Shown one piece after another: positions 1 through 64,000 of a DNA stretch of 64,000 nt. Position numbers and translations under genes: made by a program. The notes beneath the pieces are model-generated. The model was not told where the DNA came from and did no database searches. It saw nothing but the letters and a program-made list of their open reading frames with translations. This DNA is from Mycolicibacterium mengxianglii (GTDB taxonomy: Bacteria; Actinomycetota; Actinomycetes; Mycobacteriales; Mycobacteriaceae). Numbering within the stretch: the stretch's first letter is position 1; the number at the start of each line of letters is the position of its first letter. The DNA is taken from the NCBI RefSeq assembly GCF_015710575.1, contig NZ_CP065373.1, forward strand, positions 1,364,001 to 1,428,000, given 5' to 3'.

Positions 1-270
1 GTGATTCTCGAAGAGCAGTCACTGCCCGGCCCCGAAGGGTGGCAGGTGGTGGGCGCCGCGGTCCGTCGCCCCGGCGGGCCCGGTGCGGTCCTGGGTGTCG
101 ACGAGGTGACCCGTGCCCTGCTCGCCGGGTGCCGCGGCGAGGTGCCGCTCGGGGTATTGCTCGATCTGCTGGCGGCGCACCACGGCGTGGACGGGCAGAG
201 GCTGGCCGTCGCCGCACTGCCGGTGGTGCGCGAGGCGATCGGACGCGGGATCCTCTACGAGGCGCAGTGA
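1..270 (+). CDS. C-terminal end of a probable SAM-dependent methyltransferase (Rv2510c-like), partial
   Basis: The reading frame is open from the first base of the window, so only the last 89 residues are present and the real start lies upstream. The segment is an acidic and hydrophobic helical domain containing LLAGCRGEVPLG and ending IGRGILYEA. That pattern recalls the C-terminal domain of actinobacterial class I methyltransferases. The position, convergent with the mycolate reductase gene, matches Rv2510c in M. tuberculosis (from memory). No catalytic motif is visible in this fragment, so the methyltransferase call rests on context and tail similarity. The GTG at base 1 should not be read as a start codon. 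Confidence 0.55.
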   Translation: MILEEQSLPGPEGWQVVGAAVRRPGGPGAVLGVDEVTRALLAGCRGEVPLGVLLDLLAAHHGVDGQRLAVAALPVVREAIGRGILYEAQ

Positions 271-289
271 CGCAGGGCTCGACGAACGC

Positions 290-1096
290 CTACTGGCCGC
301 CGAGTTTCTTGTAGACCGCGCCGACGATAGGCGTCACGATGGCTCGCGGTGCGTAACCACTTGCCACGGACATCGCCTTTGACGTCACGCCGGGAACGAC
401 CCGCATCTTGTTGCTCTCCAGCCCGTCCAACGAGAGCTTCGCGGTGTATTCGGTGGAGATCCACAGGAAATCGGGAATCAGCCTTTCCACCAGCGACTGC
501 TCGTGCTCGACCGGCAGCGTCTCGCGCACCGGGCCGGGCGCCAGCAGCGTGACATGGACGCCGGCACTTTTCAGCTCCCCCCGCAGCGACTCGCTGAAGG
601 TGTTGGCGAACGCTTTGGTCGCGGCGTAGGTGGCATTGTTGGGGATCGGCGAATTACCTGCCGCCGAACCGGAAATCAGGATGCCGCCCGCTCCGCGTGC
701 CACCATGCCCGGCACCACGGCCAACGCAAGATCATGCACGCCAAGCACATTGAGCTGCACCTGTGCCTTCTCGCCTGCGGGGTCGAGCTTGGCGATGGGG
801 CCGAAGGTCGCGGTACCGGCGTTGGCGCAGAGGATGGAGATGTCGCGGGTGGAGAGCTCGTCACACAGAGCGGTCCGCGCATCGGGGTCGGCGAGGTCCA
901 CCGCCCGCACCTCGACGGTCACGCCGTACTGCGCGGTCAGCTTCTCCGCCAGCGCGGTCAGCACCTCGGCTCGGCGCGCGGTGATGATCAGGTGGTGCCC
1001 GCGGGCGGCGAGTTCGGTGGCCAGCGCTTCGCCGATGTTCTGGGAAGCGCCGGTGACGACGGCACGCGCATCTGGGTGAGGCTTGGGTACTGGCAC
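290..1096 (-). CDS. cmrA: Short-chain dehydrogenase, mycolate reductase CmrA
   Basis: A classical SDR of 268 residues. The NAD(P)-binding motif TGASQNIG is at residues 15-22, NAG of the fourth strand is near 92-94, and the catalytic Ser144, Tyr157 and Lys161 (YAATK) are correctly spaced. It closely resembles Rv2509/CmrA, which reduces the 3-oxo group left by Pks13 condensation to give mature mycolic acids at the inner membrane. Its neighbours are also those of Rv2509: the methyltransferase tail convergent on one side and the divergent MFS gene on the other. The start is a GTG at 1096 with a weak ribosome-binding site. Loss of this enzyme in mycobacteria changes envelope lipids, so it is likely important though not exotic. 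Confidence 0.9.
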   Translation of the reverse strand: MPVPKPHPDARAVVTGASQNIGEALATELAARGHHLIITARRAEVLTALAEKLTAQYGVTVEVRAVDLADPDARTALCDELSTRDISILCANAGTATFGPIAKLDPAGEKAQVQLNVLGVHDLALAVVPGMVARGAGGILISGSAAGNSPIPNNATYAATKAFANTFSESLRGELKSAGVHVTLLAPGPVRETLPVEHEQSLVERLIPDFLWISTEYTAKLSLDGLESNKMRVVPGVTSKAMSVASGYAPRAIVTPIVGAVYKKLGGQ

Positions 1097-1185
1097 ACGG
1101 GCATCGTAAACGCCAGACCCGCACCGGGGATCCGCCGCACCCGGGCCGGCTTACGCTGCAACGACGGGTCGCTAGAGTTCCCGGC

Positions 1186-2514
1186 ATGAGCAAACCCGTG
1201 GACGGTGCGCCGACGTCCACCCGTTCGCGGGTCGCCGCGTGGGCCCTATGGGACTGCGGTTCCACCGGGATGGCCGCCATTGTCGTGACATTCGTATTCT
1301 CGGTGTACCTCACCGGCACCGTAGGGGAGGGGACCCCCGGCGGCGCATCGCCGGTGAGTTGGCTCGGCCGGGCCGAGGCGATCGCCGGGGTGACCGTCGC
1401 CGTGCTGGCACCCGTCACCGGGGTGTGGGTGCAGGCCTCGGCGCTGCGCCGCGAAGTGCTGGCACTGCTGACCGGCCTGGCAGTGGCGGTGACGGCAACC
1501 ATGAGCCTGATCCGCGACGAGCCGGCCTACCTGTTCGCGGGGCTGGCGATGCTGGCCGTCGCCGCGGCCTGTGGCGATCTGGCGAGCGTGCCGTATAACG
1601 CGTTGCTACGCCAGTTGTCGACGCCGGAGACATCCGGCCGTATCTCGGGATTCGGCTGGGCCTCAGGCTATTTGGGCAGCGTGGTACTGCTGCTCCTGGT
1701 GTATGTTGGCTTCATCTCCGGCGACGGGCCCACCCGTGGCCTGCTGGGCCTACCCGTGGAGGGCGGTCTCAACGTCCGCCTGGCGATGCTGCTCGCTGCC
1801 GCGTGGTTCGCCTTGTTCGCCTTGCCGTTGTTGCTCACCATGAACCGTTGGCCCAAACCGGTGGAACCGCCGCGGGAGCGCGTCGGGCTCATCGGCGCGT
1901 ATCGCAAGGTGTGGACCGATATCAGCGCCGAGTGGCGCCGCGATCGCAACCTTGTCTACTACCTGGCGGCCAGTGCGGTGTTCCGCGACGGCCTGGCCGG
2001 GGTGTTCGCGTTCGGGGCAGTACTCGGCGTCGCGGTCTACGGTCTGTCCGCAGGGGACGTGCTGATGTTCGGCATCGCCGCCTGCGTTGTGGCCGCCATC
2101 GGCGCTGTCATCGGCGGCCTCATCGATGACCGGGTGGGGTCCAAACCGGTGATCGTGAGTTCCCTGGTGGCGATGATCATCACCGGCCTGGTGCTGCTGG
2201 CATTGTCGGGACCGGTCACGTTCTGGATCTGTGGACTGCTGCTGTGTCTGTTCATCGGCCCTACCCAGTCATCGGCGCGGACACTGCTGTTGCGGATGTC
2301 AGTGGACGGCCGCGAGGGCGTGGCCTTCGGCCTCTACACGATGACCGGTCGTGCGGTCTCGTTCTTGGCGCCGTGGTTGTTCTTCACGTTCGTCGACCTC
2401 TTCGACAGTGACCGGGCCGGCACCGCCGGGCTGTGTGTTGTGCTCGGCACGGGACTGGTGGCGATGATCTTCGTGAAGGTCCCGCGGCACGGCCAGGTGG
2501 TCACCGCGCCGTAG
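1186..2514 (+). CDS. Major-facilitator integral membrane protein, UMF1/Atg22-like (Rv2508c orthologue)
   Basis: A 442-residue polytopic protein with about twelve hydrophobic segments. The stretch SGRISGFGWASGYLG near residues 150-164 is typical of the Atg22/UMF1 branch of the major facilitator superfamily, which includes vacuolar amino-acid exporters in fungi. The N-terminal half carries WALWDCGSTG, also common in this branch. The substrate cannot be read from sequence. The gene is divergent from cmrA with 89 bases between the starts, which suggests shared promoter DNA, and it matches Rv2508c by position. The 3' end runs directly into a 59-bp tandem repeat. Confidence 0.8.
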   Translation: MSKPVDGAPTSTRSRVAAWALWDCGSTGMAAIVVTFVFSVYLTGTVGEGTPGGASPVSWLGRAEAIAGVTVAVLAPVTGVWVQASALRREVLALLTGLAVAVTATMSLIRDEPAYLFAGLAMLAVAAACGDLASVPYNALLRQLSTPETSGRISGFGWASGYLGSVVLLLLVYVGFISGDGPTRGLLGLPVEGGLNVRLAMLLAAAWFALFALPLLLTMNRWPKPVEPPRERVGLIGAYRKVWTDISAEWRRDRNLVYYLAASAVFRDGLAGVFAFGAVLGVAVYGLSAGDVLMFGIAACVVAAIGAVIGGLIDDRVGSKPVIVSSLVAMIITGLVLLALSGPVTFWICGLLLCLFIGPTQSSARTLLLRMSVDGREGVAFGLYTMTGRAVSFLAPWLFFTFVDLFDSDRAGTAGLCVVLGTGLVAMIFVKVPRHGQVVTAP

Positions 2515-2516
2515 CG

Positions 2517-2677
2517 TCCTCAGCGTGCTCGTACCTCGCACGCATCGGTCACCCGGCGTGGTTGGATTGCGGGGTTCCTCAGCGTGCTCGTACCTCGCAC
2601 GCATCGGTCACCCCGCGGGGTTGGATTGCGGGGTTCCTCAGCGTGCTCGTACCTCGCACGCATCGGTCACCCCGCGG
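2517..2677. repeat. 59-bp tandem repeat, 2.7 copies, each with a hairpin
   Basis: Copies begin with TCCTCAGCGTGCTCG at 2517, 2576 and 2635, so the period is exactly 59 bp. They are nearly identical over their length and the third is cut after about 43 bases. Each copy contains the hairpin GCGTGC-9 nt-GCACGC. The repeat lies between two convergent genes. Its first copy starts 2 bases after the MFS stop, and the third copy contains the TGA stop of the opposing MmpS-like gene at 2667-2669. Near-identity of the copies implies recent expansion. The hairpins could act as bidirectional transcription terminators. Confidence 0.9.
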
Positions 2678-3428
2678 ACGCACAGATCGTCAGGCCGCTT
2701 CCCGTGCGCTCCCGCACCGGAGTGCCGTCCACCGACACCGTGCACGTCACTTCACGTCCCACGTTGAGCACGGTCACACTTGCGGCCCTCGACGCCGGCG
2801 ACGCCAGGCTGACTTCCTTGGTCCACGGCAACACCACGTTGAACTCCATCTGCAGCACCCCACCGCTGTCGACGTAGGTGATACTGATCGCCCGGCCCTC
2901 ACCGGAAACGGTGTACACCACCGTCTCGGTGACTCCGGGTGTGCCCGTTGTGGGCGGCACCAGCGGAACCGAGGTCGACGGTGTTGTCGACGGCGCGGTC
3001 GAGGGCGTGCTGGTGATCGTCGGCCTGCGCGAAGTGGTGGTGGGCGGGGTCGTGCCCGTGGGTTCCTGCTGCATCGGCGGCAACGGGGCGACGACCGTGT
3101 CTTGGTTGTCGTTGGTGTCGGTGATCACCAACGCAATGACGAGTCCGACCACCAGCAGGACTGCGGCGCCGGCCGCCAGCCACAGCCACCGCGGTGACCG
3201 GGGTGGTTCGGGTGGCTGGCCGGGATGCTGGTGCTGCGGATGCTGGGTCTGCGTCCAATACGGCGGCAATTGTTCGGTCGGATTGGGCGGCAGGTGACTG
3301 GGATAGGTGTACTGACCCGCGTAGGCGGGATCGCTGTACCGCGCGTTCCGATCGCCCATCGGCTCGGTCGGTTGTGACCAGCCTCGGCGATACGGATCGG
3401 ACCCATCGGGTCGGCGTGGATCGCTCAT
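2667..3428 (-). CDS. Proline-rich membrane protein with C-terminal MmpS-type domain (Rv2507 orthologue)
   Basis: 253 residues. An N-terminal cytosolic part of about 85 residues is rich in proline, tyrosine and glutamine. It is followed by one membrane segment (LWLAAGAAVLLVVGLVIAL region), a Pro/Thr/Ser linker of about 55 residues and an extracytoplasmic beta domain. That domain carries VVYTVSGEG, ITYVD, VLPWTKEV and VTCTVSVDG in the order seen in MmpS transport accessory proteins. No mmpL gene is adjacent. Start chosen at ATG 3428 because GAGGTGGGT sits directly upstream; an upstream in-frame codon at 3464 has no such support. The position matches Rv2507. The stop codon lies inside the 59-bp repeat. 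Confidence 0.8.
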   Translation of the reverse strand: MSDPRRPDGSDPYRRGWSQPTEPMGDRNARYSDPAYAGQYTYPSHLPPNPTEQLPPYWTQTQHPQHQHPGQPPEPPRSPRWLWLAAGAAVLLVVGLVIALVITDTNDNQDTVVAPLPPMQQEPTGTTPPTTTSRRPTITSTPSTAPSTTPSTSVPLVPPTTGTPGVTETVVYTVSGEGRAISITYVDSGGVLQMEFNVVLPWTKEVSLASPASRAASVTVLNVGREVTCTVSVDGTPVRERTGSGLTICASAG

Positions 3429-3566
3429 ACCCACCTCATGCCTGCAGGCTACCCGCGGCTGCACCTATCCCGGACAACACGGTCGGCTCCTTACCGATAC
3501 GGTGTCGGCGGGCGACCTGAATGTGTCGTCGACCGCTGCCGAGAACAAAGGATGTGGAGGGCGCTG

Positions 3567-5438
3567 GTGGGACCGCGGGTGCGTGCGATTTATGGCGCGT
3601 CACTGTCTCCGGACGCGACCGCATTCGCGCACATTGTCGACGACGGTGGTTATCCGCGCGCGGTACAGCGCTTCCTGCGGGGATGGCGGGCCAGTTCCTC
3701 CCGCGACGTCGAACTACCAGTTGAGGGCCCGGTCACCCGGGTCATCCACTCGGCCGACGGGCACTGGCTGGCCTGTGAAGTGGCTCCCGACGGTGCCTCT
3801 CGCACGCAGATCTGGGTTGTGACCACCGATCCGGATGACCGTGATGCCCGTCGTATCGACGGGCTCGGCCCAGAAATCGACGACGGCACTGCAGAGCTGA
3901 TCGGCTGGGACGGCACACAGGTGGCGGCGATCCTCACCGGCCAGGACGGCGTGGGTCAGTCCTGCCTGATCGATCCGGCTACGGGTAATCGGATTGTCCT
4001 GGACCGCAGATCGGCGGGGCGGTTGGTCGACTCGTGGGCCGGGGCGTCGCTGATCCGGGTGGGGCCACGGGGCTACCGCGAACTGCTCATGCTGCACGGG
4101 CTCACCGAAATCGCTTTGCTGCCTTATGATCCCGGCTCCACCACCGATGCGGGAGTGATCCTCGACGACCACGGGCCGCGCCGACTGCGCTCCGGACCGG
4201 ACGGCGAGACGATGAAGCTGTACGAGCCGTCAAAGAACTATCCCGTCGACAGCACCCAGGGATACGTGCGTGCGCTGATCCGCTCCGACAACGGCACCGA
4301 TCATGCGCGGCTGCTCGAGGTGACGGTCACCGAGGACGGGGTGTCCTACCATGTGGTCGCCGAGAAGCCGGGTTACGAGCTCGACGAGTTCGTCATCAGC
4401 GACGACCTGTCGACCGTGGCCATTCTGTGGAACATCCATGGCTGCAGCGAATTACAGTTACTCCAGTACGTGGATTACACGCTGTCGGCGCCGATCCCGT
4501 TACCGGGAATGGTGGCCAGCGAGCTGTCCATCAGCGCCGGCGGTTCCATGGTGTCCATGACGGTGGAAAGTCCCTGGCAGCCGCGCACGGTGGAGCTCGT
4601 CGACACCAGGACCCTGGAGTGGGAACCTGTCGACCGCACCCCGATGTCGGGCCCGTTGGCTGCGGCGCCGACGCTGGACACCCTCACAGCGCGCGACGGC
4701 ACGACGTTCACCGCGTGGCGTTACGAACCGCCCCCGGGTGTGGAGCGCATGGGTGCGTTGATCTACCTGCACGGCGGCCCGGAGGGTCAGTCGCGACCCG
4801 GTTACAGCGAGGTGTTCCCTCAACTGCTCAACGCGGGCATCACGGTGCTGACGCCGAATGTGCGAGGCTCCGGCGGATTCGGCCGCAGCTTCATGCACGC
4901 TGATGACCGCGAGGGTCGCTTCGCAGCCATCGACGACGTTGCCGACTGCGTGCAGCACCTCGTGGACAACGGCTTCGCCGATCCGGGCCGCATCGCCTGC
5001 GGCGGTTGGTCCTATGGCGGGTATCTGACACTGGCCGCTCTGACGTTTCACCCGGAGTTGTTCGCAGCGGGGGTCAGCGTCTGCGGCATGAGTGATCTGA
5101 GCACGTTCTACCGGAACACCGAGGCATGGATCGCGGCCGCAGCCTATCCGAAGTACGGCCACCCGATCAGCGATCGCGATCTGCTCGACCGGCTCTCGCC
5201 GCTGCTGCGCGTGGATTCGTTGACGGCACCGCTACTTCTGGTACACGGAGGCAACGACACCAATGTGCCTGTAGGGGAGTCCGATCAGATGGCCCAGGCG
5301 CTGCGTGAGCGCGGCCGTACCGTGCGTTATCTCGTTTTCGACGACGACGGTCACGAGATCGCCAAACGGGAGAACCGAGCCGCGCTGGCTAATGCCATCA
5401 CGGAGTGGCTCGGCACGGCGTTTGCCAAAACTCCGTAG
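3567..5438 (+). CDS. S9 family serine peptidase (prolyl oligopeptidase type)
   Basis: About 623 residues, with an N-terminal beta-propeller of about 370 residues and a C-terminal alpha/beta-hydrolase domain. The catalytic residues are all visible: Ser482 in GGWSYGG, Asp564 in HGGNDTNVP and His596 in DDDGHEIAK. The oxyanion segment IYLHGGPEGQ is also present. Such enzymes cut short peptides, often after proline or with acyl-aminoacyl specificity, and act in the cytosol; no signal peptide is seen. GTG at 3567 is preferred because GGAGGG precedes it by 6 bases. ATG at 3552 is an alternative. The gene is divergent from the MmpS-like gene and is not part of the M. tuberculosis order at this position. 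Confidence 0.87.
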   Translation: MGPRVRAIYGASLSPDATAFAHIVDDGGYPRAVQRFLRGWRASSSRDVELPVEGPVTRVIHSADGHWLACEVAPDGASRTQIWVVTTDPDDRDARRIDGLGPEIDDGTAELIGWDGTQVAAILTGQDGVGQSCLIDPATGNRIVLDRRSAGRLVDSWAGASLIRVGPRGYRELLMLHGLTEIALLPYDPGSTTDAGVILDDHGPRRLRSGPDGETMKLYEPSKNYPVDSTQGYVRALIRSDNGTDHARLLEVTVTEDGVSYHVVAEKPGYELDEFVISDDLSTVAILWNIHGCSELQLLQYVDYTLSAPIPLPGMVASELSISAGGSMVSMTVESPWQPRTVELVDTRTLEWEPVDRTPMSGPLAAAPTLDTLTARDGTTFTAWRYEPPPGVERMGALIYLHGGPEGQSRPGYSEVFPQLLNAGITVLTPNVRGSGGFGRSFMHADDREGRFAAIDDVADCVQHLVDNGFADPGRIACGGWSYGGYLTLAALTFHPELFAAGVSVCGMSDLSTFYRNTEAWIAAAAYPKYGHPISDRDLLDRLSPLLRVDSLTAPLLLVHGGNDTNVPVGESDQMAQALRERGRTVRYLVFDDDGHEIAKRENRAALANAITEWLGTAFAKTP

Positions 5439-5478
5439 TTGTGCACACAGCTTCTCCAAACCGCCACCAAATCGTCAT

Positions 5479-5502
5479 GTTTGGGGATTTTTCGTCCGGG
5501 TA
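5479..5502 (+). promoter_or_regulatory. SigF-type promoter (GTTT-N15-GGGTA)
   Basis: GTTT at 5479-5482 and GGGTA at 5498-5502 are separated by 15 bases. This fits the mycobacterial SigF consensus of GTTT and GGGTA boxes with a spacer of about 15-17. It lies 44 bases upstream of the start of the first small membrane protein and reads in the same direction. The match is by eye only. Short membrane proteins are common members of the SigF regulon in M. smegmatis, which supports the call. Confidence 0.55.
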
Positions 5503-5545
5503 AACCTCTCCTCGCCAGGTAGTACAAAGTCGAACGGAGGCACAC

Positions 5546-5755
5546 ATGCGAGGCGGCGGTCTACTCGGCGTCATTGTCCTGGTCTGGCTGTTGATCGGAG
5601 TATTCGCCGCGTTCCAGCGGGGGTATTTCGAGAACACTGAAACCAACTGTGCGACAGCGGGTTCCATAGCACTAACTGTAGTGGTGGGACCGTTGAATTA
5701 CGCGGGTGTCAACCCAACTGTGGCGAACTGCAATCTGCCGCAGCCCAGCGCGTAG
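5546..5755 (+). CDS. Small membrane protein, 69 aa
   Basis: One N-terminal hydrophobic helix (residues 5-24, GLLGVIVLVWLLIGV region) is followed by an exported or lumenal tail with two cysteines that could pair. AACGGAGG lies just upstream of the ATG, so translation is well supported. Homologous small proteins of this form are widespread in mycobacteria as hypotheticals, and I recognise no named family. It is followed 42 bases later by a second tiny membrane protein. Both lie behind a SigF-like promoter, suggesting a stress or stationary-phase role. The function is unknown. Confidence 0.7.
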   Translation: MRGGGLLGVIVLVWLLIGVFAAFQRGYFENTETNCATAGSIALTVVVGPLNYAGVNPTVANCNLPQPSA

Positions 5756-5797
5756 CTGACTCCGTAGCAAGTACTAGCTCTACTGAAAGGTTCTAAC

Positions 5798-5953
5798 ATG
5801 ATTGTCCTTGGAGCGATTCTGCTGATTCTGGGCTTTGTGCTCAAGATCAGTATCCTGTGGACCATTGGCATCATCCTGCTGGTGATCGGCGCCATCTTCT
5901 GGATCCTGGGTGCCGTCGGACGTCCCGTCGGCGGGCGAAAAGTCTGGTTTTAA
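5798..5953 (+). CDS. DUF6131-type small membrane protein, 51 aa
   Basis: A 51-residue protein made almost entirely of two hydrophobic helices (residues 2-19 and 22-40) with a short basic tail GRPVGGRKVWF. GAAAGG lies 7 bases upstream of the ATG at 5798 and the stop is TAA at 5951-5953. Short double-helix proteins of this kind with the pattern MIVLGAILLILG belong to the DUF6131 group of actinobacteria. It is probably cotranscribed with the preceding small membrane protein. The role is unknown. Similar genes are often induced by osmotic or envelope stress, but that is inference here. Confidence 0.75.
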   Translation: MIVLGAILLILGFVLKISILWTIGIILLVIGAIFWILGAVGRPVGGRKVWF

Positions 5954-5965
5954 CCCAGGCCCGTC

Positions 5966-6613
5966 TTAACGACTGTCATTCGTCCAGCGTAGTGCGGCGA
6001 CGGTCATAGCACGAAGCACCTCGCGAGAGCGCGGTGCAGAGCCGGCCGGCTTACCCCCGGCCGGCTTTGTGCTGTACGGGGTCGAGTTGATCAGGCCGAA
6101 CGCGGCGTGGGCCGTCAATCGCGCGTCCGCTTCCTCGAGCTCCGGGCGCACCTGGGTCAGCACCTTCACCCACACCTCGACGTATTCGCGCTGACTGCGC
6201 CGGACCTGGCGCAGGGCCGGCGCCGGCAGCTGGTTGAGATCGCGGTCTTGGATGCGGATCAGGTCGGGCTCACCGAACGCGAAGTCGAGGTGGAAGTCCA
6301 CCAGCCCGGAGAGCGCAGCCTCGGCGTTCCCGGCGTCGGCGACGACGGCCCGACCGCCTACGAGCAGTCTGGTGCTGATGCCCACCAACAGCTCGACGAG
6401 CATGGCTTCTTTGTTCGGGAAGTGGCGATAGATCGCCGGTCCGCTGACGTCGGCGGCGGCGCCGATGTCTTCGAGGCGTACTGCCAGGAAGCCGCGTTCC
6501 GCGAATTGACGTTCGGCGGCGCGTAGGAGCAGCGAGCGGCGGTCCGACTTGAGCTGACTACGCCGGCTCACGCCGCCTGGAATGTCGCGGGCCCGCGACG
6601 AGTCTGCGGACAT
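5966..6613 (-). CDS. TetR-family regulator of the leucine-degradation operon (Rv2506 orthologue, LiuR-like)
   Basis: 215 residues with an N-terminal TetR helix-turn-helix (LRAAERQFAERGF, then ISGPAIYRHFPNKEAM-like recognition helix at about residues 45-65) and a variable ligand-binding C-terminus. Start chosen at ATG 6613, preceded by GAGGAG; a GTG at 6625 is an alternative. It is divergent from accD1, with 94 bases between the two starts that hold a 53-bp palindromic region. In M. tuberculosis the orthologue stands beside the same catabolic genes. It probably represses accD1-citE and itself, released by an acyl-CoA intermediate of leucine breakdown. The ligand is inferred. Confidence 0.8.
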   Translation of the reverse strand: MSADSSRARDIPGGVSRRSQLKSDRRSLLLRAAERQFAERGFLAVRLEDIGAAADVSGPAIYRHFPNKEAMLVELLVGISTRLLVGGRAVVADAGNAEAALSGLVDFHLDFAFGEPDLIRIQDRDLNQLPAPALRQVRRSQREYVEVWVKVLTQVRPELEEADARLTAHAAFGLINSTPYSTKPAGGKPAGSAPRSREVLRAMTVAALRWTNDSR

Positions 6614-6642
6614 CGCGCTCCTCACCGACTGCGTGCTTTACA

Positions 6643-6695
6643 ACTTCGGTTAATAGTGATTAACATACCATGAGTTATTCGTCATTAACTGAAGT
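6643..6695. promoter_or_regulatory. Palindromic operator between TetR gene and accD1
   Basis: The outer arms ACTTCGGTTAAT (6643-6654) and ATTAACTGAAGT (6684-6695) are inverted copies with one mismatch in 12. Inside the left half is a compact palindrome, GTTAAT-AGTG-ATTAAC, at 6649-6664. The right half holds a weaker one, AGTTA...TAACT. The AT-rich composition stands out from the surrounding GC-rich DNA. The location between divergent TetR and target genes makes it the probable binding site for one or two TetR dimers. Confidence 0.8.
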
Positions 6696-6707
6696 GATGG
6701 AGCGGTC

Positions 6708-8258
6708 ATGACCTCCGTGGTGTCGAACCGCGAGCAGCACCTGGCACTGGTGGCGCAGCTGCGTGACAAGCTGGCCACCGCCGCCCTCGGCGGGTCCGCC
6801 AAGTCAAGGGAACGCCACGTCGCCCGCGGCAAACTCCTGCCGCGTGATCGCGTCGACGGGCTGCTGGATCCTGGCAGTCCGCTGCTGGAGGTGGCGCCGC
6901 TGGCGGCCGACGGGATGTACGACGATGAATGCCCGGGGGCCGGGATGATCGTCGGCATCGGACGGGTCGCCGGTCGGGAATGCATGATCGTGGCCAACGA
7001 TGCAACGGTCAAAGGTGGTACGTACTACCCGATCACGGTCAAGAAGCACCTGCGGGCGCAGGAGATTGCCGCCCAGAATCGGCTGCCCTGTATCTACCTC
7101 GTGGACTCCGGCGGTGCGTTCCTGCCACGCCAGGACGAGGTGTTCCCCGACCGTGACCACTTCGGTCGCATCTTCTTCAACCAGGCGACGTTGAGTGCGC
7201 GCGGCATCCCACAAATCGCGGCGGTCCTCGGCTCATGCACCGCGGGCGGAGCCTATGTTCCGGCGATGAGCGACGAAGCGGTGATCGTGCGCAACCAGGG
7301 CACCATCTTCCTCGGGGGTCCGCCGCTGGTGAAGGCCGCCACCGGGGAGGTCGTGACCGCGGAGGAGCTCGGCGGGGGAGACCTTCATTCCAAGGTTTCC
7401 GGCGTCACCGACCATCTCGCCCACGACGACCGCGATGCGCTGCGCATCGTGCGGCGCATCGTGGGCACGTTGGGCCCCCGGGAGCCCCGGCCCTGGGAAG
7501 TCCAGCCGACCGTCGCCCCGGTCGCTGATCAGGATGAGCTCTACGATGTGGTCCCGATCGATTCCCGGGTGCCCTACGACGTGCACGACGTCATCACCCG
7601 CATCGTCGACGGTGGCGAGTTCAGCGAGTTCAAGGCGGAGTACGGCACCACCCTGGTCACCGGATTCGCTCATATCCACGGCCACCCGGTGGGTATCGTC
7701 GCCAACAACGGCGTGCTGTTCGGTGAATCCGCGCTCAAGGGAGCACATTTCATCGAGCTGTGCGACAAGCGGACGGTGCCGCTGCTGTTCTTGCAGAACA
7801 TCGCCGGCTTCATGGTGGGGCGCGACTACGAGGCCGGCGGCATCGCCAAACACGGTGCCAAGATGGTCACCGCGGTGGCCTGCGCGCGGGTGCCGAAGCT
7901 GACCGTGGTCATCGGGGGCTCATACGGGGCGGGCAACTACTCGATGTGTGGGCGGGCCTATTCGCCTCGCTTCCTGTGGATGTGGCCCAACGCCAGGATC
8001 TCGGTGATGGGTGGCGAGCAGGCGGCCTCGGTGCTGGCCACGGTGCGCGGGGAGATGACCCCCGAGCAAGAGGAAGAGTTCAAGGAGCCGATCCGGGCTC
8101 AGTATGAACACCAGGGAAACCCTTACTACTCCACCGCCCGATTGTGGGATGACGGGGTGATCGATCCAGCGGACACCCGAACTGTTTTGGGACTTGCGCT
8201 TTCGGTTGTCGGCAACGCACCGGTGGAACCGGTGTCCTACGGCGTCTTCCGGATGTAG
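6708..8258 (+). CDS. accD1: Acyl-CoA carboxylase beta subunit AccD1 (3-methylcrotonyl-CoA carboxylase)
   Basis: 516 residues with the two crotonase-fold carboxyltransferase halves. The N-terminal half binds acyl-CoA ([19 protein letters not shown] and the [14 protein letters not shown] motif). The C-terminal half binds biotin ([11 protein letters not shown], then [16 protein letters not shown]). It pairs with AccA1 encoded next. In M. tuberculosis AccA1-AccD1 forms 3-methylcrotonyl-CoA carboxylase of leucine catabolism. The ATG at 6708 has GGAG 6 bases before it. It is the first gene of a five-gene operon that runs to 12738. In M. tuberculosis fadD35, scoA and scoB lie between the regulator and accD1; here they are missing and accD1 is promoter-proximal. 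Confidence 0.92.
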
Positions 8259-8270
8259 AGGGCAATGGCC

Positions 8271-10268
8271 ATGAAGAGTTTCGATACCATCCTGGTCGCC
8301 AACCGTGGCGAGATCGCGGTTCGTGTCATGCGCACCCTGCGCACCATGGGCATCCGCTCGGTCGCTGTCTACAGTGCGGCCGACGCAGGGGCACGCCATG
8401 TCGTCGAAGCCGATACCGCGGTGTTGATCGGCCCGCCGCCGGCCCGCGACAGTTACCTCAACATCGCCGCGATCGTCGACGCCGCGCAGCGTACCGGTGC
8501 GCAGGCCGTCCACCCTGGATATGGATTCCTCTCGGAGAACGCCGAATTCGCCGCCGCCCTCGATGCGGCCGGCATCGTGTTCATCGGGCCGCCGGTCACC
8601 GCAATCGCGACCATGGGTGACAAGATCACGGCGAAGAACACGGTGGCGCGGTTCGGGGTGCCCGTTGTTCCCGGCATCGCCGAACCCGGGTTGACCGACG
8701 AGCAACTGATCGACGCTGCCCGCGACATCGGCTACCCGGTCCTGGTGAAGCCCTCGGCCGGCGGCGGCGGCAAAGGCATGCGGATGGTGCAGCGGCCCGA
8801 GGAGTTGCCGTCCGCGCTGGCCGGCGCCCGTCGTGAATCGGCGTCGGCTTTCGGCGATGACACCTTGTTCATCGAGCGATTCGTACTGCGGCCCAGGCAC
8901 ATCGAAGTGCAGGTCCTCGCGGACGGCCACGGCAATGTGCTGCACCTCGGCGAGCGGGAGTGCAGCCTGCAGCGCAGGCACCAAAAGGTCATCGAGGAGG
9001 CGCCGTCGCCGCTGCTCGACGAGCAGACCCGCGCCCGCATCGGCGCCGCCGCCTGCGACACTGCCCGCAGTGTCGACTATGCCGGGGCCGGCACTGTGGA
9101 ATTCATCGTGTCGGCGGACCGCCCGGACGAATTTTTCTTCATGGAGATGAACACCCGCCTTCAGGTCGAACATCCGGTCACCGAAATGGTCACCGGCTGG
9201 GATCTGGTGGAGTGGCAGGTCCGCATCGCCGCGGGAGAGGAGTTGACGGCCGCCCAGACCGACATCGTGCTGGACGGGCATGCCATCGAGGCCCGCGTGT
9301 ACGCTGAGGACCCGTCCGGCGGCTTCCTGCCCACCGGGGGTGACGTGCTCCTCGTCGAGGAGCCCAATGGCGCCGGCGTTCGGGTGGATTCCGGATTGTT
9401 CGCCGGAACCTCAGTTGGTAGCGATTACGACCCGATGCTGGCCAAGGTGATCGCGCACGGTCCCGACCGGGCGGCCGCGCTCCGCGGACTCGACCGCGCG
9501 CTGGCTCACACCTCGGTTCTCGGAGTGGTCACCAACATCGACTTTCTGCGGTTCCTGCTGGCCGATGCCGACGTGGTCGCGGGCCGCCTGGATACCGGAC
9601 TGCTGGACCGCCGTGTGGGCGACTTCGCCGCGCCGACAGGTGGCGACACCGAGTTCATCGCCGCCGCGGCCTACCGTTGGTTGCAGCGTTGGCAGGGTGC
9701 CGACGGCGACCTGTGGTCGGTACCGTCCGGATGGCGGATCGGAGCACCCGCGGCGACGGTGCTTCGGCTGCGCTCCGGTCAACGAACCGACCATGTGCGG
9801 ATCACCGGCACACCGGTGTCCGCGACTGCCGAGATCGACAGCGGTCAAATTCGCAGCCTCACAGCACATCTCGACGGTGGTGCATTGACCGTGACGTTGG
9901 ACGGGATACGGCGGTCCTACCGGGTCGCCGATGCTCACCACCGGATCTGGCTCGCCGGTGACGGCGGTGTGGCGCTGCTCGATGAGGTACGCGAGGCGCC
10001 GGTGCGGCCGGAGGACGAACACGCCGGAGACGCGGAGCTGACCAGCCCGATGCCGGGGACTGTCGTCACGGTCAACGTCGGCAACGGCGCAGCCGTCACC
10101 GCGGGTGCCGTTGTGGTCGCCGTCGAGGCGATGAAAATGGAGCATTCGCTGACCGCACCCGTGGACGGCGTGGTGGAACTTCTTGTTGCCGTCGGCGACC
10201 AGGTCAAGGTGGGCCAGCCGCTGGCCCGGATCACCGCAACAACCTCCGAAGGAAAAACTGATGACTGA
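8271..10268 (+). CDS. accA1: Acyl-CoA carboxylase alpha subunit AccA1 (biotin carboxylase plus BCCP)
   Basis: About 665 residues. The biotin carboxylase part shows [15 protein letters not shown] near the N-terminus, the ATP-grasp glycine loop [12 protein letters not shown], and [14 protein letters not shown] near residue 290. A linker domain follows, then the biotinyl domain with EAMKMEH about 45 residues from the end, where the lysine is biotinylated. It carboxylates biotin for AccD1. The start is uncertain between ATG 8265 and ATG 8271. The AGAGGG upstream is better spaced for 8271. The gene begins 12 bases after the accD1 stop and its 3' end overlaps fadE19 by 8 bases. Confidence 0.92.
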
Positions 10269-11409
10269 CTACCTTTCGACGGGCAACCTGCCCGACGACT
10301 ACGCCCAGCTGGCCAAAACAGTGCGGGACTTCGCAAACAGCGTCGTCGCCCCGGTGGCCGCCAAACACGATGCGGAGCACTCGTTTCCGTACCGGGTCGT
10401 CGCGGGCATGGCCGAGATGGGACTGTTCGGCCTGCCGTTCCCCGAGGAGTACGGCGGCATGGGAGGCGACTACTTCGCGCTGTGCCTGGCGTTGGAAGAG
10501 CTCGGCAAGATCGACCAGAGCGTGGCCGTCACGTTGGAGGCCGGCGTCTCGTTGGGTGCGATGCCCGTGTACCGGTTCGGCAACGAAGACCAGAAGCAGG
10601 AATGGTTGCCGCTGCTGACCAGCGGCAAGGCGCTGGGCGCGTTCGGGCTCACCGAGGCCGGCGGCGGCAGTGACGCCGGCGCCACCAAAACCACGGCCCG
10701 CCTCGACGACGGTCACTGGATCATCAACGGCACCAAGCAATTCATCACCAACTCGGGCACCGATATCACCCGGCTCGTCACGGTCACCGCTGTGACCGGT
10801 GAGCGGGAGATCAGTTCCATCCTGGTCCCGGTGCCCATCGAAGGCTTCACCGCCGAACCCGCCTACAACAAGGTCGGCTGGAACGCCTCCGACACCCATC
10901 CGCTCACCTTTCAGGACGTGCGGGTGCCCGAGGCGAACCTGCTGGGCACCCGCGGGCGTGGCTACGCGAATTTCCTGAGGATCCTCGACGAGGGCCGCAT
11001 TGCGATCGCCGCGCTGTCGGTGGGTGCTGCCCAGGGATGTGTGGACGAGAGCGTCAAGTACTCCAAGGAACGCCAGGCGTTCGGCCAGCCGATCGGCAAG
11101 TACCAGGCCATCGAGTTCAAGATCGCCCGGATGGAGGCCCGCGCGCACGCCGCCCGCACCGCGTACTACGACGCCGCCGCGCTGATGCTTGCCGGTAAGC
11201 CTTTCAAGAAGGAGGCGGCGATCGCCAAGCTGGTGGCCAGCGAGGCCGCGATGGACAACGCGCGTGATGCCACTCAGATCCACGGCGGCTACGGCTTCAT
11301 GAACGAGTACGCCGTCGCACGGCACTACCGTGACAGCAAGATCCTCGAAATCGGTGAGGGGACAACCGAAGTGCAGTACATGGTGATCGCCCGTCAGATG
11401 GGGCTCTGA
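10261..11409 (+). CDS. fadE19: Acyl-CoA dehydrogenase FadE19 (probable isovaleryl-CoA dehydrogenase)
   Basis: A 382-residue flavoprotein with the acyl-CoA dehydrogenase signatures [13 protein letters not shown] (about residues 128-140) and the C-terminal [20 protein letters not shown] block. The FAD-contacting segment [19 protein letters not shown] is also present. Placed with the carboxylase, hydratase and lyase genes, it most likely oxidises isovaleryl-CoA to 3-methylcrotonyl-CoA, passing electrons to ETF. Start ATG 10261 with AAGGAA upstream. It overlaps accA1 by 8 bases and meets the next gene through a TGATG junction, so it is translationally coupled. The substrate is inferred from operon context. 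Confidence 0.9.
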
Positions 11410-11927
11410 TGAGCAGCGCCGAGCCCAAAGTGGTGGTGCAGCGTGGGCTCTGGTTCGAGGAGTTCGAGCTCGGGGTGAAATACATCCACAGCCCGGGTCG
11501 CACCCTCACCGAAGCCGACAACGTGTTGTTCACGACGTTGACGATGAACACCCAGGCGCTGCACCTGGACGCGGCGTTCTCCGATGCGCTGCCGCCGTTC
11601 AATCAGCGGCTCGTCAACTCGATGATGACGTTGTCGACCCTGGTGGGTCTGTCGGTGGCCCAGCTGACGCAGGGCACCATCGTCGGCAACCTCGGGTTCT
11701 CCGATATCGCGTTTCCCAAACCGTTGTTCCATGGCGACACCCTCTACGCCGAGACGGTCATCACCGATAAGCGCGAGTCCAAGAGTCGGCCGGGTGAGGG
11801 CATCGTGACGTTCGCCCATACCGGTCGCAACCAGCACGGGGACGTGGTGGCCACGGCCTCCCGCAAGACGATGGTCCGCAAGCGGCCCGCAGTGGAGAAT
11901 GTGAGGGCCGATTCCGATGGCGCTTGA
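11409..11927 (+). CDS. MaoC-like hot-dog dehydratase (Rv2499c orthologue)
   Basis: A 172-residue single hot-dog protein similar to MaoC/NodN dehydratases. It has an N-terminal FEEFELGVKYIHSPGRTLTEADN segment and a conserved LVNSMMTLSTLVGLSV helix. The typical hydratase sequence D-x4-H is not obvious, although NTQALHLDAAF gives a histidine-rich acidic patch at about residues 49-59. It sits between fadE19 and the citE-like lyase. The missing step of the pathway is hydration of 3-methylglutaconyl-CoA to HMG-CoA, so this protein is the candidate hydratase. The ATG overlaps the fadE19 stop and its own 3' end overlaps citE by 11 bases. Confidence 0.82.
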   Translation: MSSAEPKVVVQRGLWFEEFELGVKYIHSPGRTLTEADNVLFTTLTMNTQALHLDAAFSDALPPFNQRLVNSMMTLSTLVGLSVAQLTQGTIVGNLGFSDIAFPKPLFHGDTLYAETVITDKRESKSRPGEGIVTFAHTGRNQHGDVVATASRKTMVRKRPAVENVRADSDGA

Positions 11928-12738
11928 GAACCCCGGTCCCGCCTGGCTGTTCTGCCCGGCAGATCGCCCCGAGCGATTCGGAAAAGCCGCTGCCGCAGCT
12001 GATGTCGTCATCCTGGACCTCGAAGACGGCGTGGCGGCCAAGGACCGCGAAGCGGCCCGGACCGCCTTGATCGACACCCCGCTGGACCCGGGCCGCACCG
12101 TGGTGCGGCTCAATCCCAGCGGCAGTGCCGACCACGAACTGGACCTCGAAGCGCTGGCCCGCACCGGCTACACCACCGTGATGCTCGCGAAAACCGAGTC
12201 CGCACAACAGGTCAGTGCCCTGGCGCCGCTGGATGTAGTGGTACTCGTCGAAACTCCGCTCGGCGCACTCAACGTGGTGGAATCCGCCCGCTCCGACAAC
12301 GCGTACGCGGTCATGTGGGGCGCCGAGGATCTGTTCGCGGTCACCGGTGGCACCGCCAACCGGCGTGCCGACGGCAGCTACCGCGACGTCGCCCAGCACG
12401 TGCGGTCCCAGTCGTTGCTGGCGGCGAAATCCTACGGGCGGCTGGCGTTGGACTCGGTGTACATCGACATCAAGGACCTCGACGGTCTGCGTGCCGAATC
12501 CGATGACGCCGTTGCCGTCGGATTCGACGCCAAGGTGGCCATCCACCCCAGCCAGGTCGCGGTGATCCGGGGCGCGTACGCCCCGACCGACGAGCAGGTG
12601 CATTGGGCCCGCCGCGTCTTGGCCGAGGTCGCAAACCAACGGGGCGTCTTCCAATTCGAGGGCATGATGGTGGATGCCCCGGTACTGCGGCGAGCAGAGC
12701 GCATCGTGCAGCTAGCGCCTCACCCCGGCGGTGGCTGA
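11917..12738 (+). CDS. citE: CitE-like beta-hydroxyacyl-CoA lyase (Rv2498c orthologue)
   Basis: A 273-residue TIM-barrel CoA lyase with LFCPADRPERF at the start, VVILDLEDGVAAKDREAAR (phosphate and metal loop), VVRLNPSGS, the Mg-binding VETPLGALN and GAEDLFAVTGG, and the C-terminal AKVAIHPSQV. The M. tuberculosis orthologue Rv2498c is reported as a bifunctional lyase acting on citramalyl-CoA (itaconate breakdown) and HMG-CoA (leucine catabolism). As the last gene of this operon it would split HMG-CoA into acetoacetate and acetyl-CoA. The name citE is historical; a citrate lyase complex is not encoded here. It is convergent with the next gene. Confidence 0.9.
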   Translation: MALENPGPAWLFCPADRPERFGKAAAAADVVILDLEDGVAAKDREAARTALIDTPLDPGRTVVRLNPSGSADHELDLEALARTGYTTVMLAKTESAQQVSALAPLDVVVLVETPLGALNVVESARSDNAYAVMWGAEDLFAVTGGTANRRADGSYRDVAQHVRSQSLLAAKSYGRLALDSVYIDIKDLDGLRAESDDAVAVGFDAKVAIHPSQVAVIRGAYAPTDEQVHWARRVLAEVANQRGVFQFEGMMVDAPVLRRAERIVQLAPHPGGG

Positions 12739-12772
12739 CAGATGTGTCTACTCCGGAGTTCCGGGTAGAACA

Positions 12773-13531
12773 CTACTTCCGTTGGGCCGCAGCTAATCTG
12801 GCTGCGAACTCGGGAGACTGAATAGACGCCGCCTGCGGGCCCAGCTCGGTACGCATGGCCAGTTGGTGGGTGTCGGTGTCGACCGAGCCCGGGCTGGCGG
12901 TGGCCCGCATGGTCGCCTTGGTGGCCAGGACCACTTCCCGCGGTGCAGCAGCCGGACCGGCGGCCAGTTGCAGTGCAGCGGCCACCGGGTCATCGGCGAC
13001 CTCGAGCGCCAACCCGTGTGTGACGGCGGCTTGGGCGTCAAAGCGCATGCCGAACAGCAGTGCGGCGCGGGCGACTTCGGGGCCTACGGCCCGTTGGAGC
13101 ATCCAGGTGGCGCCACCTCCGGGGTGGATGCCCAGTTTCTGAAAACGCGGATCGAACACCGCGTGTGGTCCGGCGATGCGGACATCTGCGGCCAGCGCGA
13201 GGTTGAGGCCGGCCCCCACGGCGGCGCCGTTCACCGCGGCAATGGTGGGCAGCGTGCAGCTACCCAACGCCATGAACCCGTCATAGATCCGTAGCAGGCC
13301 TTCTTCGGCGGCTGCGCCGAGCGCGCTGAGATCGGCGCCGGCGCAGAACGCCTTGCCGGCCCCGGTGATCACGACGGCGTGCACACCGGTGTCGGCCTCG
13401 GCCGCCTCGATCGCGGCACGCAACTGCGCGGACATCGCGTCAGTGACAGCATTGCGCCGGTCAGGGTCGTTGACGGTGATCAGGGCGACGCGATTGTCGA
13501 CCTGGTAGAGCACGGGGTCTTCGCTGGCCAT
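12773..13531 (-). CDS. Enoyl-CoA hydratase/isomerase-family protein lacking both canonical glutamates
   Basis: A 252-residue crotonase-fold protein with the CoA-binding [11 protein letters not shown] and oxyanion residues. In the standard hydratase, one glutamate is in GGGCELAM and one in QPEILLG. The matching places here read [11 protein letters not shown] and DPRFQKLG, so both acids appear replaced. A plain syn-hydratase reaction is therefore doubtful. Isomerase, thioesterase or binding roles, as for several mycobacterial EchA proteins, are possible. It faces the leucine operon (convergent, 34 bases apart) and starts the variable block. The ATG at 13531 fits the N-terminal [19 protein letters not shown] pattern of the family. 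Confidence 0.82.
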
Positions 13532-13583
13532 GCCCGCACGCTACCGTGCCCGCTTCGGGACCCGACAGCATGTCGGGTCGCAC

Positions 13584-15575
13584 TCACGGCGCCAGCAGTC
13601 GTGCGCTGATGGTGCCGGCGACGGGCGGATGCTGGAGGTATTCGGCGATGTCGTGGGGGTGGTCTTTCGGATTCAGCACCGCAAGCTCCTGCAGCTGTCC
13701 GGCCCAGCTCCTGCTCAGCGGGCATCCGATGGCAACCGGGTCACCCGCGAACCAGGTGTTCAGCCAGAACTCGATGCGTGCAGGGCGGTGTGGTCCGCCG
13801 GATTCGAGTCGCTTGTACACAGCGTCGAGTCCCAGTGGGCTCCCGGCGGAAACCAGCAGGTCCACCTCAACCGCGGCGGGCAGCCTCGACATGAGATCCA
13901 TGGCCACCACCGTGCCGAGGCTATGGCTCACCAGGACAAGGCGTCCCGAGTCCGGGACCGTCTCCATCACCGTGTCGAGCACCCGGCGGCGAGTCTGAGC
14001 ATCGTGCAGGTACGCCGCGACGTCGCCGAAGATGCGGGCGATCAGGAAGTCGTCGAGTCCGCTGCGGGCGGCAATCCAGCTCAGTTGTTGGTGCAGCCTT
14101 CTCAGGAGGTCGCTACCCAGACCGGGCAGGCCTTCTGCGGTGTCCGGCTCACCGGCCTCCAGCGCGGTGGGCATGCCGAGTTGCGCGGCGGCCTCCGACA
14201 CCAACTGCTGGTAGACCTCGTTGCCGGCAGGATCTGCTGTCAGCGACTCGTGGGCGGGTGGCTGCAGCAGCACATCGCCGTAGAACGGGAAGTGCACATC
14301 CGCCGGATCGATCGTGGCCAGGCCGGCCAACGTCAAACCGTGATTGAGACCAGCGGTCCACGTCCGGCGTAACAGCTCCGGGTCGCACCCTTCCTGACCA
14401 CGGCCGTGCAGGAACAGCAGATGCCGCGTACCTCCGAACGCCCTGGGGCGCGCGGGGATTCCACGTCTGGACACCCGTTCCAGGACCGGTTGAGGCGGGG
14501 GAGGCGCAGCCGCGCCCTCGGAGATCACTGCTGGGGCGGCGAGCGCGGCGGTGGGCCCGAGCTCGGCCAGAATCGACCGCTGCTGCGCGTCGAGGTCCAG
14601 GCTCGCGAGATGTTTCAGGATCACACTGACGCGCACACCTTCGTTGGCGACCCAATCGACGGCATCGTCGCCGTCACCAGCGCGCCACACGTTGCCGTCA
14701 CGTCGTAGTATCCGGCCCTGTGCATCGGTCCTCGGCACGCCGGAGTGGTGTAGTGCCACCACTTCCCATTGATCGTTGAAGACCGGCGAGCCGGAGTTCC
14801 CGGGCTCGGTATCGGTGATGTAGTGCAGGAATTCGTCGAATTGGAGTTCGAGGCGGTTGTCCCGGATCGAGATCTCCTTCATCCTCCCCATGGGATGGCC
14901 CACGATGTTCATCGACTCGCCGACGACGATCTTTCCCTGTTGGACGATCAGCGGGTTCCACCCACCGATGGCGTCGGCCGGCGTCCGTCCGTCGTCGCTG
15001 GGGCGGACCAGGACGATGGTGAAATCAAGATGGACGTCGGTGACGAAGAACCCCGACGGATCCAGCCGAAACCGGCTCGGCACCAGGGGAATGTTGTCGA
15101 TGCCGGCTTCGGCACCGAATTCGATGAGCGCGTCGCGTGCTGTCTCGACATCAGGCAGCACATGGTTGTTGGTCAGCAGCAGCCGGGGCGAGATCAGCGA
15201 GCCTGTTCCCTGAGGGATCTCGCGTCCGTTCTGGGACAATGAGATTCGTCCGACGGCAGCCGCGGCACGCGCGCCGTGTGACAAGAAATTGACCGCCTGC
15301 AACTGGTTGGTGACGCCGATGATGCGCTCTTTGGTGGCCAGCTGATCAAGTGGGTCCGCCAGCCCGACAGCCATGACGGCGTGTGCGGGCACCTGTCCGC
15401 TGGCGAGCAGACGGTCGAGACGGGCCGTCAGTTGCTCGTCGGTGTCGACGACCAGCGAGTCGGTGCGTTGCCGCTGCTGCGCGACGTCCTGCCGTTTCGA
15501 TTCGGATGCTGCGTACCGCCGTCCGGCGGCTTCCACCTGCGTCCGCCGGGGACCGTCGCGATCACTGATGACCAT
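13584..15575 (-). CDS. Trypsin-like serine protease fused to an alpha/beta hydrolase
   Basis: 663 residues. Residues 1-90 are charged and helical. Residues 95-325 form a chymotrypsin-fold protease with His138 in LLTNNHVL, Asp184 in HLDFTIVLV and Ser261 in PGNSGSPVF. A proline-rich linker (about 343-375) leads to an alpha/beta hydrolase at 383-663 with LLFLHGRGQEG, nucleophile Ser552 in SHSLG, Asp612 and a histidine at 639 or 641. No signal peptide or membrane helix is seen, so it is probably cytosolic. ATG 15575 has CGAGGTG upstream; GTG 15581 is an alternative. It stands alone between unrelated genes, with a perfect palindrome 66 bases upstream. The function is unknown. Intracellular trypsin domains joined to other effectors are known in bacterial conflict systems. 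Confidence 0.8.
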   Translation of the reverse strand: MVISDRDGPRRTQVEAAGRRYAASESKRQDVAQQRQRTDSLVVDTDEQLTARLDRLLASGQVPAHAVMAVGLADPLDQLATKERIIGVTNQLQAVNFLSHGARAAAAVGRISLSQNGREIPQGTGSLISPRLLLTNNHVLPDVETARDALIEFGAEAGIDNIPLVPSRFRLDPSGFFVTDVHLDFTIVLVRPSDDGRTPADAIGGWNPLIVQQGKIVVGESMNIVGHPMGRMKEISIRDNRLELQFDEFLHYITDTEPGNSGSPVFNDQWEVVALHHSGVPRTDAQGRILRRDGNVWRAGDGDDAVDWVANEGVRVSVILKHLASLDLDAQQRSILAELGPTAALAAPAVISEGAAAPPPPQPVLERVSRRGIPARPRAFGGTRHLLFLHGRGQEGCDPELLRRTWTAGLNHGLTLAGLATIDPADVHFPFYGDVLLQPPAHESLTADPAGNEVYQQLVSEAAAQLGMPTALEAGEPDTAEGLPGLGSDLLRRLHQQLSWIAARSGLDDFLIARIFGDVAAYLHDAQTRRRVLDTVMETVPDSGRLVLVSHSLGTVVAMDLMSRLPAAVEVDLLVSAGSPLGLDAVYKRLESGGPHRPARIEFWLNTWFAGDPVAIGCPLSRSWAGQLQELAVLNPKDHPHDIAEYLQHPPVAGTISARLLAP

Positions 15576-15640
15576 GTTCACCTCGAATACTCGCTGTAAC
15601 CAGACTGCCTCATCGTGTCGCCCGACAGGGGCGAAAATGT

Positions 15641-15656
15641 GAGTAGCCGGCTACTC
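15641..15656. promoter_or_regulatory. Perfect 16-bp palindrome upstream of the protease-hydrolase gene
   Basis: GAGTAGCC followed directly by GGCTACTC makes a perfect 16-bp palindrome, 66-81 bases upstream of ATG 15575. The flanking bases GTG and CAC extend the symmetry with one offset base. Its size and position suit a dimeric repressor or activator site for this gene. No regulator gene is adjacent, so the protein that binds is unknown. Confidence 0.6.
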
Positions 15657-15689
15657 CACTGCGTACAGCCACCCGCTTTCCGGCGGCGA

Positions 15690-15893
15690 TTACTCGAGGT
15701 GCTGGCGTCGACGTCCCGAGGGGACGAAGTACACCACCGGGGCCAGGCCCAGCGCGGCGCACGAGACAGCGGTGATGATCAGCGGATCGGTGGCCGACCG
15801 TGTGGCGGTCGACTGGCTGCCGTGCGGGATTGCTCCGATGGACAACGACATGCTGACCGCGACAGACGCCAACGCCGGCGCGCTGTGCCGGTC
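15690..15893 (-). pseudogene. Possible C-terminal remnant of a membrane permease
   Basis: This open frame reads DRHSAPALASVAVSM and continues to a second hydrophobic stretch, DPLIITAVSCAALGLAPVVY, before ending in a basic tail. Two adjacent hydrophobic segments plus a charged end resemble the last helices of an amino-acid permease. No good start codon or ribosome-binding site exists and no N-terminal part is present. It could equally be a chance frame. The surrounding 405 bases (15576-15980) hold nothing else apart from the palindrome. Confidence 0.25.
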
Positions 15894-15980
15894 AAGGGTG
15901 CGGCACTGACAGGAGCCTGTGGCCCCGACCTTGTCGGATCCTTGTCGAATCCTTCTGGCGGGGTGGTTGGGGACGAAGGG

Positions 15981-16337
15981 TCAGCTGATGGGGGTGTACG
16001 GAACCAACGCCTGCGACAGTTGCGGCAGGAACTGCCCGCAGTTGCGATCCAGCGCCGCAGTCAGGATGTCGGCGGTGGACTCGATGTCCCAGCCCTTGTT
16101 CAGGTAGTCGTCGACGAGCAGGCTCGCGTCTGAGGACGTCAACGCTGCGGTTGCCGAGGCCCGCTGCAGGGATGAACAGATGCTGCGATTGCTGACTGCG
16201 ATCTCGCGTGACTCGTCGGCGGTGATGACGCCGTAGATGTTCGGCTGTTCGGCCGCTGCCAGTGGTGCCGCACCAAGGCTCACGCCGACTGCGACCAGGC
16301 CGCTGAACGCGAACAGTGCTGAATGTCGTCCCCTCAT
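15981..16337 (-). CDS. Secreted DUF732-domain protein
   Basis: 118 residues with a clear signal peptide (HSALFAFSGLVAVGVSLGAAPLAAAEQ region, likely cleavage after AAA near residue 30). A mature domain of about 90 residues follows, with two cysteines (in SICSSLQ and NCGQFL) expected to form the disulphide of DUF732. Proteins of this family are small, secreted and specific to mycobacteria; their role is unknown. The ATG at 16337 lacks a strong ribosome-binding site. It is a single-gene unit on the minus strand. A second DUF732-like lipoprotein lies 3 kb away. Confidence 0.82.
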   Translation of the reverse strand: MRGRHSALFAFSGLVAVGVSLGAAPLAAAEQPNIYGVITADESREIAVSNRSICSSLQRASATAALTSSDASLLVDDYLNKGWDIESTADILTAALDRNCGQFLPQLSQALVPYTPIS

Positions 16338-16478
16338 GAAAGGGCATCGTAGGCCCTGCCATGCGGCACCGCGTGTCTTACCGGCGGGAACATCGGGGCC
16401 ACGCCCGTCGCCGGGCCTACGACCTGCGGCGGTCCCAATCCTGGGACACCGAACTCGGTTTCGCGTCGCCGATGGGTG

Positions 16479-17402
16479 TCAGTCGAGGAAGGCGCCGGCG
16501 TCATGGTCGGCCGGTTCCCGGCTGCCGACAGCGTCGAGGCGGGCGAGGGATTCGGCAGGTAGTGCAAGCTCGGCGGCGTCGAGGTTCTGCTCCAGGTGGG
16601 CTATCGAACGGGTGCCCGGAATCAGCAGGGTGTTGGGGGAGCGGGCCAGCAGCCACGCCAGAGCGATCTGCGCGGGTGCGGCACCGATGTCTGAAGCGAC
16701 TGCTCGGACGGTGGTGTCATCGGCGACGTTGGGGAAGCCGGGAAACGCAGATCCCAAGGGGAAGAAGGGAACCCAGGCTATTCCTTCGCCGACACACAGG
16801 TCGAATGTGGCCTCCTGCGATCGATCCAGCACGCTGTAGGAGTTCTGCACACAGGCGATCCCGGCCGGCAGAGCCCGGCGCAGCACATCGGGACCCACGG
16901 CGCTGAGCCCGATGGCACCGATCTTGCCTTCGTCGCGCAGAGAGATCATCTCGGCCAACTGGTCATCGAGGCTGACGATCTGGTCGCCCTCGGCTGTCAG
17001 TCCCGGTCCCACATCCAGGCGGCGCAGATTCACCACCGGGATCCGGTCAACACCGAGTTGGCGGAGGTCGGTTTCCACCGCCGCGCGCAGTTCGGCGGGT
17101 TTCTGGGCAGCCTTGAGTGGCAGTGGTCCGTCGTTGTTGTGTACGGCGCCCACTTTGCTCACCAGGACCAGGTCCTTGGGATAGGGCGCCAGCGCCTGGA
17201 GGATCCGCCGGTTCACCTCTCCGTCGGCGTAGAACGAGGCGGTGTCGATGTGGTTGACGCCCAGCTCGACAGCTCGGCGCAGGACGGCCACCGCATCGTC
17301 GGCGGAGACGCCCTCCCCGAGCTGCATCGCTCCGTAGCCGACGCGACCGACTGTCCAGTGGCCGATCCGGCCGTATTTCTCGATGTGCGCACTGTCGGTC
17401 AT
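16479..17402 (-). CDS. Aldo/keto reductase
   Basis: A 307-residue TIM-barrel oxidoreductase. Active-site Asp and Tyr are in HIDTASFYADGEVN and the Lys is in DLVLVSKVG. The position usually held by histidine appears to be asparagine (VVNLRRLD), as in several actinobacterial members. NADPH-binding residues occur in LIPGTRSIAHLEQN near residue 265. The substrate is probably a small aldehyde or ketone. Start ATG 17402 with GGGAGC 5 bases upstream; codons further upstream would run through the promoter. It is divergent from a TetR gene, with two GGAGG/CCTCC palindromes between them, so it is likely controlled by that regulator. Confidence 0.87.
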   Translation of the reverse strand: MTDSAHIEKYGRIGHWTVGRVGYGAMQLGEGVSADDAVAVLRRAVELGVNHIDTASFYADGEVNRRILQALAPYPKDLVLVSKVGAVHNNDGPLPLKAAQKPAELRAAVETDLRQLGVDRIPVVNLRRLDVGPGLTAEGDQIVSLDDQLAEMISLRDEGKIGAIGLSAVGPDVLRRALPAGIACVQNSYSVLDRSQEATFDLCVGEGIAWVPFFPLGSAFPGFPNVADDTTVRAVASDIGAAPAQIALAWLLARSPNTLLIPGTRSIAHLEQNLDAAELALPAESLARLDAVGSREPADHDAGAFLD

Positions 17403-17430
17403 CGGTGCTCCCTGCTGGCATACTCGCGAT

Positions 17431-17479
17431 GCGGAGGAACCTCCGCTTGGGCAACGTAACAGAACCGGAGGGTCCTCCG
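17431..17479. promoter_or_regulatory. Paired palindromic operators between aldo/keto reductase and TetR genes
   Basis: Two copies of one palindrome are present: GCGGAGG-AA-CCTCCGC at 17431-17446 and CGGAGG-GT-CCTCCG at 17466-17479. Their centres are 34 bases apart. The second ends 2 bases before the TetR ATG at 17482 and also provides its Shine-Dalgarno sequence, so binding would block both transcription and access of the ribosome. This is a strong candidate autoregulatory site. Confidence 0.78.
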
Positions 17480-17481
17480 CT

Positions 17482-18027
17482 ATGGGTGAGCGATCCGACG
17501 CTCGACGAAACCGCGAGCGCCTGCTGAACGCCGCCGCCGCCGCATTCGCAGCCGCCGAGGGCCCGGTGTCCCTGGAGGCGATCGCACGCGGCGCGGGCGT
17601 CGGTATCGGCACGCTCTACCGGCATTTCCCGACGCGGGAAGCGTTGACCGAGGCCGTGTATCGCGCCGAACTCGCTGAGGTGTCAGCCTCGGCGGGCAAT
17701 CTACTGGAGCGCTATCGACCGGTGGAGGCCCTGCGCAGGTGGATGGACCGCTACGCCGAGTTCGTCGCGACCAAGCAGGGCATGGCCGAATCGCTGCGGG
17801 CGGTCTTCGACTGCGGTGCGGTCGAGCGCAATCAGACGCGGGCCACGATCGTCGGGGCGGTCGAGGTGATGTTGGCCGCCGGTGCGGCCGACGGCAGCCT
17901 GCGCGTCGATGTGCGTGCCGACGACGTGGTGACATCCCTGCTGGGGATCTTTCTGGCCAGCGGTTCGCAGGAGCAGTCAGCGCGGATGGTGTGTCTGTTG
18001 GTTGATGGTCTGGTCACCACGCGGTGA
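17482..18027 (+). CDS. TetR-family regulator
   Basis: 181 residues. The N-terminal helix-turn-helix is clear: RERLLNAAAAAFAAAEGPVSLEAIARGAGVGIGTLYRHFPTREA, with the recognition helix near residues 38-48. The C-terminal domain includes RYRPVEALRRWMDRYAEFVATKQG, as in the many actinobacterial TetR proteins that control nearby oxidoreductases. Start ATG 17482, directly after the second operator palindrome. It is probably a repressor of itself and of the divergent aldo/keto reductase. The ligand is unknown. Confidence 0.88.
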   Translation: MGERSDARRNRERLLNAAAAAFAAAEGPVSLEAIARGAGVGIGTLYRHFPTREALTEAVYRAELAEVSASAGNLLERYRPVEALRRWMDRYAEFVATKQGMAESLRAVFDCGAVERNQTRATIVGAVEVMLAAGAADGSLRVDVRADDVVTSLLGIFLASGSQEQSARMVCLLVDGLVTTR

Positions 18028-18054
18028 GACAGATGCGTTGCAGCGCAACCTGGC

Positions 18055-18876
18055 TCAGGACCGGGTGGCGGCGTGTGTGCGGCGGTGCCGCGGGACGGAG
18101 ACAAGCAGAGACAACACCAGCACAGCTGCGCCGACGAGAGCGGTGACCAGGATCGAAGTGGTGTCGCTGAGGCGCACCGCTACCGCGACCAGCGCCCACA
18201 CCACCACTGCGACGTAGGCGATGTCGGCGAACACGACACTCATGGTCAGCCCCAAGGCCGTGGCCACCACCACCATGACCACGCCCCACGCGGGTTCGGT
18301 GAGGCCGAAGCCGTCCCAGCCCGCGGCGTCGAGAGTGATGGTGGCGTTGGCGATGGTCGCCACCGAGATCCAGCCGAGATAGACCCGGAACGGCAGGTGC
18401 ACCGCCCACAATTCGAACGTCGAGGTCGCCGGGTGGGCAGCCAGTTGTCGGTAGATGACGATCAGCGAGGCGAGCAGCACGATCATCACCAGCATGCTCA
18501 GCGCGAAGTGGTTGTAGTGCCAGGCGAAGAGCCAACCGCAGTTCGCGACGGCGGTAAGCAGGTACCACGGCGCAATTGCCCGCGCGGTGTCAGTGTCGCG
18601 GGCGCGGGCGCGGGGGGCAGCCAGGCACAGATACCCGCTGTAGGCGATCAACCCGAGATAGATCACGCTCCAGATGCTGAACGCGTATCCCGCCGGCATG
18701 AAGTAGACCTCGAATCGGCGGGTGACGTCGCCGGTGCTCTGACCATTGATGGGCAGCCCGTTGGCCAGGTAGTTCACCAGGATGGTCGCTGCCGTGGCGA
18801 GGCTGACCACGATGGGCAGTAGCAATGCGCCGCGCGATCGGTTCTGCATTCCAGTACTGCTCACCGGTGCTGGCAT
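18055..18876 (-). CDS. TspO/MBR-like tryptophan-rich membrane protein
   Basis: A 273-residue membrane protein with seven or more hydrophobic helices. It is longer than the five-helix TspO core, with extra helices at the C-terminus. Family-like features are FMPAGYAFSIWSVIYLGL (about 60-77), NCGWLFAWHY and AVHLPFRVYLGWISVATIANA, rich in aromatic residues. TspO relatives bind porphyrins or act as outer-membrane sensory proteins. Longer actinobacterial forms are annotated as tryptophan-rich sensory proteins without proven role. AAAGGAG sits 7 bases before ATG 18876. It converges on the TetR gene with 27 bases between the stops. Confidence 0.72.
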   Translation of the reverse strand: MPAPVSSTGMQNRSRGALLLPIVVSLATAATILVNYLANGLPINGQSTGDVTRRFEVYFMPAGYAFSIWSVIYLGLIAYSGYLCLAAPRARARDTDTARAIAPWYLLTAVANCGWLFAWHYNHFALSMLVMIVLLASLIVIYRQLAAHPATSTFELWAVHLPFRVYLGWISVATIANATITLDAAGWDGFGLTEPAWGVVMVVVATALGLTMSVVFADIAYVAVVVWALVAVAVRLSDTTSILVTALVGAAVLVLSLLVSVPRHRRTHAATRS

Positions 18877-19090
18877 GCGGGGCTCCTTTGCTTCGCGCGT
18901 GCGGCAGAGCTATGCCCACTTCGCACCGCATCGAACCCTGTTTGGACCCGCGGTATGGGCACGGCCGATCAGTGGGGCGTCTACTTCGTCGGGTGCTGCC
19001 ACCATTTCGGTCGTGGCGTCCTGGTCGACACTCGGTGGGAGTTGGCGGTACTTGGCGCCGGGATCGTCGTCTGCCAGGTCTTGTGTCCGA

Positions 19091-19408
19091 TCAGCCGAGA
19101 TCGACGTCCGGGCAGTAATTCGTTTTGGCGGCTTTGAGGAGCACCGGGCCCGATTTCAGCCCGTAGCGGCCCAGCATCCTCGAGACAGCATCGACGCCGG
19201 TTTTTCCTTGGCTGTTCAAATCGATCACCGCATCGCAGAAGGCGTGTCCGGCGTCGATCGCGTTCGCACGGTCGGTGTTTCGCCAGTAGTCGTCGCTGCT
19301 CAGGTCGGAGATGAACGTTTCGTCAGCCGCAGCCTGCTCGTCACCGCCGCATCCGCCGATCAGCAGCGCAGCCATCACCGCGACGAAGAGGCAGCATTTG
19401 CTGTTCAT
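19091..19408 (-). CDS. DUF732-like lipoprotein
   Basis: 105 residues. A lipoprotein signal peptide is followed by lipobox LIGGC, with the modified cysteine at residue 20. The mature part has the small helical DUF732-like layout, with FISDLSSDDYW, AGHAFCDAVIDL and a final NYCPDVDLG providing the paired cysteines. It would be anchored on the outer face of the cytoplasmic membrane. The ATG at 19408 starts the most hydrophobic frame. The neighbours give no functional clue. The 214 bases between this gene and the TspO-like gene hold no feature I can support. Confidence 0.75.
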   Translation of the reverse strand: MNSKCCLFVAVMAALLIGGCGGDEQAAADETFISDLSSDDYWRNTDRANAIDAGHAFCDAVIDLNSQGKTGVDAVSRMLGRYGLKSGPVLLKAAKTNYCPDVDLG

Positions 19409-19513
19409 AGCGAGACCGTACCGGTCTGCATGCCCGCCGGCGCGTTATTGAATGAACCGTCTGGTCTGGGCAGCCGACTGGGCACGATCAAATCGTATGC
19501 ACCGCGGTAGAAC

Positions 19514-20722
19514 TCAGATCCGCTCTGTGAGTGTGCACTCAAGCCAGTCGAAGATGGTCTGGTGCGCTCGCGCCATCGCGCCCATGTGACAGTGCTCGCC
19601 GGCTCCCTCAGATTCCGGCAGGGTGACGAGGGTGACGTCGGCATTGGTCATGGCGGCGGCCGCCCGCTGCGGTTCGCCTTTGAAGAATTGGTCGGCCTCG
19701 GCGTCGAGAACCAGCACGGCCGTGGTGATCCGGTCGGCGACACCGGCCAGCGTGTAGTCGCGGAAGGCGCGGGCCAGGTCAGTCACCGTGTCCCGTCCCA
19801 TCACCCACAACCCGTTACGCAGCGCCCAGCGCAGCGCGGTGTTGTCCCGCATCAGCATCGACAGAACCGGGGTGGCCGCCTGATCGTTGCCCTCGTCGAT
19901 CCATGCGCTCACAAAAGGGGGTAGCGCGTCGGCGATCGCGGCGTGAAAGTCATAGATTCCGTCGTCGAGAATCACTGCCGCTACGCGACTGTCGAGGGCG
20001 GCCGCCCGCGCGACGAGGTAGCCGCCGAGGCTGTAGCCGAACAGCGTGATCTTGGTGGGCGCCACTTCGGTTCGGGTGAGGGCGAAGTCGATCACCGGGG
20101 TGATCACCGCCTCCCAGTCGGGCCGCATCACCAGGCGCTGTTCGCGCAGCGCCGCACCTTGCCCCGGCCCATCCACAGCCAGGACGTTGTAACCGCGTGC
20201 CAGGGCAGCCGCTGCGATGGCGAAGTACGACTCCTCAAGTGTGGAGTCGTAACCGCTGGTGTAAATGATTGTGGGGCGCGGTGTTTCGGAATCGTCAACC
20301 CGGTAGAGGTAACCAGGCAGCGTCGTGTCCTGGTACGGGATCGCCACGGCTTCGAAGCTGAAGTCGAGCAAGCCCATGGCGGTGACGAAGGATTCTCGTG
20401 AACGTCGCGAAAGATCACGTACTTCAGGATCGTGGGTGGGGTCGTCGCGACGGTAGAACTCAGCGGTGCGGTAGTAGTTGGATGCCCGCAGCAACGCCTC
20501 ACGCGCACTCACCCGGTGTCCGCCGGTCAGAGACTCTCGGCCACGGGCGTCGACCCGCTGGGCGGTGGCCTTCCACGCACGATGCCACGCGGCTTCGTCA
20601 CCTTCGGGGATAGCGCCGGCGGTCACGATGACCTCGGCGAGATCGGCGCCGCCGTAGTTGGCGAACCCCGCAGCCCTTAGCGTCTCGAAGGAAAACGACT
20701 CGTCCTCGAACAGGAACTTCAT
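19514..20722 (-). CDS. Alpha/beta hydrolase, 2,6-dihydropseudooxynicotine hydrolase-like
   Basis: 402 residues: an N-terminal helical region of about 130 residues, then an alpha/beta hydrolase domain. The nucleophile is in FGYSLGGY, with the acid in LDAEADQFF and the histidine in GEHCHMGA. The layout, with the long N-terminal cap and IIYTSGYDSTLEE oxyanion segment, recalls the C-C bond or ester hydrolases of the DUF1100/dihydropseudooxynicotine hydrolase group. The substrate is unknown. AAGGAGTTGGC precedes the ATG at 20722. It is divergent from a TetR gene with palindromic DNA between, so expression is probably induced by its substrate. Confidence 0.8.
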   Translation of the reverse strand: MKFLFEDESFSFETLRAAGFANYGGADLAEVIVTAGAIPEGDEAAWHRAWKATAQRVDARGRESLTGGHRVSAREALLRASNYYRTAEFYRRDDPTHDPEVRDLSRRSRESFVTAMGLLDFSFEAVAIPYQDTTLPGYLYRVDDSETPRPTIIYTSGYDSTLEESYFAIAAAALARGYNVLAVDGPGQGAALREQRLVMRPDWEAVITPVIDFALTRTEVAPTKITLFGYSLGGYLVARAAALDSRVAAVILDDGIYDFHAAIADALPPFVSAWIDEGNDQAATPVLSMLMRDNTALRWALRNGLWVMGRDTVTDLARAFRDYTLAGVADRITTAVLVLDAEADQFFKGEPQRAAAAMTNADVTLVTLPESEGAGEHCHMGAMARAHQTIFDWLECTLTERI

Positions 20723-20779
20723 GCCAACTCCTTAAACGAAACGGAACGGTCTCGTCTCTGCAACGTAACCGAGCGTCAA

Positions 20780-20799
20780 ACGGAACGCAACTGTTCCGT
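20780..20799. promoter_or_regulatory. Palindromic operator between alpha/beta hydrolase and TetR genes
   Basis: ACGGAAC (20780-20786) and GTTCCGT (20793-20799) form a perfect 7-bp inverted repeat with a 6-base centre. A further ACGGAACGG half-site lies at 20741-20749, nearer the hydrolase start. The 95 bases between the divergent starts thus carry repeated GGAAC elements, consistent with a TetR dimer site controlling both genes. Confidence 0.7.
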
Positions 20800-20817
20800 G
20801 TGGGTATGCTCCCGGAC

Positions 20818-21468
20818 ATGTCTGCACCACGTCGTCCACAGAAGCGGACTTCAGGCGGCCCACTCTTGCAGGACGACGTCACGCGCGACATCAGGAACGC
20901 ATTTTTCGCGGAGCTGGCGCGAGTGGGTTACGGCCGCCTGTCGATCGACGCGGTAGCCAAACGCGCCGGCGTCGGCAAAGCCGCGGTATACCGGCGCTGG
21001 CGGTCCAAGCTCGACGTGACCGTCGCGCTCATCTCGGAGCTCGCGATGGCCGCCATTGATGTGCCGGACACCGGAAATCTGGTCGCGGACGTCAGGCAGT
21101 ATCTCGAAGATGGTCGCGCGGTGTTATCTCATCCGTTGGCGCGGACCATAATTCCGGACATGCTCGCCGAGGCCGCCCGCAATCCGGAGTTGGCCGCCGT
21201 GCTGGCTGAGCATGTCCGCGAACCCCGCCGCGCGAAAGCCGCCGAACTGTTCGAGCGGGCTCTTAGCCGAGGTGAGTTGCCGCCGGGCACCGATATCACT
21301 TTGGCTATGGATTTGCTTGCGGGGCCGCTGTATTGGCGGCAATCGGTGATGCAGGTGCAGGCCGACGACGCGTACTGTGACCAACTCGCCACCGCCATCG
21401 TGGCTGCGCTGTCGCCTAGCGCATCACTTCAGCGGGGTCGCCGAGGGAACGTACGGGAACCGCGGTGA
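20818..21468 (+). CDS. TetR-family regulator with C-terminal TetR_C-type domain
   Basis: 216 residues with the helix-turn-helix at about residues 20-65 (FAELARVGYGRLSIDAVAKR, then VGKAAVYRRWRSKLD). The C-terminal half includes VLSHPLARTIIPDMLAEAARNPELAAVLAEH, typical of regulators with the TetR_C_11-like fold. Start ATG 20818 is preferred; ATG 20806 is possible. The last 45 bases overlap the opposing DUF4331 gene, so the C-terminal tail (SASLQRGRRGNVREPR) may be a recent extension. It is likely a repressor of the divergent hydrolase. Confidence 0.86.
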   Translation: MSAPRRPQKRTSGGPLLQDDVTRDIRNAFFAELARVGYGRLSIDAVAKRAGVGKAAVYRRWRSKLDVTVALISELAMAAIDVPDTGNLVADVRQYLEDGRAVLSHPLARTIIPDMLAEAARNPELAAVLAEHVREPRRAKAAELFERALSRGELPPGTDITLAMDLLAGPLYWRQSVMQVQADDAYCDQLATAIVAALSPSASLQRGRRGNVREPR

Positions 21469-22461
21469 CGGCTTCGCGGTGACCGATTCGGCGCCGATGC
21501 CCAGCGTGATCGGCGTGTTGGCGGCGAGGCTGAACATGACGGCCGGCGCGTTGTCGGTCAGTGACCGGCCGTTCCAGCCGGCGAACCCGAACACCGCAGG
21601 CGTTCCGACTGTGTACGGCAGGATGTTCGGAAAGAACTGATGGGCCACGTAATCGCCATAAGCGGCCGGGTCTTCTGCAGTCTGGTAGGCACCGACCACA
21701 CCCGCAATCTTCTTGGCGACGAGTTCGCCGTAGGTGACGTAGTCGTTTTCCGGTGCCCCGGCGTTGAGGTCATCACCGAGTTGTTCGTCGAACTGCGTGA
21801 ACAACGGGTGGATCATCGGCAGCCCAACGCGGTTGATCGAGCGCCAACCGCCGGCATCGGTGGCCAGCGACGCTACGGCCCACACCCCGATACGGTCATC
21901 GCGACCGCGCGCAGCCAGTTCGGTATCGGGCAACTCCAGCAGGAGCGAATACACGGTCTCGCCGTCGAAGAGGTTCTTGGCGCGAGCCGGCTGCCAATCG
22001 CCGAGGTCGACTGTGGTGCCGTCCTGAAATGCATGTCCCACAGCGTGGAGCACGTCGAGCTCGATCCAGAACGGGTTACCGGCCATGCCCGCCCACGCCC
22101 TCACGCCGCTGTCGCTCTGGGCGGGGGCATCCGTACGCCCGGACAGCACCGGAGTACCACCTGCGAACGGGTCGGTGGCCGCCGCCCCTGCGATTCGGTG
22201 CACTTGAAAGCCCTGGCCGCCGTCGCCACCCCGCTCGCCGAACGTCACCCGGTAGGTGAGGTCTTCGACCGCGTCGCCGTCGAGGTCAATCTTGAACTCG
22301 TACCTGCCCTCCGGGTGAAACCCCGGGATCGATGCACCCTCGAGGGAATGGCACACGTTGATGAGCAAAGCCGTGCCGGTCTCCACACGGAAGGCGTAGA
22401 GGTCGGTGATGTCGAGGCGGACGTCCTGTCGCGCGAGCGGTGAATCGAGATGGTGTGACAC
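21424..22461 (-). CDS. DUF4331 family protein
   Basis: About 345 residues. It starts SHHLDSPLARQDVRLDITDLYAF and contains repeated F-x-I-D-x-D and WIELDVLHAVGHAF type segments, matching the DUF4331 family of secreted or cytosolic proteins of unknown function. No signal peptide is visible. GTG 22461 is chosen because GAAGGAG lies just upstream and the family start motif SHHLDSP follows immediately; a frame start at 22497 would add 12 unconserved residues. It overlaps the convergent TetR gene by 45 bases at the 3' end. The biological role is unknown. Confidence 0.8.
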   Translation of the reverse strand: MSHHLDSPLARQDVRLDITDLYAFRVETGTALLINVCHSLEGASIPGFHPEGRYEFKIDLDGDAVEDLTYRVTFGERGGDGGQGFQVHRIAGAAATDPFAGGTPVLSGRTDAPAQSDSGVRAWAGMAGNPFWIELDVLHAVGHAFQDGTTVDLGDWQPARAKNLFDGETVYSLLLELPDTELAARGRDDRIGVWAVASLATDAGGWRSINRVGLPMIHPLFTQFDEQLGDDLNAGAPENDYVTYGELVAKKIAGVVGAYQTAEDPAAYGDYVAHQFFPNILPYTVGTPAVFGFAGWNGRSLTDNAPAVMFSLAANTPITLGIGAESVTAKPSPRFPYVPSATPLK

Positions 22462-22989
22462 TGCTGCTCCTTCGGCGAGCGGAGTCGGCCGCTGCACGTA
22501 GTGGGATGGGCGCCGTTCCGGCCGCGTAGTTGGGTGGCCCCGCCCCGGTGCGATGCACGCCTCGGCGGTGATCTTGTGCGTACGTGGCCACCTGACGCGG
22601 GGCGGATTGCGGAAACGGTTGTCGTCTTTACTGCCCCATGGTGACCGGGGCGGCGGTTGGTTACCAGACCGTGGTTGTCCTGGTATGCCGAGGGACAGGA
22701 TAGGAGCGGTCCGGTGTTGGGTCCGTGTTGACGGGCTGTGAAATGGCCACTATCCCGAGTCGATCAACGGATCGACCACGTGCGCTCGTGCGCTCGGTCG
22801 GGAGGAAGAGGCTCTTCGGGGGATGCACGCCGTCAACGGTCAAATCTGTTGTTGGAGTGTACTTTCGGGAGCGCTCGCCGGCGGAGAGCGATCGGCCGAG
22901 TCTCAGTCAGATCCGGTGCAGCGGTGCGCAGTGCTGCTGCCGCATCGTTCGGCGATATGGAAGCATCCGGCTCATCGGTGGATTCAGAT
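22462..22989. other. Intergenic region of 528 bases without recognised gene
   Basis: The region lies between the DUF4331 start and the stop of the XRE regulator gene, both on the minus strand, so it should hold the DUF4331 promoter. I see only short, poorly supported open frames and no tRNA, convincing palindrome or repeat. Base composition is slightly more AT-rich than in the neighbouring genes. Confidence 0.5.
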
Positions 22990-23811
22990 TCAGTGCTCTG
23001 TGGTGGTGGCGTCGGTGGCCAGGTCAGCAAGCATCCGGAAGGCGTCGTCTGACGGGCCCGGATCGGCGTGATAAGTCACCAGCAAGTGTTCGGATTCCGG
23101 CAAGATGAACTTCTGGTACCGCAGATTCAGCGGGCCGATCTGCGGATGCTGGAACTTCGTGATGCCTTCGTCGCGGGCCTTCACGTCATGTCGGGCCCAC
23201 AAGGTGCGGAATCGTTCACTGCCCATGCTCAATTCGCCGATGAGTGCGACGACGTCGGGGTCATCGTCGTGGCCGGCGACGAGCGACCGCAGGAATGGGA
23301 CGGCTCTGGCGGTCATCGACTCCCAGTCGCGGTAGAGCTCACGCATGTCGTGCTCCAGAAACGCCGCCTTCATCGGGTTGGCACCGACGTCGAAGTGGGT
23401 GGACAGGGCGGCGGAAAGCCGGTTCGCGGCCAGCACGGTGAATGCGCGGCTCTGGATGTAGGCGGCGGTGTTGGGCCAGCCATTGATGAGCGAGACCACA
23501 TGTGGACTGACAGTCTCCGAACTCAGACGTTTCGAGGCCCGAGGTCTTGCGATGGTGTACAGATAGGCAGTCGCATCGGCGTCGAGGCGCAAGGCCTCAG
23601 CGAGGGTGGACAACACATGATCGCTGGGGTGCATGTCACGGCCCTGCTCCAGGCGTAGGTAGTACTCGGGACTGATCCCGGCGAGCAGGGCCACTTCCTC
23701 ACGGCGCAGCCCACGCACGCGCCGACGCGCACCCGCGGGCAGTCCGACCTGGTCGGGTTGCAGCTGGGCCCGTCGTGCGCGCAGGTGTTCACCCAGGTTG
23801 GCTTTGCCCAC
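22990..23811 (-). CDS. XRE-family helix-turn-helix regulator with MmyB-like ligand domain
   Basis: About 273 residues. The N-terminal helix-turn-helix reads LGEHLRARRAQLQP, then RRVRGLRREEVALLAGISPEYYLRLEQGRD, the hallmark of the actinobacterial XRE/MmyB group. The rest (about 105-273) is a PAS-like MmyB domain that usually binds a fatty acid or similar lipid. Such regulators normally control an adjacent short-chain dehydrogenase, but none is adjacent here. Start chosen at GTG 23811, with GTG 23820 also possible; frames beginning further upstream lack the family pattern. Confidence 0.8.
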   Translation of the reverse strand: MGKANLGEHLRARRAQLQPDQVGLPAGARRRVRGLRREEVALLAGISPEYYLRLEQGRDMHPSDHVLSTLAEALRLDADATAYLYTIARPRASKRLSSETVSPHVVSLINGWPNTAAYIQSRAFTVLAANRLSAALSTHFDVGANPMKAAFLEHDMRELYRDWESMTARAVPFLRSLVAGHDDDPDVVALIGELSMGSERFRTLWARHDVKARDEGITKFQHPQIGPLNLRYQKFILPESEHLLVTYHADPGPSDDAFRMLADLATDATTTEH

Positions 23812-24175
23812 GTCGGACACCCTGTCATATGCATTCAGGTATCTCCCAGGAAAGCCGCTGATCAGGCGGGTGCGGACCCAGCGTTCATTTCCGCAGATGA
23901 TCACCTCCCAAGGCAGGGCACCGCACCGGGTTGTGACCCGCAACCGGCGGCTTTCTCAACCGAGAGAACGGCCCGAGCCGAAACGATTTCTGCGGCAACG
24001 GTGTTCGCTGCGGCCAGGGTCGCCGCCTCGCCCGCGACTTACGCGACATCAGGAAAGGCGCTGGCAGATCAAAGAACACGACCCGCAAGGACTCCGCGGT
24101 TCAGCGCTGAGTCCGCGCCCGACCCACGGGGTGCTGGACTGATCTTCACCGACACAGCATGAGGTGACCAAGAGT
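23812..24175. other. Intergenic region of 364 bases without recognised gene
   Basis: This stretch separates the XRE regulator start from the 3' end of tRNA-Arg. Both flanking features read on the minus strand, so it combines the tRNA trailer and the regulator promoter. No obvious T-tract terminator follows the tRNA. Open frames here have no recognisable family pattern. Confidence 0.5.
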
Positions 24176-24252
24176 TGGCGCCCCCGGCAGGAATCGAACC
24201 TGCGACCTAGGGATTAGAAGGCCCTTGCTCTATCCAACTGAGCTACGGAGGC
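24176..24252 (-). tRNA. tRNA-Arg (anticodon UCU)
   Basis: Read on the minus strand, this is a complete 77-base cloverleaf. The acceptor arms GCCTCCG and CGGGGGC pair with one G-U, the D arm is GCTC...GAGC, the anticodon stem is AGGGC/TCCCT-like with loop CTTCTAA, and the T arm is GCAGG-TTCGATT-CCTGC. The CCA end is encoded. Loop positions 34-36 are TCT, so it reads AGA (and AGG by wobble), codons that are rare in GC-rich mycobacteria. Confidence 0.95.
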
Positions 24253-24715
24253 AGCGCGCAGGCAAGTGTATCTGGCGCTGCACCGTAGTGACGCCGGTGT
24301 CAGGGCGCGGTTGGCGGGCGGACAGCAGCCGCGACGGGGCATCCGGACACCCGCGAGAACCTGGGTGGCAAACCCATTTGATCGACTAACTCAGACAAAG
24401 GCGCGAAGGGGTCGCCAAGTGAGCCCCGTCGGCGTACAACGAGGGTTGGGCACCACCGGGTGCCCGGCTCGAGGCGCTGAGCTGGGAGAATCCTCTCTGG
24501 GGTGATGGGAACCAGCGTGCGCGGGACCTTTTTCCGCTCACTGCCGGGCCGTGCGCTCAGATGAGCGCGGACCAAATCCATGACTAGCGGCGAAACTCTC
24601 GCTACTTGCATCCAAATTGGCTACCGTTGTGATCCGCGGCACAGTCGGGTTCCGAATTACCGGTTAGCCGCGGTAGGGCGACGGCGCCCGATCCGACTGC
24701 GAAGGTGCATCTGCG
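24253..24715. other. Intergenic region of 463 bases without recognised gene
   Basis: The region lies between the tRNA-Arg 5' end and lipQ. It should contain the divergent tRNA and lipQ promoters. The part near 24560-24650 is less GC-rich than the genes around it. I see no supported gene, repeat or second copy of the tRNA 3' end that would mark an integration site. Confidence 0.5.
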
Positions 24716-25951
24716 ATGAGCATTGCGATGGACATGACTGCCCGTGCCTCGGCGGCGGGATCCCTGGCGTTGCGGCTGGCGGCGGACCCCCGCGCCTACC
24801 GTGCGGGTGCGCTGATCGCTCGCGGCTGCCCATCACTGGCCTTGTGGTTGGCGGGGTGGTGTGCCACAGAGTTCGGACCGCGGGCCGTCACCGGGCACGC
24901 GCTGTCGACGGTTCGCCTCGACCGCCTGGATCGGGTCAGCTCCGGCATGGCCTCGCAGCGCGCCAACGCAGTCCTCGAACAGGCGCTCTCGGAGACGTTC
25001 GGCGAGCGGGACGCCCAGGTGGTACATCCGTTGGAGTTCCAGGCGACCCGCCCCAGCCTCGCCGGTTTCTGGCATGCCACCCAGCACCGTCGCCGCTATG
25101 CCACCGCCACCACCAACATCAGCTACGGCCCCCACGGCCGTGATCATCTGCTGGATATCTGGCGGCTGCCGAGCCTGCCGCCCGACCGTCCTGCACCGGT
25201 CCTGCTGCAGGTGCCCGGCGGGGCCTGGGCACTCAGCGAAAAGCGCGGCCAGGCGTACCCGTTGATGAGCAGGCTGGTCGCGCTGGGGTGGATCTGTGTG
25301 TCCATCAACTACAGCCGCAGCCCCGGCCGGGCCTTTCCGTCGCACATCATCGACGTCAAGCGCGCGATCGCCTGGGTGCGCGACAACATCGCCGACTACG
25401 GCGGCGACCCCAACTACATCGCCATCACCGGCGGCTCGGCTGGTGGCCACCTGGCCTCGCTGGCGGCGCTGACTGCCGGCGACCCCACTCTGCAGCCCGG
25501 TTTCGAACATGCCGACACCTCTGTGCAGGCCGCGGTGCCGTACTACGGCGCCTACGACCTGACCAACGTCGAGACCATGACGCCGCTGATGCTGCCTTTG
25601 CTCGAGGAGTTCGTGATGCGGGCGCGACTCGCGCAGAATCGCGAACTCTTCGAAGCGGCCTCGCCGACCTACCGCGTCCACCGCGAGGCCCCACCGTTCT
25701 TCGTGCTGCACGGAGCCAACGACGCCGTGATCCCGCGAGCCCAGGCGCGCGACTTCGTCGCCGCGTTGCGGGGCGCGGGAGCCGAGGTGGTCGCCCACGC
25801 CGAACTGCCCAACGCCCACCACGCTTTCGACGCTCTGGCCACGGCCCGGTCCCAACTGACCGCCGACGCCGTAGCGCAATTCCTCGGTGTTGCCTATGGC
25901 AGGCACCTCCTCACCGGCGTCGAACTGATGCGGGCCACCCCGGCCAGCTGA
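24716..25951 (+). CDS. lipQ: Carboxylesterase LipQ (hormone-sensitive lipase-like alpha/beta hydrolase)
   Basis: 411 residues. An N-terminal region of about 125 residues is followed by an alpha/beta hydrolase with Ser241 in GGSAGGH, Asp336 in HGANDAVIP and His369 in NAHHAFD. The oxyanion motif that is usually HGG reads PGG at 167-169 (LLQVPGGAW), as in a subset of mycobacterial Lip proteins. It presumably hydrolyses short acyl esters at or near the membrane. The gene precedes WS/DGAT, plsC and plsB2 as Rv2485c does in M. tuberculosis, tying it to glycerolipid turnover. The start at 24716 is the first of several possible (an ATG follows at 24728). Confidence 0.85.
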   Translation: MSIAMDMTARASAAGSLALRLAADPRAYRAGALIARGCPSLALWLAGWCATEFGPRAVTGHALSTVRLDRLDRVSSGMASQRANAVLEQALSETFGERDAQVVHPLEFQATRPSLAGFWHATQHRRRYATATTNISYGPHGRDHLLDIWRLPSLPPDRPAPVLLQVPGGAWALSEKRGQAYPLMSRLVALGWICVSINYSRSPGRAFPSHIIDVKRAIAWVRDNIADYGGDPNYIAITGGSAGGHLASLAALTAGDPTLQPGFEHADTSVQAAVPYYGAYDLTNVETMTPLMLPLLEEFVMRARLAQNRELFEAASPTYRVHREAPPFFVLHGANDAVIPRAQARDFVAALRGAGAEVVAHAELPNAHHAFDALATARSQLTADAVAQFLGVAYGRHLLTGVELMRATPAS

Positions 25952-26116
25952 CTCCTGCTTCGAGCGGGTCAATTCGCCACGCTGACATGCCGTTTGCGAG
26001 AAACCCGGTGCTGCGGTCCCGCCACTGCGATCCGCAGATTCGCCACCCGCCGGTGGTGTCTGCCGACTAGCGTGGTGCTGGCATCACGGGTAGGGCGGGT
26101 TTTCGACAGGAGAACT

Positions 26117-27598
26117 GTGACAAGCAGATCTGGTGGAGCTGGATTGTCCGACGAACTGGGCGCAGTCGACCAGTTGCTGCATCGCGGCGAGGCCAACCCG
26201 CGCACCCGGTCGGGCATCATGGCTCTGGAGTTGCTGGACACCACCCCGGACTGGGAGCGCTACCGCCGCGATTTCGACTACGCCTCGCGCACCATCTTGC
26301 GGCTGCGTCAGAAGGTGGTCATGCCGACCCTGCCGACGGCGGCAGCACGCTGGGTCGTCGACGCCGACTTCAATCTCGACTTCCACGTCCGCCGCATCCG
26401 GGTACCCGAACCAGGAAGCCTTCGGCAGGTGTTCGACCTCGCTGAAATCGTCCAGCAATCGCCCCTGGACATCACGCGCCCGTTGTGGAGCGCCACGCTG
26501 ATCGAGGGCCTGCCCGACGGGCGCGCCGCCCAACTGCTGCACATCAGCCACGCGGTGGCCGACGCCGTTGGCGGCGTGGAGATGTTCGCCCAGATCTATG
26601 ACCTCGAACGCGATCCCGAACCCGAGCCCGCACCGCCGTTGCCCATCCCGCAGGACCTGTCGTCCAACGACCTGATGCGCCAGGGCTTGACGTCGTTGCC
26701 AGGCAGCCTCTTCAGTGGTGTGCGAGGCGCGATCGGCGCCATCGGCAAGGTGGTCACCGACCCCGGCTCGGCGGTGTCCGGAATCCTGGAGTTCGCCTCC
26801 GCGGGCTCGCGGACGATCCGCCAGGCCGCGGAGCCCTCGCCGCTGCTGCGCAGGCGCAGCCTGGCCAGTCGGACTGAAGCCATCGACATCAAGCTGGCCG
26901 ATCTGCATCGCGCAGCCAAAGCGGCCGGCGGGTCCATCAATGACGCCTATCTTGCCGGGTTGTGTGCAGCACTGCGGCTCTACCATGTGGCACTGGGAGT
27001 GCCGATCTCCACGTTGCCGATGGCGATCCCGGTGAATCTGCGCGCTGAATCCGACCCTGCGGGCGGCAACCGCTTCACCGGCGTCAACCTTGCCGCGCCC
27101 ATCGGGATCGAAGATCCCGTGGAGCGGATCCAGGAGATCCGGTCCCAGATGGCGCACCGCAAGGAAGAGGCCGCCATCGACGTGATCGGCGCGATGGCCC
27201 CGGTGCTCTCGCTGTTGCCCGACGCCGTGCTGGAATCGCTCACCGGATCGGTGATCGCCTCGGACGTGCAGGCCAGCAATGTTCCGGTGTACCAGGGCGA
27301 TACGTTCATCGCGGGGGCAAAGGTGCTGCGGCAGTATGGACTTGGGCCGCTGCCCGGTGTCGCGATGATGGTGGTCCTGGTGTCGCGCAGTGGCTGGTGC
27401 ACCGTCACCGCGCGATATGACCGAGCCGCCATCACCGACGAGCCGTTGTTCGCCCAGTGCCTCCAAGCGGGGTTCGACGAAGTCTTGGCCCTGGCCGGTG
27501 ACCCGCCGCCGGTCTCGACCCCGGCTTCGTTCCTCGATGCCGATGTCGCGCAGGCCACGCCAACGGAACCGTCCAACCTCGCGGAGGGCCGGTCATGA
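26117..27598 (+). CDS. Wax ester synthase/diacylglycerol acyltransferase family protein (Rv2484c orthologue)
   Basis: 493 residues. The acyltransferase motif HHxxxDG appears as SHAVADA (residues 144-150): His145 and Asp149 are kept, while the first His and the Gly are changed. The family PLW motif (RPLWSATLIEG, about 131-141) and the C-terminal ND-like VPVNLR segment (PMAIPVNLRAE) are present. Members make triacylglycerol or wax esters from acyl-CoA. Position between lipQ and plsC matches Rv2484c. AGGAG lies 5 bases before GTG 26117. The last bases overlap plsC through ATGA, indicating translational coupling. Confidence 0.87.
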   Translation: MTSRSGGAGLSDELGAVDQLLHRGEANPRTRSGIMALELLDTTPDWERYRRDFDYASRTILRLRQKVVMPTLPTAAARWVVDADFNLDFHVRRIRVPEPGSLRQVFDLAEIVQQSPLDITRPLWSATLIEGLPDGRAAQLLHISHAVADAVGGVEMFAQIYDLERDPEPEPAPPLPIPQDLSSNDLMRQGLTSLPGSLFSGVRGAIGAIGKVVTDPGSAVSGILEFASAGSRTIRQAAEPSPLLRRRSLASRTEAIDIKLADLHRAAKAAGGSINDAYLAGLCAALRLYHVALGVPISTLPMAIPVNLRAESDPAGGNRFTGVNLAAPIGIEDPVERIQEIRSQMAHRKEEAAIDVIGAMAPVLSLLPDAVLESLTGSVIASDVQASNVPVYQGDTFIAGAKVLRQYGLGPLPGVAMMVVLVSRSGWCTVTARYDRAAITDEPLFAQCLQAGFDEVLALAGDPPPVSTPASFLDADVAQATPTEPSNLAEGRS

Positions 27599-29214
27599 CC
27601 TCCGCTTCTGAGCCGCGTGAGCTGCGACTGCCCGGCTCGGTCGCCGAAGTCCGGGCCAGCCCCCGCGGGCCGCACATCGGTGCGTTCTTCGACCTGGACG
27701 GCACCCTGGTTGCCGGGTTCACCGGCGTCATCCTGACCCAGGAACAGTTCCGCAGCCGTCAGCTCGGGGTGGGAGATTTCTTCGGCATGATCCAGGCCGG
27801 ACTCAACCACAAGTTGGGCCGCCGTGAGTTCGAAAACCTCATCACCGCCGCATCCAAGGCCATGCGTGGCCGTCCACTCAGTGATCTCGACGAGCTCGGT
27901 GAGCGGCTGTTCGTGCAGAAGATCCAATCCCGGATATACCCCGAGATGCATGAGCTGGTGCGCGCGCACCTGGAGCGTGAGCACACGGTTGTGCTGAGCT
28001 CGTCGGCGTTGACCATTCAGGTGGAGCCGGTGGCCCGCTTCCTGGGCATCCCCAATACGTTGACCAACGAGTTCGAAGTCGACGACGACGGGCTGGTCAC
28101 CGGCGCGATCGTGCGGCCCATCCTGTGGGGACCGGGCAAGGCGAACGCGGTGCAGAAATTCGCCGCCGAACACGATATCGACCTCAAAGACAGCTACTTC
28201 TACGCCGACGGGGATGAAGACGTCTCGTTGATGTATCTGGTCGGCCATCCACGCCCCACCAACCCCGAAGGCAAGATGGCCGCGGTTGCACGCCAACGGG
28301 GTTGGCCGATCCTGAAGTTCTCCAGCCGCGCCGGCAGCGGTGTCAGCGGGGCGCTGCGGACGTTGGCCGGGGTGGGTTCGATGGTGCCGATCGCCACCGG
28401 TGCCCTTGGTTGGGGGCTGCTGACCCGGAATCGCCGGCGCGGTGTCAACTTCTTCACCACCAATTGGACCCAGACCGTGTTGGCCGCCGCCGGTGTCGAA
28501 CTCAATGTCGTCGGCGAGGAGAACCTCACCGCGCAACGGCCGGCAGTCTTCCTGTTCAATCACCGCAACAATTTCGACCCCGTGATCACGAGCGCACTGG
28601 TGCGTGACAACTTCACCAGCGTTGCCAAAAAGGAACTCGAAAACGACCCGGTGGTCGGGACTTTGGGCAAGATCATCGATGCCGTGTTCATCGACCGCGA
28701 GGACCCCAAGGCTGCGGTGGAATCGCTGCGCAAGATCGAAGAAGCTGCCCGCAACGGTCTGTCCATCGTGATCGCGCCCGAGGGCACCCGACTGGACACC
28801 AACGAGGTGGGGCCGTTCAAAAAGGGGCCGTTTCGCATCGCGATGGCGGCCCAGGTGCCGGTGGTGCCCGTGATCATCCGAAACGCCGAAGTGATCGCCT
28901 CACGGGATTCTTCAGTGATGAACCCGGGAACTGTCGATGTGGCGGTCTTCCCGCCTATTTCGGTGGCCGGCTGGACCGCGGAGAACATCAACGACCGGAT
29001 CGCCGAGGTCCGCCAGCTCTACCTGGACACGCTGAAGAACTGGCCCACCGGCGAACTGCCCTCAGCCGCACCCTATCGGCACGCCTCCGACGGGCAGCCG
29101 GCGAAGACGCGCCCCGCGCGCAAGGCCGCCAAGAAAGCGGCCGGCAAGAAAGCCACGAAAACCGACGGGGACGGTGATTCGTCGTCGACGAAGAACGTGC
29201 GAGGGCGTCCGTGA
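27595..29214 (+). CDS. plsC: HAD phosphatase-1-acylglycerol-3-phosphate acyltransferase fusion PlsC
   Basis: 539 residues. Residues 27-245 form a HAD-IB phosphatase (DLDGTL with Asp33 and Asp35). Residues 290-490 form a glycerolipid acyltransferase with NHRNNFD near 320 and APEGTR near 394. A lysine- and alanine-rich tail of about 45 residues ([13 protein letters not shown]) ends the protein. The acyltransferase makes phosphatidic acid from lysophosphatidic acid; the HAD domain could dephosphorylate a precursor or product. It matches Rv2483c. It overlaps the WS/DGAT gene by 4 bases and plsB2 by 4 bases, so the three form a tight unit. Confidence 0.9.
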
Positions 29215-31583
29215 CGGAAACACCGGGTCGCGCCGAAAGTCCGGGCGACATACCAGATGTCGAGATCGTCGGCGACTCATTGATCCTGGCCTCGGTGTCC
29301 TCACGGGCCGAGCGGGACATGCTCGATGACTGGATCGAGCAACAATGCAGTCGGCATCCCGAGCTGGACATCACCGTGCTGCAACTCCCCGGGGAGGATG
29401 AGGAACCGCCTGCGGGGGTGATCGCCAGTCTGGTCGGCGAACTCCAACGAAGCGAAGACCGTTCAGTGGTACCCGTGCGTGTCTTCTGGGCACCGGGTGG
29501 GCTGCCGACCCGGGTGAAGGTGGTCGGCCTGCTGTCCGGTCGCGACACCTATCGTCCGCCGGAGTTGTTGCAGCGCCGTATCCTTCGCCGCGACCCGTCG
29601 AGGGCCAGGGTGGTCGCCGGTGGGCCGGCCAAAGTGTCGGAGCTGCGTCAGCAGTATCAGGACACCACGGTGGGGGAGAGCCCCCGCGATTTCGCCCGCT
29701 TCGTCCTGCGTCGGGCCAGCCTCGCCATCGAACGCATCGAATACCGGTTACTCGGGCCGGAATACAAGTCGCCGCGTCTGGTCAAGCCGGAAATGTTGGC
29801 CTCTACGCGATTCCGCGCCGGGCTCGACGAGATTCCCGGTGCCACCGTCGAAGAAGCCGGTGGCATCCTCGATGAATTGGCCACCGGGTGGAGCCGCTTC
29901 TCCGTGGACCTCATCCCCACCCTGTCGAAATTGATCTACAGCCGGGGGTTCGACCCCAACATCGACTACGACCACGAGCAGGTCGAGGCCATGCGCCGTG
30001 CGCTGGAGACCCATCCCGCTGTCATGCTGTGGTCGCACCGGTCCAACCTCGACAGCGCGGTGCTGACGGTGGCGCTGCAGGAGAATCGGCTACCGCGGGC
30101 CAACCTGTTCGCCGGCATCAACATGTCGTTCGGATTCATGGGGCCGTTGCTGCGGCGGTCCGGGGTCATCTTCATCCGGCGCAAGCTCGACGACCCGTTG
30201 TACAAATACGTGCTGCGGGAATTCGTCGGTTACATCGTCGAAAAGCGGTTCAACCTCAGCTGGTCCATCGAGGGCACCCGGTCCCGCACGGGAAAGATGT
30301 TGCCGCCCAAGCTCGGACTACTCGCCTATGTCGCCGACGCCTACCTGGACGGCCGCAGTGACGACATCCTGCTGCAGCCGGTGTCGATCAGTTTCGACCA
30401 GCTACACGAGACTGCCGAGTACGCCGACTACGCCCGCGGCGGGGAGAAGACCCCCGAAGGTGTGAGCTGGTTGTACAACTTCATCAAGGCCCAGGGGGAG
30501 CGCAACTACGGCAAGATCTACGTGCGTTTCCCCGAACCTGTCTCGATGGCGCAACATCTCGGCATGCCCACGAGCGGGGCCGCCGACGACCACGGCGCGC
30601 CCAAGCGGCTCGCCATGCAGAAGATGGCTTTCGAAGTGGCCTGGCGGATCCTGCGGGTGACCCCGATCAACGCCACCGGGCTGGTGGCGGGACTGTTGTT
30701 GACCACCAACGGGGTCGCGCTGAACCTCACGCAGATCCACCACACCCTGCAGGATTGCCTGGACTATCTGGAACGCAAGCAGACGCCGCTCACGGACAGT
30801 GCCCGGCGGCTGCGGACCCTCGAAGGGGTGTGCGCTGCCCTGGATGCCCTCTCCGGCGGGAACCCGATCACCAAGGTCGACACCGGCCGCGAACCGGTGT
30901 GGCGGATCACCCCTGACAATCAGCACGAAGCGGCGTTCTACCGCAACACGCTGATCCACGCGTTCCTCGAGACCTCGATCGTCGAACTCGCATTGGCCTA
31001 CGCCGGACGCGCCGGAGGAGATCGGGTCGAGGCGTTCTGGTCGCAGGCGATGCGACTGCGCGACCTGCTCAAGTTCGACTTCTACTTCGCCGACTCCGCG
31101 GCCTTCCGTGACAACGTTGCCCAGGAGATGGCCTGGCACCAGAACTGGGAACAGCATGTCGCTGCCGGCGGCGCCGAGATCGACCAGCTGCTGAACGACA
31201 AGCGCCCGCTGATGGCGCAGGCGATGCTGCGCCCGTTCTTCGAGGCTTACGTACTCGTCGCTGACGTACTGCGGGAGGCGCCCGCCGAGATCAGCGAGAA
31301 GGAGCTGACCGCCAAAGCACTCGGGGTGGGCACGCAGTACGCCGCGCAGAGCCGGGTGCGCAGCACCGAGTCGGTATCGGCGTTGCTGTTCGCCACGGCC
31401 CGGCAGGTGGCCGCAGACCAAGGTTTGCTCAGCCCGGGCGCCGACCTGACCGAGGGGCGCGGGGCGTTCCTCAAGGAGCTGCGCGGTGTGCTGGCCGATA
31501 TGGACCGCGTCGGCCGGCTCTCTCGCGAGCAGTTCATCGAACGCGAAGTGCGATCGCGGCAGGTGTCCGACGCCACGTCGTAG
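29211..31583 (+). CDS. plsB2: Glycerol-3-phosphate acyltransferase PlsB2
   Basis: 790 residues, the usual length for actinobacterial PlsB. Acyltransferase motif I is WSHRSNLDS near residues 273-281, followed by [18 protein letters not shown] and [15 protein letters not shown] (motif III). The long helical C-terminal part is typical of PlsB. It transfers the first acyl chain to glycerol 3-phosphate at the membrane, supplying the PlsC reaction. The GTG start at 29211 overlaps the plsC stop. It is last in the lipQ-WS/DGAT-plsC-plsB2 series and corresponds to Rv2482c. Confidence 0.92.
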
Positions 31584-31613
31584 ACAACCGTCCGGGACCA
31601 ATACCCTGGACGG

Positions 31614-33626
31614 GTGAGCGCACCGGCCTTATCGGGATCCAGCACCACCGCACGTTCGGCGGTGTGGCCGATCCTCTTCGGGGTCGGTCTGCTCGCCGGA
31701 CTCACGGCGGCCGGGTTGGCCGCGCTGTCGCTGGCCGACGCCCTGACCGCCACCGGACTGCCCGACCCCGGCCCCGTCACCACCCTGGGGCTGCCCTTTG
31801 TGCGGGCCGCCGGCGAGATCGCCGCCGTGGTGGCAATCGGAGGATTCCTGTTCGCGGCGTTCTTCGTTGCGCCGCAGGACTCCGGCGTGCTCGACGCCGC
31901 CGGGTACCGGGCGCTGCGACTGGGCAGCGTCGCATCCGGGGTATGGGCGGTGTGTGCCGCCCTGCTGGTGCCGATGACCATCTCCGATGTGTCCGGCCAA
32001 CCACTGGGCGACCATCTGAACCCGCTCACCATGTGGTCGCTGGCCAGCCTGGTCGAGACTGCCGGAGCATGGCGGTGGACCGCCATCCTGGCAGCGGCGG
32101 TGACATTGGCCAGCATCCCGGTGTTGCGCTGGTCCTGGACCCCGCTGCTGTGTGCGGCGGCGCTGAGCACCCTGCTCCCGCTGGGCTTGACCGGGCATTC
32201 GTCCTCCGGGGGTTCCCACGATCTGGCCACCAACAGCCTGGTGATCCACCTGTTCGCCGCGTCGCTGTGGGCCGGTGGACTGCTGGCGCTGCTGGCCCAC
32301 GGGCTGCGCGACGGGTCCCACGCTGACCTGGCCGCGCGGCGGTTCTCCAGGGTCGCACTGTGGTGCTTCGTGGCGATGGGGTTCTCCGGAGTCATCAACG
32401 CCCTGGTGCGGGTGCAACCCACCGATCTGTTCTCCACCCGCTACGGGCTGCTGATCGTGGGCAAGGTCGTCGCCCTGGTGCTGCTGGGTGTGCTCGGCTG
32501 GCGGCAACGACGTGTCGGGGTGGCCGCGCTGCAGGCCGACCCGGGCGCGCGGGGCCCGCTGCTGCGATTGGCGCTCACCGAAGCCGCGATTTTCGGGGTG
32601 ACGTTCGGGTTGGCTGTCGCTCTGGGACGCACTCCACCGCCACCCCCGCTGGTGGTCAACCCGTCGATCCCCGAGGTCGAACTCGGCTACGACCTCGCGG
32701 GCCCGCCCACAGTGGCCAGATTGCTGTTCGACTGGCGGTTCGATCTGGTGTTCGGCACCGCTGCCATCGTGTTGGCGCTGGTGTACCTGGCCGGGGTGCG
32801 ACGGCTGCGCCGCCGCGGGGACGCGTGGCCGCTCGGTCGCACCATCGGGTTCCTGCTGGGCTGCCTGGTGCTGCTGCTCACCACGTCCTCGGGGATCGGG
32901 CGGTACATGCCTGCGGTGTTCAGCGTCCACATGGCCGCGCACATGCTGCTGTCGATGCTGATCCCGATCCTGCTGGTGCTCGGGGCACCGATGACATTGG
33001 CCTTGCGAGCCCTTCCTGCAGCCGGCCGCAACGAGCCCCCCGGCCCGCGGGAGTGGTTGCTGGCCGCCCTGCACAGCAGGTTCTCCCGGCTGATCACCAA
33101 TCCGATCGTGGCCACCATCTTGTTTGTCGCCGGGTTCTACGGGCTGTATTTCGGCGGCATCTTCGACGCCGCGGCGGGCAGTCACGCCGGCCACGTGGCG
33201 ATGAATGTCCACTTCCTGCTGTCCGGCTACGTCTTCTACTGGGTGGTGATCGGCATCGACCCGACGCCGCGCCCCCTCCCGCCGCTGGGCAAGGTCGCGG
33301 TGGTCTTCCTCTCGCTACCGTTGCACGCGTTTTTCGGCGTGGTCCTGATGGGCATGAACACGGTGATCGCCGAGCCGTTCTACCGGTCCCTGCAATTACC
33401 GTGGCATACCGATCTGCTCGCGGATCAGAAACTTGGCGGCGGCATCGCCTGGTCGGCCGGTGAAGTGCCGCTGGTCGTGGTGATGCTGGCGCTGTTGATC
33501 CAGTGGACGCGAAGTGATCGCCGGACCGCGACCCGGCTCGACCGCGCCGCGGACCGCGACGACGACGCTGACCTGGCGGCGTACAACAACATGCTGGCTG
33601 CATTGGCCCGCCGGGAGAACAAGTAG
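31614..33626 (+). CDS. CopD-CtaG fusion: copper handling and cytochrome c oxidase assembly membrane protein
   Basis: 670 residues with about fifteen membrane helices. The N-terminal half (to about 340) resembles the CopD copper-import family (FVRAAGEIAAVVAIGG, NSLVIHLFAASLWAGGLLAL, with histidines in helices). The C-terminal half is a CtaG/caa3-type oxidase assembly domain (FSVHMAAHMLLSMLIPILLVLGAP, HFLLSGYVFYW). The fusion matches M. tuberculosis Rv0102, which lies elsewhere in that genome. Copper loading of cytochrome oxidase is the likely job. A GTG start at 31614 follows plsB2 by 30 bases, so it may be cotranscribed. Confidence 0.85.
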   Translation: MSAPALSGSSTTARSAVWPILFGVGLLAGLTAAGLAALSLADALTATGLPDPGPVTTLGLPFVRAAGEIAAVVAIGGFLFAAFFVAPQDSGVLDAAGYRALRLGSVASGVWAVCAALLVPMTISDVSGQPLGDHLNPLTMWSLASLVETAGAWRWTAILAAAVTLASIPVLRWSWTPLLCAAALSTLLPLGLTGHSSSGGSHDLATNSLVIHLFAASLWAGGLLALLAHGLRDGSHADLAARRFSRVALWCFVAMGFSGVINALVRVQPTDLFSTRYGLLIVGKVVALVLLGVLGWRQRRVGVAALQADPGARGPLLRLALTEAAIFGVTFGLAVALGRTPPPPPLVVNPSIPEVELGYDLAGPPTVARLLFDWRFDLVFGTAAIVLALVYLAGVRRLRRRGDAWPLGRTIGFLLGCLVLLLTTSSGIGRYMPAVFSVHMAAHMLLSMLIPILLVLGAPMTLALRALPAAGRNEPPGPREWLLAALHSRFSRLITNPIVATILFVAGFYGLYFGGIFDAAAGSHAGHVAMNVHFLLSGYVFYWVVIGIDPTPRPLPPLGKVAVVFLSLPLHAFFGVVLMGMNTVIAEPFYRSLQLPWHTDLLADQKLGGGIAWSAGEVPLVVVMLALLIQWTRSDRRTATRLDRAADRDDDADLAAYNNMLAALARRENK

Positions 33627-33651
33627 CAGTCTTTTGTCGGCTCGGCGGCAA

Positions 33652-34281
33652 TCAGTCGGGCCGCGAACTCTCGAGGTAGGCGACGATGGCGTTGGTCAGT
33701 CCGCGCCGCGCGAGGTCCAGGTCGGAGTAGGAGCCGAGCTGTCGTTCCGAAGTGATGCCACGCATGGCGCCCGGAATGAACGACGCCACCTCGAGCACCC
33801 GCTGCGGATCGACATCGAGATCGGAAAAAGCCTTCTGGCAGGAGGCATTCCAGGCGAGGCCCCACGAGGCGATCTCGGCGGCGGTCTGTGGATACAGCCG
33901 CTCGAGCTCGGCGGGATCGCTGGGCAATGCAGCTCGCAGGTTCTCGATGGCCCGCGAATGTGTTGACGTCAGCCCGTCGTAGAGCAGGTCGATGATGGCG
34001 GCGACCCGCTGATGCAGCGGCGCGTCGGTGTCGGATCGCACCGGAAGTTCGCCACGCAGCTCGGCGGTGTGATGCAGCACCGCCGCCCAGAATCCGTCGA
34101 CGTCGCCGAACTGGTACTTCACCGCGCCCCATGTCGCGCCGATGTCCTTGGCGATCCGGCTCGCAGAAACCGCCCCCGGATCCCCGGAGGCCAATGACCG
34201 GATGGCCGCCTCGAGCATGTTCTCCCGAGTCGCGAGGCCACGCCGGTTGCGGCGTCTGCCCTGCGTACCCGCTGCCGTCAT
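33652..34281 (-). CDS. TetR-family regulator
   Basis: 209 residues. An N-terminal basic stretch (GRRRNRRGLATREN) precedes the helix-turn-helix VSASRIAKDIGATWGAVKYQFGDVDGF, with the recognition helix near residues 45-55. The GAVKYQF form is uncommon but occurs in regulators linked to steroid or lipid catabolism. It is divergent from a Rieske oxygenase gene with 114 bases between the starts, so it probably controls that gene and itself. In the gap, TAGTAG at 34293 and CTACTA at 34321 form a weak inverted repeat. Confidence 0.85.
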   Translation of the reverse strand: MTAAGTQGRRRNRRGLATRENMLEAAIRSLASGDPGAVSASRIAKDIGATWGAVKYQFGDVDGFWAAVLHHTAELRGELPVRSDTDAPLHQRVAAIIDLLYDGLTSTHSRAIENLRAALPSDPAELERLYPQTAAEIASWGLAWNASCQKAFSDLDVDPQRVLEVASFIPGAMRGITSERQLGSYSDLDLARRGLTNAIVAYLESSRPD

Positions 34282-34395
34282 CAGCCCGATGGTAGTAGGC
34301 AGCGCATTTCACAGAACCCTCTACTAGTTTTTCGCAGCGGCCACTACGATTCGAACGGGGTACCGGCAACACCAGCTCAAGGGGGAGATCTGCGG

Positions 34396-35427
34396 ATGGC
34401 GAAACCGCCGCTGTCGATGAAGCCGACGGGATGGTTTCAGGTCGCCTGGTCCGACGAACTCGGTGTCGGCGATGTGCGAACGATGAGGTACTTCGGCGAA
34501 GAGTTGATCGCCTGGCGGGCCGAGTCCGGACGCGTGAGCGTGATGGCGGCCTACTGCGAGCATCTCGGCGCACACCTCGGTTTCGGGGGGCATGTGGAGG
34601 GCGACGTCATCCAATGCCCGTTCCACGGCTGGCAGTGGAACGCCGAAGGCCGCAACGTCTGCATCCCGTACGAGGACCGCCCCAACCGTGGCAGACGGAT
34701 GCGCACCTACCCGGTGGTCGAGCGCAACGAGTCGATCTACATCTGGCACGACATCGACGGCCGCGCGCCGTACTTCGACGCCCCCGACGTCTTCGCCAGC
34801 TTCGGCGATGGCAGCAGTGTGGCGGACTACTACCCGCAGCAGCGGCTGTATCGCGAGGCCCTCGAACTGCATCCGCAGTACGTGCTGGAAAACGGCGTGG
34901 ATTTCGCGCACTTCAAATTCGTGCACCAGACGCCTATCGTGCCCGTGTTCACCCGCCACGACTTTGCCGAACCGGTGTCCTATGTGGACTTCACCATCAC
35001 CTTCGAAGGCGACGAGAACCAGTCGATCGACGACATCAAAAGCGGTGTCGAGGCCATCAACGGCGGCCTGGGCGTCGCGGTGACCAAGAGCAGCGGCATG
35101 ATCGACAACCGCACCATTTCCGCCATCACTCCGGTCGACGAGCGCACCTCCGACGTGCGGTTCAGCGTCTACATCGGCCGTACGCCCGGCAAAGACCAAC
35201 CTCGGCACGAACGCAAGGCCCAGGAATTCGGCGCCGAAGTCATCCGCCAGTTCGCCCAGGACGTCCACATCTGGTCGCATCAACGGTATTCCGACCCGCC
35301 GGCGCTCTCCAGTTCGGAGATGCAGGGGTTCACGGCGATCCGGAAGTGGGCCATGCAGTTCTATCCCGACGGCCTCGGCGGCAGCGCTGCCGAGCTGCGG
35401 GCCCCGTCCTCGACAACCACCACCTAG
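34396..35427 (+). CDS. Rieske non-heme iron oxygenase, KshA-like
   Basis: 343 residues. The Rieske [2Fe-2S] ligands are Cys54-x-His56 (YCEHLG) and Cys74-x2-His77 (CPFHGW). The catalytic iron motif N166-x2-D169-x2-H172-x4-H177 (NGVDFAHFKFVH) is intact. Size and layout are those of 3-ketosteroid 9-alpha-hydroxylase oxygenase (KshA) and related mycobacterial enzymes. It needs a separate ferredoxin reductase, not encoded nearby. The substrate may be a steroid or other terpenoid; this is inference. The next gene starts 28 bases downstream and is probably cotranscribed. GGGGGAGA lies upstream of the ATG. Confidence 0.88.
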   Translation: MAKPPLSMKPTGWFQVAWSDELGVGDVRTMRYFGEELIAWRAESGRVSVMAAYCEHLGAHLGFGGHVEGDVIQCPFHGWQWNAEGRNVCIPYEDRPNRGRRMRTYPVVERNESIYIWHDIDGRAPYFDAPDVFASFGDGSSVADYYPQQRLYREALELHPQYVLENGVDFAHFKFVHQTPIVPVFTRHDFAEPVSYVDFTITFEGDENQSIDDIKSGVEAINGGLGVAVTKSSGMIDNRTISAITPVDERTSDVRFSVYIGRTPGKDQPRHERKAQEFGAEVIRQFAQDVHIWSHQRYSDPPALSSSEMQGFTAIRKWAMQFYPDGLGGSAAELRAPSSTTTT

Positions 35428-35454
35428 CCAGAAGATCTCCGAAAGGCGTCATGC

Positions 35455-36531
35455 ATGAGCAGAATCCGCGTGTTCCAGGTAGCGACGGGCAACGTCGGCT
35501 CCGAGATGATCAGGCGGATAGCGGACGAACCCGATCTGGAATTGATTGGTGTGCATTGTTATACGCCAGAGAAGGTCGGCAAGGACGCCGGTGAGTTGGC
35601 CGGAATTGCACCCATCGGGGTCACCGCGACCGGCAGCGTGGAGGAGATCATCGCCGCCCAACCCGATGTGGTGACCTTCCATGGCGTGTTTCCCGATGAG
35701 GACCTGTACGTGCCCGTTCTCGAAGCCGGCATCAACATCGTCACCACGGCAGACTGGATCACCGGCTGGCACCGCGACCGCAACCACCCGCACCACTCCG
35801 GCAAGCCGGTCTCCCAGTTGCTCCAGGAGGCCTGTGAAAAGGGCGGCTCGACGTTCTACGGCACCGGCATGAATCCCGGTCTCAATCAAATCCTGGGAGT
35901 GGTGTGCTCGGCGGATGTCGCCGAGATCGAGAACGTCACCACCATCGAGTCGGTCGACGTGTCATGTCACCACTCCAAAGAGACCTGGATCGAGGTCGGA
36001 TATGGTCTGCCTGTTGATGATCCGTCGATTCCCGACAAGCTCGAGAAGTACACCCGGGTCTTCGCCGACAGCGTGCTGATGATGGCGGACTGCTTCGATC
36101 TCGAGCTCGACGAGGTGACGTTCAGCTATGAACTCGGCGCCTGCACCAAGGACGTCGACCTGGGCTGGTACACCCTGCCCAAGGGATCACTGGGCGGCAA
36201 CTATCTCAAATACCAGGGCATGATCGACGGGGTGCCGCGCGTGGAGACCCATCTGGAATGGCAGATGACACCGCACACCGACCCCAGCTGGGATATCAAG
36301 GGCTGCTACATCACCCAGATCAAAGGCGACCCGAACATCTACAACAAGCACATGATCTTCCCGAAACCCGGTGTCGACCTGTCCGATCCGGCGAGCTTCG
36401 CCTCCATCGGCATGACCGTCACCGGAATGCCGGCGCTGCATTCGATCAAGTCCGTGGTGGCGGCCCGGCCGGGACTCATCACCAGCGCCGACCTGCCGCT
36501 GCGGGGCTTCGCCGGACGCTTCAAGCTCTAG
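35455..36531 (+). CDS. NAD(P)-dependent dehydrogenase, dihydrodipicolinate reductase-like
   Basis: 358 residues with an N-terminal Rossmann fold (RVFQVATGNVGSEMIRRI, residues 4-21) and a large C-terminal domain. It resembles the mycobacterial proteins annotated as dihydrodipicolinate reductase or 2,4-diaminopentanoate dehydrogenase-like amine dehydrogenases, rather than DapB itself, because the DapB substrate motif is absent. TGMNPGLNQILGVV near residue 140 is typical of this group. It follows the Rieske gene and may act on its product. Its stop overlaps that of the opposing allophanate hydrolase gene by 4 bases. Confidence 0.83.
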   Translation: MSRIRVFQVATGNVGSEMIRRIADEPDLELIGVHCYTPEKVGKDAGELAGIAPIGVTATGSVEEIIAAQPDVVTFHGVFPDEDLYVPVLEAGINIVTTADWITGWHRDRNHPHHSGKPVSQLLQEACEKGGSTFYGTGMNPGLNQILGVVCSADVAEIENVTTIESVDVSCHHSKETWIEVGYGLPVDDPSIPDKLEKYTRVFADSVLMMADCFDLELDEVTFSYELGACTKDVDLGWYTLPKGSLGGNYLKYQGMIDGVPRVETHLEWQMTPHTDPSWDIKGCYITQIKGDPNIYNKHMIFPKPGVDLSDPASFASIGMTVTGMPALHSIKSVVAARPGLITSADLPLRGFAGRFKL

Positions 36532-38180
36532 CCGAGAGCACCCGCGGCCAGCGCTGCCGGCCAGCTGCCGTACGAGCTGACGTCCTTGCCCGCCGCGGCC
36601 GCTGCGCCGTCGCACCCGAACGCGGTGCGCCAGGAACCGTCGGAGAACTCGACCTTGCCCAACTGCATCGGGGCGGGCAGGCCCACCAGGAATCTGCCCA
36701 GTGCAGCGGGGGAGAGCAGCCACCGATGTCCCAGTAGTGCCGCGCCGTCCTCGCCGTCGGAAACCCGAACCACGGCCGGCTTCGGGGGCACGGTGTCCAG
36801 CGCGCTCATTCGGTACTTCGGCGTGGTGACCAGCTCGCCGGCCCAGCGGGCGCCCAGATCGGTCAGCTGATGCACCAGCGCGCCGCCGCGCAGGTGGGCG
36901 CCGAACACCACAAGCTCCTCGGTCTGGGCCACGCGGCTTGGCCAAATATCTTGCGGGGCAGTGGTGCCGGTGACCGTAGCCGCGATGTCGAGGGCGACGG
37001 CGTCGCCGAAGGGCCGGGCCAGCACTGTGACACCGAATTGCGCCGGGCCGGCGGTGCCGAACGGTACGGACACCGCGCACATGTCGAAGAGGTTGCAGAA
37101 GTTGGTGTAGGTGCCCAGACGTGAGTTCACTCCCACCGGGTCCGCGGCGACTTCGTCCAGGCTCGGGTGCATCGGGGCTGTCGGCACCAGCAGTGCATCC
37201 GCTCCGTCGAGCCCAGCCATCGCCACCGCGCGCAACCGCTCGACGTCGCGGCGATCCTGGACGAGCCGGTGCGCCGGGATGTCGCGTGCGCCGGTGATGA
37301 TCTTGGCCACTGTGGGGTCCACCGCGGCTTCCGGATTGGCGTCGATGAATTCGCCGACCGCGGCGTATCTTTCGCTGACCAGAGCTCCGTCATAGAGCAA
37401 CTTCGCGGCGGCCAGGAACGGCGCGATGTCGACGGTGACGATCTGCGCGCCGGCGGCCTCGAGCCGTGCGACCGCGGCTTCGAAGGCCGCGCGCCAGGTG
37501 GCATCCAGCTCGGGCAGCTCACTGGGCACGGCGACGACCGGGTGCTCGGGGGCGGCCAACCAGACGTCGGCAGGCCAGGGGCGGTGGGGCGCGCCGGCGG
37601 CCATGACGGCCATCGCCCGGTTGGCCATGTCCAGGTCACGCGCCAAAACGGTTGGGCAGTCGTAGGATTCGCACGCCGGAACTATCCCCTGGGAGTCGAG
37701 CACGCCGACGGTGGGTTTGATGCCGACGATGCCCTGGAATGCCGCCGGGATGCGTCCCGAACCGGCGGTGTCGGTACCGATCGCGATGTCGGCTTCGCCG
37801 AGAGCCACAGCCACCGCCGACCCCGAGCTGGATCCGCCGCTGATGTGGTCGGGACGGCGACTGTCGGGGACAGCACCGTACGGCGAGCGCGTGCCCACCA
37901 GGCCCGTGGCGAACTGGTCGAGGTTGGTCTTGCCCACCACCACCGCACCGGCTGCGCGCAAGCCGGACACCACCGCTGCGTCAGCGGTCGGTTGGTAGGC
38001 GAATTCGGGGCAGGCCGCGGTGGTGGGCAGCCCGGCGACGTCCACGTTGTCCTTGACCGCGAGCCGGATTCCGGCCAGTGCGCCGCCATCGGCCCGGCTG
38101 GTCGCCAGCTCGGATGCGACATCTGACTCTGGGCGTCGGCTGATCCAGACAGCTTGGTGAGGACCCTCGGTGGGAGGCAT
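36528..38180 (-). CDS. atzF: Allophanate hydrolase (amidase signature family)
   Basis: 550 residues. The amidase part carries the Lys-Ser-Ser triad: Lys43 (AVKDNVD), a serine in GGSSSGS (about 117-119) and Ser141 in DTAGSGRIP. The last 130 residues form the extra C-terminal domain found in allophanate hydrolases (EELVVFGAHLRGG, then LPAPMQLGKVEFSDG). The reaction splits allophanate to ammonia and carbon dioxide, usually after urea carboxylase. No urea carboxylase gene is in the window, so the partner must be elsewhere. ATG 38180 is the natural start. It is convergent with the dehydrogenase gene. Confidence 0.87.
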   Translation of the reverse strand: MPPTEGPHQAVWISRRPESDVASELATSRADGGALAGIRLAVKDNVDVAGLPTTAACPEFAYQPTADAAVVSGLRAAGAVVVGKTNLDQFATGLVGTRSPYGAVPDSRRPDHISGGSSSGSAVAVALGEADIAIGTDTAGSGRIPAAFQGIVGIKPTVGVLDSQGIVPACESYDCPTVLARDLDMANRAMAVMAAGAPHRPWPADVWLAAPEHPVVAVPSELPELDATWRAAFEAAVARLEAAGAQIVTVDIAPFLAAAKLLYDGALVSERYAAVGEFIDANPEAAVDPTVAKIITGARDIPAHRLVQDRRDVERLRAVAMAGLDGADALLVPTAPMHPSLDEVAADPVGVNSRLGTYTNFCNLFDMCAVSVPFGTAGPAQFGVTVLARPFGDAVALDIAATVTGTTAPQDIWPSRVAQTEELVVFGAHLRGGALVHQLTDLGARWAGELVTTPKYRMSALDTVPPKPAVVRVSDGEDGAALLGHRWLLSPAALGRFLVGLPAPMQLGKVEFSDGSWRTAFGCDGAAAAAGKDVSSYGSWPAALAAGALG

Positions 38181-38354
38181 GCGCCAAAACTAGCGGCCGA
38201 CAGGTATCGGCGCGACTCCACAGACATGACTTGATCCACAGGCCGGCCCGTGCGGCGGCCTTCGCCAGTGGCCGTGTCGGTGGCGCCACGGTCAATGAGG
38301 CGGCGGCACCGACACAGGTGGCGCACCGAGGAATCAATTGAAAGGGACACCGCG

Positions 38355-38834
38355 ATGTTCGAGACACCATTGACTGTCACCGGCAGGATCGTCACCGACC
38401 CCGTGCGCCGCCGGGTCGCAGACCAGGAGTTGGTCAAGTTCCGGCTGGCGAGCAACGCGCGCCGGCGCACCGGCGACGGCTCGTGGGAGCCGGGCAACTC
38501 GCTCTACCTGACAGTGAACTGCTGGGGGAAGCTGGCCGCCGGCGTGAGTGGCAGCCTGGCCAAAGGAGACGCAGTGATCGTCGTCGGCCATGTCTACACC
38601 AGCGAGTACGAGGACCGGGAGGGCATCAAGCGGTCCTCGGCCGAGTTGCGTGCCACTGCGGTGGGCCCCGACCTGTCGCGTTATCTGGCCCGCATCGAGA
38701 AGATCAACCAGAACGTGCAGCCGGGCCCGGATGCCTTGCCCGAGGACGCCGCCTTGCCCGAGGAGGCGGCCGAGGCGGAGCCTGCCGAGGAGGGCGCCGC
38801 CGACACCGCGGACGGTCTGCCGCTGTCGGCGTGA
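38355..38834 (+). CDS. Single-stranded DNA-binding protein-like OB-fold protein (Rv2478c orthologue)
   Basis: 159 residues. The OB fold spans residues 1-110 (MFETPLTVTGRIVTDPVRRR start, LYLTVNCWGKLA, KGDAVIVVGHVYTSEYEDREG). It is followed by an acidic Glu/Ala/Pro tail. It is shorter and less typical than the housekeeping SSB and resembles the second SSB paralogue of mycobacteria encoded near ettA (Rv2478c), linked to stress or competence-like roles. AAAGGGA lies upstream of ATG 38355. In M. tuberculosis it is next to Rv2477c; here a 5.6-kb insert separates them. Confidence 0.87.
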   Translation: MFETPLTVTGRIVTDPVRRRVADQELVKFRLASNARRRTGDGSWEPGNSLYLTVNCWGKLAAGVSGSLAKGDAVIVVGHVYTSEYEDREGIKRSSAELRATAVGPDLSRYLARIEKINQNVQPGPDALPEDAALPEEAAEAEPAEEGAADTADGLPLSA

Positions 38835-38953
38835 GGTGTGCCCGCCGGGCGGCCCTGCCCCCGGGGCCGCCCGGCCACCGCCACCGAGGGGCGAACCCCG
38901 GACGCGGGACGGGATCGGGCTGACTAGAGGATCGTCCTCCCATCCTCGGGGAA

Positions 38954-39733
38954 TCACGCCACATCGATGCCGTCCCCCGGCGCCAACGGCGCGACGTGGA
39001 TCGCAAGCCCCGCGGCTGCTTCGACGAGCCGGTCGACCGCGTTGGACTCCTCGACATAAACGGGTGGTTGGTGGACCCCGAAGTGAATGGGCACAACAGT
39101 TTTGGCGCCGAGTATCGCCGCCGCCTGCGCGGCCTGCTCCGGTGTCAGCACCGCTGGCAACGGGCTCGCGGGTTGCAGATGTGGCACATTCACCACCGCT
39201 CCGTTGATCGGCAAGACTGCGACGTCGATCGGTCCGGCTCGCCGGGCGATCAGCCACCAGTGCCCGTGAAAGATGGTGTCCCCACCATGGAAGACCCGCT
39301 TCCCGTCGGCTTCGATGACCCAATTCACTTGACGGTCACCAAGCCCATCGACCGACGGTGTGGCGATAATGGTGAACGGCGGTAGCTGGATGCGTTCCCA
39401 GTCGGCGACGACGCGGACGTTCAACCCGCTGGCCAAGAGGTCGGCTTCTGCAACTTCGGTGAATGCGGCTTCCTCATCGGCGGCGGTGAAGGGTTCGGGG
39501 CGTAGCACCAGTCCCGTGCTGCCCACGGCGGACTGGATCGCGGTGACGTCCGTGTGGTCCTCGTGTAAATGAGTGACCAGCGCGGCGGCCGCCGGCTGGA
39601 TCGGTTCGACGAATGCACCCGGCGGCCGCGTGGCGGACAGGAGGAAGAAGTCCTGGACGAAGTCCACCACCAGGGAAGGACCGTCCGCGCTGAGTACCTC
39701 TATTCCCGCCCAGCCGAGGCGCCGAATTTTCAT
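38954..39733 (-). CDS. Metallo-beta-lactamase-fold hydrolase, UlaG-like
   Basis: About 259 residues. The metal-binding HxHxDH motif is present as THLHEDHTD (about residue 75). Further ligands are the histidine in VFHGGDTIFHG and the one in VVPIHFGVH. The plan MKIRRLGWAGIEV at the start matches the UlaG-like L-ascorbate-6-phosphate lactonase group, now known to include varied hydrolases. ATG 39733 chosen at this motif. It begins 20 bases after the stop of the NmrA-type gene on the same strand, so the two form an operon that reads away from the divergent Rrf2 gene. Confidence 0.82.
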   Translation of the reverse strand: MKIRRLGWAGIEVLSADGPSLVVDFVQDFFLLSATRPPGAFVEPIQPAAAALVTHLHEDHTDVTAIQSAVGSTGLVLRPEPFTAADEEAAFTEVAEADLLASGLNVRVVADWERIQLPPFTIIATPSVDGLGDRQVNWVIEADGKRVFHGGDTIFHGHWWLIARRAGPIDVAVLPINGAVVNVPHLQPASPLPAVLTPEQAAQAAAILGAKTVVPIHFGVHQPPVYVEESNAVDRLVEAAAGLAIHVAPLAPGDGIDVA

Positions 39734-39752
39734 ATTTGTCAACTTCTTTCGG

Positions 39753-40601
39753 TCAGTGCTGAGGCGCCGAGCGTATGAGCTGGTCAAGCGGAGTCGGTTG
39801 GCGCCCGGTCAAGTCGTGCACCGCGGTAGTGACTTCGGCCAGGTACCCCTGCCGGGTCGCCACCCCGAAGGATGCGATGAGGTTGGCGGCGTGTTCCGGC
39901 AATCCCGAATCAGTCAGAGCGGCAACGAATTCGGCATCGTCGACTTGGACAACCTCGACGTGGGCGCCGGCGAGCTCGGCGAGGTCGTAGGCAGACAACG
40001 CTTGGGGGCCGCTGATGTCGTAGGCGACGTTCCGCTCCCCGCGAGCGGTCAATGCGCCGACTGCGGCGGCGGCGCAGTCTCCCCGCGTGACGTAGGCGGC
40101 ACGTCCCTCCCCGGAGTTGGCCACCAGAGTTCCTGACGCTGCCGCGTGCACCAGGCTGGGCACCTGGAGTTCCGAATAGAGGTTGTTGCGCAGCGATGTC
40201 CATGCAAAACCGCGCTCTTGCAAGGCTTTCTCGGTCGCGAGGTGGTCTGGTGCTGGGAGAGCCGGATTGTCTTCCACCGGGTTCGGCACCGACGTGTAGA
40301 CGAGGTGACCCACACCGGCGTTCGCCGCGGCTTCGATAGCCGCCAGATGTCCCGCGACCCGGTCCCCGACGCGATCAGTCGAGATGAGCAAAAGGCTGTC
40401 GATGCCGTCGAAAGCTCTGGTGAGCGATGGCAAATCCTCGAAGTCCGCCGCACGAAGGTCTACGCCGCGTCCGGCGAACTCCGCCAGGGCGTTTGGGTTA
40501 CGGGTGGTCAGTACGACGTCCGCTGCGTCGACGACCTCGAGTAACAGCGTGGCGACTTCGCGGCCCAGCTGACCCGACGCGCCGGTGATGCCATACCTCA
40601 C
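39753..40601 (-). CDS. NmrA/QorB-type NAD(P)H-binding oxidoreductase
   Basis: About 282 residues, an atypical SDR with the glycine motif YGITGASGQLGRE at the very start and no YxxxK active site. This is the NmrA-like or quinone oxidoreductase type 2 (QorB) group, which senses or reduces with NADPH. Start GTG 40601 follows AGGAAG. It is divergent from an Rrf2-family gene with 91 bases between them containing two direct repeats. A similar Rrf2/NmrA pairing occurs in Bacillus (ywnA-ywnB). It may respond to quinone or electrophile stress. Confidence 0.83.
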   Translation of the reverse strand: MRYGITGASGQLGREVATLLLEVVDAADVVLTTRNPNALAEFAGRGVDLRAADFEDLPSLTRAFDGIDSLLLISTDRVGDRVAGHLAAIEAAANAGVGHLVYTSVPNPVEDNPALPAPDHLATEKALQERGFAWTSLRNNLYSELQVPSLVHAAASGTLVANSGEGRAAYVTRGDCAAAAVGALTARGERNVAYDISGPQALSAYDLAELAGAHVEVVQVDDAEFVAALTDSGLPEHAANLIASFGVATRQGYLAEVTTAVHDLTGRQPTPLDQLIRSAPQH

Positions 40602-40628
40602 GTGATGCTTCTTCCTCTTCAATTGCAA

Positions 40629-40676
40629 CCATCGTGTTTGCGATTCGGGTCGAACTGTAGCCATCGTGGTTGCGAT
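40629..40676. promoter_or_regulatory. Direct-repeat operator between NmrA-type gene and Rrf2 gene
   Basis: CCATCGTGTTTGCGAT at 40629-40644 and CCATCGTGGTTGCGAT at 40661-40676 differ at one base and are spaced 32 bases start to start, about three helical turns. Each repeat contains a rough dyad (GCAAC...TTTGC around the first). They lie just upstream of both starts and are the probable binding sites of the Rrf2 regulator. Confidence 0.8.
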
Positions 40677-40692
40677 ATGGCAAGCTGATGGC

Positions 40693-41127
40693 ATGGCGAC
40701 ACCGACCAACACTCAGTTCGCGGTGGCGGTCCACGTTCTGACTTATCTCGCCGGTATCGAGGTGGCGCGACCGGTGAGTTCCGGCGAACTGGCCGCCAGC
40801 GTCAATGCCAGTCCGGTGTACGTGCGACGAGTGCTCACGCCGCTGCGCGAGTCGGGCTTGATGACTTCGAGTCCCGGCGCGCACGGGGGCTGGGTGCTGC
40901 GACGCGCCCCGGAGACGATCAGCCTCGCCGAGGTCTGGCGACTCGTCCAGGGCGATGATCCGATGCTCGGCCTGCACGGACCCAACCCGTCGTGCGCGAC
41001 AGGAACTCGAGTTCAGCGAGCTCTAACGAGAATCGAGCGCGAGGTAGCCGGCGCAGTGGATGCACAACTCGCACGGGTCAGCATCGCCGACGTCCTCGAT
41101 GATGCGACAGTGGCCGGCTGGAACTGA
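40693..41127 (+). CDS. Rrf2-family transcriptional regulator
   Basis: 144 residues. It starts MATPTNTQFAVAVHVLTYLAG and has the winged helix with SGELAASVNASPVYVRRVLTPLRESGL (about 33-60), then PGAHGGWVLRRAPETISLAEVWRLVQ. Only one cysteine (PSCATG) is in the region where iron-sulphur Rrf2 proteins have three, so it is not a standard cluster protein. It resembles the YwnA branch. It probably represses itself and the divergent NmrA-MBL operon. ATG 40693 is chosen over upstream in-frame codons because it fits the family N-terminus. Confidence 0.85.
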   Translation: MATPTNTQFAVAVHVLTYLAGIEVARPVSSGELAASVNASPVYVRRVLTPLRESGLMTSSPGAHGGWVLRRAPETISLAEVWRLVQGDDPMLGLHGPNPSCATGTRVQRALTRIEREVAGAVDAQLARVSIADVLDDATVAGWN

Positions 41128-41238
41128 GCCCCGAACGTCCAGGGCTCAGCGCGGCGGTGAGGTTGTGGACGCGATCCCTTCAGCCCGTGGTAATTCGTGC
41201 GCGACGGCGAACTAGCTGTACTGATGAGCTGGGCGTGA

Positions 41239-41565
41239 CTACCTTTGGCCAGCCGGACTGCGGAGCACCGAGTCGAGCAATCCAGGGAACGCCTCGTCGA
41301 GCTCGGCTCGGCGCAGGCTCAGGACTCGTTTGCGCCCGTCGGGCTCGTTGCGGACGACGCCGGCCTCGCGCAGCACCTTGATGAGATGCGACTTGGTCGA
41401 TTTGGGCAGCGCTGGGTTGGTCATGCCGCACTCGGCCATGGCGAGCGGGCCCCCTGCCAGCTCGCGGACGATCTCGAGCCGCGCCGGATCACTCAGTGCG
41501 AACAGGACATCGGTCAGTTGCACGTCAGAGATGTCTGGGTGCGAGAGCTGTGTGATGGCCGTCAT
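41239..41565 (-). CDS. ArsR-family regulator
   Basis: 108 residues with an ArsR winged helix: VLFALSDPARLEIVRELAGGPLAMAEC, then KSTKSHLIKVLREAGVV with the recognition helix at about residues 54-70. A single cysteine at Cys46 is present, but the metal-binding ELCVCDL motif is absent, so metal sensing is unlikely. It is divergent from an MFS exporter, with a perfect palindrome 2 bases before its ATG, which suggests repression of itself and the exporter. An upstream in-frame extension has no support. Confidence 0.87.
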   Translation of the reverse strand: MTAITQLSHPDISDVQLTDVLFALSDPARLEIVRELAGGPLAMAECGMTNPALPKSTKSHLIKVLREAGVVRNEPDGRKRVLSLRRAELDEAFPGLLDSVLRSPAGQR

Positions 41566-41566
41566 G

Positions 41567-41584
41567 GTTCGATAATACTCGAAC
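41567..41584. promoter_or_regulatory. Palindromic ArsR operator
   Basis: GTTCGA-TAATAC-TCGAAC is a perfect 6-bp inverted repeat with a 6-base AT-rich centre. It lies 2 bases upstream of the ArsR start codon on the minus strand. A related element, TTCGAACCAATACTC, occurs near 41624-41638, closer to the MFS gene. Binding here would silence both divergent genes. Confidence 0.78.
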
Positions 41585-41673
41585 TTTGGCCCCGGGAGCG
41601 TAGGGTTCTGACTGTTCCATATTTTTCGAACCAATACTCCTGAGCTCCTGAGAAGCCAAGTCTTGAGGTCGCC

Positions 41674-42885
41674 ATGTCTGTCACCACTGCCGCCGCGCCA
41701 GCTGTCCAGAAGACCCGAGCGCCTGGCTTCGTCCTGGCCGTCGCAGCTGTGCCGGCCATGACGGTCGGCGCGAGCGCCCCGTCGCCGTTCTACCCCGTCC
41801 TGCAACAGCAGTTCGGGTTCTCCGCCGCGACGAGCACAGTGATCTTCGCCGTTTACGCCATCGCCCTCCTGGCGACGCTGCTCGTCACCGGGTCGGTGTC
41901 CGACCATCTTGGTCGACGTCCGGTCATCTCTCTGGGCTTTGCGGTGCTTGCCGCCAGCATGATGGTGTTCTGGCACGCCGACTCCGTGACAGAGCTGGTG
42001 GTCGCCCGCGTCGTCCAAGGAATCGCCACCGGACTCCTGATGTCGTCGCTGTCGGCCGCGGTCGTCGATCTCGAGCCCGCCGGGCGGCCCGGACTGGCGG
42101 CCACCCTGAACAGCGTCGGCCCGCTGGGCGGGCTCGCCGTCGGTGCCCTGATCTCCGGGAGTCTCCTCGACCAAACCTCGTCGGCCCCGGCCCTGGCCTT
42201 GGTCTTCGGTGGACTCACCGCCCTGTACGTCGCTATCGCGGCGGCGGTGTGGCTGTTGTCCGAGACGTCGCCCCGCCATGGTGGCCTGCGGCGCTCACTC
42301 GTTCCCCGCGTGGGTGTGCCGTCGGCGGCCCGCGCACCATTTCTGCGTGGCGCACCCGCTCTCTTCGCCGGGTGGGCGACCAGCGGGCTCTACCTGTCAC
42401 TGGGTGCGCCGCTCGTGGCCCAGGAGCTGGGCGGCACCGACCACGCCGAGCAGGGGCTCGTCGTCACGGCGCTCGCCGGCGTGGGCTCGGTGACGTGCTT
42501 CGTCGGCCGTGGCATGACCTCGCGCACCTTGACCTTCTATGGCACCACGGCGCTCGCACTCGGGAGCGCCCTGAGCCTCGTCGCGCTGGCCGCAGGGTCG
42601 TTCTGGGGCTTTGTCGCCGCCGCCGTCGTGGCCGGATCGGGATTCGGCGCATCGATCCTCGGGATCATGCGCTCGATCACGCCGCTCGCCGCGCCGCATG
42701 AGCGTGGCGAGCTCTTCGCCGCGGTGTACATCGTCAGCTATCTGGGGTTCGGTGCCCCCGCGATTGTCGCCGGCGTCGCCGCACCGCATCTCGGCCTCGC
42801 CCAGACGACCTACATCTACGGCGGGCTCGTCATCGTGTTGTCCGCCTCGGCCGCGCTCCTCCACAAGCTTGCCCACGACGGCTGA
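41674..42885 (+). CDS. Major-facilitator-family exporter
   Basis: A 403-residue protein with twelve predicted membrane helices. The MFS motif A is present between helices 2 and 3 as GSVSDHLGRRPV (about residues 75-86), and the antiporter-like PLGGLAVGALISG segment is in helix 5. This is the drug:H+ antiporter-type plan of AraJ/YdhP-like carriers. The divergent ArsR regulator suggests induced efflux of a small toxic molecule, but the substrate is unknown. GAGGTCGCC precedes the ATG. Confidence 0.85.
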   Translation: MSVTTAAAPAVQKTRAPGFVLAVAAVPAMTVGASAPSPFYPVLQQQFGFSAATSTVIFAVYAIALLATLLVTGSVSDHLGRRPVISLGFAVLAASMMVFWHADSVTELVVARVVQGIATGLLMSSLSAAVVDLEPAGRPGLAATLNSVGPLGGLAVGALISGSLLDQTSSAPALALVFGGLTALYVAIAAAVWLLSETSPRHGGLRRSLVPRVGVPSAARAPFLRGAPALFAGWATSGLYLSLGAPLVAQELGGTDHAEQGLVVTALAGVGSVTCFVGRGMTSRTLTFYGTTALALGSALSLVALAAGSFWGFVAAAVVAGSGFGASILGIMRSITPLAAPHERGELFAAVYIVSYLGFGAPAIVAGVAAPHLGLAQTTYIYGGLVIVLSASAALLHKLAHDG

Positions 42886-42985
42886 AGGAACACAGCTAAC
42901 CCAGCGGAAACGAGGAGGGGCGCGCCGGAGCCGCAGGGAAGCTGCGGAACGACGGCTACATTGCTTGCGCAGCGTCTGGACGGCG

Positions 42986-43264
42986 GTGTCGTACTGGGCT
43001 GGGGCCGCACCGTACCGCCGCGAAGACGGGACAGCCACCGCCGGCGACCTCACCGGCTGGCGCGTCGTTTGCACATGCCGAGCCCCCGGCGACGTGATGC
43101 CCTCCAGACGTTGGTTCAGCCAACACCTGTGGACGCGCGTGCCGCCGCCAGTGAGGCACGATCCCAACGCATTTCGCATACGCAGTGCTGGTGGGCCAGG
43201 CAATGGGCCCGGGTGGCTGTCGCGAGCGGTGGCCCAGGGCGCACCATCAGAGGCACACGCCTGA
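42986..43264 (+). CDS. Small hypothetical protein or degraded gene, 92 aa
   Basis: From GTG 42986 the frame encodes SYWAGAAPYRREDG, then TATAGDLTGWRVVCTCRAPGD and WFSQHLWTRVPPPVRHDPNAF, ending APSEAHA. The block G-W-x-V-x-C-x-C plus W-T-R-V-P recalls a short mycobacterial protein with cysteine-rich and tryptophan-rich patches. GGACGG lies just upstream. The gene may be truncated at the N-terminus relative to its relatives. It ends 21 bases before the alcohol dehydrogenase ATG. It may be a decaying copy. The function is unknown. Confidence 0.4.
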   Translation: MSYWAGAAPYRREDGTATAGDLTGWRVVCTCRAPGDVMPSRRWFSQHLWTRVPPPVRHDPNAFRIRSAGGPGNGPGWLSRAVAQGAPSEAHA

Positions 43265-43285
43265 CCCGATGACAGGAGACTCAAC

Positions 43286-44416
43286 ATGGCCGACACCATG
43301 CGCGCCGCGGTCTGGACCGGCAAGGAAACCGGCCCAACCTTGCAGATCGAACACATCCCCGTGCCGCAGCCGAAGCAGGGCGAAGTGCTCGTCAAGGTCA
43401 GCGCCTGCGGTGTCTGCCATACCGACCTGCACGTGATGAAAGGCGAGGTGGCCTTCCCGTCGCCGGCAGTCCTCGGCCACGAGATTTCCGGCTCCGTCGT
43501 CGCGCTCGGGCCCGACACCACGCCGGTTCGTGGCGTCGACGTCGGCGCCAAGGTGGTGGGGGCGTTCATCATGCCGTGCGGTCAATGTCGGCAGTGCCAG
43601 CGGGGACGCGACGACATGTGCCTACCGTTCTTCGCGCAGAACCGCCTCAAAGGCACTCTCTACGACGGCACCACGCGGCTGCACCGAGCCGACGGCACCC
43701 CGCTGGCCATGTACTCGATGGCCGGGCTGGCCGAATACTCGGTGGTGCCGATCAACGCCCTGGCTCCACTGCACGATGGCATCCCCGAAGCCGCGGCCGC
43801 GATCCTGGGGTGTGCGGCGTTCACCGCCTACGGCGCCGTCCATCAGACCGCCGCGCTGCAGCCCGGTGAGACCGTGGCTGTCGTGGCGATCGGGGGAGTG
43901 GGGTCCAGCATCGTCCAGCTCGCCCGCGCAGCCGGTGCAGGAACCATCATCGCTGTCGACATCAGTGACGAAAAATTGGACGCGGCAAAGAAACTCGGAG
44001 CTGACCATGGTGTCAACTCGTCGACCACCGACTCCGTAGCAGCTGTTCGCGAACTCACCGGCGGCGCCGGCGTCGATGTGGCGTTCGAAGTGCTCGGCCG
44101 TCAGCAGACCTTCGAGCAGGCCGTCAAGATGCTCACCGACGGCGGTCGGATGGTGGCGGTGGGTATCGCGGCGGGGGCGGCAACGGCCAGCATCGAGATC
44201 ACCCCGCTGGTGCGGCGCGGCCTCCGGGTGATGGGCTCCTTCGGCGGGCGCACCCGCCAGGATCTGCCTGCGGTAATCGACCTCGCCGCTTCCGGCGTAT
44301 TCTCGGTCGAGGACACCGTCACACGGACCTACTCTCTCGACGCCGCCGGCGAGGCATTCGATGCGCTGGCACGCGGTGAGATCCAGGGCCGCGCGGTGAT
44401 CACAATGGCCCCCTGA
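43286..44416 (+). CDS. Zinc-dependent alcohol dehydrogenase
   Basis: A 376-residue class III-like medium-chain dehydrogenase. The catalytic zinc ligands are Cys44 (GVCHTD), His65-Glu66 (GHE) and a later residue. The structural zinc cysteines are at 98, 101, 104 and 112 (CGQCRQCQRGRDDMC). The NAD-binding motif is VAIGGVGSSIVQLA. Close to mycobacterial AdhB/AdhD-type enzymes that oxidise primary alcohols or mycothiol-linked aldehydes. GACAGGAGA precedes the ATG. It stands alone between the MFS gene and ettA. Confidence 0.87.
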   Translation: MADTMRAAVWTGKETGPTLQIEHIPVPQPKQGEVLVKVSACGVCHTDLHVMKGEVAFPSPAVLGHEISGSVVALGPDTTPVRGVDVGAKVVGAFIMPCGQCRQCQRGRDDMCLPFFAQNRLKGTLYDGTTRLHRADGTPLAMYSMAGLAEYSVVPINALAPLHDGIPEAAAAILGCAAFTAYGAVHQTAALQPGETVAVVAIGGVGSSIVQLARAAGAGTIIAVDISDEKLDAAKKLGADHGVNSSTTDSVAAVRELTGGAGVDVAFEVLGRQQTFEQAVKMLTDGGRMVAVGIAAGAATASIEITPLVRRGLRVMGSFGGRTRQDLPAVIDLAASGVFSVEDTVTRTYSLDAAGEAFDALARGEIQGRAVITMAP

Positions 44417-44507
44417 GGACCACCCTGAGCTGCGGCGCTTCCTGCGGACTGTCGCTGCCTAGGATGGTTGAGCACTAGATTTGCACACCGAAAGGCGACA
44501 CTGCTGC

Positions 44508-46181
<1,674 letters not shown>

Positions 46182-46234
46182 GGTGGCCGCTGCGTGCCAA
46201 TGAGGGTGCGCGGCTGAGTCAGGAGTAATCGCCC

Positions 46235-49200
46235 ATGACGGTGAACCCGGGTGCCACCGGTTTCGACAATCCGGTGGAGTGGGCGAAGCTCCCGTCGGAC
46301 CGGATCGAGGCCCTCAGACGGGCGTATCTGGTGACCTATCGCGGGCCACACGGAGACGCACCGGACGTCGGCGCCCAAACTGCCGAGACCGGCTCGTTCA
46401 CCCGGCCCGCCTCGGCGAACTCGGTTCCCACCGAGTTGCTGGCCGCGCACTTCGCACTCGGACGCCGACGCGCCCCCGGCGAAGTGCGTGTCGCCGTCTC
46501 CGACAGCACTGAAGGATTCGGCCCGGCGCTGCAGGTCATCACCGACTCCGACGGTATGCAGATGGATTCGGCGACGGTCTTGTTGCACCGACTCGGGGTG
46601 GCCTACCTCGCGGTCATGAGCCCGGTGCTGCAGGTGCAGCGCAACGACTCGGGTGAGATCGTCGCCATCAACCCCGCAGTCGGCGATCACGACGACGACA
46701 GCGCGCCCACCGAAACCTGGATTCACATCCAGCTCGCCTCCTCGGCCAACCGAGCCGCCGTCGAGGAGGCGGCGCGATCCCTGCCCAGGGTGCTCGCCGA
46801 CGCCCGGCAGGTCGCCCTGGACGACATGCCCATGGGGTCGGCGCTGCTGACTCTGGCCACGCTGGTAGATGCCGACGAGCAGAACCGATTCCCCGGGCCC
46901 GACCGCCACGATGTCGCCGCTCTGTTGCGCTGGCTCGCCGACGGGAACTTCGTGCTGCTGGGTTATCAGCGTTGCCCGGTACGGGATGGGCAGGCCACGG
47001 TTGACGCCGCGAGCCGCCTCGGGGTACTACGACTTCGCGAGGATGTGCTGCCGCAGCTCACCCAGACCGATGACCTGCTGGTGCTCGCCCAGGCGACCAT
47101 GCCGAGTTACCTGCGCTACGGCGCCTACCCGTACATCGTCGTCGTCCGGGAGGGCCCCGGGGACCAAGCCGTGGAACACCGCTTCGTCGGGCTGTTCACC
47201 ATCGCCGCCATGAGCGCCAACGTGCTGGACATCCCGTTGATCGCCAAGCGGGTACATGCCGCGCTGGCACTGGCCGAAGATGACCCGGGCCATCCCGGAC
47301 AGCTGCTGCTCGACGTCATCCAAACCGTGCCCCGCTCCGAGCTGTTCGCGTTGTCGGCCGAAGAACTGCGTGACATGGCGATGGCGGTCATCGACCTCGG
47401 CTCGCGGCGGCGCACCCTGCTTTTCGTCCGCGGCGACCAGCTCGGCCACTTCGTGTCCTGCCTGGTCTACCTGCCCCGCGATCGCTACACCACTGCGGTG
47501 CGCTTGGAGATGCAGGACATCCTGGTCCGTGAGTTCGGCGGAACCAGCATCGATTACGCCGCTCGTGTCAGCGAATCACCCTGGGCCCTCGTTCATTTCA
47601 CCGTCAAGATGGCGGCCGACACCGACCCGCAGACCATCGATGTCTCGGAGTCCAACGAGACCCGCATCCAGGACCTGCTGACCGAGGCGGCCCGCACGTG
47701 GGGTGATCGACTGCAGGGCGCAGTGGCTGTCGGCTCCATCGACCAGACGCGCGCCGACTACTACTCCGCCGCGTTCCCCGAGGTGTACAAACAGGCGGTC
47801 ACCCCGCTGGAAGCGATCGACGATATCGCCATCATCGAAGCGCTGCAGAACAATTCGGTCAAGCTGGTGTTCGAGGACGCCAACGACCGGGGCAATGCGC
47901 GGCTGAAGTGGTATCTCGGCGGCCGCTCGGCGTCGTTGAGCGAACTTTTGCCGATGCTGCAGAGCATGGGTGTGATCGTGCTCGACGAGCGCCCGTTCAC
48001 CGTCACCCGGCCCGACGGGTTATCGGTGTGGCTGTACCACTTCCGGATCTCGCCGCATCCCACCATCGCCCCGGCAGCCCCGGAGGACATCGACGATGTG
48101 GCAAGGCGATTCGCCGATGCGGTCACCGCGATCTGGCAGGGTCGCGTCGAGATCGACCGCTTCAACGAACTGGTGTTGCGGGCCGGACTGACCTGGCAGC
48201 AGGTCGCGATCGTGCGGGCATACGCGAAATACCTGCGCCAGGCCGGCTTTCCGTATAGCCAGTCGCACATCGAGACGGTGGTCAACCGCAACGCCCACAC
48301 CGCGCGTGCCATGGTGGAGTTGTTCGAGGCGGTCTTCGATCCTGACCTTCCAGAAGCCGACCGGTCGCAGCGGGCGCAGATCGCCGCGGCCGCCGTCGCG
48401 GCCGACATCGACGCTCTGGTCAGTCTCGACACCGACCGGGTGCTGCGGGCCTTCGCTTCGATGATCCAGGCCACGCTGCGCACCAATTACTTCGTCACCC
48501 GCGAGGGTTCGGCCAGAAGCAACGGCGTGCTGGCGCTCAAACTCAACCCCGGCCTGATCGACGAGCTACCCTTGCCGCGGCCGAAGTTCGAGATCTTCGT
48601 CTACTCGCCGCGGGTAGAGGGTGTGCATCTGCGGTTCGGTTCGGTGGCCCGCGGCGGGTTGCGCTGGTCAGACCGCCGTGAGGACTTCCGCACCGAGGTG
48701 CTGGGCCTGGTCAAAGCCCAGGCGGTCAAGAACGCCGTCATCGTGCCCGTGGGCGCCAAAGGTGGCTTCGTGGTGAAGAACCCGCCGATGTCGACCGGAG
48801 ACCCCGGTGTCGATCGCGAAGCGACCCGCACCGAAGGTGTGGCGTGCTACCGCCTTTTCATCTCGGGCCTGCTCGATGTCACCGACAACGTCGAGCGGAC
48901 CACCGGCGAGGTCACCGCCCCAGCGCGGGTGGTGCGCCGCGACGGCGACGACGCCTACCTGGTGGTCGCCGCCGACAAGGGCACCGCCACGTTCTCCGAC
49001 ATCGCCAACGACGTCGCGAAGTCCTACGGGTTCTGGCTCGGTGACGCGTTCGCCTCCGGCGGCTCGGTCGGCTACGACCACAAGGCCATGGGCATCACCG
49101 CCAAGGGCGCCTGGGAAAGCGTCAAACGGCACTTCCGGGAGATGGGCGTCGACACCCAGACCGAGGACTTCACCGTCGTCGGAATCGGCGACATGAGCGG

Positions 49201-51097
49201 TGACGTGTTCGGCAACGGGATGTTGCTGTCCGAGCACATCCGATTGGTGGCCGCTTTCAACCACATGCACATCTTCCTCGACCCTGACCCCGACGCTGCG
49301 AGCAGTTTCGCCGAACGGCGTCGGCTGTTCGAGCTGCCCCGGTCTACCTGGGACGACTACGACAAGTCGCTGATCTCGCGCGGAGGCGGCGTCTACAGCC
49401 GGGAACAGAAGTCGATTCCCATCAGCCCCGAGGTCCGGTCGGCGCTGGGTCTGGGCGAGGTCACCGAATTGACGCCGCCTGCACTGGTCAGGGCGATTCT
49501 GCAGGCGCCGGTAGACCTGCTGTGGAACGGCGGGATCGGCACGTACATCAAGGCGGAGGTCCAGTCCGATGCCGATGTGGGTGACCGCGCAAACGACCCC
49601 GTGCGGGTGAACGCAAACCAGGTGCGCGCCAAGGTGATCGGTGAAGGTGGCAACCTCGGTGTCACCTCGCTGGGCCGAATCGAGTTCGACCTGATCGGTG
49701 GCCGGATCAACACCGACGCGCTGGACAACTCGGCCGGTGTCGACTGCTCGGACCACGAGGTCAACATCAAGATCTTGGTGGACTCGCTGGTGACCCTCGG
49801 CAAGCTCGAGGCCGATCAGCGCACCGCCCTGTTGGAGTCGATGACCGATGAGGTGGGCGAGCTGGTGCTGGCCGACAACGCCGAGCAGAACGACCTGCTG
49901 GGCACCAGCCGGGCCAACGCCGCCAGCATGCTCAACGTGCATGCCCGCCAGATCAAAGAGCTCGAAGAGGTGCGCGGCCTCAGCCGCGAGCTGGAAGCAT
50001 TGCCTTCCACCAAGGAGATCCGGCGGCGCACCGAGACGGGGATGGGGCTGACGTCGCCGGAGCTGGCGACCCTGATGGCGCATGTGAAGTTGGCGCTCAA
50101 GGACGAAGTGCTGGCCAGCGACCTACCCGACCAGGATGTGTTCGCTGCCCGGCTGCCCGCGTATTTCCCTGCGCCACTGCGGGAGAACTTCACCGCCGAG
50201 ATCCGCGGCCACCAGCTGCGCCGCGAGATCGTGACGACGATGCTGGTCAACGACCTCGTCGACACCGCCGGGATCAGCTTCGCCTACCGGATCACCGAGG
50301 ACGTCGGCGTCGCTCCGGTGGATGCGGTACGCACCTACATCGCCGCCGACGGGATCTTCGGCGTCGGCGAGGTATGGCGCCGGATCCGCGCCGCCAGTGT
50401 GGAAAACGATGTGCCGGTGCATGTCTCGGACCGGATGACGCTGGACCTGCGTCGACTCATCGACCGCGCCGGCCGCTGGTTGCTCAACAACCGGCCGCAA
50501 CCGCTGGCGGTCGGCGCCGAGATGAACCGGTTCGCCAACAAAGTCGCCGCGCTGACCCCTCGGATGCCGGAGTGGCTGCGCGGTGACGACAGGGGCATCG
50601 TCACCAAGGAGGCCGCCGAATTCGCTTCCCATGGTGTGCCAGAAGACCTGGCGTACATGGTCTCCAGCGGGCTCTACCAGTACAGCCTGCTCGACATCAT
50701 CGACGTCGCCGACATCGTCGACCGTGACGAGGTGGAAGTGGCCGACACCTATTTCGCGCTGATGGACCACCTCGGCACCGACGGCCTGCTCACCGCCGTC
50801 TCCGGTCTGCCCCGTGATGACCGGTGGCATTCATTGGCACGCTTGGCAATTCGTGACGATATCTACAGTTCTATTCGGACACTGACCTTCGATGTGCTGG
50901 CCGTCGGTGAACCCGAGGAAAGCGGTGAAGAGAAAATCGACGAGTGGCAACACACCAACGGGTCCCGACTGGAACGCGCGCGCCGCACGCTCACCGAGAT
51001 CTATGCCGACGGCGAGCGCGACCTGGCCACCCTGTCGGTGGCCGCACGCCAGATCCGCAACATGACCCGGTCGCAGAGAGCGGGGTCCCACGGGTGA
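46235..51097 (+). CDS. gdh: NAD-specific glutamate dehydrogenase, large (about 180-kDa class)
   Basis: 1620 residues, the usual length of the L-180 class. The N-terminal half holds ACT-like regulatory domains. The catalytic region near residues 800-1000 includes the conserved [13 protein letters not shown] and [13 protein letters not shown] (active-site lysine), followed by a nucleotide-binding domain. It converts glutamate to 2-oxoglutarate and ammonia with NAD. In mycobacteria this enzyme is regulated by GarA (Rv1827), which binds the protein when unphosphorylated. ATG 46235; the TGA overlaps the next gene's GTG by 4 bases. It matches Rv2476c. Confidence 0.94.
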
Positions 51098-51507
51098 ACA
51101 CTCCGTACGTCGCCCCGGTCACGGTGCGCTGGTCCGACATCGACATGTACCAGCACATCAACCACGCCACCATGGTGACGATTCTCGAAGAGGCCCGGGT
51201 GCCGTTCCTGTCGGAGGCATTCGGCCCCACCATCACCACCACCGGACTGTTGATTGCCGAGGTGAAGGTGTCCTACAAGGGCCAGCTGCGGCTGATCGAC
51301 TCGCCGCTACAGGTCAGCATCTGGGTGAATCGTTTGCGCGCAGTCGATTTCACCCTCGGCTACGAAGTTCGCTCGGTCAACGCAGCGCCCGACTCCAAGC
51401 CCGCGGTGATCGCTGAGACGCAACTGGCGGCCTTCGACATCGACGAGCAGCGGCTGGTCAGGTTGTCCCCGGTGCACCGGGAGTACCTCCAGCGGTGGTT
51501 GCGCTGA
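51094..51507 (+). CDS. Acyl-CoA thioesterase, 4HBT hot-dog fold (Rv2475c orthologue)
   Basis: A 137-residue single hot-dog protein. The 4HBT active-site sequence is [24 protein letters not shown] (residues 10-33), where the aspartate and the helix are catalytic. Its GTG start shares the GTGA of the gdh stop, so translation is coupled. The last 13 bases overlap the next gene. The substrate is an unknown acyl-CoA. The conserved placement after gdh suggests a housekeeping link to acyl-CoA clean-up. Confidence 0.88.
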
Positions 51508-52184
51508 CCGCGGACAGGGGGCTCTGGCTCGAGGATCCGGCGCACCGCGCGGATCTGGCCATGTTCACCGAACGGGCGCAGCGCCTCGACGATGCCGCGG
51601 TGGTCCGGGTACGGGTGCGCTCCGACGGGCAGCTCAGCGCCTGGGTGGCGACGAACTTCGATGTGCTGGCCACCCGGGTGGTGCAGGGCACGGTGCGGCC
51701 CGACGATCTGTCCGCCGGTGCCGATGCGTTGTTGCGCGGTCTGCGAGCGGCCGATCGATCCGGGTTCGTCGACCCGGGCTACGCCATGGACTCCGCCTGG
51801 CGGGGCGTGCTGCCACCTGAGTCAGGCTTCGCCCATCTCGACGACGTGCCGGCCCGGGTGATGCTGGATCTGGCGCAACGGGGTGTGGCGCTGGCCCGCG
51901 AGCACGGCAGCGGACAGGGACCGCCGGTGTCGCTGCTGGATCAGGAAGTCATCAGCGTCACCGCCGACGACGTGACCGTCGGGATCCCGATGCGTTGCGT
52001 GTTCGCGTTGACCGCGATGCGGTTCCTGCCGCAGTCCGGCAACGGCGACAACGAGTTGGCACCGGAATCGGTGACCGCCGACGAGATCGTGCGGGTTCGG
52101 GTGCTGCCCGCATGGTTACGGATCGACGCCCGGTTCGGGTCGGTGTACCGCCGACGTGGCGACCCCGCGCTCGTACTGCGCTAG
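51495..52184 (+). CDS. Conserved hypothetical protein (Rv2474c orthologue)
   Basis: 229 residues, acidic and soluble, with no signal peptide or membrane segment. I recognise no domain. Conserved-looking parts are DPAHRADLAMFTERA, LRAADRSGFVDPGYAMDSAWRG and FGSVYRRRGDPALVL at the end. It starts at GTG 51495, inside the thioesterase gene, and its stop lies in a 13-bp-stem hairpin. It is always third after gdh and the thioesterase in mycobacteria from memory, suggesting a linked but unknown task. Confidence 0.75.
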   Translation: MVALTADRGLWLEDPAHRADLAMFTERAQRLDDAAVVRVRVRSDGQLSAWVATNFDVLATRVVQGTVRPDDLSAGADALLRGLRAADRSGFVDPGYAMDSAWRGVLPPESGFAHLDDVPARVMLDLAQRGVALAREHGSGQGPPVSLLDQEVISVTADDVTVGIPMRCVFALTAMRFLPQSGNGDNELAPESVTADEIVRVRVLPAWLRIDARFGSVYRRRGDPALVLR

Positions 52185-52195
52185 CGCGGGGTCGC
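52159..52195. terminator. Hairpin terminator overlapping the Rv2474c-like stop codon
   Basis: GCGACCCCGCGCT (52159-52171) and AGCGCGGGGTCGC (52183-52195) pair perfectly over 13 bases with an 11-base loop. The TAG stop at 52182-52184 lies at the loop edge. The gene on the opposite strand ends 8 bases further on, so one hairpin can end transcripts from both directions. There is no T-tract, as is common for mycobacterial terminators. Confidence 0.82.
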
Positions 52196-52202
52196 GGCCG
52201 GA

Positions 52203-52925
52203 CTAGTCGCGCCCGCGCCGGAGGGAACCGAGCACGAGTCGCGTGCGGGCGAGTTCGGTCGCATTGACCTCTGTTGCTTGGTCTGCGATGCGCAGAAACT
52301 CTCGGATCTCTGCGTGCACGCGGGGACTGCGCCGCCGTAGGTCAGCCACCAACGACGTCACCTGGGAGTCGAGTTGGTCGTCGGGCACGGCTTCGGTGAG
52401 CAGTCCCAGCTCCACGGCCCGAGATGCCGAGATTGTGGCACCGGTAGCGGTCAACCGCATGGCTTCACGGCGACCGACGACCTGGGGCAGCCACGCCAGA
52501 ACCAGTACCGGGGCCAGACCGATCTCAACCTCCGGGAAGGAGAACTTCGCCGACGACGTGGCAATGGCGAAGTCGCTGAGCGCCGCAAGTCCGACGCCGA
52601 ATCCGGCTGCGCCTCCGTGGACTTTGGCGACAGACACCAGCCGGGTGTTCCGCAGCGCATGGTTGACCGCGACCAGTCTGTCGACTTCGCCTGGCAGTTC
52701 GTCGACACTGGCCGCTGTCCGTTCCCGTCCCAGGCAGAAGGCGTCACCGTCTGATTCCAGGATCAGCACATGCGCTGAGGCGGGAGGGGACTGCAGCAAC
52801 ATGCAGAGTTCGTCGCACGTCGCCAACGAGAGCAGCCCGTCTACCGAAACCGGCAGCTTTACCGTGAGAACCCCATCGCTTATTTCCGACGAAATCCGGC
52901 CGTCATGTGAAATTGCTGTTGTCAT
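52203..52925 (-). CDS. Enoyl-CoA hydratase/isomerase-family protein
   Basis: About 240 residues with a crotonase fold. The place of the first hydratase glutamate reads GFGVGLAALSD and lacks it. The second is kept in FSFPEVEIGLAP. It may therefore be an isomerase or a lyase rather than a hydratase. It is the last gene of the operon that begins with the GntR gene at 61211. Its ATG at 52925 is only 5 bases after the aldehyde dehydrogenase stop, so translation is coupled. Within that pathway it could open or rearrange a CoA-linked intermediate. Confidence 0.8.
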   Translation of the reverse strand: MTTAISHDGRISSEISDGVLTVKLPVSVDGLLSLATCDELCMLLQSPPASAHVLILESDGDAFCLGRERTAASVDELPGEVDRLVAVNHALRNTRLVSVAKVHGGAAGFGVGLAALSDFAIATSSAKFSFPEVEIGLAPVLVLAWLPQVVGRREAMRLTATGATISASRAVELGLLTEAVPDDQLDSQVTSLVADLRRRSPRVHAEIREFLRIADQATEVNATELARTRLVLGSLRRGRD

Positions 52926-52930
52926 GGTGA

Positions 52931-54433
52931 TCAGTTCAACCTTTCCTGGCCGACGCCGGCGTACCAGTCGACATCGTTGGGGCTCGTCCTGATGGTCACG
53001 CTGCGTACCTGGGTGAAGTCGTGGAAGGACTCCCAACCGCCTTCGCGTCCCTGACCGCTCTCACGAACACCGCCCCAGGGTGAGCACGGATCCAGCCGGT
53101 GGTGATCATTGACCCAGACGATGCCTTGCTCGAAGCGCGAGGCGACGCGATGAGCGCGTGCTACGTCGCGGGTCCAGATCGAGGAACCCAGGCCGAAGTC
53201 AGAGTCGTTGGCGATCTGCACCGCTTCGTCCTCATCGGTGAACGGAATCACGACAAGGACCGGACCGAAGATTTCCTCGCGGGCCACTCGCATCTGGTTG
53301 TTGACCTGGCTGAGGACCGTTGGTTTCACGAAGAAACCGTTCAGGCCGGCCACTTGGGCCGCTTCGCCTCCTGTCGCGACGGTGGCCCCCTCCTGGACTC
53401 CGAGTGCCACGTAATCGAGGATCCGCCGTCGGGCGCGCTCTGAGATCACCGGTCCGAGTTGGGTTTCGGCACGGGCGGGGTCGCCGATCTGGATGGCTTC
53501 GGCTTGTGCCGCCAACTGGGCCACGAATTCGTCGTAGATGGTGGACTGAACGATCAACCGGGTCCCGGCAATACACGTCTGGCCCGCGCCGATGAATCCA
53601 CCGAAAGCGGCTCCGCGGGCGGAGACATCGACAGGTACGTCGTCGAAGATGACCACTGGCGACTTGCCGCCGAGTTCGAGGGTGGCTTTGGCGAATCTGC
53701 GGGCGGTGGCGACGGCGATAGACCGGCCAGGCTCGGTACCGCCGGTGAACACCGCCTTCTTGACCAGTGGATGCTCGACCAACCTGGCACCGGCATCCGG
53801 CCCGAGTCCGGGCACCACGTTGAGCACTCCCGGCGGAATACCGGCCTCCAGGGCCAGCTTTCCGATTACCAGCGCCGTGAGCGGAGTTTGTTCGGACGGC
53901 TTGAGGACAACGCTGTTACCTGTCGCCAAGGCCGGAGCCAGGCTCTTCGACGCGATCATCAGCGGGTGGTTGAAGGACGACAGAATTCCGACCACACCGA
54001 GCGGCATTCTCGTCGTGTACGAGTGGTACGGACCGGACATCGGCACCACTGAGGTCCGGTCCGCCAGCAGCAGCGCCGCGTTGTACCGGTACCACTCCGG
54101 GAGTCGCGTGATCTGCGCCTTGGTCTCGGTGATCGGGCGGCCGTTGTTCAGCGTCTCGAGCCGGTAGAGCTCCTCCATGTTCGCCTCGAGAAGGTCGGCG
54201 AACCGGTTCAACGTCTTGGCGCGCTCGTGAATCGGCGCGTCGCGCCATACCCCCGACTCGAACGCCGCGTGTGCACCCTCGACGGCTGCGTCGATGTCGG
54301 CGGCGTCGCCACAATGACAGCGGGCGAAAGATTCACCCGTGGCCGGATTGATGACATCGAGGATCTCGCCATGTCCTTCGACACCCTGGCCGTTGATGAT
54401 GAGCTTTTCGACGGTGGTCTGGTCGGTGGTCAT
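52931..54433 (-). CDS. Aldehyde dehydrogenase
   Basis: 500 residues, the standard ALDH length. Asn155 (FNHP), Glu253 (LELGGKSP) and catalytic Cys287 (GQTCIAG) are all present, and the NAD-binding region is TGGTEPGRSIA. It is closest in style to amine- or aminoaldehyde-oxidising NAD-linked ALDHs (gabD/betaine aldehyde type). It lies between the RidA-repeat gene and the crotonase gene in the GntR-controlled operon and would oxidise an aldehyde formed in the pathway. AAAGGAGAG precedes ATG 54433 by 5 bases. Confidence 0.9.
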   Translation of the reverse strand: MTTDQTTVEKLIINGQGVEGHGEILDVINPATGESFARCHCGDAADIDAAVEGAHAAFESGVWRDAPIHERAKTLNRFADLLEANMEELYRLETLNNGRPITETKAQITRLPEWYRYNAALLLADRTSVVPMSGPYHSYTTRMPLGVVGILSSFNHPLMIASKSLAPALATGNSVVLKPSEQTPLTALVIGKLALEAGIPPGVLNVVPGLGPDAGARLVEHPLVKKAVFTGGTEPGRSIAVATARRFAKATLELGGKSPVVIFDDVPVDVSARGAAFGGFIGAGQTCIAGTRLIVQSTIYDEFVAQLAAQAEAIQIGDPARAETQLGPVISERARRRILDYVALGVQEGATVATGGEAAQVAGLNGFFVKPTVLSQVNNQMRVAREEIFGPVLVVIPFTDEDEAVQIANDSDFGLGSSIWTRDVARAHRVASRFEQGIVWVNDHHRLDPCSPWGGVRESGQGREGGWESFHDFTQVRSVTIRTSPNDVDWYAGVGQERLN

Positions 54434-54480
54434 CGTTTCTCTCCTTTGCTGCATGTTTTTCAGTTCGGATGCGGCGAGCT

Positions 54481-55677
54481 TCAGACGCCGGTGCGATAGA
54501 CGACTTCGAGGCTGATGCTCGACGCATCCACCGACGGCGAGGTGCTGATCGCGGCGGTTTCGGCGACTCCCTCGGGCAGCGCGCGGCCCAATCCGAAGAC
54601 GTCTGCGGGGCGTGGCAGGAAGGCATGCACTTTCACTGGCCGTGCATTTGCACCCACCTGGGCACCGGCGCTGTCGAACGCGGCACGGAGGGCCCGTTCG
54701 ACAGCGAACGGCCGATATCCGGCGTCGTCGACGTCGACCCGGGCCACCGCGAAGGTGGTCGCGGCCAATCCCGCCGTGGAGATCCCGACTTGGTCCGGGC
54801 TCCGGTCCGCGGTTGTGGCTGCATGCTTGGGTACGCCTGCACGTACCGCGATGACGTCGATCTCGATCTCGGCTCCACCGGTGAGCAATTCGTCTACTCC
54901 GATGATCAGGTAGGGCGGGGGATTGCCGTCGAACTTGTCGTTCCACAGGGCCTCGAACAACGGTGCCTCGCTCATGTTCTTGAGGAAGACATGAACGCGA
55001 ACGGTGTGGTCCCAATCGCTGCCGGCGTCCTCGAGAAGGATTTGACAGACACCGATGGTAAATCTCGCCTGCGCAATCAGTGACGAAACATGATGGGGGA
55101 AACGAGGATTCACAGCCGCGCCGGGGGACAGCCCGGTATCGCCGAATTCCGTCGGTAGCTGACCTGCGAGGAAAAGCCAGTCGCCGGCCGCAACGCACGG
55201 TGTGTAATTGGCGAGCGGCTTCGGTATCCGGGGGCTGTCGATCTGGCGGATCCCGACCACATCCGGCAGTGCCGCGATGGCGTCCACCGCCACCAACGTG
55301 CCCGGCACCGCCATGGCACCGCTTCCGACGCCGACGGTGGTCCGCGGCGGCGGGACAGGGAAGAACTTCTTCCAGATCTGGTCGAATGCGTCGAACAGTC
55401 GGCAGTCAGTCAGGAACACCTGGGTCTTGACGACATCTTCGAGTCGGCAGCCGCGAGTGCTCAGTACGCGGCTGAGCTTCTCCAGAACATAGGTGGTCTG
55501 CTTCTGGATATCGGCTCCGTAGTAGGGGAATTCGCCCGACACCGCCGCCTGCGGCGGGATGCCCGACTCCGCGTCGGCGGCAGTCAACCCTGACACGAAA
55601 ACGAGTCCGTCGCTGACAAGACCGCGTTCATCAAGGATCGCTTCGACAGAGTGAGAACTGCTACTGCGGTAAGACAT
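54481..55677 (-). CDS. Three-module RidA-family protein (tandem YjgF/YER057c/UK114)
   Basis: 398 residues holding two clear RidA modules (about 15-138 and 160-280) and a third, more diverged one (about 295-398). Ordinary RidA proteins are 130 residues and act as trimers that hydrolyse reactive enamines or imines to ketones and ammonia. The arginine in the active site is kept in module 1 (PPRTTVGVG, Arg112). In module 2 it is tyrosine (PPPYLIIGV, Tyr256), and module 3 has no clear match. The fusion may replace the trimer within one chain. ATG 55677 with GGGAGGTAG upstream. It sits downstream of a liv-type transporter. Confidence 0.82.
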   Translation of the reverse strand: MSYRSSSSHSVEAILDERGLVSDGLVFVSGLTAADAESGIPPQAAVSGEFPYYGADIQKQTTYVLEKLSRVLSTRGCRLEDVVKTQVFLTDCRLFDAFDQIWKKFFPVPPPRTTVGVGSGAMAVPGTLVAVDAIAALPDVVGIRQIDSPRIPKPLANYTPCVAAGDWLFLAGQLPTEFGDTGLSPGAAVNPRFPHHVSSLIAQARFTIGVCQILLEDAGSDWDHTVRVHVFLKNMSEAPLFEALWNDKFDGNPPPYLIIGVDELLTGGAEIEIDVIAVRAGVPKHAATTADRSPDQVGISTAGLAATTFAVARVDVDDAGYRPFAVERALRAAFDSAGAQVGANARPVKVHAFLPRPADVFGLGRALPEGVAETAAISTSPSVDASSISLEVVYRTGV

Positions 55678-55775
55678 GCTCAACTACCTCCCGACGGGGT
55701 CACCCCGCCTTGTTCCAATGATTTTGGTGCACACATATCCCGACGCAGCCGGCCGGGTACGGGCGCGGATACGGT

Positions 55776-56498
55776 TTAGCGGACTTCGTCGATGCCGAAG
55801 AACAGCTTTCGCAGGCCTTCGTCTTCCAGGACGGATGCGACGTCCTGTTCAGGGCTGATCCGGCCGGCTTGCATGATGTGGACCCGGTCGCAGTGGGGCA
55901 GAATCACGGCGGGGTTTTCCTCGACGACCCACAGTACCCCGACTCCGTCCTTGGCTGTTTCAGCCAGGCGGGCGATCAGTTCTTGAACGATCGTGGGCGC
56001 CAGGCCGGTGGTCGGTTCGTCGAGCGCCAGGAGTTTCGGTTCTGCCGCCAATGCTCCTGCTACAGCCAGCATCTGGCGTTCGCCACCGGATAGTGTCGAA
56101 GCACTGCTGCCACGTCGCTTGCGCAGCGAGGGGAAGCGGTCGAACGCCGTGTCGATGCCGGTGCTGAGCTTGGATCGGCCCATCGGCATGAGCGCGACCC
56201 TGAGGTTCTCCTCGACTGTCAGGCTGGGAAAGGTGTTGCCCCCCTGCGGTACATAGGCCATACCGCGTCGCACCAACTGTGCGGTGGGGATTGTGGCCAG
56301 ATCTGTGCCCATGAACTCGATTCGACCCGACATCGGTTCGACGAGTCCGAAAACCGACTTGAGCAGGGTGGATTTGCCGGCCCCGTTGGGTCCGACCAAC
56401 GCGACGGTCTCATTTGACCGGACGTCCAGTGACACTTCGTGGATCACGGGCAGCTTGCCGTATCCGGCCGTGAGATCGCGGACTGTCAGCAGCGTCAT
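55776..56498 (-). CDS. livF: Branched-chain-amino-acid-type ABC transporter, ATPase LivF
   Basis: 240 residues, a compact ATPase with Walker A GPNGAGKST (about 35-43), signature LSGGERQ and Walker B LLALDEP. Length and the PTTGLAPTIVQEL segment fit LivF. It overlaps livG by 4 bases. LivF and LivG form the two nucleotide-binding subunits driving the LivH-LivM channel on the inner face of the membrane. Confidence 0.92.
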   Translation of the reverse strand: MTLLTVRDLTAGYGKLPVIHEVSLDVRSNETVALVGPNGAGKSTLLKSVFGLVEPMSGRIEFMGTDLATIPTAQLVRRGMAYVPQGGNTFPSLTVEENLRVALMPMGRSKLSTGIDTAFDRFPSLRKRRGSSASTLSGGERQMLAVAGALAAEPKLLALDEPTTGLAPTIVQELIARLAETAKDGVGVLWVVEENPAVILPHCDRVHIMQAGRISPEQDVASVLEDEGLRKLFFGIDEVR

Positions 56499-57274
56499 TT
56501 GCTACTCCCGAGGTAGATTTCGGCCACCATCGGGTGCACCGCGATTTCGTCAGGCGTGCCGGAGACAACGACGCGTCCTTCGGCCATCACGTAGACATAG
56601 TCCGAGACTGCAAAAACGAACTGGATGTTGTGGTCGATGATGAGCAGGGTGATCCCTCGGGCCCGCAGATCGGTGACCTGGTCGGCGAGGCGCCCGATAC
56701 CGTTTGGGGCGACCCCCGCGGCGGGCTCGTCGAGTAGCACCATGCGGGGCTGCACCATCAGCAGCCGGGCGAAGTCCACGAGCTTGGTCTGACCGGCGGT
56801 CAGATCCTCCAGCCGCTGGTCCTTCACCGATTTGAGACCGAGTTCGTCGATCAAAGTGTCTGCGCGTAAGGCGGTTTCACGTTCGAGTTTCAGCCATCGG
56901 CTGCGCTGAAACAGGCCGCGAAACAACGATTCGGACTCTTTGGCTCCGGCGGCCATGAGGTTCTCCCACACCGAGAGCAGTGGGAACCCCACCGGTGTTT
57001 GGAACGACCGCACCATCCCCTTGCGCGCGATTTTCCACGCCGGCTCGCGTTCTATCCGGTCGCCGAAGAGCGACACCTCGCCGGTGTCGGTCTGGTCGAA
57101 GCCGGTGAGGACGTTGAACAGACTGGTCTTTCCCGCCCCGTTCGGACCGATGACAGCCGTGATGGTGCCCTTGGCGGCCTGCAGAGACACACTGTCGACG
57201 GCTTGGACACCGCCGAAAGACTTGCTGACATTGTGGGCGCTGAAGGCCAATTCGGTTGTGCTGCTTGTGCTCAT
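56495..57274 (-). CDS. livG: Branched-chain-amino-acid-type ABC transporter, ATPase LivG
   Basis: 259 residues with Walker A GPNGAGKTS near residue 44, a LivG-type long insert (RSFQTPVGFPLLSVWENLM), a degenerate signature DLTAGQTKLVDFARL and Walker B MVLLDEPAAGVAP. ATG 57274 is inside a longer open frame; upstream codons have no support and would overlap livM. It overlaps livM and livF by 4 bases each, as expected of a coupled transporter operon. Confidence 0.9.
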   Translation of the reverse strand: MSTSSTTELAFSAHNVSKSFGGVQAVDSVSLQAAKGTITAVIGPNGAGKTSLFNVLTGFDQTDTGEVSLFGDRIEREPAWKIARKGMVRSFQTPVGFPLLSVWENLMAAGAKESESLFRGLFQRSRWLKLERETALRADTLIDELGLKSVKDQRLEDLTAGQTKLVDFARLLMVQPRMVLLDEPAAGVAPNGIGRLADQVTDLRARGITLLIIDHNIQFVFAVSDYVYVMAEGRVVVSGTPDEIAVHPMVAEIYLGSSK

Positions 57275-58251
57275 TTCACAGACACCGCTTTCTTGTGCTG
57301 ACCTGTGGGGTTCAGATCCCGTTCGCTGAGCCGGAACGCCGACCGCTCGCTCATCAGCCCTTCTGGGCGGAACCTCAGGACCACGATGAGCAGGATTCCC
57401 AAAATGACCGGGCGCGTCGCTGCCAGCAGTTGCGCGTACTCCGCGGAGCCCTGGAGGAATGTAAGTAGCTCCGTGCATACGATGAGCAGCGTCGCGCCGA
57501 TCAACGGCCCCTTGCGGCTGGCGATGCCGCCGATGACCAGTGCCGTCCACACCACGAACGTCAGCTCCGACACGAACAGCGACGGCACCACACTGCGGAC
57601 ATGCCACAGGTACAGCGGGGTGATGACACCGATCAGCGCACCCGCGAAAACGTAGGTGACGATGCGGTAGCGCACCACGTTCTTGCCGAGCGATCGAGCC
57701 ACGGCCTCGTTGTCGCGGCTGGCTCGAAGCACCCGGACATAGGGAGTTTTGGCCAGGCGGTTCATCAACAGGTAGATCGCGAGTGCGACCGCGATGGCCA
57801 TCCCGAGAAGTACCCAGCGGTAGTGCGCGGCCGGAACGAGGTCCCGGAACGGGCGGTCGATCGAGGAGAAGCCGGTAGTACCCCGGGTGAGCCAGCTCTC
57901 GCTGATAGCGAGCTGGTGGATCACTTCGGCGAAGGCCAGTGTGGTGATGAGGAAGTATTCGCCACGCAGCCGGATCGACGGGAGTGCGATGACCAGAGCT
58001 GCCAGGGCGGTCACCACGGCGGATCCGATGATCCCGGCCGCAATCGGCCACCCAGGTGTCAACCACAGACCGGTGTCGACGCGAGTCTGGGTGAGAATGA
58101 TGTAGGTGTATGCGGCGACGCCCACCAGGCCGGCGACGCCAAGATCCCACATCCCGGCCCAGCCGGCAACGAGATTGAGCACCTGAGCCAGCGCGGCGTA
58201 GATGGCCGCGAGAGTGAGCACTCCGACAAGGAAGATCAATAACGATTGCAC
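57271..58251 (-). CDS. livM: Branched-chain-amino-acid-type ABC permease LivM
   Basis: 326 residues with about nine membrane helices and the conserved permease segment IRLRGEYFLITTLAFAEV (about 95-112) that marks LivM, along with YVRVLRASRDNEAVARSLGKNV, the coupling loop for the ATPases. Start GTG 58251 is assigned because it overlaps the livH stop (TAGTG); a longer open frame to 58476 is inside livH. It forms the channel with LivH. Confidence 0.9.
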   Translation of the reverse strand: MQSLLIFLVGVLTLAAIYAALAQVLNLVAGWAGMWDLGVAGLVGVAAYTYIILTQTRVDTGLWLTPGWPIAAGIIGSAVVTALAALVIALPSIRLRGEYFLITTLAFAEVIHQLAISESWLTRGTTGFSSIDRPFRDLVPAAHYRWVLLGMAIAVALAIYLLMNRLAKTPYVRVLRASRDNEAVARSLGKNVVRYRIVTYVFAGALIGVITPLYLWHVRSVVPSLFVSELTFVVWTALVIGGIASRKGPLIGATLLIVCTELLTFLQGSAEYAQLLAATRPVILGILLIVVLRFRPEGLMSERSAFRLSERDLNPTGQHKKAVSVK

Positions 58252-59114
58252 TACGCAGCCTGCTTTCTCTGCCGGACGCTGAAGAGTCCGCTCGGCCTGA
58301 CGAGCAGGACGATGATGAGCGCGGCGAAAGCCACGACGGTGCGGTACGACGTGGGGATCAGCAGAGCACTGAGATCCATCGCCAAGCCCAGGATGAGGCT
58401 GGCGAAGATCACGCCGTACGTGCTGCCCAGCCCGCCGAGCACCGCTGCGGCGAGGATCAGAATGATGTTTTGCCAACCGAGTTCAGGTCCGACTGACCCG
58501 ATGATCCCGATCATCACGCCGGCCAACCCGGCCAGGAAGCCGGAAATGAACCACACCTGGTAGGAGACGAACTGCGTTGATATGCCTCGAACTCGTGCCA
58601 GGTCAGGATTGCTGGCCACAGCGCGGATGGAGATGCCTGCCGGTGTCCTGGTCAAAAACAGATGGAGTGCGAGAATTGACACCGCGGACGTCAGGATGAT
58701 GGCGAGCTCTCCGAAGGAGATCTGCACTCCCAGTAACGAATACGAGGATCCGAAAGACACGTCGTAGTGCTGCAGGTTGGCCCCGAAGATCATGACGAGC
58801 ATGCCGTAGATGACATAGGCGACACCCACAGAGGAGAACAGCTGGACCAGGGCGCCCTTTTTTCGAATGGGCTCGAAGATCACCACCGAGAGAATGACGG
58901 CAGCGAGTCCCGTTGCGATCGCGGCAAAAAGGGCCGCGGCCCAAGTGGGCACACCCCAGTCCCTGGAGGCCAGCAGGCCCAGAAAGGCGGCCAGGGCCAG
59001 GAACTGGCCGTGTGCGATGTTGAGGAAGCCTTCGGTCTGGCGCACCATCGAGAAGCCGACGGTGGCCATCGCGAGAATACTCCCGGTGACCAGGCCGAAA
59101 ATCACATACTGCAC
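58251..59114 (-). CDS. livH: Branched-chain-amino-acid-type ABC permease LivH
   Basis: 287 residues with about eight membrane helices. The N-terminal QYVIFGLVTGSILAMATVGFSMV and the loop ISIRAVASNPDLARVRGI (near 177-194, the ATPase coupling helix) are typical of LivH. Start GTG 59114 is backed by AAGGCGG. It is the first permease gene downstream of the substrate-binding protein, 93 bases away. Confidence 0.9.
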   Translation of the reverse strand: MQYVIFGLVTGSILAMATVGFSMVRQTEGFLNIAHGQFLALAAFLGLLASRDWGVPTWAAALFAAIATGLAAVILSVVIFEPIRKKGALVQLFSSVGVAYVIYGMLVMIFGANLQHYDVSFGSSYSLLGVQISFGELAIILTSAVSILALHLFLTRTPAGISIRAVASNPDLARVRGISTQFVSYQVWFISGFLAGLAGVMIGIIGSVGPELGWQNIILILAAAVLGGLGSTYGVIFASLILGLAMDLSALLIPTSYRTVVAFAALIIVLLVRPSGLFSVRQRKQAA

Positions 59115-59207
59115 TGCACACCGCCTTTCAGGGGGCTGCGAAAAGGAAGTTCGGACGGGACTGCTGCTGACGGCCAGCGGTTCGCCGGATGGCCGTCAGC
59201 AACAGCA

Positions 59208-60461
59208 CTAGCGATCCAGGATTTCGCGGAGCTTGGGATCGAGCTCCAGAACGGCCACCTGACTCCACGCGCCGTCCACGATGAACTGCTCACCGAACAG
59301 CGGAGCGGAAAGATTGTTGTGCTCGTTGAGGTCCAGCGAACCTGAGGCGCCCTCGTAGTTGATCTCGTTGCCAGCCTCGAGTTCTTTGACCCCGTCGGCG
59401 TACGAATAAACCACGACGCCTTCTGGGTTCAGCACCTCGGGAATCGCTTCGGCAATCGCTGGGCCCTCGGTGCTCTGCGCTTTCGTGATCGCCAGAGCGA
59501 GTGCGATGTACTGGTCGTACTGGTTCGCGTCGTAGACACCTGCGGCGGGCTCCTGGCCGGTTTTGGCTTTGAAGCGCTCGGCGAAGCTCTTGTAGGCGGG
59601 GGAGTCCGTGTCGTAAGCGGCGATTGCGCCGATGGCGACGCCGTCTTCCAGCTCGGGCATCAACGACCCGATCGGCGGGGTAACCAAATCCGGTGATACG
59701 AAGAACTTTCCGCCGTAGCCGCGACGCTGCCACTCGCGGAAGATGACCGAGGCGGCTTCGTGGCCGGCGGCAAGATAGACGGCATCGGGCTTGGCGTCGA
59801 ATGCCTGGGCCAGCTCCGCCTGGTAAGAGGAACGGCCGGGATTGAATCGGACGTCGGCTACGACCTCGCCGCCGGCACCTTCTTGGAAGACCTTTTTGAA
59901 GATGTCGGCTGGTTCGGACATGCCCTCGGTGTTCTGGGCCATGATAGCTACCCGTTTGACGCCTTCGTCCCGGGCGAACTGTGCGGCAATGGTTCCACCG
60001 TCAGAGTCGGAACCTGTTATCCGCCAGATGTATTCGCCACCCTCGGTGTCGAGTTCCGGTGTTCCGCACCCCGGACAGAAGACGGGAATCTCGAGTTCGT
60101 TGGCGCTGTCGAGGATCGCGAGGCCGCCGGTCGACTCTACGCCGCCGACCGCCACGACGTTTTCGACATCAACGAGACGAGAGAACCCTTGTACGGCGCC
60201 TTCCACGGTCGACAGATTGTCGGCTGTCACCAGCTCAACCTGCTTGCCGAGGACGCCGCCGTTTTCGTTGATCTCGTCGATCGCTATGGTGACCGCTGCT
60301 TGCGAAGGCTCGTAGTAGGACGAGTAGTCGCCGGTGATGCCGTTCAGCCATCCGAACTTGATGGCGTCACTGTCTGCGCCGCCGCCGCCTCCTCCGCTAC
60401 ATGCGGTCAAAGCCATTGCGGCACAGGCGATAACGCCGAGCGCCTGTTTGTTCTTGATCAT
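59208..60461 (-). CDS. ABC transporter substrate-binding lipoprotein, LivK/urea type
   Basis: 417 residues. A lipoprotein signal peptide ends at lipobox LTACSGG (Cys21) followed by an unusual run of six glycines. The mature protein is a type I periplasmic-binding fold with KFGWLNGITGDYSSYY at its start. It resembles binding proteins of the Leu/Ile/Val or amide/urea group, but ligand residues cannot be read by eye. GAAAGGAAGC precedes ATG 60461. It is the first transport gene of the operon and would define the substrate. Confidence 0.88.
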   Translation of the reverse strand: MIKNKQALGVIACAAMALTACSGGGGGGADSDAIKFGWLNGITGDYSSYYEPSQAAVTIAIDEINENGGVLGKQVELVTADNLSTVEGAVQGFSRLVDVENVVAVGGVESTGGLAILDSANELEIPVFCPGCGTPELDTEGGEYIWRITGSDSDGGTIAAQFARDEGVKRVAIMAQNTEGMSEPADIFKKVFQEGAGGEVVADVRFNPGRSSYQAELAQAFDAKPDAVYLAAGHEAASVIFREWQRRGYGGKFFVSPDLVTPPIGSLMPELEDGVAIGAIAAYDTDSPAYKSFAERFKAKTGQEPAAGVYDANQYDQYIALALAITKAQSTEGPAIAEAIPEVLNPEGVVVYSYADGVKELEAGNEINYEGASGSLDLNEHNNLSAPLFGEQFIVDGAWSQVAVLELDPKLREILDR

Positions 60462-60563
60462 CGGTGCTTCCTTTCATTTGGGTACGCGTCTCTGCACCGA
60501 CGACTTCAGTGGCGGTGTGCAGGCAGCCGGGTGTTCGAGCCGATCCGCTGAGGAACGGTGTTT

Positions 60564-61211
60564 TTAGACGGTGTCCTCGTCATTGGCGAGGAGATACCGG
60601 ATGATGAATTCGTGCGACGTCTCCAGATGGGTGCGCGTGAGTTCGTTCAACCGCTGCCCATCGTTGGCCTTGGTGGCTTCGAGGATCGCGGCGTGTTCGA
60701 CCTGTAGGTGCTCGACGTTGCCGATGACTGCCAGGTGCAGGTAGAGGTAGCGGTCGGTGAGCTTGCGAAGCTGATCGACGTGCGCGATCGTCATCGGCCG
60801 GTTGGCGCGCCGGTAGATGGTTGCGTGAAAGTTCCCGTTCGCTTCGAGCCATTCGACGACATCCGTCGTCTCGGACATCGCCTCGTAGTAACCGGTCATC
60901 TGGATGATTTCGGCTCTGCCGATATCTGCCAGCGCGACTTGGGTGAGGTTGGGCTCGACTGCCATCCGCATCTCGTAGAGCTCCTGCAACTCCAGGATGG
61001 AGAGTCTGCGCGAGTACGGCGCTCCATCGATCATCTCGACGAGGCCTTCCGCAACGAGTGTCTGCACAGCGTCGCGCACGGGAATCCGGCTGACGTTGAA
61101 CTGCTCGGCGAGCTTGGACTGCGACAGTTTGACGCCCGCGCCGATTGTCCCCGTCAGGAGGGCATGCCGGAGACCCGTCAAGACTGTGCCGCCGACCGTA
61201 GATGTCGCCAT
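60564..61211 (-). CDS. GntR-family regulator, FCD (FadR/VanR) type
   Basis: 215 residues. The winged helix is at about residues 8-75 (LSQSKLAEQFNVSRIPVRDAVQTLVAEGLVE) and the FCD ligand domain follows, with histidine residues in NFHATIYRRAN and the later HLAVIGN/EHAAIL segment that bind metal and a small acid. It is the first gene of a nine-gene run on the minus strand and probably controls it. Two palindromes lie upstream. ATG 61211. Confidence 0.88.
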   Translation of the reverse strand: MATSTVGGTVLTGLRHALLTGTIGAGVKLSQSKLAEQFNVSRIPVRDAVQTLVAEGLVEMIDGAPYSRRLSILELQELYEMRMAVEPNLTQVALADIGRAEIIQMTGYYEAMSETTDVVEWLEANGNFHATIYRRANRPMTIAHVDQLRKLTDRYLYLHLAVIGNVEHLQVEHAAILEATKANDGQRLNELTRTHLETSHEFIIRYLLANDEDTV

Positions 61212-61566
61212 ATTCCCGCTTTCAGATGCATTTCGCGTGCGCTGTATACAGAAGCTAGGAGTATGAATTCATTCTGTCAATAGATAGATAGATCGCTTGC
61301 CTATGTTTTATGACGATTTGAGTGGCATGGGGATACGGCTCCGGGGTAGCAGTCGGCAGCGCAACACGTGGCAGCCTTGGCATTTTGTGGAGGGGCGCTG
61401 TACGACCTCGGATATGGCGTAATTGACTGGGAGGCAACAGATCCGCTACCACACAGTGGCCGTGCCGAACGCGGGCACGGCAGGCTCCGCCAGGCTTCTT
61501 TGGGCGCGGGCGACAGTATGAAGAGACCCGCAGGGCTGATGCGCCGCTAGCGCGGTCGCGGGGCGG
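61212..61566. other. Intergenic region of 355 bases: GntR promoter and glbO 3' flank
   Basis: This region lies between the GntR start and the glbO stop. It includes two perfect 10-bp palindromes (CTGTATACAG at 61242-61251 and ATGAATTCAT at 61263-61272), a short (TAGA) repeat at about 61280-61293 and a hairpin with 8-bp arms (61460-61467 and 61475-61482) that could end glbO transcripts. The section near 61250-61330 is AT-rich, unlike the surrounding DNA. No gene is seen. Confidence 0.65.
61242..61272. promoter_or_regulatory. Two palindromes upstream of the GntR gene
   Basis: CTGTATACAG at 61242-61251 and ATGAATTCAT at 61263-61272 are each perfect 10-bp palindromes, with centres 21 bases apart (two helical turns). 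TGTATACA is a usual core for FCD-type GntR operators. They are 31-61 bases upstream of the GntR ATG, so autoregulation is likely. Confidence 0.68.
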
Positions 61567-61962
61567 TCAGAACGGCGAGTTCATCATCGAGTCCGCGGCC
61601 ATCTCCAGATAGTCCAGCAGTGCCTTGCGGTGGTGGTCATCGAGAGTCTGGCTGTCGATCTCGGCCACCGCGGTGTGCATGCACCGCAGCCAGGCGTCCC
61701 GCTCCAGGGGGCCGATCCGAAACGGGTGGTGGCGCATCCGTAGCCGCGGATGCCCGCGCTGCTCGGAGTAGGTGCGCGGGCCACCCCAGTACTGCTCGAG
61801 AAACATCCGTAGCCGTACTTCGGCGGCAGGCATGTCGTCGTCGGGATACAAGGGCCGCAGGATTTCGTCCTCGGCGACCTGCTCGTAGAACCGCGCGACG
61901 ATCTTGTGGAACGTGGCGGCGCCGCCTACCGCGTCGTAGAAGGTTTCAGGGTCCTCGGGCAC
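61567..61962 (-). CDS. glbO: Truncated haemoglobin GlbO
   Basis: 131 residues, nearly identical in plan to M. tuberculosis GlbO (Rv2470). The proximal histidine is in RMRHHPFRI, tyrosines of the distal pocket are in FYEQ and LYPDDD, and the tryptophan of helix G is in DAWLRCMH. The 2-on-2 globin binds oxygen tightly and is linked to respiration or nitric oxide handling. The start is GTG 61962 with GGAG upstream but close; a longer frame upstream does not fit the family length. The neighbours HNH and pepN match M. tuberculosis. Confidence 0.93.
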
Positions 61963-62125
61963 CGCTCCATTGTGTACTTGATGTCGGCCCCGGGGGTGCC
62001 CGGCCGTGGTTCTGCCGGCTGCTTTCGGACTGGTCACACTATGTTCACCGGATTGACCTGCGTACACGGCCCAAATTGTCGTGCAGGACGCAGCGATCCG
62101 TGGTGGACTGTGCGACGGAGGAGCC

Positions 62126-62773
62126 ATGGTCCAGCGCAAGCGAAACCAACTGAATAGGGTTGGCCACCGTACGCCGTCGGGCCGACCCGGGTCGAGCACG
62201 CCGTCGCCTCTGCACAGCGTGGATATGGTCGGGCCGCCGCCCGAGGCGAACTCGGTGTGGGGCCGCCGTCGGGTGCTGTTGCTGAATTCCACCTACGAGC
62301 CACTCACTGCGCTGCCGATGCGTCGAGCCATCGTGATGCTGCTGTGCGGCAAGGCCGACGTGGTGCACGATGACCCTTCGGGACCGGTGATCCACTCGGC
62401 GACGCGGACCATCGTGGTGCCCTCGGTAATCCGGTTGCGCACGTTTGTCCGGGTGCCGTACCGGGCGCGTATTCCCATGACCCGCGCCGCCCTGATGCAC
62501 CGCGACCGCTTCCGCTGCGCGTACTGCGGCGCCAAGGCTGACACCGTCGACCACGTGGTGCCGCGCAGCCTCGGCGGCGAGCACACCTGGGAGAACTGCG
62601 TGGCCTGCTGCGCCTCCTGTAACCACCGCAAGGCCGACAAGATGCTCTCGGAGTTGGGCTGGACGCTGCGGGTGACGCCGATGCCTCCCAAGGGGCAGCA
62701 CTGGCGACTGCTGTCGACGGTCAAGGAGCTTGATCCCGCCTGGATGCGCTACCTGGGTGAGGGCGCGGCCTGA
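62126..62773 (+). CDS. HNH endonuclease-family protein (Rv2469c orthologue)
   Basis: 215 residues. The C-terminal half has the HNH core with zinc knuckles: [21 protein letters not shown], then [18 protein letters not shown], giving two CxxC pairs and the DH and N of the active site. The N-terminal half contains [18 protein letters not shown], a conserved module of this actinobacterial group. Its role in the cell is not known. GGAGGAGCC precedes ATG 62126. It is divergent from glbO. Confidence 0.87.
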
Positions 62774-62823
62774 AAACCGTGGCTCGCTCCGCCACCGCTG
62801 TGTCGGTGGGATAAATTTGGCCC

Positions 62824-63060
62824 GTGACCGAAACCGCTCTGACCCACATGCTGCTGGGGGGTGTGCCCCTGCTGCTCACCGCGGTGCTCGCAGCGATCAT
62901 CTGGCGCAAGCCCGGGCCGCACCCAGCGCCGTACAAGCTCTCTGAGCAGTGGACCCACGAGCCCATCCTGTGGGCCGCCACCGAAGAAGTGATCGGTGAC
63001 CCGCACGGACATGGTTCGCACGAATTCACTGTGGGAGGTGGCGCAAGTGGTAAGTGGTGA
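62824..63060 (+). CDS. Small membrane protein, possible cytochrome supercomplex subunit (Rv2468A-like)
   Basis: 78 residues with one hydrophobic helix (residues 8-27, [19 protein letters not shown]) and a hydrophilic tail ending in glycines. GTG start at 62824. The next gene begins inside its end, so the two are translated together. I recall that the two M. smegmatis genes at this position (near glbO and pepN) were identified as accessory parts of the cytochrome bcc-aa3 supercomplex; this memory needs checking. Otherwise a conserved small membrane protein of unknown role. Confidence 0.7.
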
Positions 63061-63529
63061 TCATCACAGCACCGAGGTTCTGAAGCAGGAGTCGGAGAAA
63101 CTGCCCTACGGCTGGGCGCTGACCTACAGCGGTCGGCTGTCCGGGGTCACCGAGCCGGGTGAGCTGTCGGAGACCTATCCGTTCTCCATCAAGGAGCGCG
63201 TGGAACTCGACGACGCGCTGAAGTACTGCTCGCGGGCATCGAAGGCCCGCTTCGCCGTCTACATCGGCGACTTGGGTGCGCCCACCGCCGCCGCAGCTCG
63301 GGCGATTCTGGCCAAGGTCCCGACCCCCAATGAGGCAGTCCTGATCGCGGTGTCGCCCAACCAGAGGGTCATCGAGGTGGTTTACGGCGCTGGACTGCAG
63401 GGCCGTGGCGCCGAGTCCGCCGCACCGCTCGGGGTGGCCGCCGCCGCATCGGCATTCCAAGAAGGCAACCTCATCGACGGTCTGGTCAGCGCCGTCCGCG
63501 TGATGTCGGCAGCCATTTCCCGTCCCTGA
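63047..63529 (+). CDS. DUF5130-family protein (Rv2468c orthologue)
   Basis: About 160 residues, with [39 protein letters not shown] typical of the family (TPM-like fold), and [22 protein letters not shown] 63047 follows GGAGG by 8 bases and overlaps the previous gene by 14 bases. No signal peptide is seen. The C-terminal segment ([19 protein letters not shown]) is amphipathic. It may bind the membrane protein encoded before it. The function is not established beyond the recalled supercomplex link. Confidence 0.8.
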
Positions 63530-63548
63530 TTTTTCTTACCCCCTTCCG

Positions 63549-63606
63549 CGAGCGTGCGCGTCCCCGTGAAACACGCCGAGCCTTCCTCGTGGAATGCGCA
63601 CGCTCG
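63549..63606. repeat. Inverted repeat, 11-bp arms, GAGCGTGCG element (copy 1)
   Basis: CGAGCGTGCGC (63549-63559) pairs perfectly with GCGCACGCTCG (63596-63606) across 36 bases. It begins 20 bases after the DUF5130 stop. The core GAGCGTGCG is shared with the second copy 220 bases on. Confidence 0.85.
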
Positions 63607-63768
63607 TCGGGGTGAGCACGGCTGGGAGCGAAGCACCCTCAGGTGTGGCTCGCGAAATCACGCATGTCGCGGTCGCATGGGCTCGCCTCAGCGCCCGGAC
63701 CAGATCGGTTTCAGGTCACTGTCGACGCTCGGTCACGCCGCACAGCGATAGCAGAACACCCCTCCACG

Positions 63769-63832
63769 CCGCGAGCGTGCGTGCTCTACGAGAAAACCTC
63801 GGTGTGTCTGCCGGGGACACGCACGCTCGCGG
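63769..63832. repeat. Inverted repeat, 15-bp arms, GAGCGTGCG element (copy 2)
   Basis: CCGCGAGCGTGCGTG (63769-63783) pairs perfectly with CACGCACGCTCGCGG (63818-63832) across 34 bases. The stem is GC-rich and would be very stable. It shares its core with copy 1, suggesting a mobile or amplified intergenic element. Confidence 0.87.
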
Positions 63833-63879
63833 GTGGGGTAGGTGGGGTAGGTGGGGTAGGCGGGTGGGGTAGGTGGGGG
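63831..63879 (+). repeat. G-rich tandem repeat, GGTGGGGTA unit
   Basis: About five units of a 9-base pattern GGTGGGGTA, one with a 4-base insertion, run from 63831 to 63879 and stop one base before the pepN stop codon. Five G4 runs separated by 5-9 bases could form a G-quadruplex on the plus strand, complementary to the end of the pepN message. Confidence 0.8.
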
Positions 63880-64000
63880 CTAACCCGCGTCGAAGGTGCG
63901 GGCGCGCAGGGACCGCTCCACCCCGGCGCGGCCCTCGATCACCAGGCGGCGCAACGCCGGCGGGACCTCGGGGTCAGACAAGAACCGGTCGGCTGCGTCG
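63880..64000 (-). CDS. pepN: C-terminal end of aminopeptidase N, partial
   Basis: The last 39 residues of a frame that enters from the right edge, ending RRLVIEGRAGVERSLRAR and FDAG before TAG at 63880-63882. This matches the C-terminus of mycobacterial PepN (Rv2467), an M1 zinc aminopeptidase, and the location next to DUF5130 and glbO agrees. Its catalytic domain is outside the window. Confidence 0.8.
   Translation of the reverse strand, partial: DAADRFLSDPEVPPALRRLVIEGRAGVERSLRARTFDAG

Follow-up and report, generated by a model that had tools for sequence, protein, structure and literature searches.

A conserved GntR–Liv importer–tandem Rid block with a predicted composite active site, beside a shared aldehyde dehydrogenase–crotonase core, in Mycolicibacterium mengxianglii

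What does a mycobacterium take up and convert when an importer of the branched-chain amino acid type lies beside a tandem Rid protein, an aldehyde dehydrogenase (ALDH) and a crotonase, and do these genes serve one pathway? Here we describe such a locus in a 64,000-nucleotide stretch of the M. mengxianglii genome (hereafter the window). Nine genes occupy positions 52203–61211 of the minus strand, in the order GntR, substrate-binding protein (SBP), LivH, LivM, LivG, LivF, RidA3 (hereafter Rid3), ALDH and crotonase, and are preceded by a predicted promoter and operator:

61252–61280, minus strand: predicted core promoter, TTGACA-17-TAGCTT, the sole TTGAC-N18-TANNNT match in the window (0.16 expected)
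61243–61250, no strand assigned: predicted operator for GntR, with the palindrome cTGTATACAg, one base past the −10 element
60564–61211, minus strand: GntR regulator of the FCD (FadR) subfamily, 215 residues (Pfam GntR and FCD)
59208–60461, minus strand: substrate-binding lipoprotein of the Peripla_BP_6 or HAAT type, 417 residues (Pfam; lipobox read from the sequence)
58251–59114, minus strand: LivH-type permease (BPD_transp_2)
57271–58251, minus strand: LivM-type permease (BPD_transp_2), its GTG start, read from the sequence, overlapping the livH stop
56495–57274, minus strand: LivG-type ATPase (ABC_tran; top NCBIfam model LivG, below cut-off)
55776–56498, minus strand: LivF-type ATPase (ABC_tran; top NCBIfam model UrtE, then LivF, both below cut-off)
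54481–55677, minus strand: Rid3, tandem Rid protein, 398 residues (two Rid stretches; residue counts over 120 homologues)
52931–54433, minus strand: ALDH (Aldedh, 546.7 bits; start set by comparison with a relative in another locus, L010)
52203–52925, minus strand: crotonase-family protein, 240 residues (ECH_1, 91.9 bits)

All nine proteins score above the Pfam cut-off (FCD-GntR, Peripla_BP_6, two BPD_transp_2, two ABC_tran, Ribonuc_L-PSP in two stretches, Aldedh and ECH_1). Order, span and families thus confirm the preliminary description of nine genes on a single strand with overlaps or short gaps. Counted from the preferred start codons (automatic open reading frame starts give longer genes), the gaps are 102 bases for GntR–SBP, 93 for SBP–LivH, 98 for LivF–Rid3, 47 for Rid3–ALDH and 5 for ALDH–crotonase; LivH and LivM overlap by 1 base, and LivM/LivG and LivG/LivF by 4 each. 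An Rfam scan of the operon region gave no match at gathering scores.

The importer set is complete, with a Peripla_BP_6 binder, two BPD_transp_2 permeases and two ABC ATPases, and the solved chains nearest to its binding protein bind branched-chain amino acids or belong to the HAAT type. The locus thus has the five-part LivJHMGF layout and the type of binder of HAAT/Liv ABC importers; it differs from them in that its proteins fall below the NCBIfam cut-offs for branched-chain amino acids (score/cut-off: binder 77.1/477, LivH 81.2/379, LivM 101.9/366, LivG 201.3/362, LivF 170.6/441) and urea (UrtE 197.1/285.8, UrtB 121.4/250.3). One binding protein in the range of 45 to 50% alike is encoded with a Rieske oxygenase and a single RidA (L101; Pfam), and the loci of four further relatives in this range hold a look-alike of that oxygenase. 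Transfer of a substrate from these loci was dropped because the relatives are too distant.

Rid3 sets this operon apart from a plain importer locus. Pfam recognizes two Rid stretches, and the third region has no Pfam match up to an E limit of 10, a search in which most weak matches are removed by the HMMER filters. With hhalign, the profile of this region matched intact Rid modules weakly (probability 14.5% and 13.3%; reversed control 0.7%), and four single-domain Rid proteins of the same genome at a probability of 0.2%. Two modules of the 'three-module' RidA proposed earlier therefore stand, and the third region, with its weak profile match only, is too decayed to prove.

The residues of the Rid active site are distributed unevenly along this chain, with R112 in module 1 and Y158 and E272 in module 2. 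In the 26 closest homologues (window included) among the 120 over which residues were counted, the catalytic Arg is present in module 1 only (26/26; lost in modules 2 and 3), Tyr and Glu are found only in module 2, module 1 has lost its Glu and region 3 holds none of these residues. This complementary loss predicts one remaining composite site, made of the Arg of module 1 and the Tyr and Glu of module 2. Rid3 resembles the 3x-RidA proteins in having tandem Rid modules in one chain; for these (for example EF_0115), covalently linked trimers have been proposed, according to the part of PMC4433059 consulted. It departs from them in its Arg, which the 92 more distant homologues compared keep in all three modules. 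As judged from these alignments, the complementary decay of active sites appears to be a new pattern.

By its family models, Rid3 is not readily placed. The catalytic Arg of RidA-type imine deaminases (Arg105 of TdcF) is present as R112, and this single retained Arg fits the imine or enamine step by RidA that had been suggested for the locus. The model of the detoxifying Rid hydrolases, TIGR00004, falls short at 88.6/106.25 bits, and the RutC model TIGR03610 at 55.8/169.1. A plasmid search with Rid3 returned three matches, each to one module; for a distant relative (P0110), the plasmid search returned 1019 records, of which the 30 listed are joined single-module places. In a phylum search of 396 genomes at E 1e-50, the genome of the window was the only one with Rid3.

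Does the gene set hold together elsewhere? Among 396 genomes of the genus, eight carry Rid3, and the block GntR–SBP–LivHMGF–Rid3 is present in 8/8; relatives of the binding protein of at least 81% identity occur in the same eight. Blastn at E 1e-10 shows no sequence common to the 3-kb upstream flanks of the eight loci, and downstream 3-kb flanks have sequence in common in one pair only (L053/L054). Because the block is kept in all eight in different surroundings, it is more than a chance arrangement, and the search for the same neighbourhood in other genomes, recommended with the preliminary description, thus returned the part from GntR to Rid3. The nine genes are not one fixed pathway: ALDH adjoins Rid3 in 6/8 of these genomes and crotonase in 4/8, and the two make up a module of their own, found beside other importers as well.

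This ALDH–crotonase core, which we describe here for the first time as shared between importers, is accompanied by related GntR regulators and is also paired with three other importer kinds. Its crotonase occurs in 28/396 genomes of the genus, with an ALDH gene adjoining in 28/28 of the crotonase places read, and the core is present in all eight Rid3 genomes (hypergeometric 2e-10, with no correction for kinship). In G370, a genome with both a Rid3 and a Tau-type operon, the ALDHs of the two operons are sisters (support 100/99), which indicates that ALDHs are exchangeable between these operon types. Ordinary uptake of a branched-chain or other standard amino acid, with the remaining genes as accidental neighbours, would account for the resemblance of the binding protein to LIV binders, but it is highly improbable given the conserved block, the co-occurring core, the operator word shared between operon types (below) and the lack of the tandem Rid in most genomes.

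The two operon types also have regulatory sequence in common. The predicted operator TGTATACA occurs once in the window (0.08 expected) and is one of two copies in the 5.96-Mb genome. Its core word TGTATAC lies at −35 to −44, before gntR, in 24/24 of the Liv- and Tau-type loci that have gntR, including 16/16 Tau-type loci, and is thus common to both. A −35/−10 pair (4 to 6 bases of TTGACA) stands at the same place in 6/8 Liv-type loci; by the same rule there is none in L049, L050 or the 16 Tau-type loci. In a mechanical sigma-70 scan no promoter appeared by a stricter rule, and terminators were at chance level. The second genomic copy of TGTATACA (L177, position 9658) is no unrelated place, as its left flank matches the neighbours of a Tau-type operon (L096; 89, 66 and 64% identical). 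To its right are TauB-like (37 to 38%) and TauC-like (24 to 25%) genes in place of GntR–ALDH–crotonase, together with genes whose first residues resemble a carbon–nitrogen hydrolase and an amidohydrolase.

The chemistry of the core can be approached from its family relationships. The ALDH carries the motifs LELGG and GQTC, which we take to mark the non-acylating type, and the crotonase reaches no NCBIfam cut-off among the 25 of 71 families listed. Crotonases can precede an ALDH, as in feruloyl-CoA hydratase/lyase with vanillin dehydrogenase, or oxepin-CoA hydrolase with its semialdehyde dehydrogenase. An order in which the crotonase here first releases an aldehyde from a CoA ester by cleavage or hydrolysis, and the ALDH then oxidises that aldehyde, would suit the constant adjacency of the two genes, the presence of oxepin-CoA hydrolase and hydroxycinnamoyl-CoA lyase models among the crotonase matches, and the two MFS partners examined of five, whose top score, below cut-off, is with the aromatic acid/H+ symport family. 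Both crotonase models are, however, far below cut-off (68.4/300 for oxepin-CoA hydrolase; 58.7/276 for hydroxycinnamoyl-CoA hydratase/lyase, PRK09120), and no CoA ligase is among the nine genes, so that we regard this order as quite unlikely.

A route like that of 2-aminomuconate, as in aminophenol or nitrobenzene breakdown, would have the ALDH oxidise an amino semialdehyde and Rid3 deaminate the dienamine acid. Pairs of a Rid-family deaminase with an ALDH are found in this chemistry, and the parts of PMC6449761 and PMC6742747 consulted report Rid-family members in routes of this kind. Module 2 of Rid3 matches the 2-aminomuconate deaminase 6izh (E 5e-5), an enzyme type that the latter source describes as single-domain and hexameric. 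Hydroxymuconic semialdehyde dehydrogenase is second among the solved relatives of the ALDH, and an Amidohydro_2 gene or close relative lies beside five Tau-type operons (L097–L099, L135 and L136). Nevertheless, the nine genes include no ring-cleavage dioxygenase or oxalocrotonate enzyme, and the hydroxymuconic semialdehyde model TIGR03216 scores 402.9/693.25, with six other ALDH models higher. This route is thus very unlikely.

A relative in a model organism connects the importer with nitrogen. In M. smegmatis, MSMEG_6881–6876 has the same GntR-to-LivF order as the window, with a FadR-subfamily GntR (209 residues), a binding protein, two permeases and two ATPases. A Rid3 with 67 to 70% identity to the window's is likewise encoded in this genome; MSMEG_6875 is its candidate gene, as the preceding genes match in order. 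The consulted parts of PMC3662644, PMC4222082 and PMC4617892 place MSMEG_6881–6876 within the nitrogen-limitation response, mostly GlnR-dependent. The first two give a GlnR ChIP peak at MSMEG_6881 and, for nitrogen-starved cells, expression of MSMEG_6877–6881 that is 4.9 to 11.8-fold higher in the wild type than in a strain mutated in glnR; MSMEG_6876 is 2.1-fold up in nitrogen limitation (PMC4617892), and MSMEG_6881 has no operon-gene mark in the portion of PMC3662644 consulted. The likeness has its limits: these portions of the nitrogen-response literature do not mention Rid3, ALDH or crotonase for it (L-PSP, aldehyde dehydrogenase and enoyl-CoA, as terms, are absent from the main texts of two of the three papers), and the window shows no evident GlnR site, with no match to the strict motif and 21 one-mismatch sites against 41 expected. 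The importer type and the nitrogen-responsive counterpart together fit the uptake of a nitrogenous, amino-acid-like compound proposed in the preliminary description. Its term 'undescribed' no longer holds for the six-gene stretch, which appears in the same order in published nitrogen-response tables; it stands in that the literature listings and passages searched name no function or substrate for the operon, and an orthologous operon whose substrate is established, which the preliminary description had named as a refutation, did not come to light.

We therefore propose, with about even confidence, a nitrogen-linked, substrate-inducible scavenging operon in which uptake and deamination feed a shared ALDH–crotonase route. 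The Liv-type importer would take up a small amino-acid-like compound, and GntR, bound to TGTATACA at the promoter, would be released when this compound or a product binds. An enamine or imine acid formed from the imported compound would be hydrolysed by Rid3, giving ammonia and a carbonyl compound; this would take place at the one predicted composite site, with Arg112 of module 1 facing Tyr158 and Glu272 of module 2. The ALDH would then oxidise the aldehyde and the crotonase act on a CoA ester, presumably in this order, with the ligase encoded elsewhere. Rid3 and the importer would together serve as an adapter that brings an amino compound into an ALDH–crotonase route fed by other importers in related operons.

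Several observations count against this proposal: no imine-forming enzyme (oxidase, lyase or transaminase) is among the nine genes, the Rid3 operon is without ALDH in 2/8 genomes and without crotonase in 4/8, and the lost Glu of module 1 and the TIGR00004 score also weigh on this side, as do the lack of a clear GlnR box in the window, the missing operon mark of MSMEG_6881, the merely candidate status of MSMEG_6875 as the Rid3 gene and the co-occurrence figure being uncorrected for kinship. The first two would suit a Rid3 that is only a guard, clearing toxic enamines from PLP or flavin enzymes elsewhere while an imported amino acid is used, with ALDH and crotonase serving an unrelated carbon source; RidA proteins are damage pre-emption enzymes, as described in part of PMC4433059. 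Yet the host genome has 12 Rid-domain matches, two in Rid3 and ten in other places, so that an extra general guard looks redundant, and both the tie of Rid3 to the Liv importer and the retention of the core extend to all eight Rid3 genomes. We consider a pure guard role unlikely.

Within the scavenging proposal, we tentatively go further, with somewhat less than even confidence: Rid3 may be a homotrimeric enzyme turning into an asymmetric monomer, with two of three sites lost, the third part retained as scaffold only and the remaining site specialised on one imine, and the Liv–Rid3 block may be a movable adapter to an exchangeable ALDH–crotonase core. If so, the way in which a symmetric enzyme loses symmetry once its genes have fused could be read from Rid3, a protein that is small and soluble. 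The mycobacterial nitrogen-response stretch would gain a probable enzyme partner together with an operator and a relative in a model organism, and the ALDH–crotonase pair would emerge as a unit joined in mycobacteria to importers of several kinds.

The nine genes of the operon lie on the minus strand at the positions given in the preliminary description, with short gaps or overlaps, and all nine family names were the same in Pfam. The genome is 5.96 Mb in size and consists of a single contig, in which the operon and its borders are arranged as follows.

51495-52184, 229-residue open reading frame (ORF) bordering the operon
52203-61211, minus strand, operon of GntR, binding protein, LivH, LivM, LivG, LivF, Rid3 (a 398-residue tandem Rid protein), aldehyde dehydrogenase (ALDH) and crotonase
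61567-61974, truncated-globin gene (Pfam Bac_globin) bordering the operon at the opposite end

A 1,620-residue open frame nearby (46235-51097) may encode something like a large NAD-dependent glutamate dehydrogenase. The 229-residue ORF was present in 14 of 21 genomes searched, our own included. In one of the 13 others (G310, locus L169), relatives of the ORF and of the globin gene are directly adjacent, an arrangement that looks like an empty insertion site of the operon (51495-61974 here); within 1.5 kb of the ORF, no globin gene was seen in the remaining 12.

A search of 396 genus genomes recovered Rid3 from eight (E 1e-20); full-length copies came from 2 of 301 genomes of the family sample, and the phylum sample gave a hit in 1 of 396 at E 1e-50, namely our own; the three Rid3 loci that carry names are labelled Mycobacterium or Mycobacteriaceae. 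When the same neighbourhood was sought in other genomes, GntR, binding protein, LivH, LivM, LivG, LivF and Rid3 occurred in this order in all eight Rid3 genomes (scored by tblastn; automatic gene calling had missed some genes of the block). A binding protein of at least 81% identity marks the same eight genomes, and at E 1e-40 matches extend to 21 of 329. The 3-kb flanks upstream of the eight blocks had no common sequence and the downstream flanks matched in the L053/L054 pair only (both blastn, E 1e-10), which suggests movement of the block as a cassette. The operon is real, conserved and apparently movable.

ALDH and crotonase form a separate core, apart from this Liv-Rid3 block. ALDH adjoins Rid3 in six of the eight Rid3 genomes and crotonase in four; the other four have crotonase and a copy of ALDH as neighbours in a further operon (Tau-type), composed of GntR (47 to 51% identical to that of the window), a NitT/TauT-like importer with weak, below-cut-off matches to SsuA and phosphonate binders, ALDH and crotonase. 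The crotonase subfamily occupies 29 places in 28 of 396 genus genomes (E 1e-40), of which 28 places were read, the one left over being an additional copy that G579 carries on a short contig.

Contexts of the crotonase in the 28 places read
Liv-Rid3 type: 4
Tau type: 17 (one, L132, cut before its gntR)
Likely MFS transporter with divergent GntR: 5 (two profile-scanned)
L129: 1; aminoethylphosphonate/polyamine-like ABC importer and carbon-nitrogen hydrolase nearby, on the opposite strand
L148: 1; GntR, no importer recognised

Both profile-scanned MFS partners matched best, below its cut-off, the aromatic acid/H+ symport family. At L129, the carbon-nitrogen hydrolase and the importer lie at 2001-2951 and 2961-5812, beside the GntR-ALDH-crotonase core. 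The neighbours of Tau-type operons at L097 (16118-19591) and L099 (15984-19898) include an Amidohydro_2 enzyme, with a histidinol-dehydrogenase-like enzyme at L097 and a putative cyclase and a PucR-type regulator at L099.

All eight Rid3 genomes fall among the 28 crotonase genomes (hypergeometric 2e-10, ignoring kinship). In trees, the GntRs of Liv-type operons form a single group (support 100/99, with a program warning of long branches), as do their four crotonases (100/99). Their ALDHs are not one group: in G370, the ALDH of the Rid3 operon pairs with that of the Tau-type operon (100/99), indicating copying from one operon type into the other, which in turn suggests that the ALDHs of both types have similar functions.

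In 8/8 Liv-type loci and in all 16 Tau-type loci holding gntR, the gntR start is preceded at 35 to 44 bases by the palindrome TGTATAC. It lies farther upstream in L129 (-122) and L148 (-114), and none was found in the 250 bases searched at the five MFS-type loci. It is held by 27 of 502 gene-upstream regions of these loci, gntR included; away from gntR, TGTATAC or GTATACA occurs six times in 599,286 bases, one being the L129 site, just beyond the 160-base limit. The palindrome is a likely, predicted operator of GntR. The sequence TGTATACA, which in the window sits one base after a TTGACA-17-TAGCTT promoter, occurs 2, 1, 5 and 6 times in our own genome, G551, G328 and G481, respectively (read backwards: 3, 6, 17 and 6). 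The second copy in our own genome (L177, G000:C1:4906500-4926400, position 9658) has a left flank matching the neighbours of the Tau-type operon at L096; on its right are TauB/TauC-like genes and, judged from their first residues, a putative carbon-nitrogen hydrolase and an amidohydrolase. As this is the place that the Tau-type operon occupies in L096, and TauB/TauC-like genes adjoin the copy, a small regulon is possible.

We aligned the best 120 of 234 Rid3 homologues, omitting the fragment P0032 from residue counts. In the closest 26 (P0001, the window's own, to P0026; at least 60% identity), whose five named members (P0006, P0013 and P0023-P0025) are all mycobacterial, the position of TdcF Arg105 is Arg in module 1 (26/26) and never in modules 2 or 3. 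The Tyr17 position is deleted in module 1 (26/26), Tyr in module 2 (26/26) and never Tyr in module 3, and the Glu120 position is Glu in module 2 (26/26) and never in modules 1 or 3. The same residues are lost in P0063, a tandem Rid of 49% identity lying at the margin of the mycobacterial-type group. Counts in modules 1, 2 and 3 of the 92 other rows are 92, 92 and 92 for Arg, 84, 92 and 92 for Tyr, and 88, 92 and 91 for Glu. Ligands of Rid trimers sit in intersubunit clefts; as described for 2-aminomuconate deaminase, one subunit contributes α4, β4 and β5 to the cleft and its neighbour β2, β3, β6, α4 and loop Lp1 (PMC6742747). The residue pattern fits one surviving cleft, to which module 1 gives Arg and module 2 gives Tyr and Glu; the placement of residues on strands is our own assignment. 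Two points caution against reading too much into this pattern. In Salmonella RidA, replacement of the Tyr and Glu had little effect (PMC4433059). Of the three modules first ascribed to Rid3, two are Rid modules, and the third region is weakly Rid-like by profile comparison; the third region of P0063 gave 88.6% against the mycobacterial third region and 0.2% against intact modules. Proteins named 3x-RidA in 2015 were presumed to be covalently linked trimers (PMC4433059).

A related Liv importer (L101, G349:C1:3352000-3371900; binding protein ~49% identical) is accompanied by a single-domain RidA, an FAD monooxygenase, an amidohydrolase and a Rieske oxygenase; by its predicted gene content, L101 is another RidA-importer cluster. 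The paralogue recurs in six further genomes (L102-L107), in four of which (L102, L103, L104 and L107) a look-alike of the Rieske oxygenase is near.

In M. smegmatis, we take MSMEG_6881-6876 as the putative orthologous operon, which rests on the same gene order and on the M. smegmatis Rid3 (67 to 70% identical). MSMEG_6881 is a 209-residue GntR of the FadR subfamily (PMC2018728), with GlnR ChIP peak 53, 5.8-fold GlnR dependence and no operon mark (PMC3662644). Wild type/glnR mutant ratios under nitrogen starvation are 8.9, 7.0, 5.0, 4.9 and 11.8 for MSMEG_6877 to MSMEG_6881, respectively, and MSMEG_6876 and MSMEG_6875 are absent from the table giving them (PMC4222082); MSMEG_6876 is 2.1-fold higher under nitrogen limitation (PMC4617892). 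The operon had been called undescribed: its transporter half is already known from these nitrogen-response tables, and no substrate was found named for the operon in the literature excerpts consulted.

Importer type and nitrogen control support the proposed uptake of an amino-acid-like compound. The importer would take up such a compound and Rid3 would release ammonia, which would fit nitrogen scavenging. An HMMER alignment of the binding protein shows an acidic residue and a threonine kept, presumably near the amino-acid-holding places of LivJ-type binders. The ALDH carries LELGG and GQTC motifs, which we take to denote a hydrolytic, non-acylating enzyme, and alignments of the crotonase show that, of what is presumably the usual catalytic Glu pair, the second is kept and the first lost. 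Worth following are the residue decay of Rid3 and the exchangeable ALDH-crotonase core.
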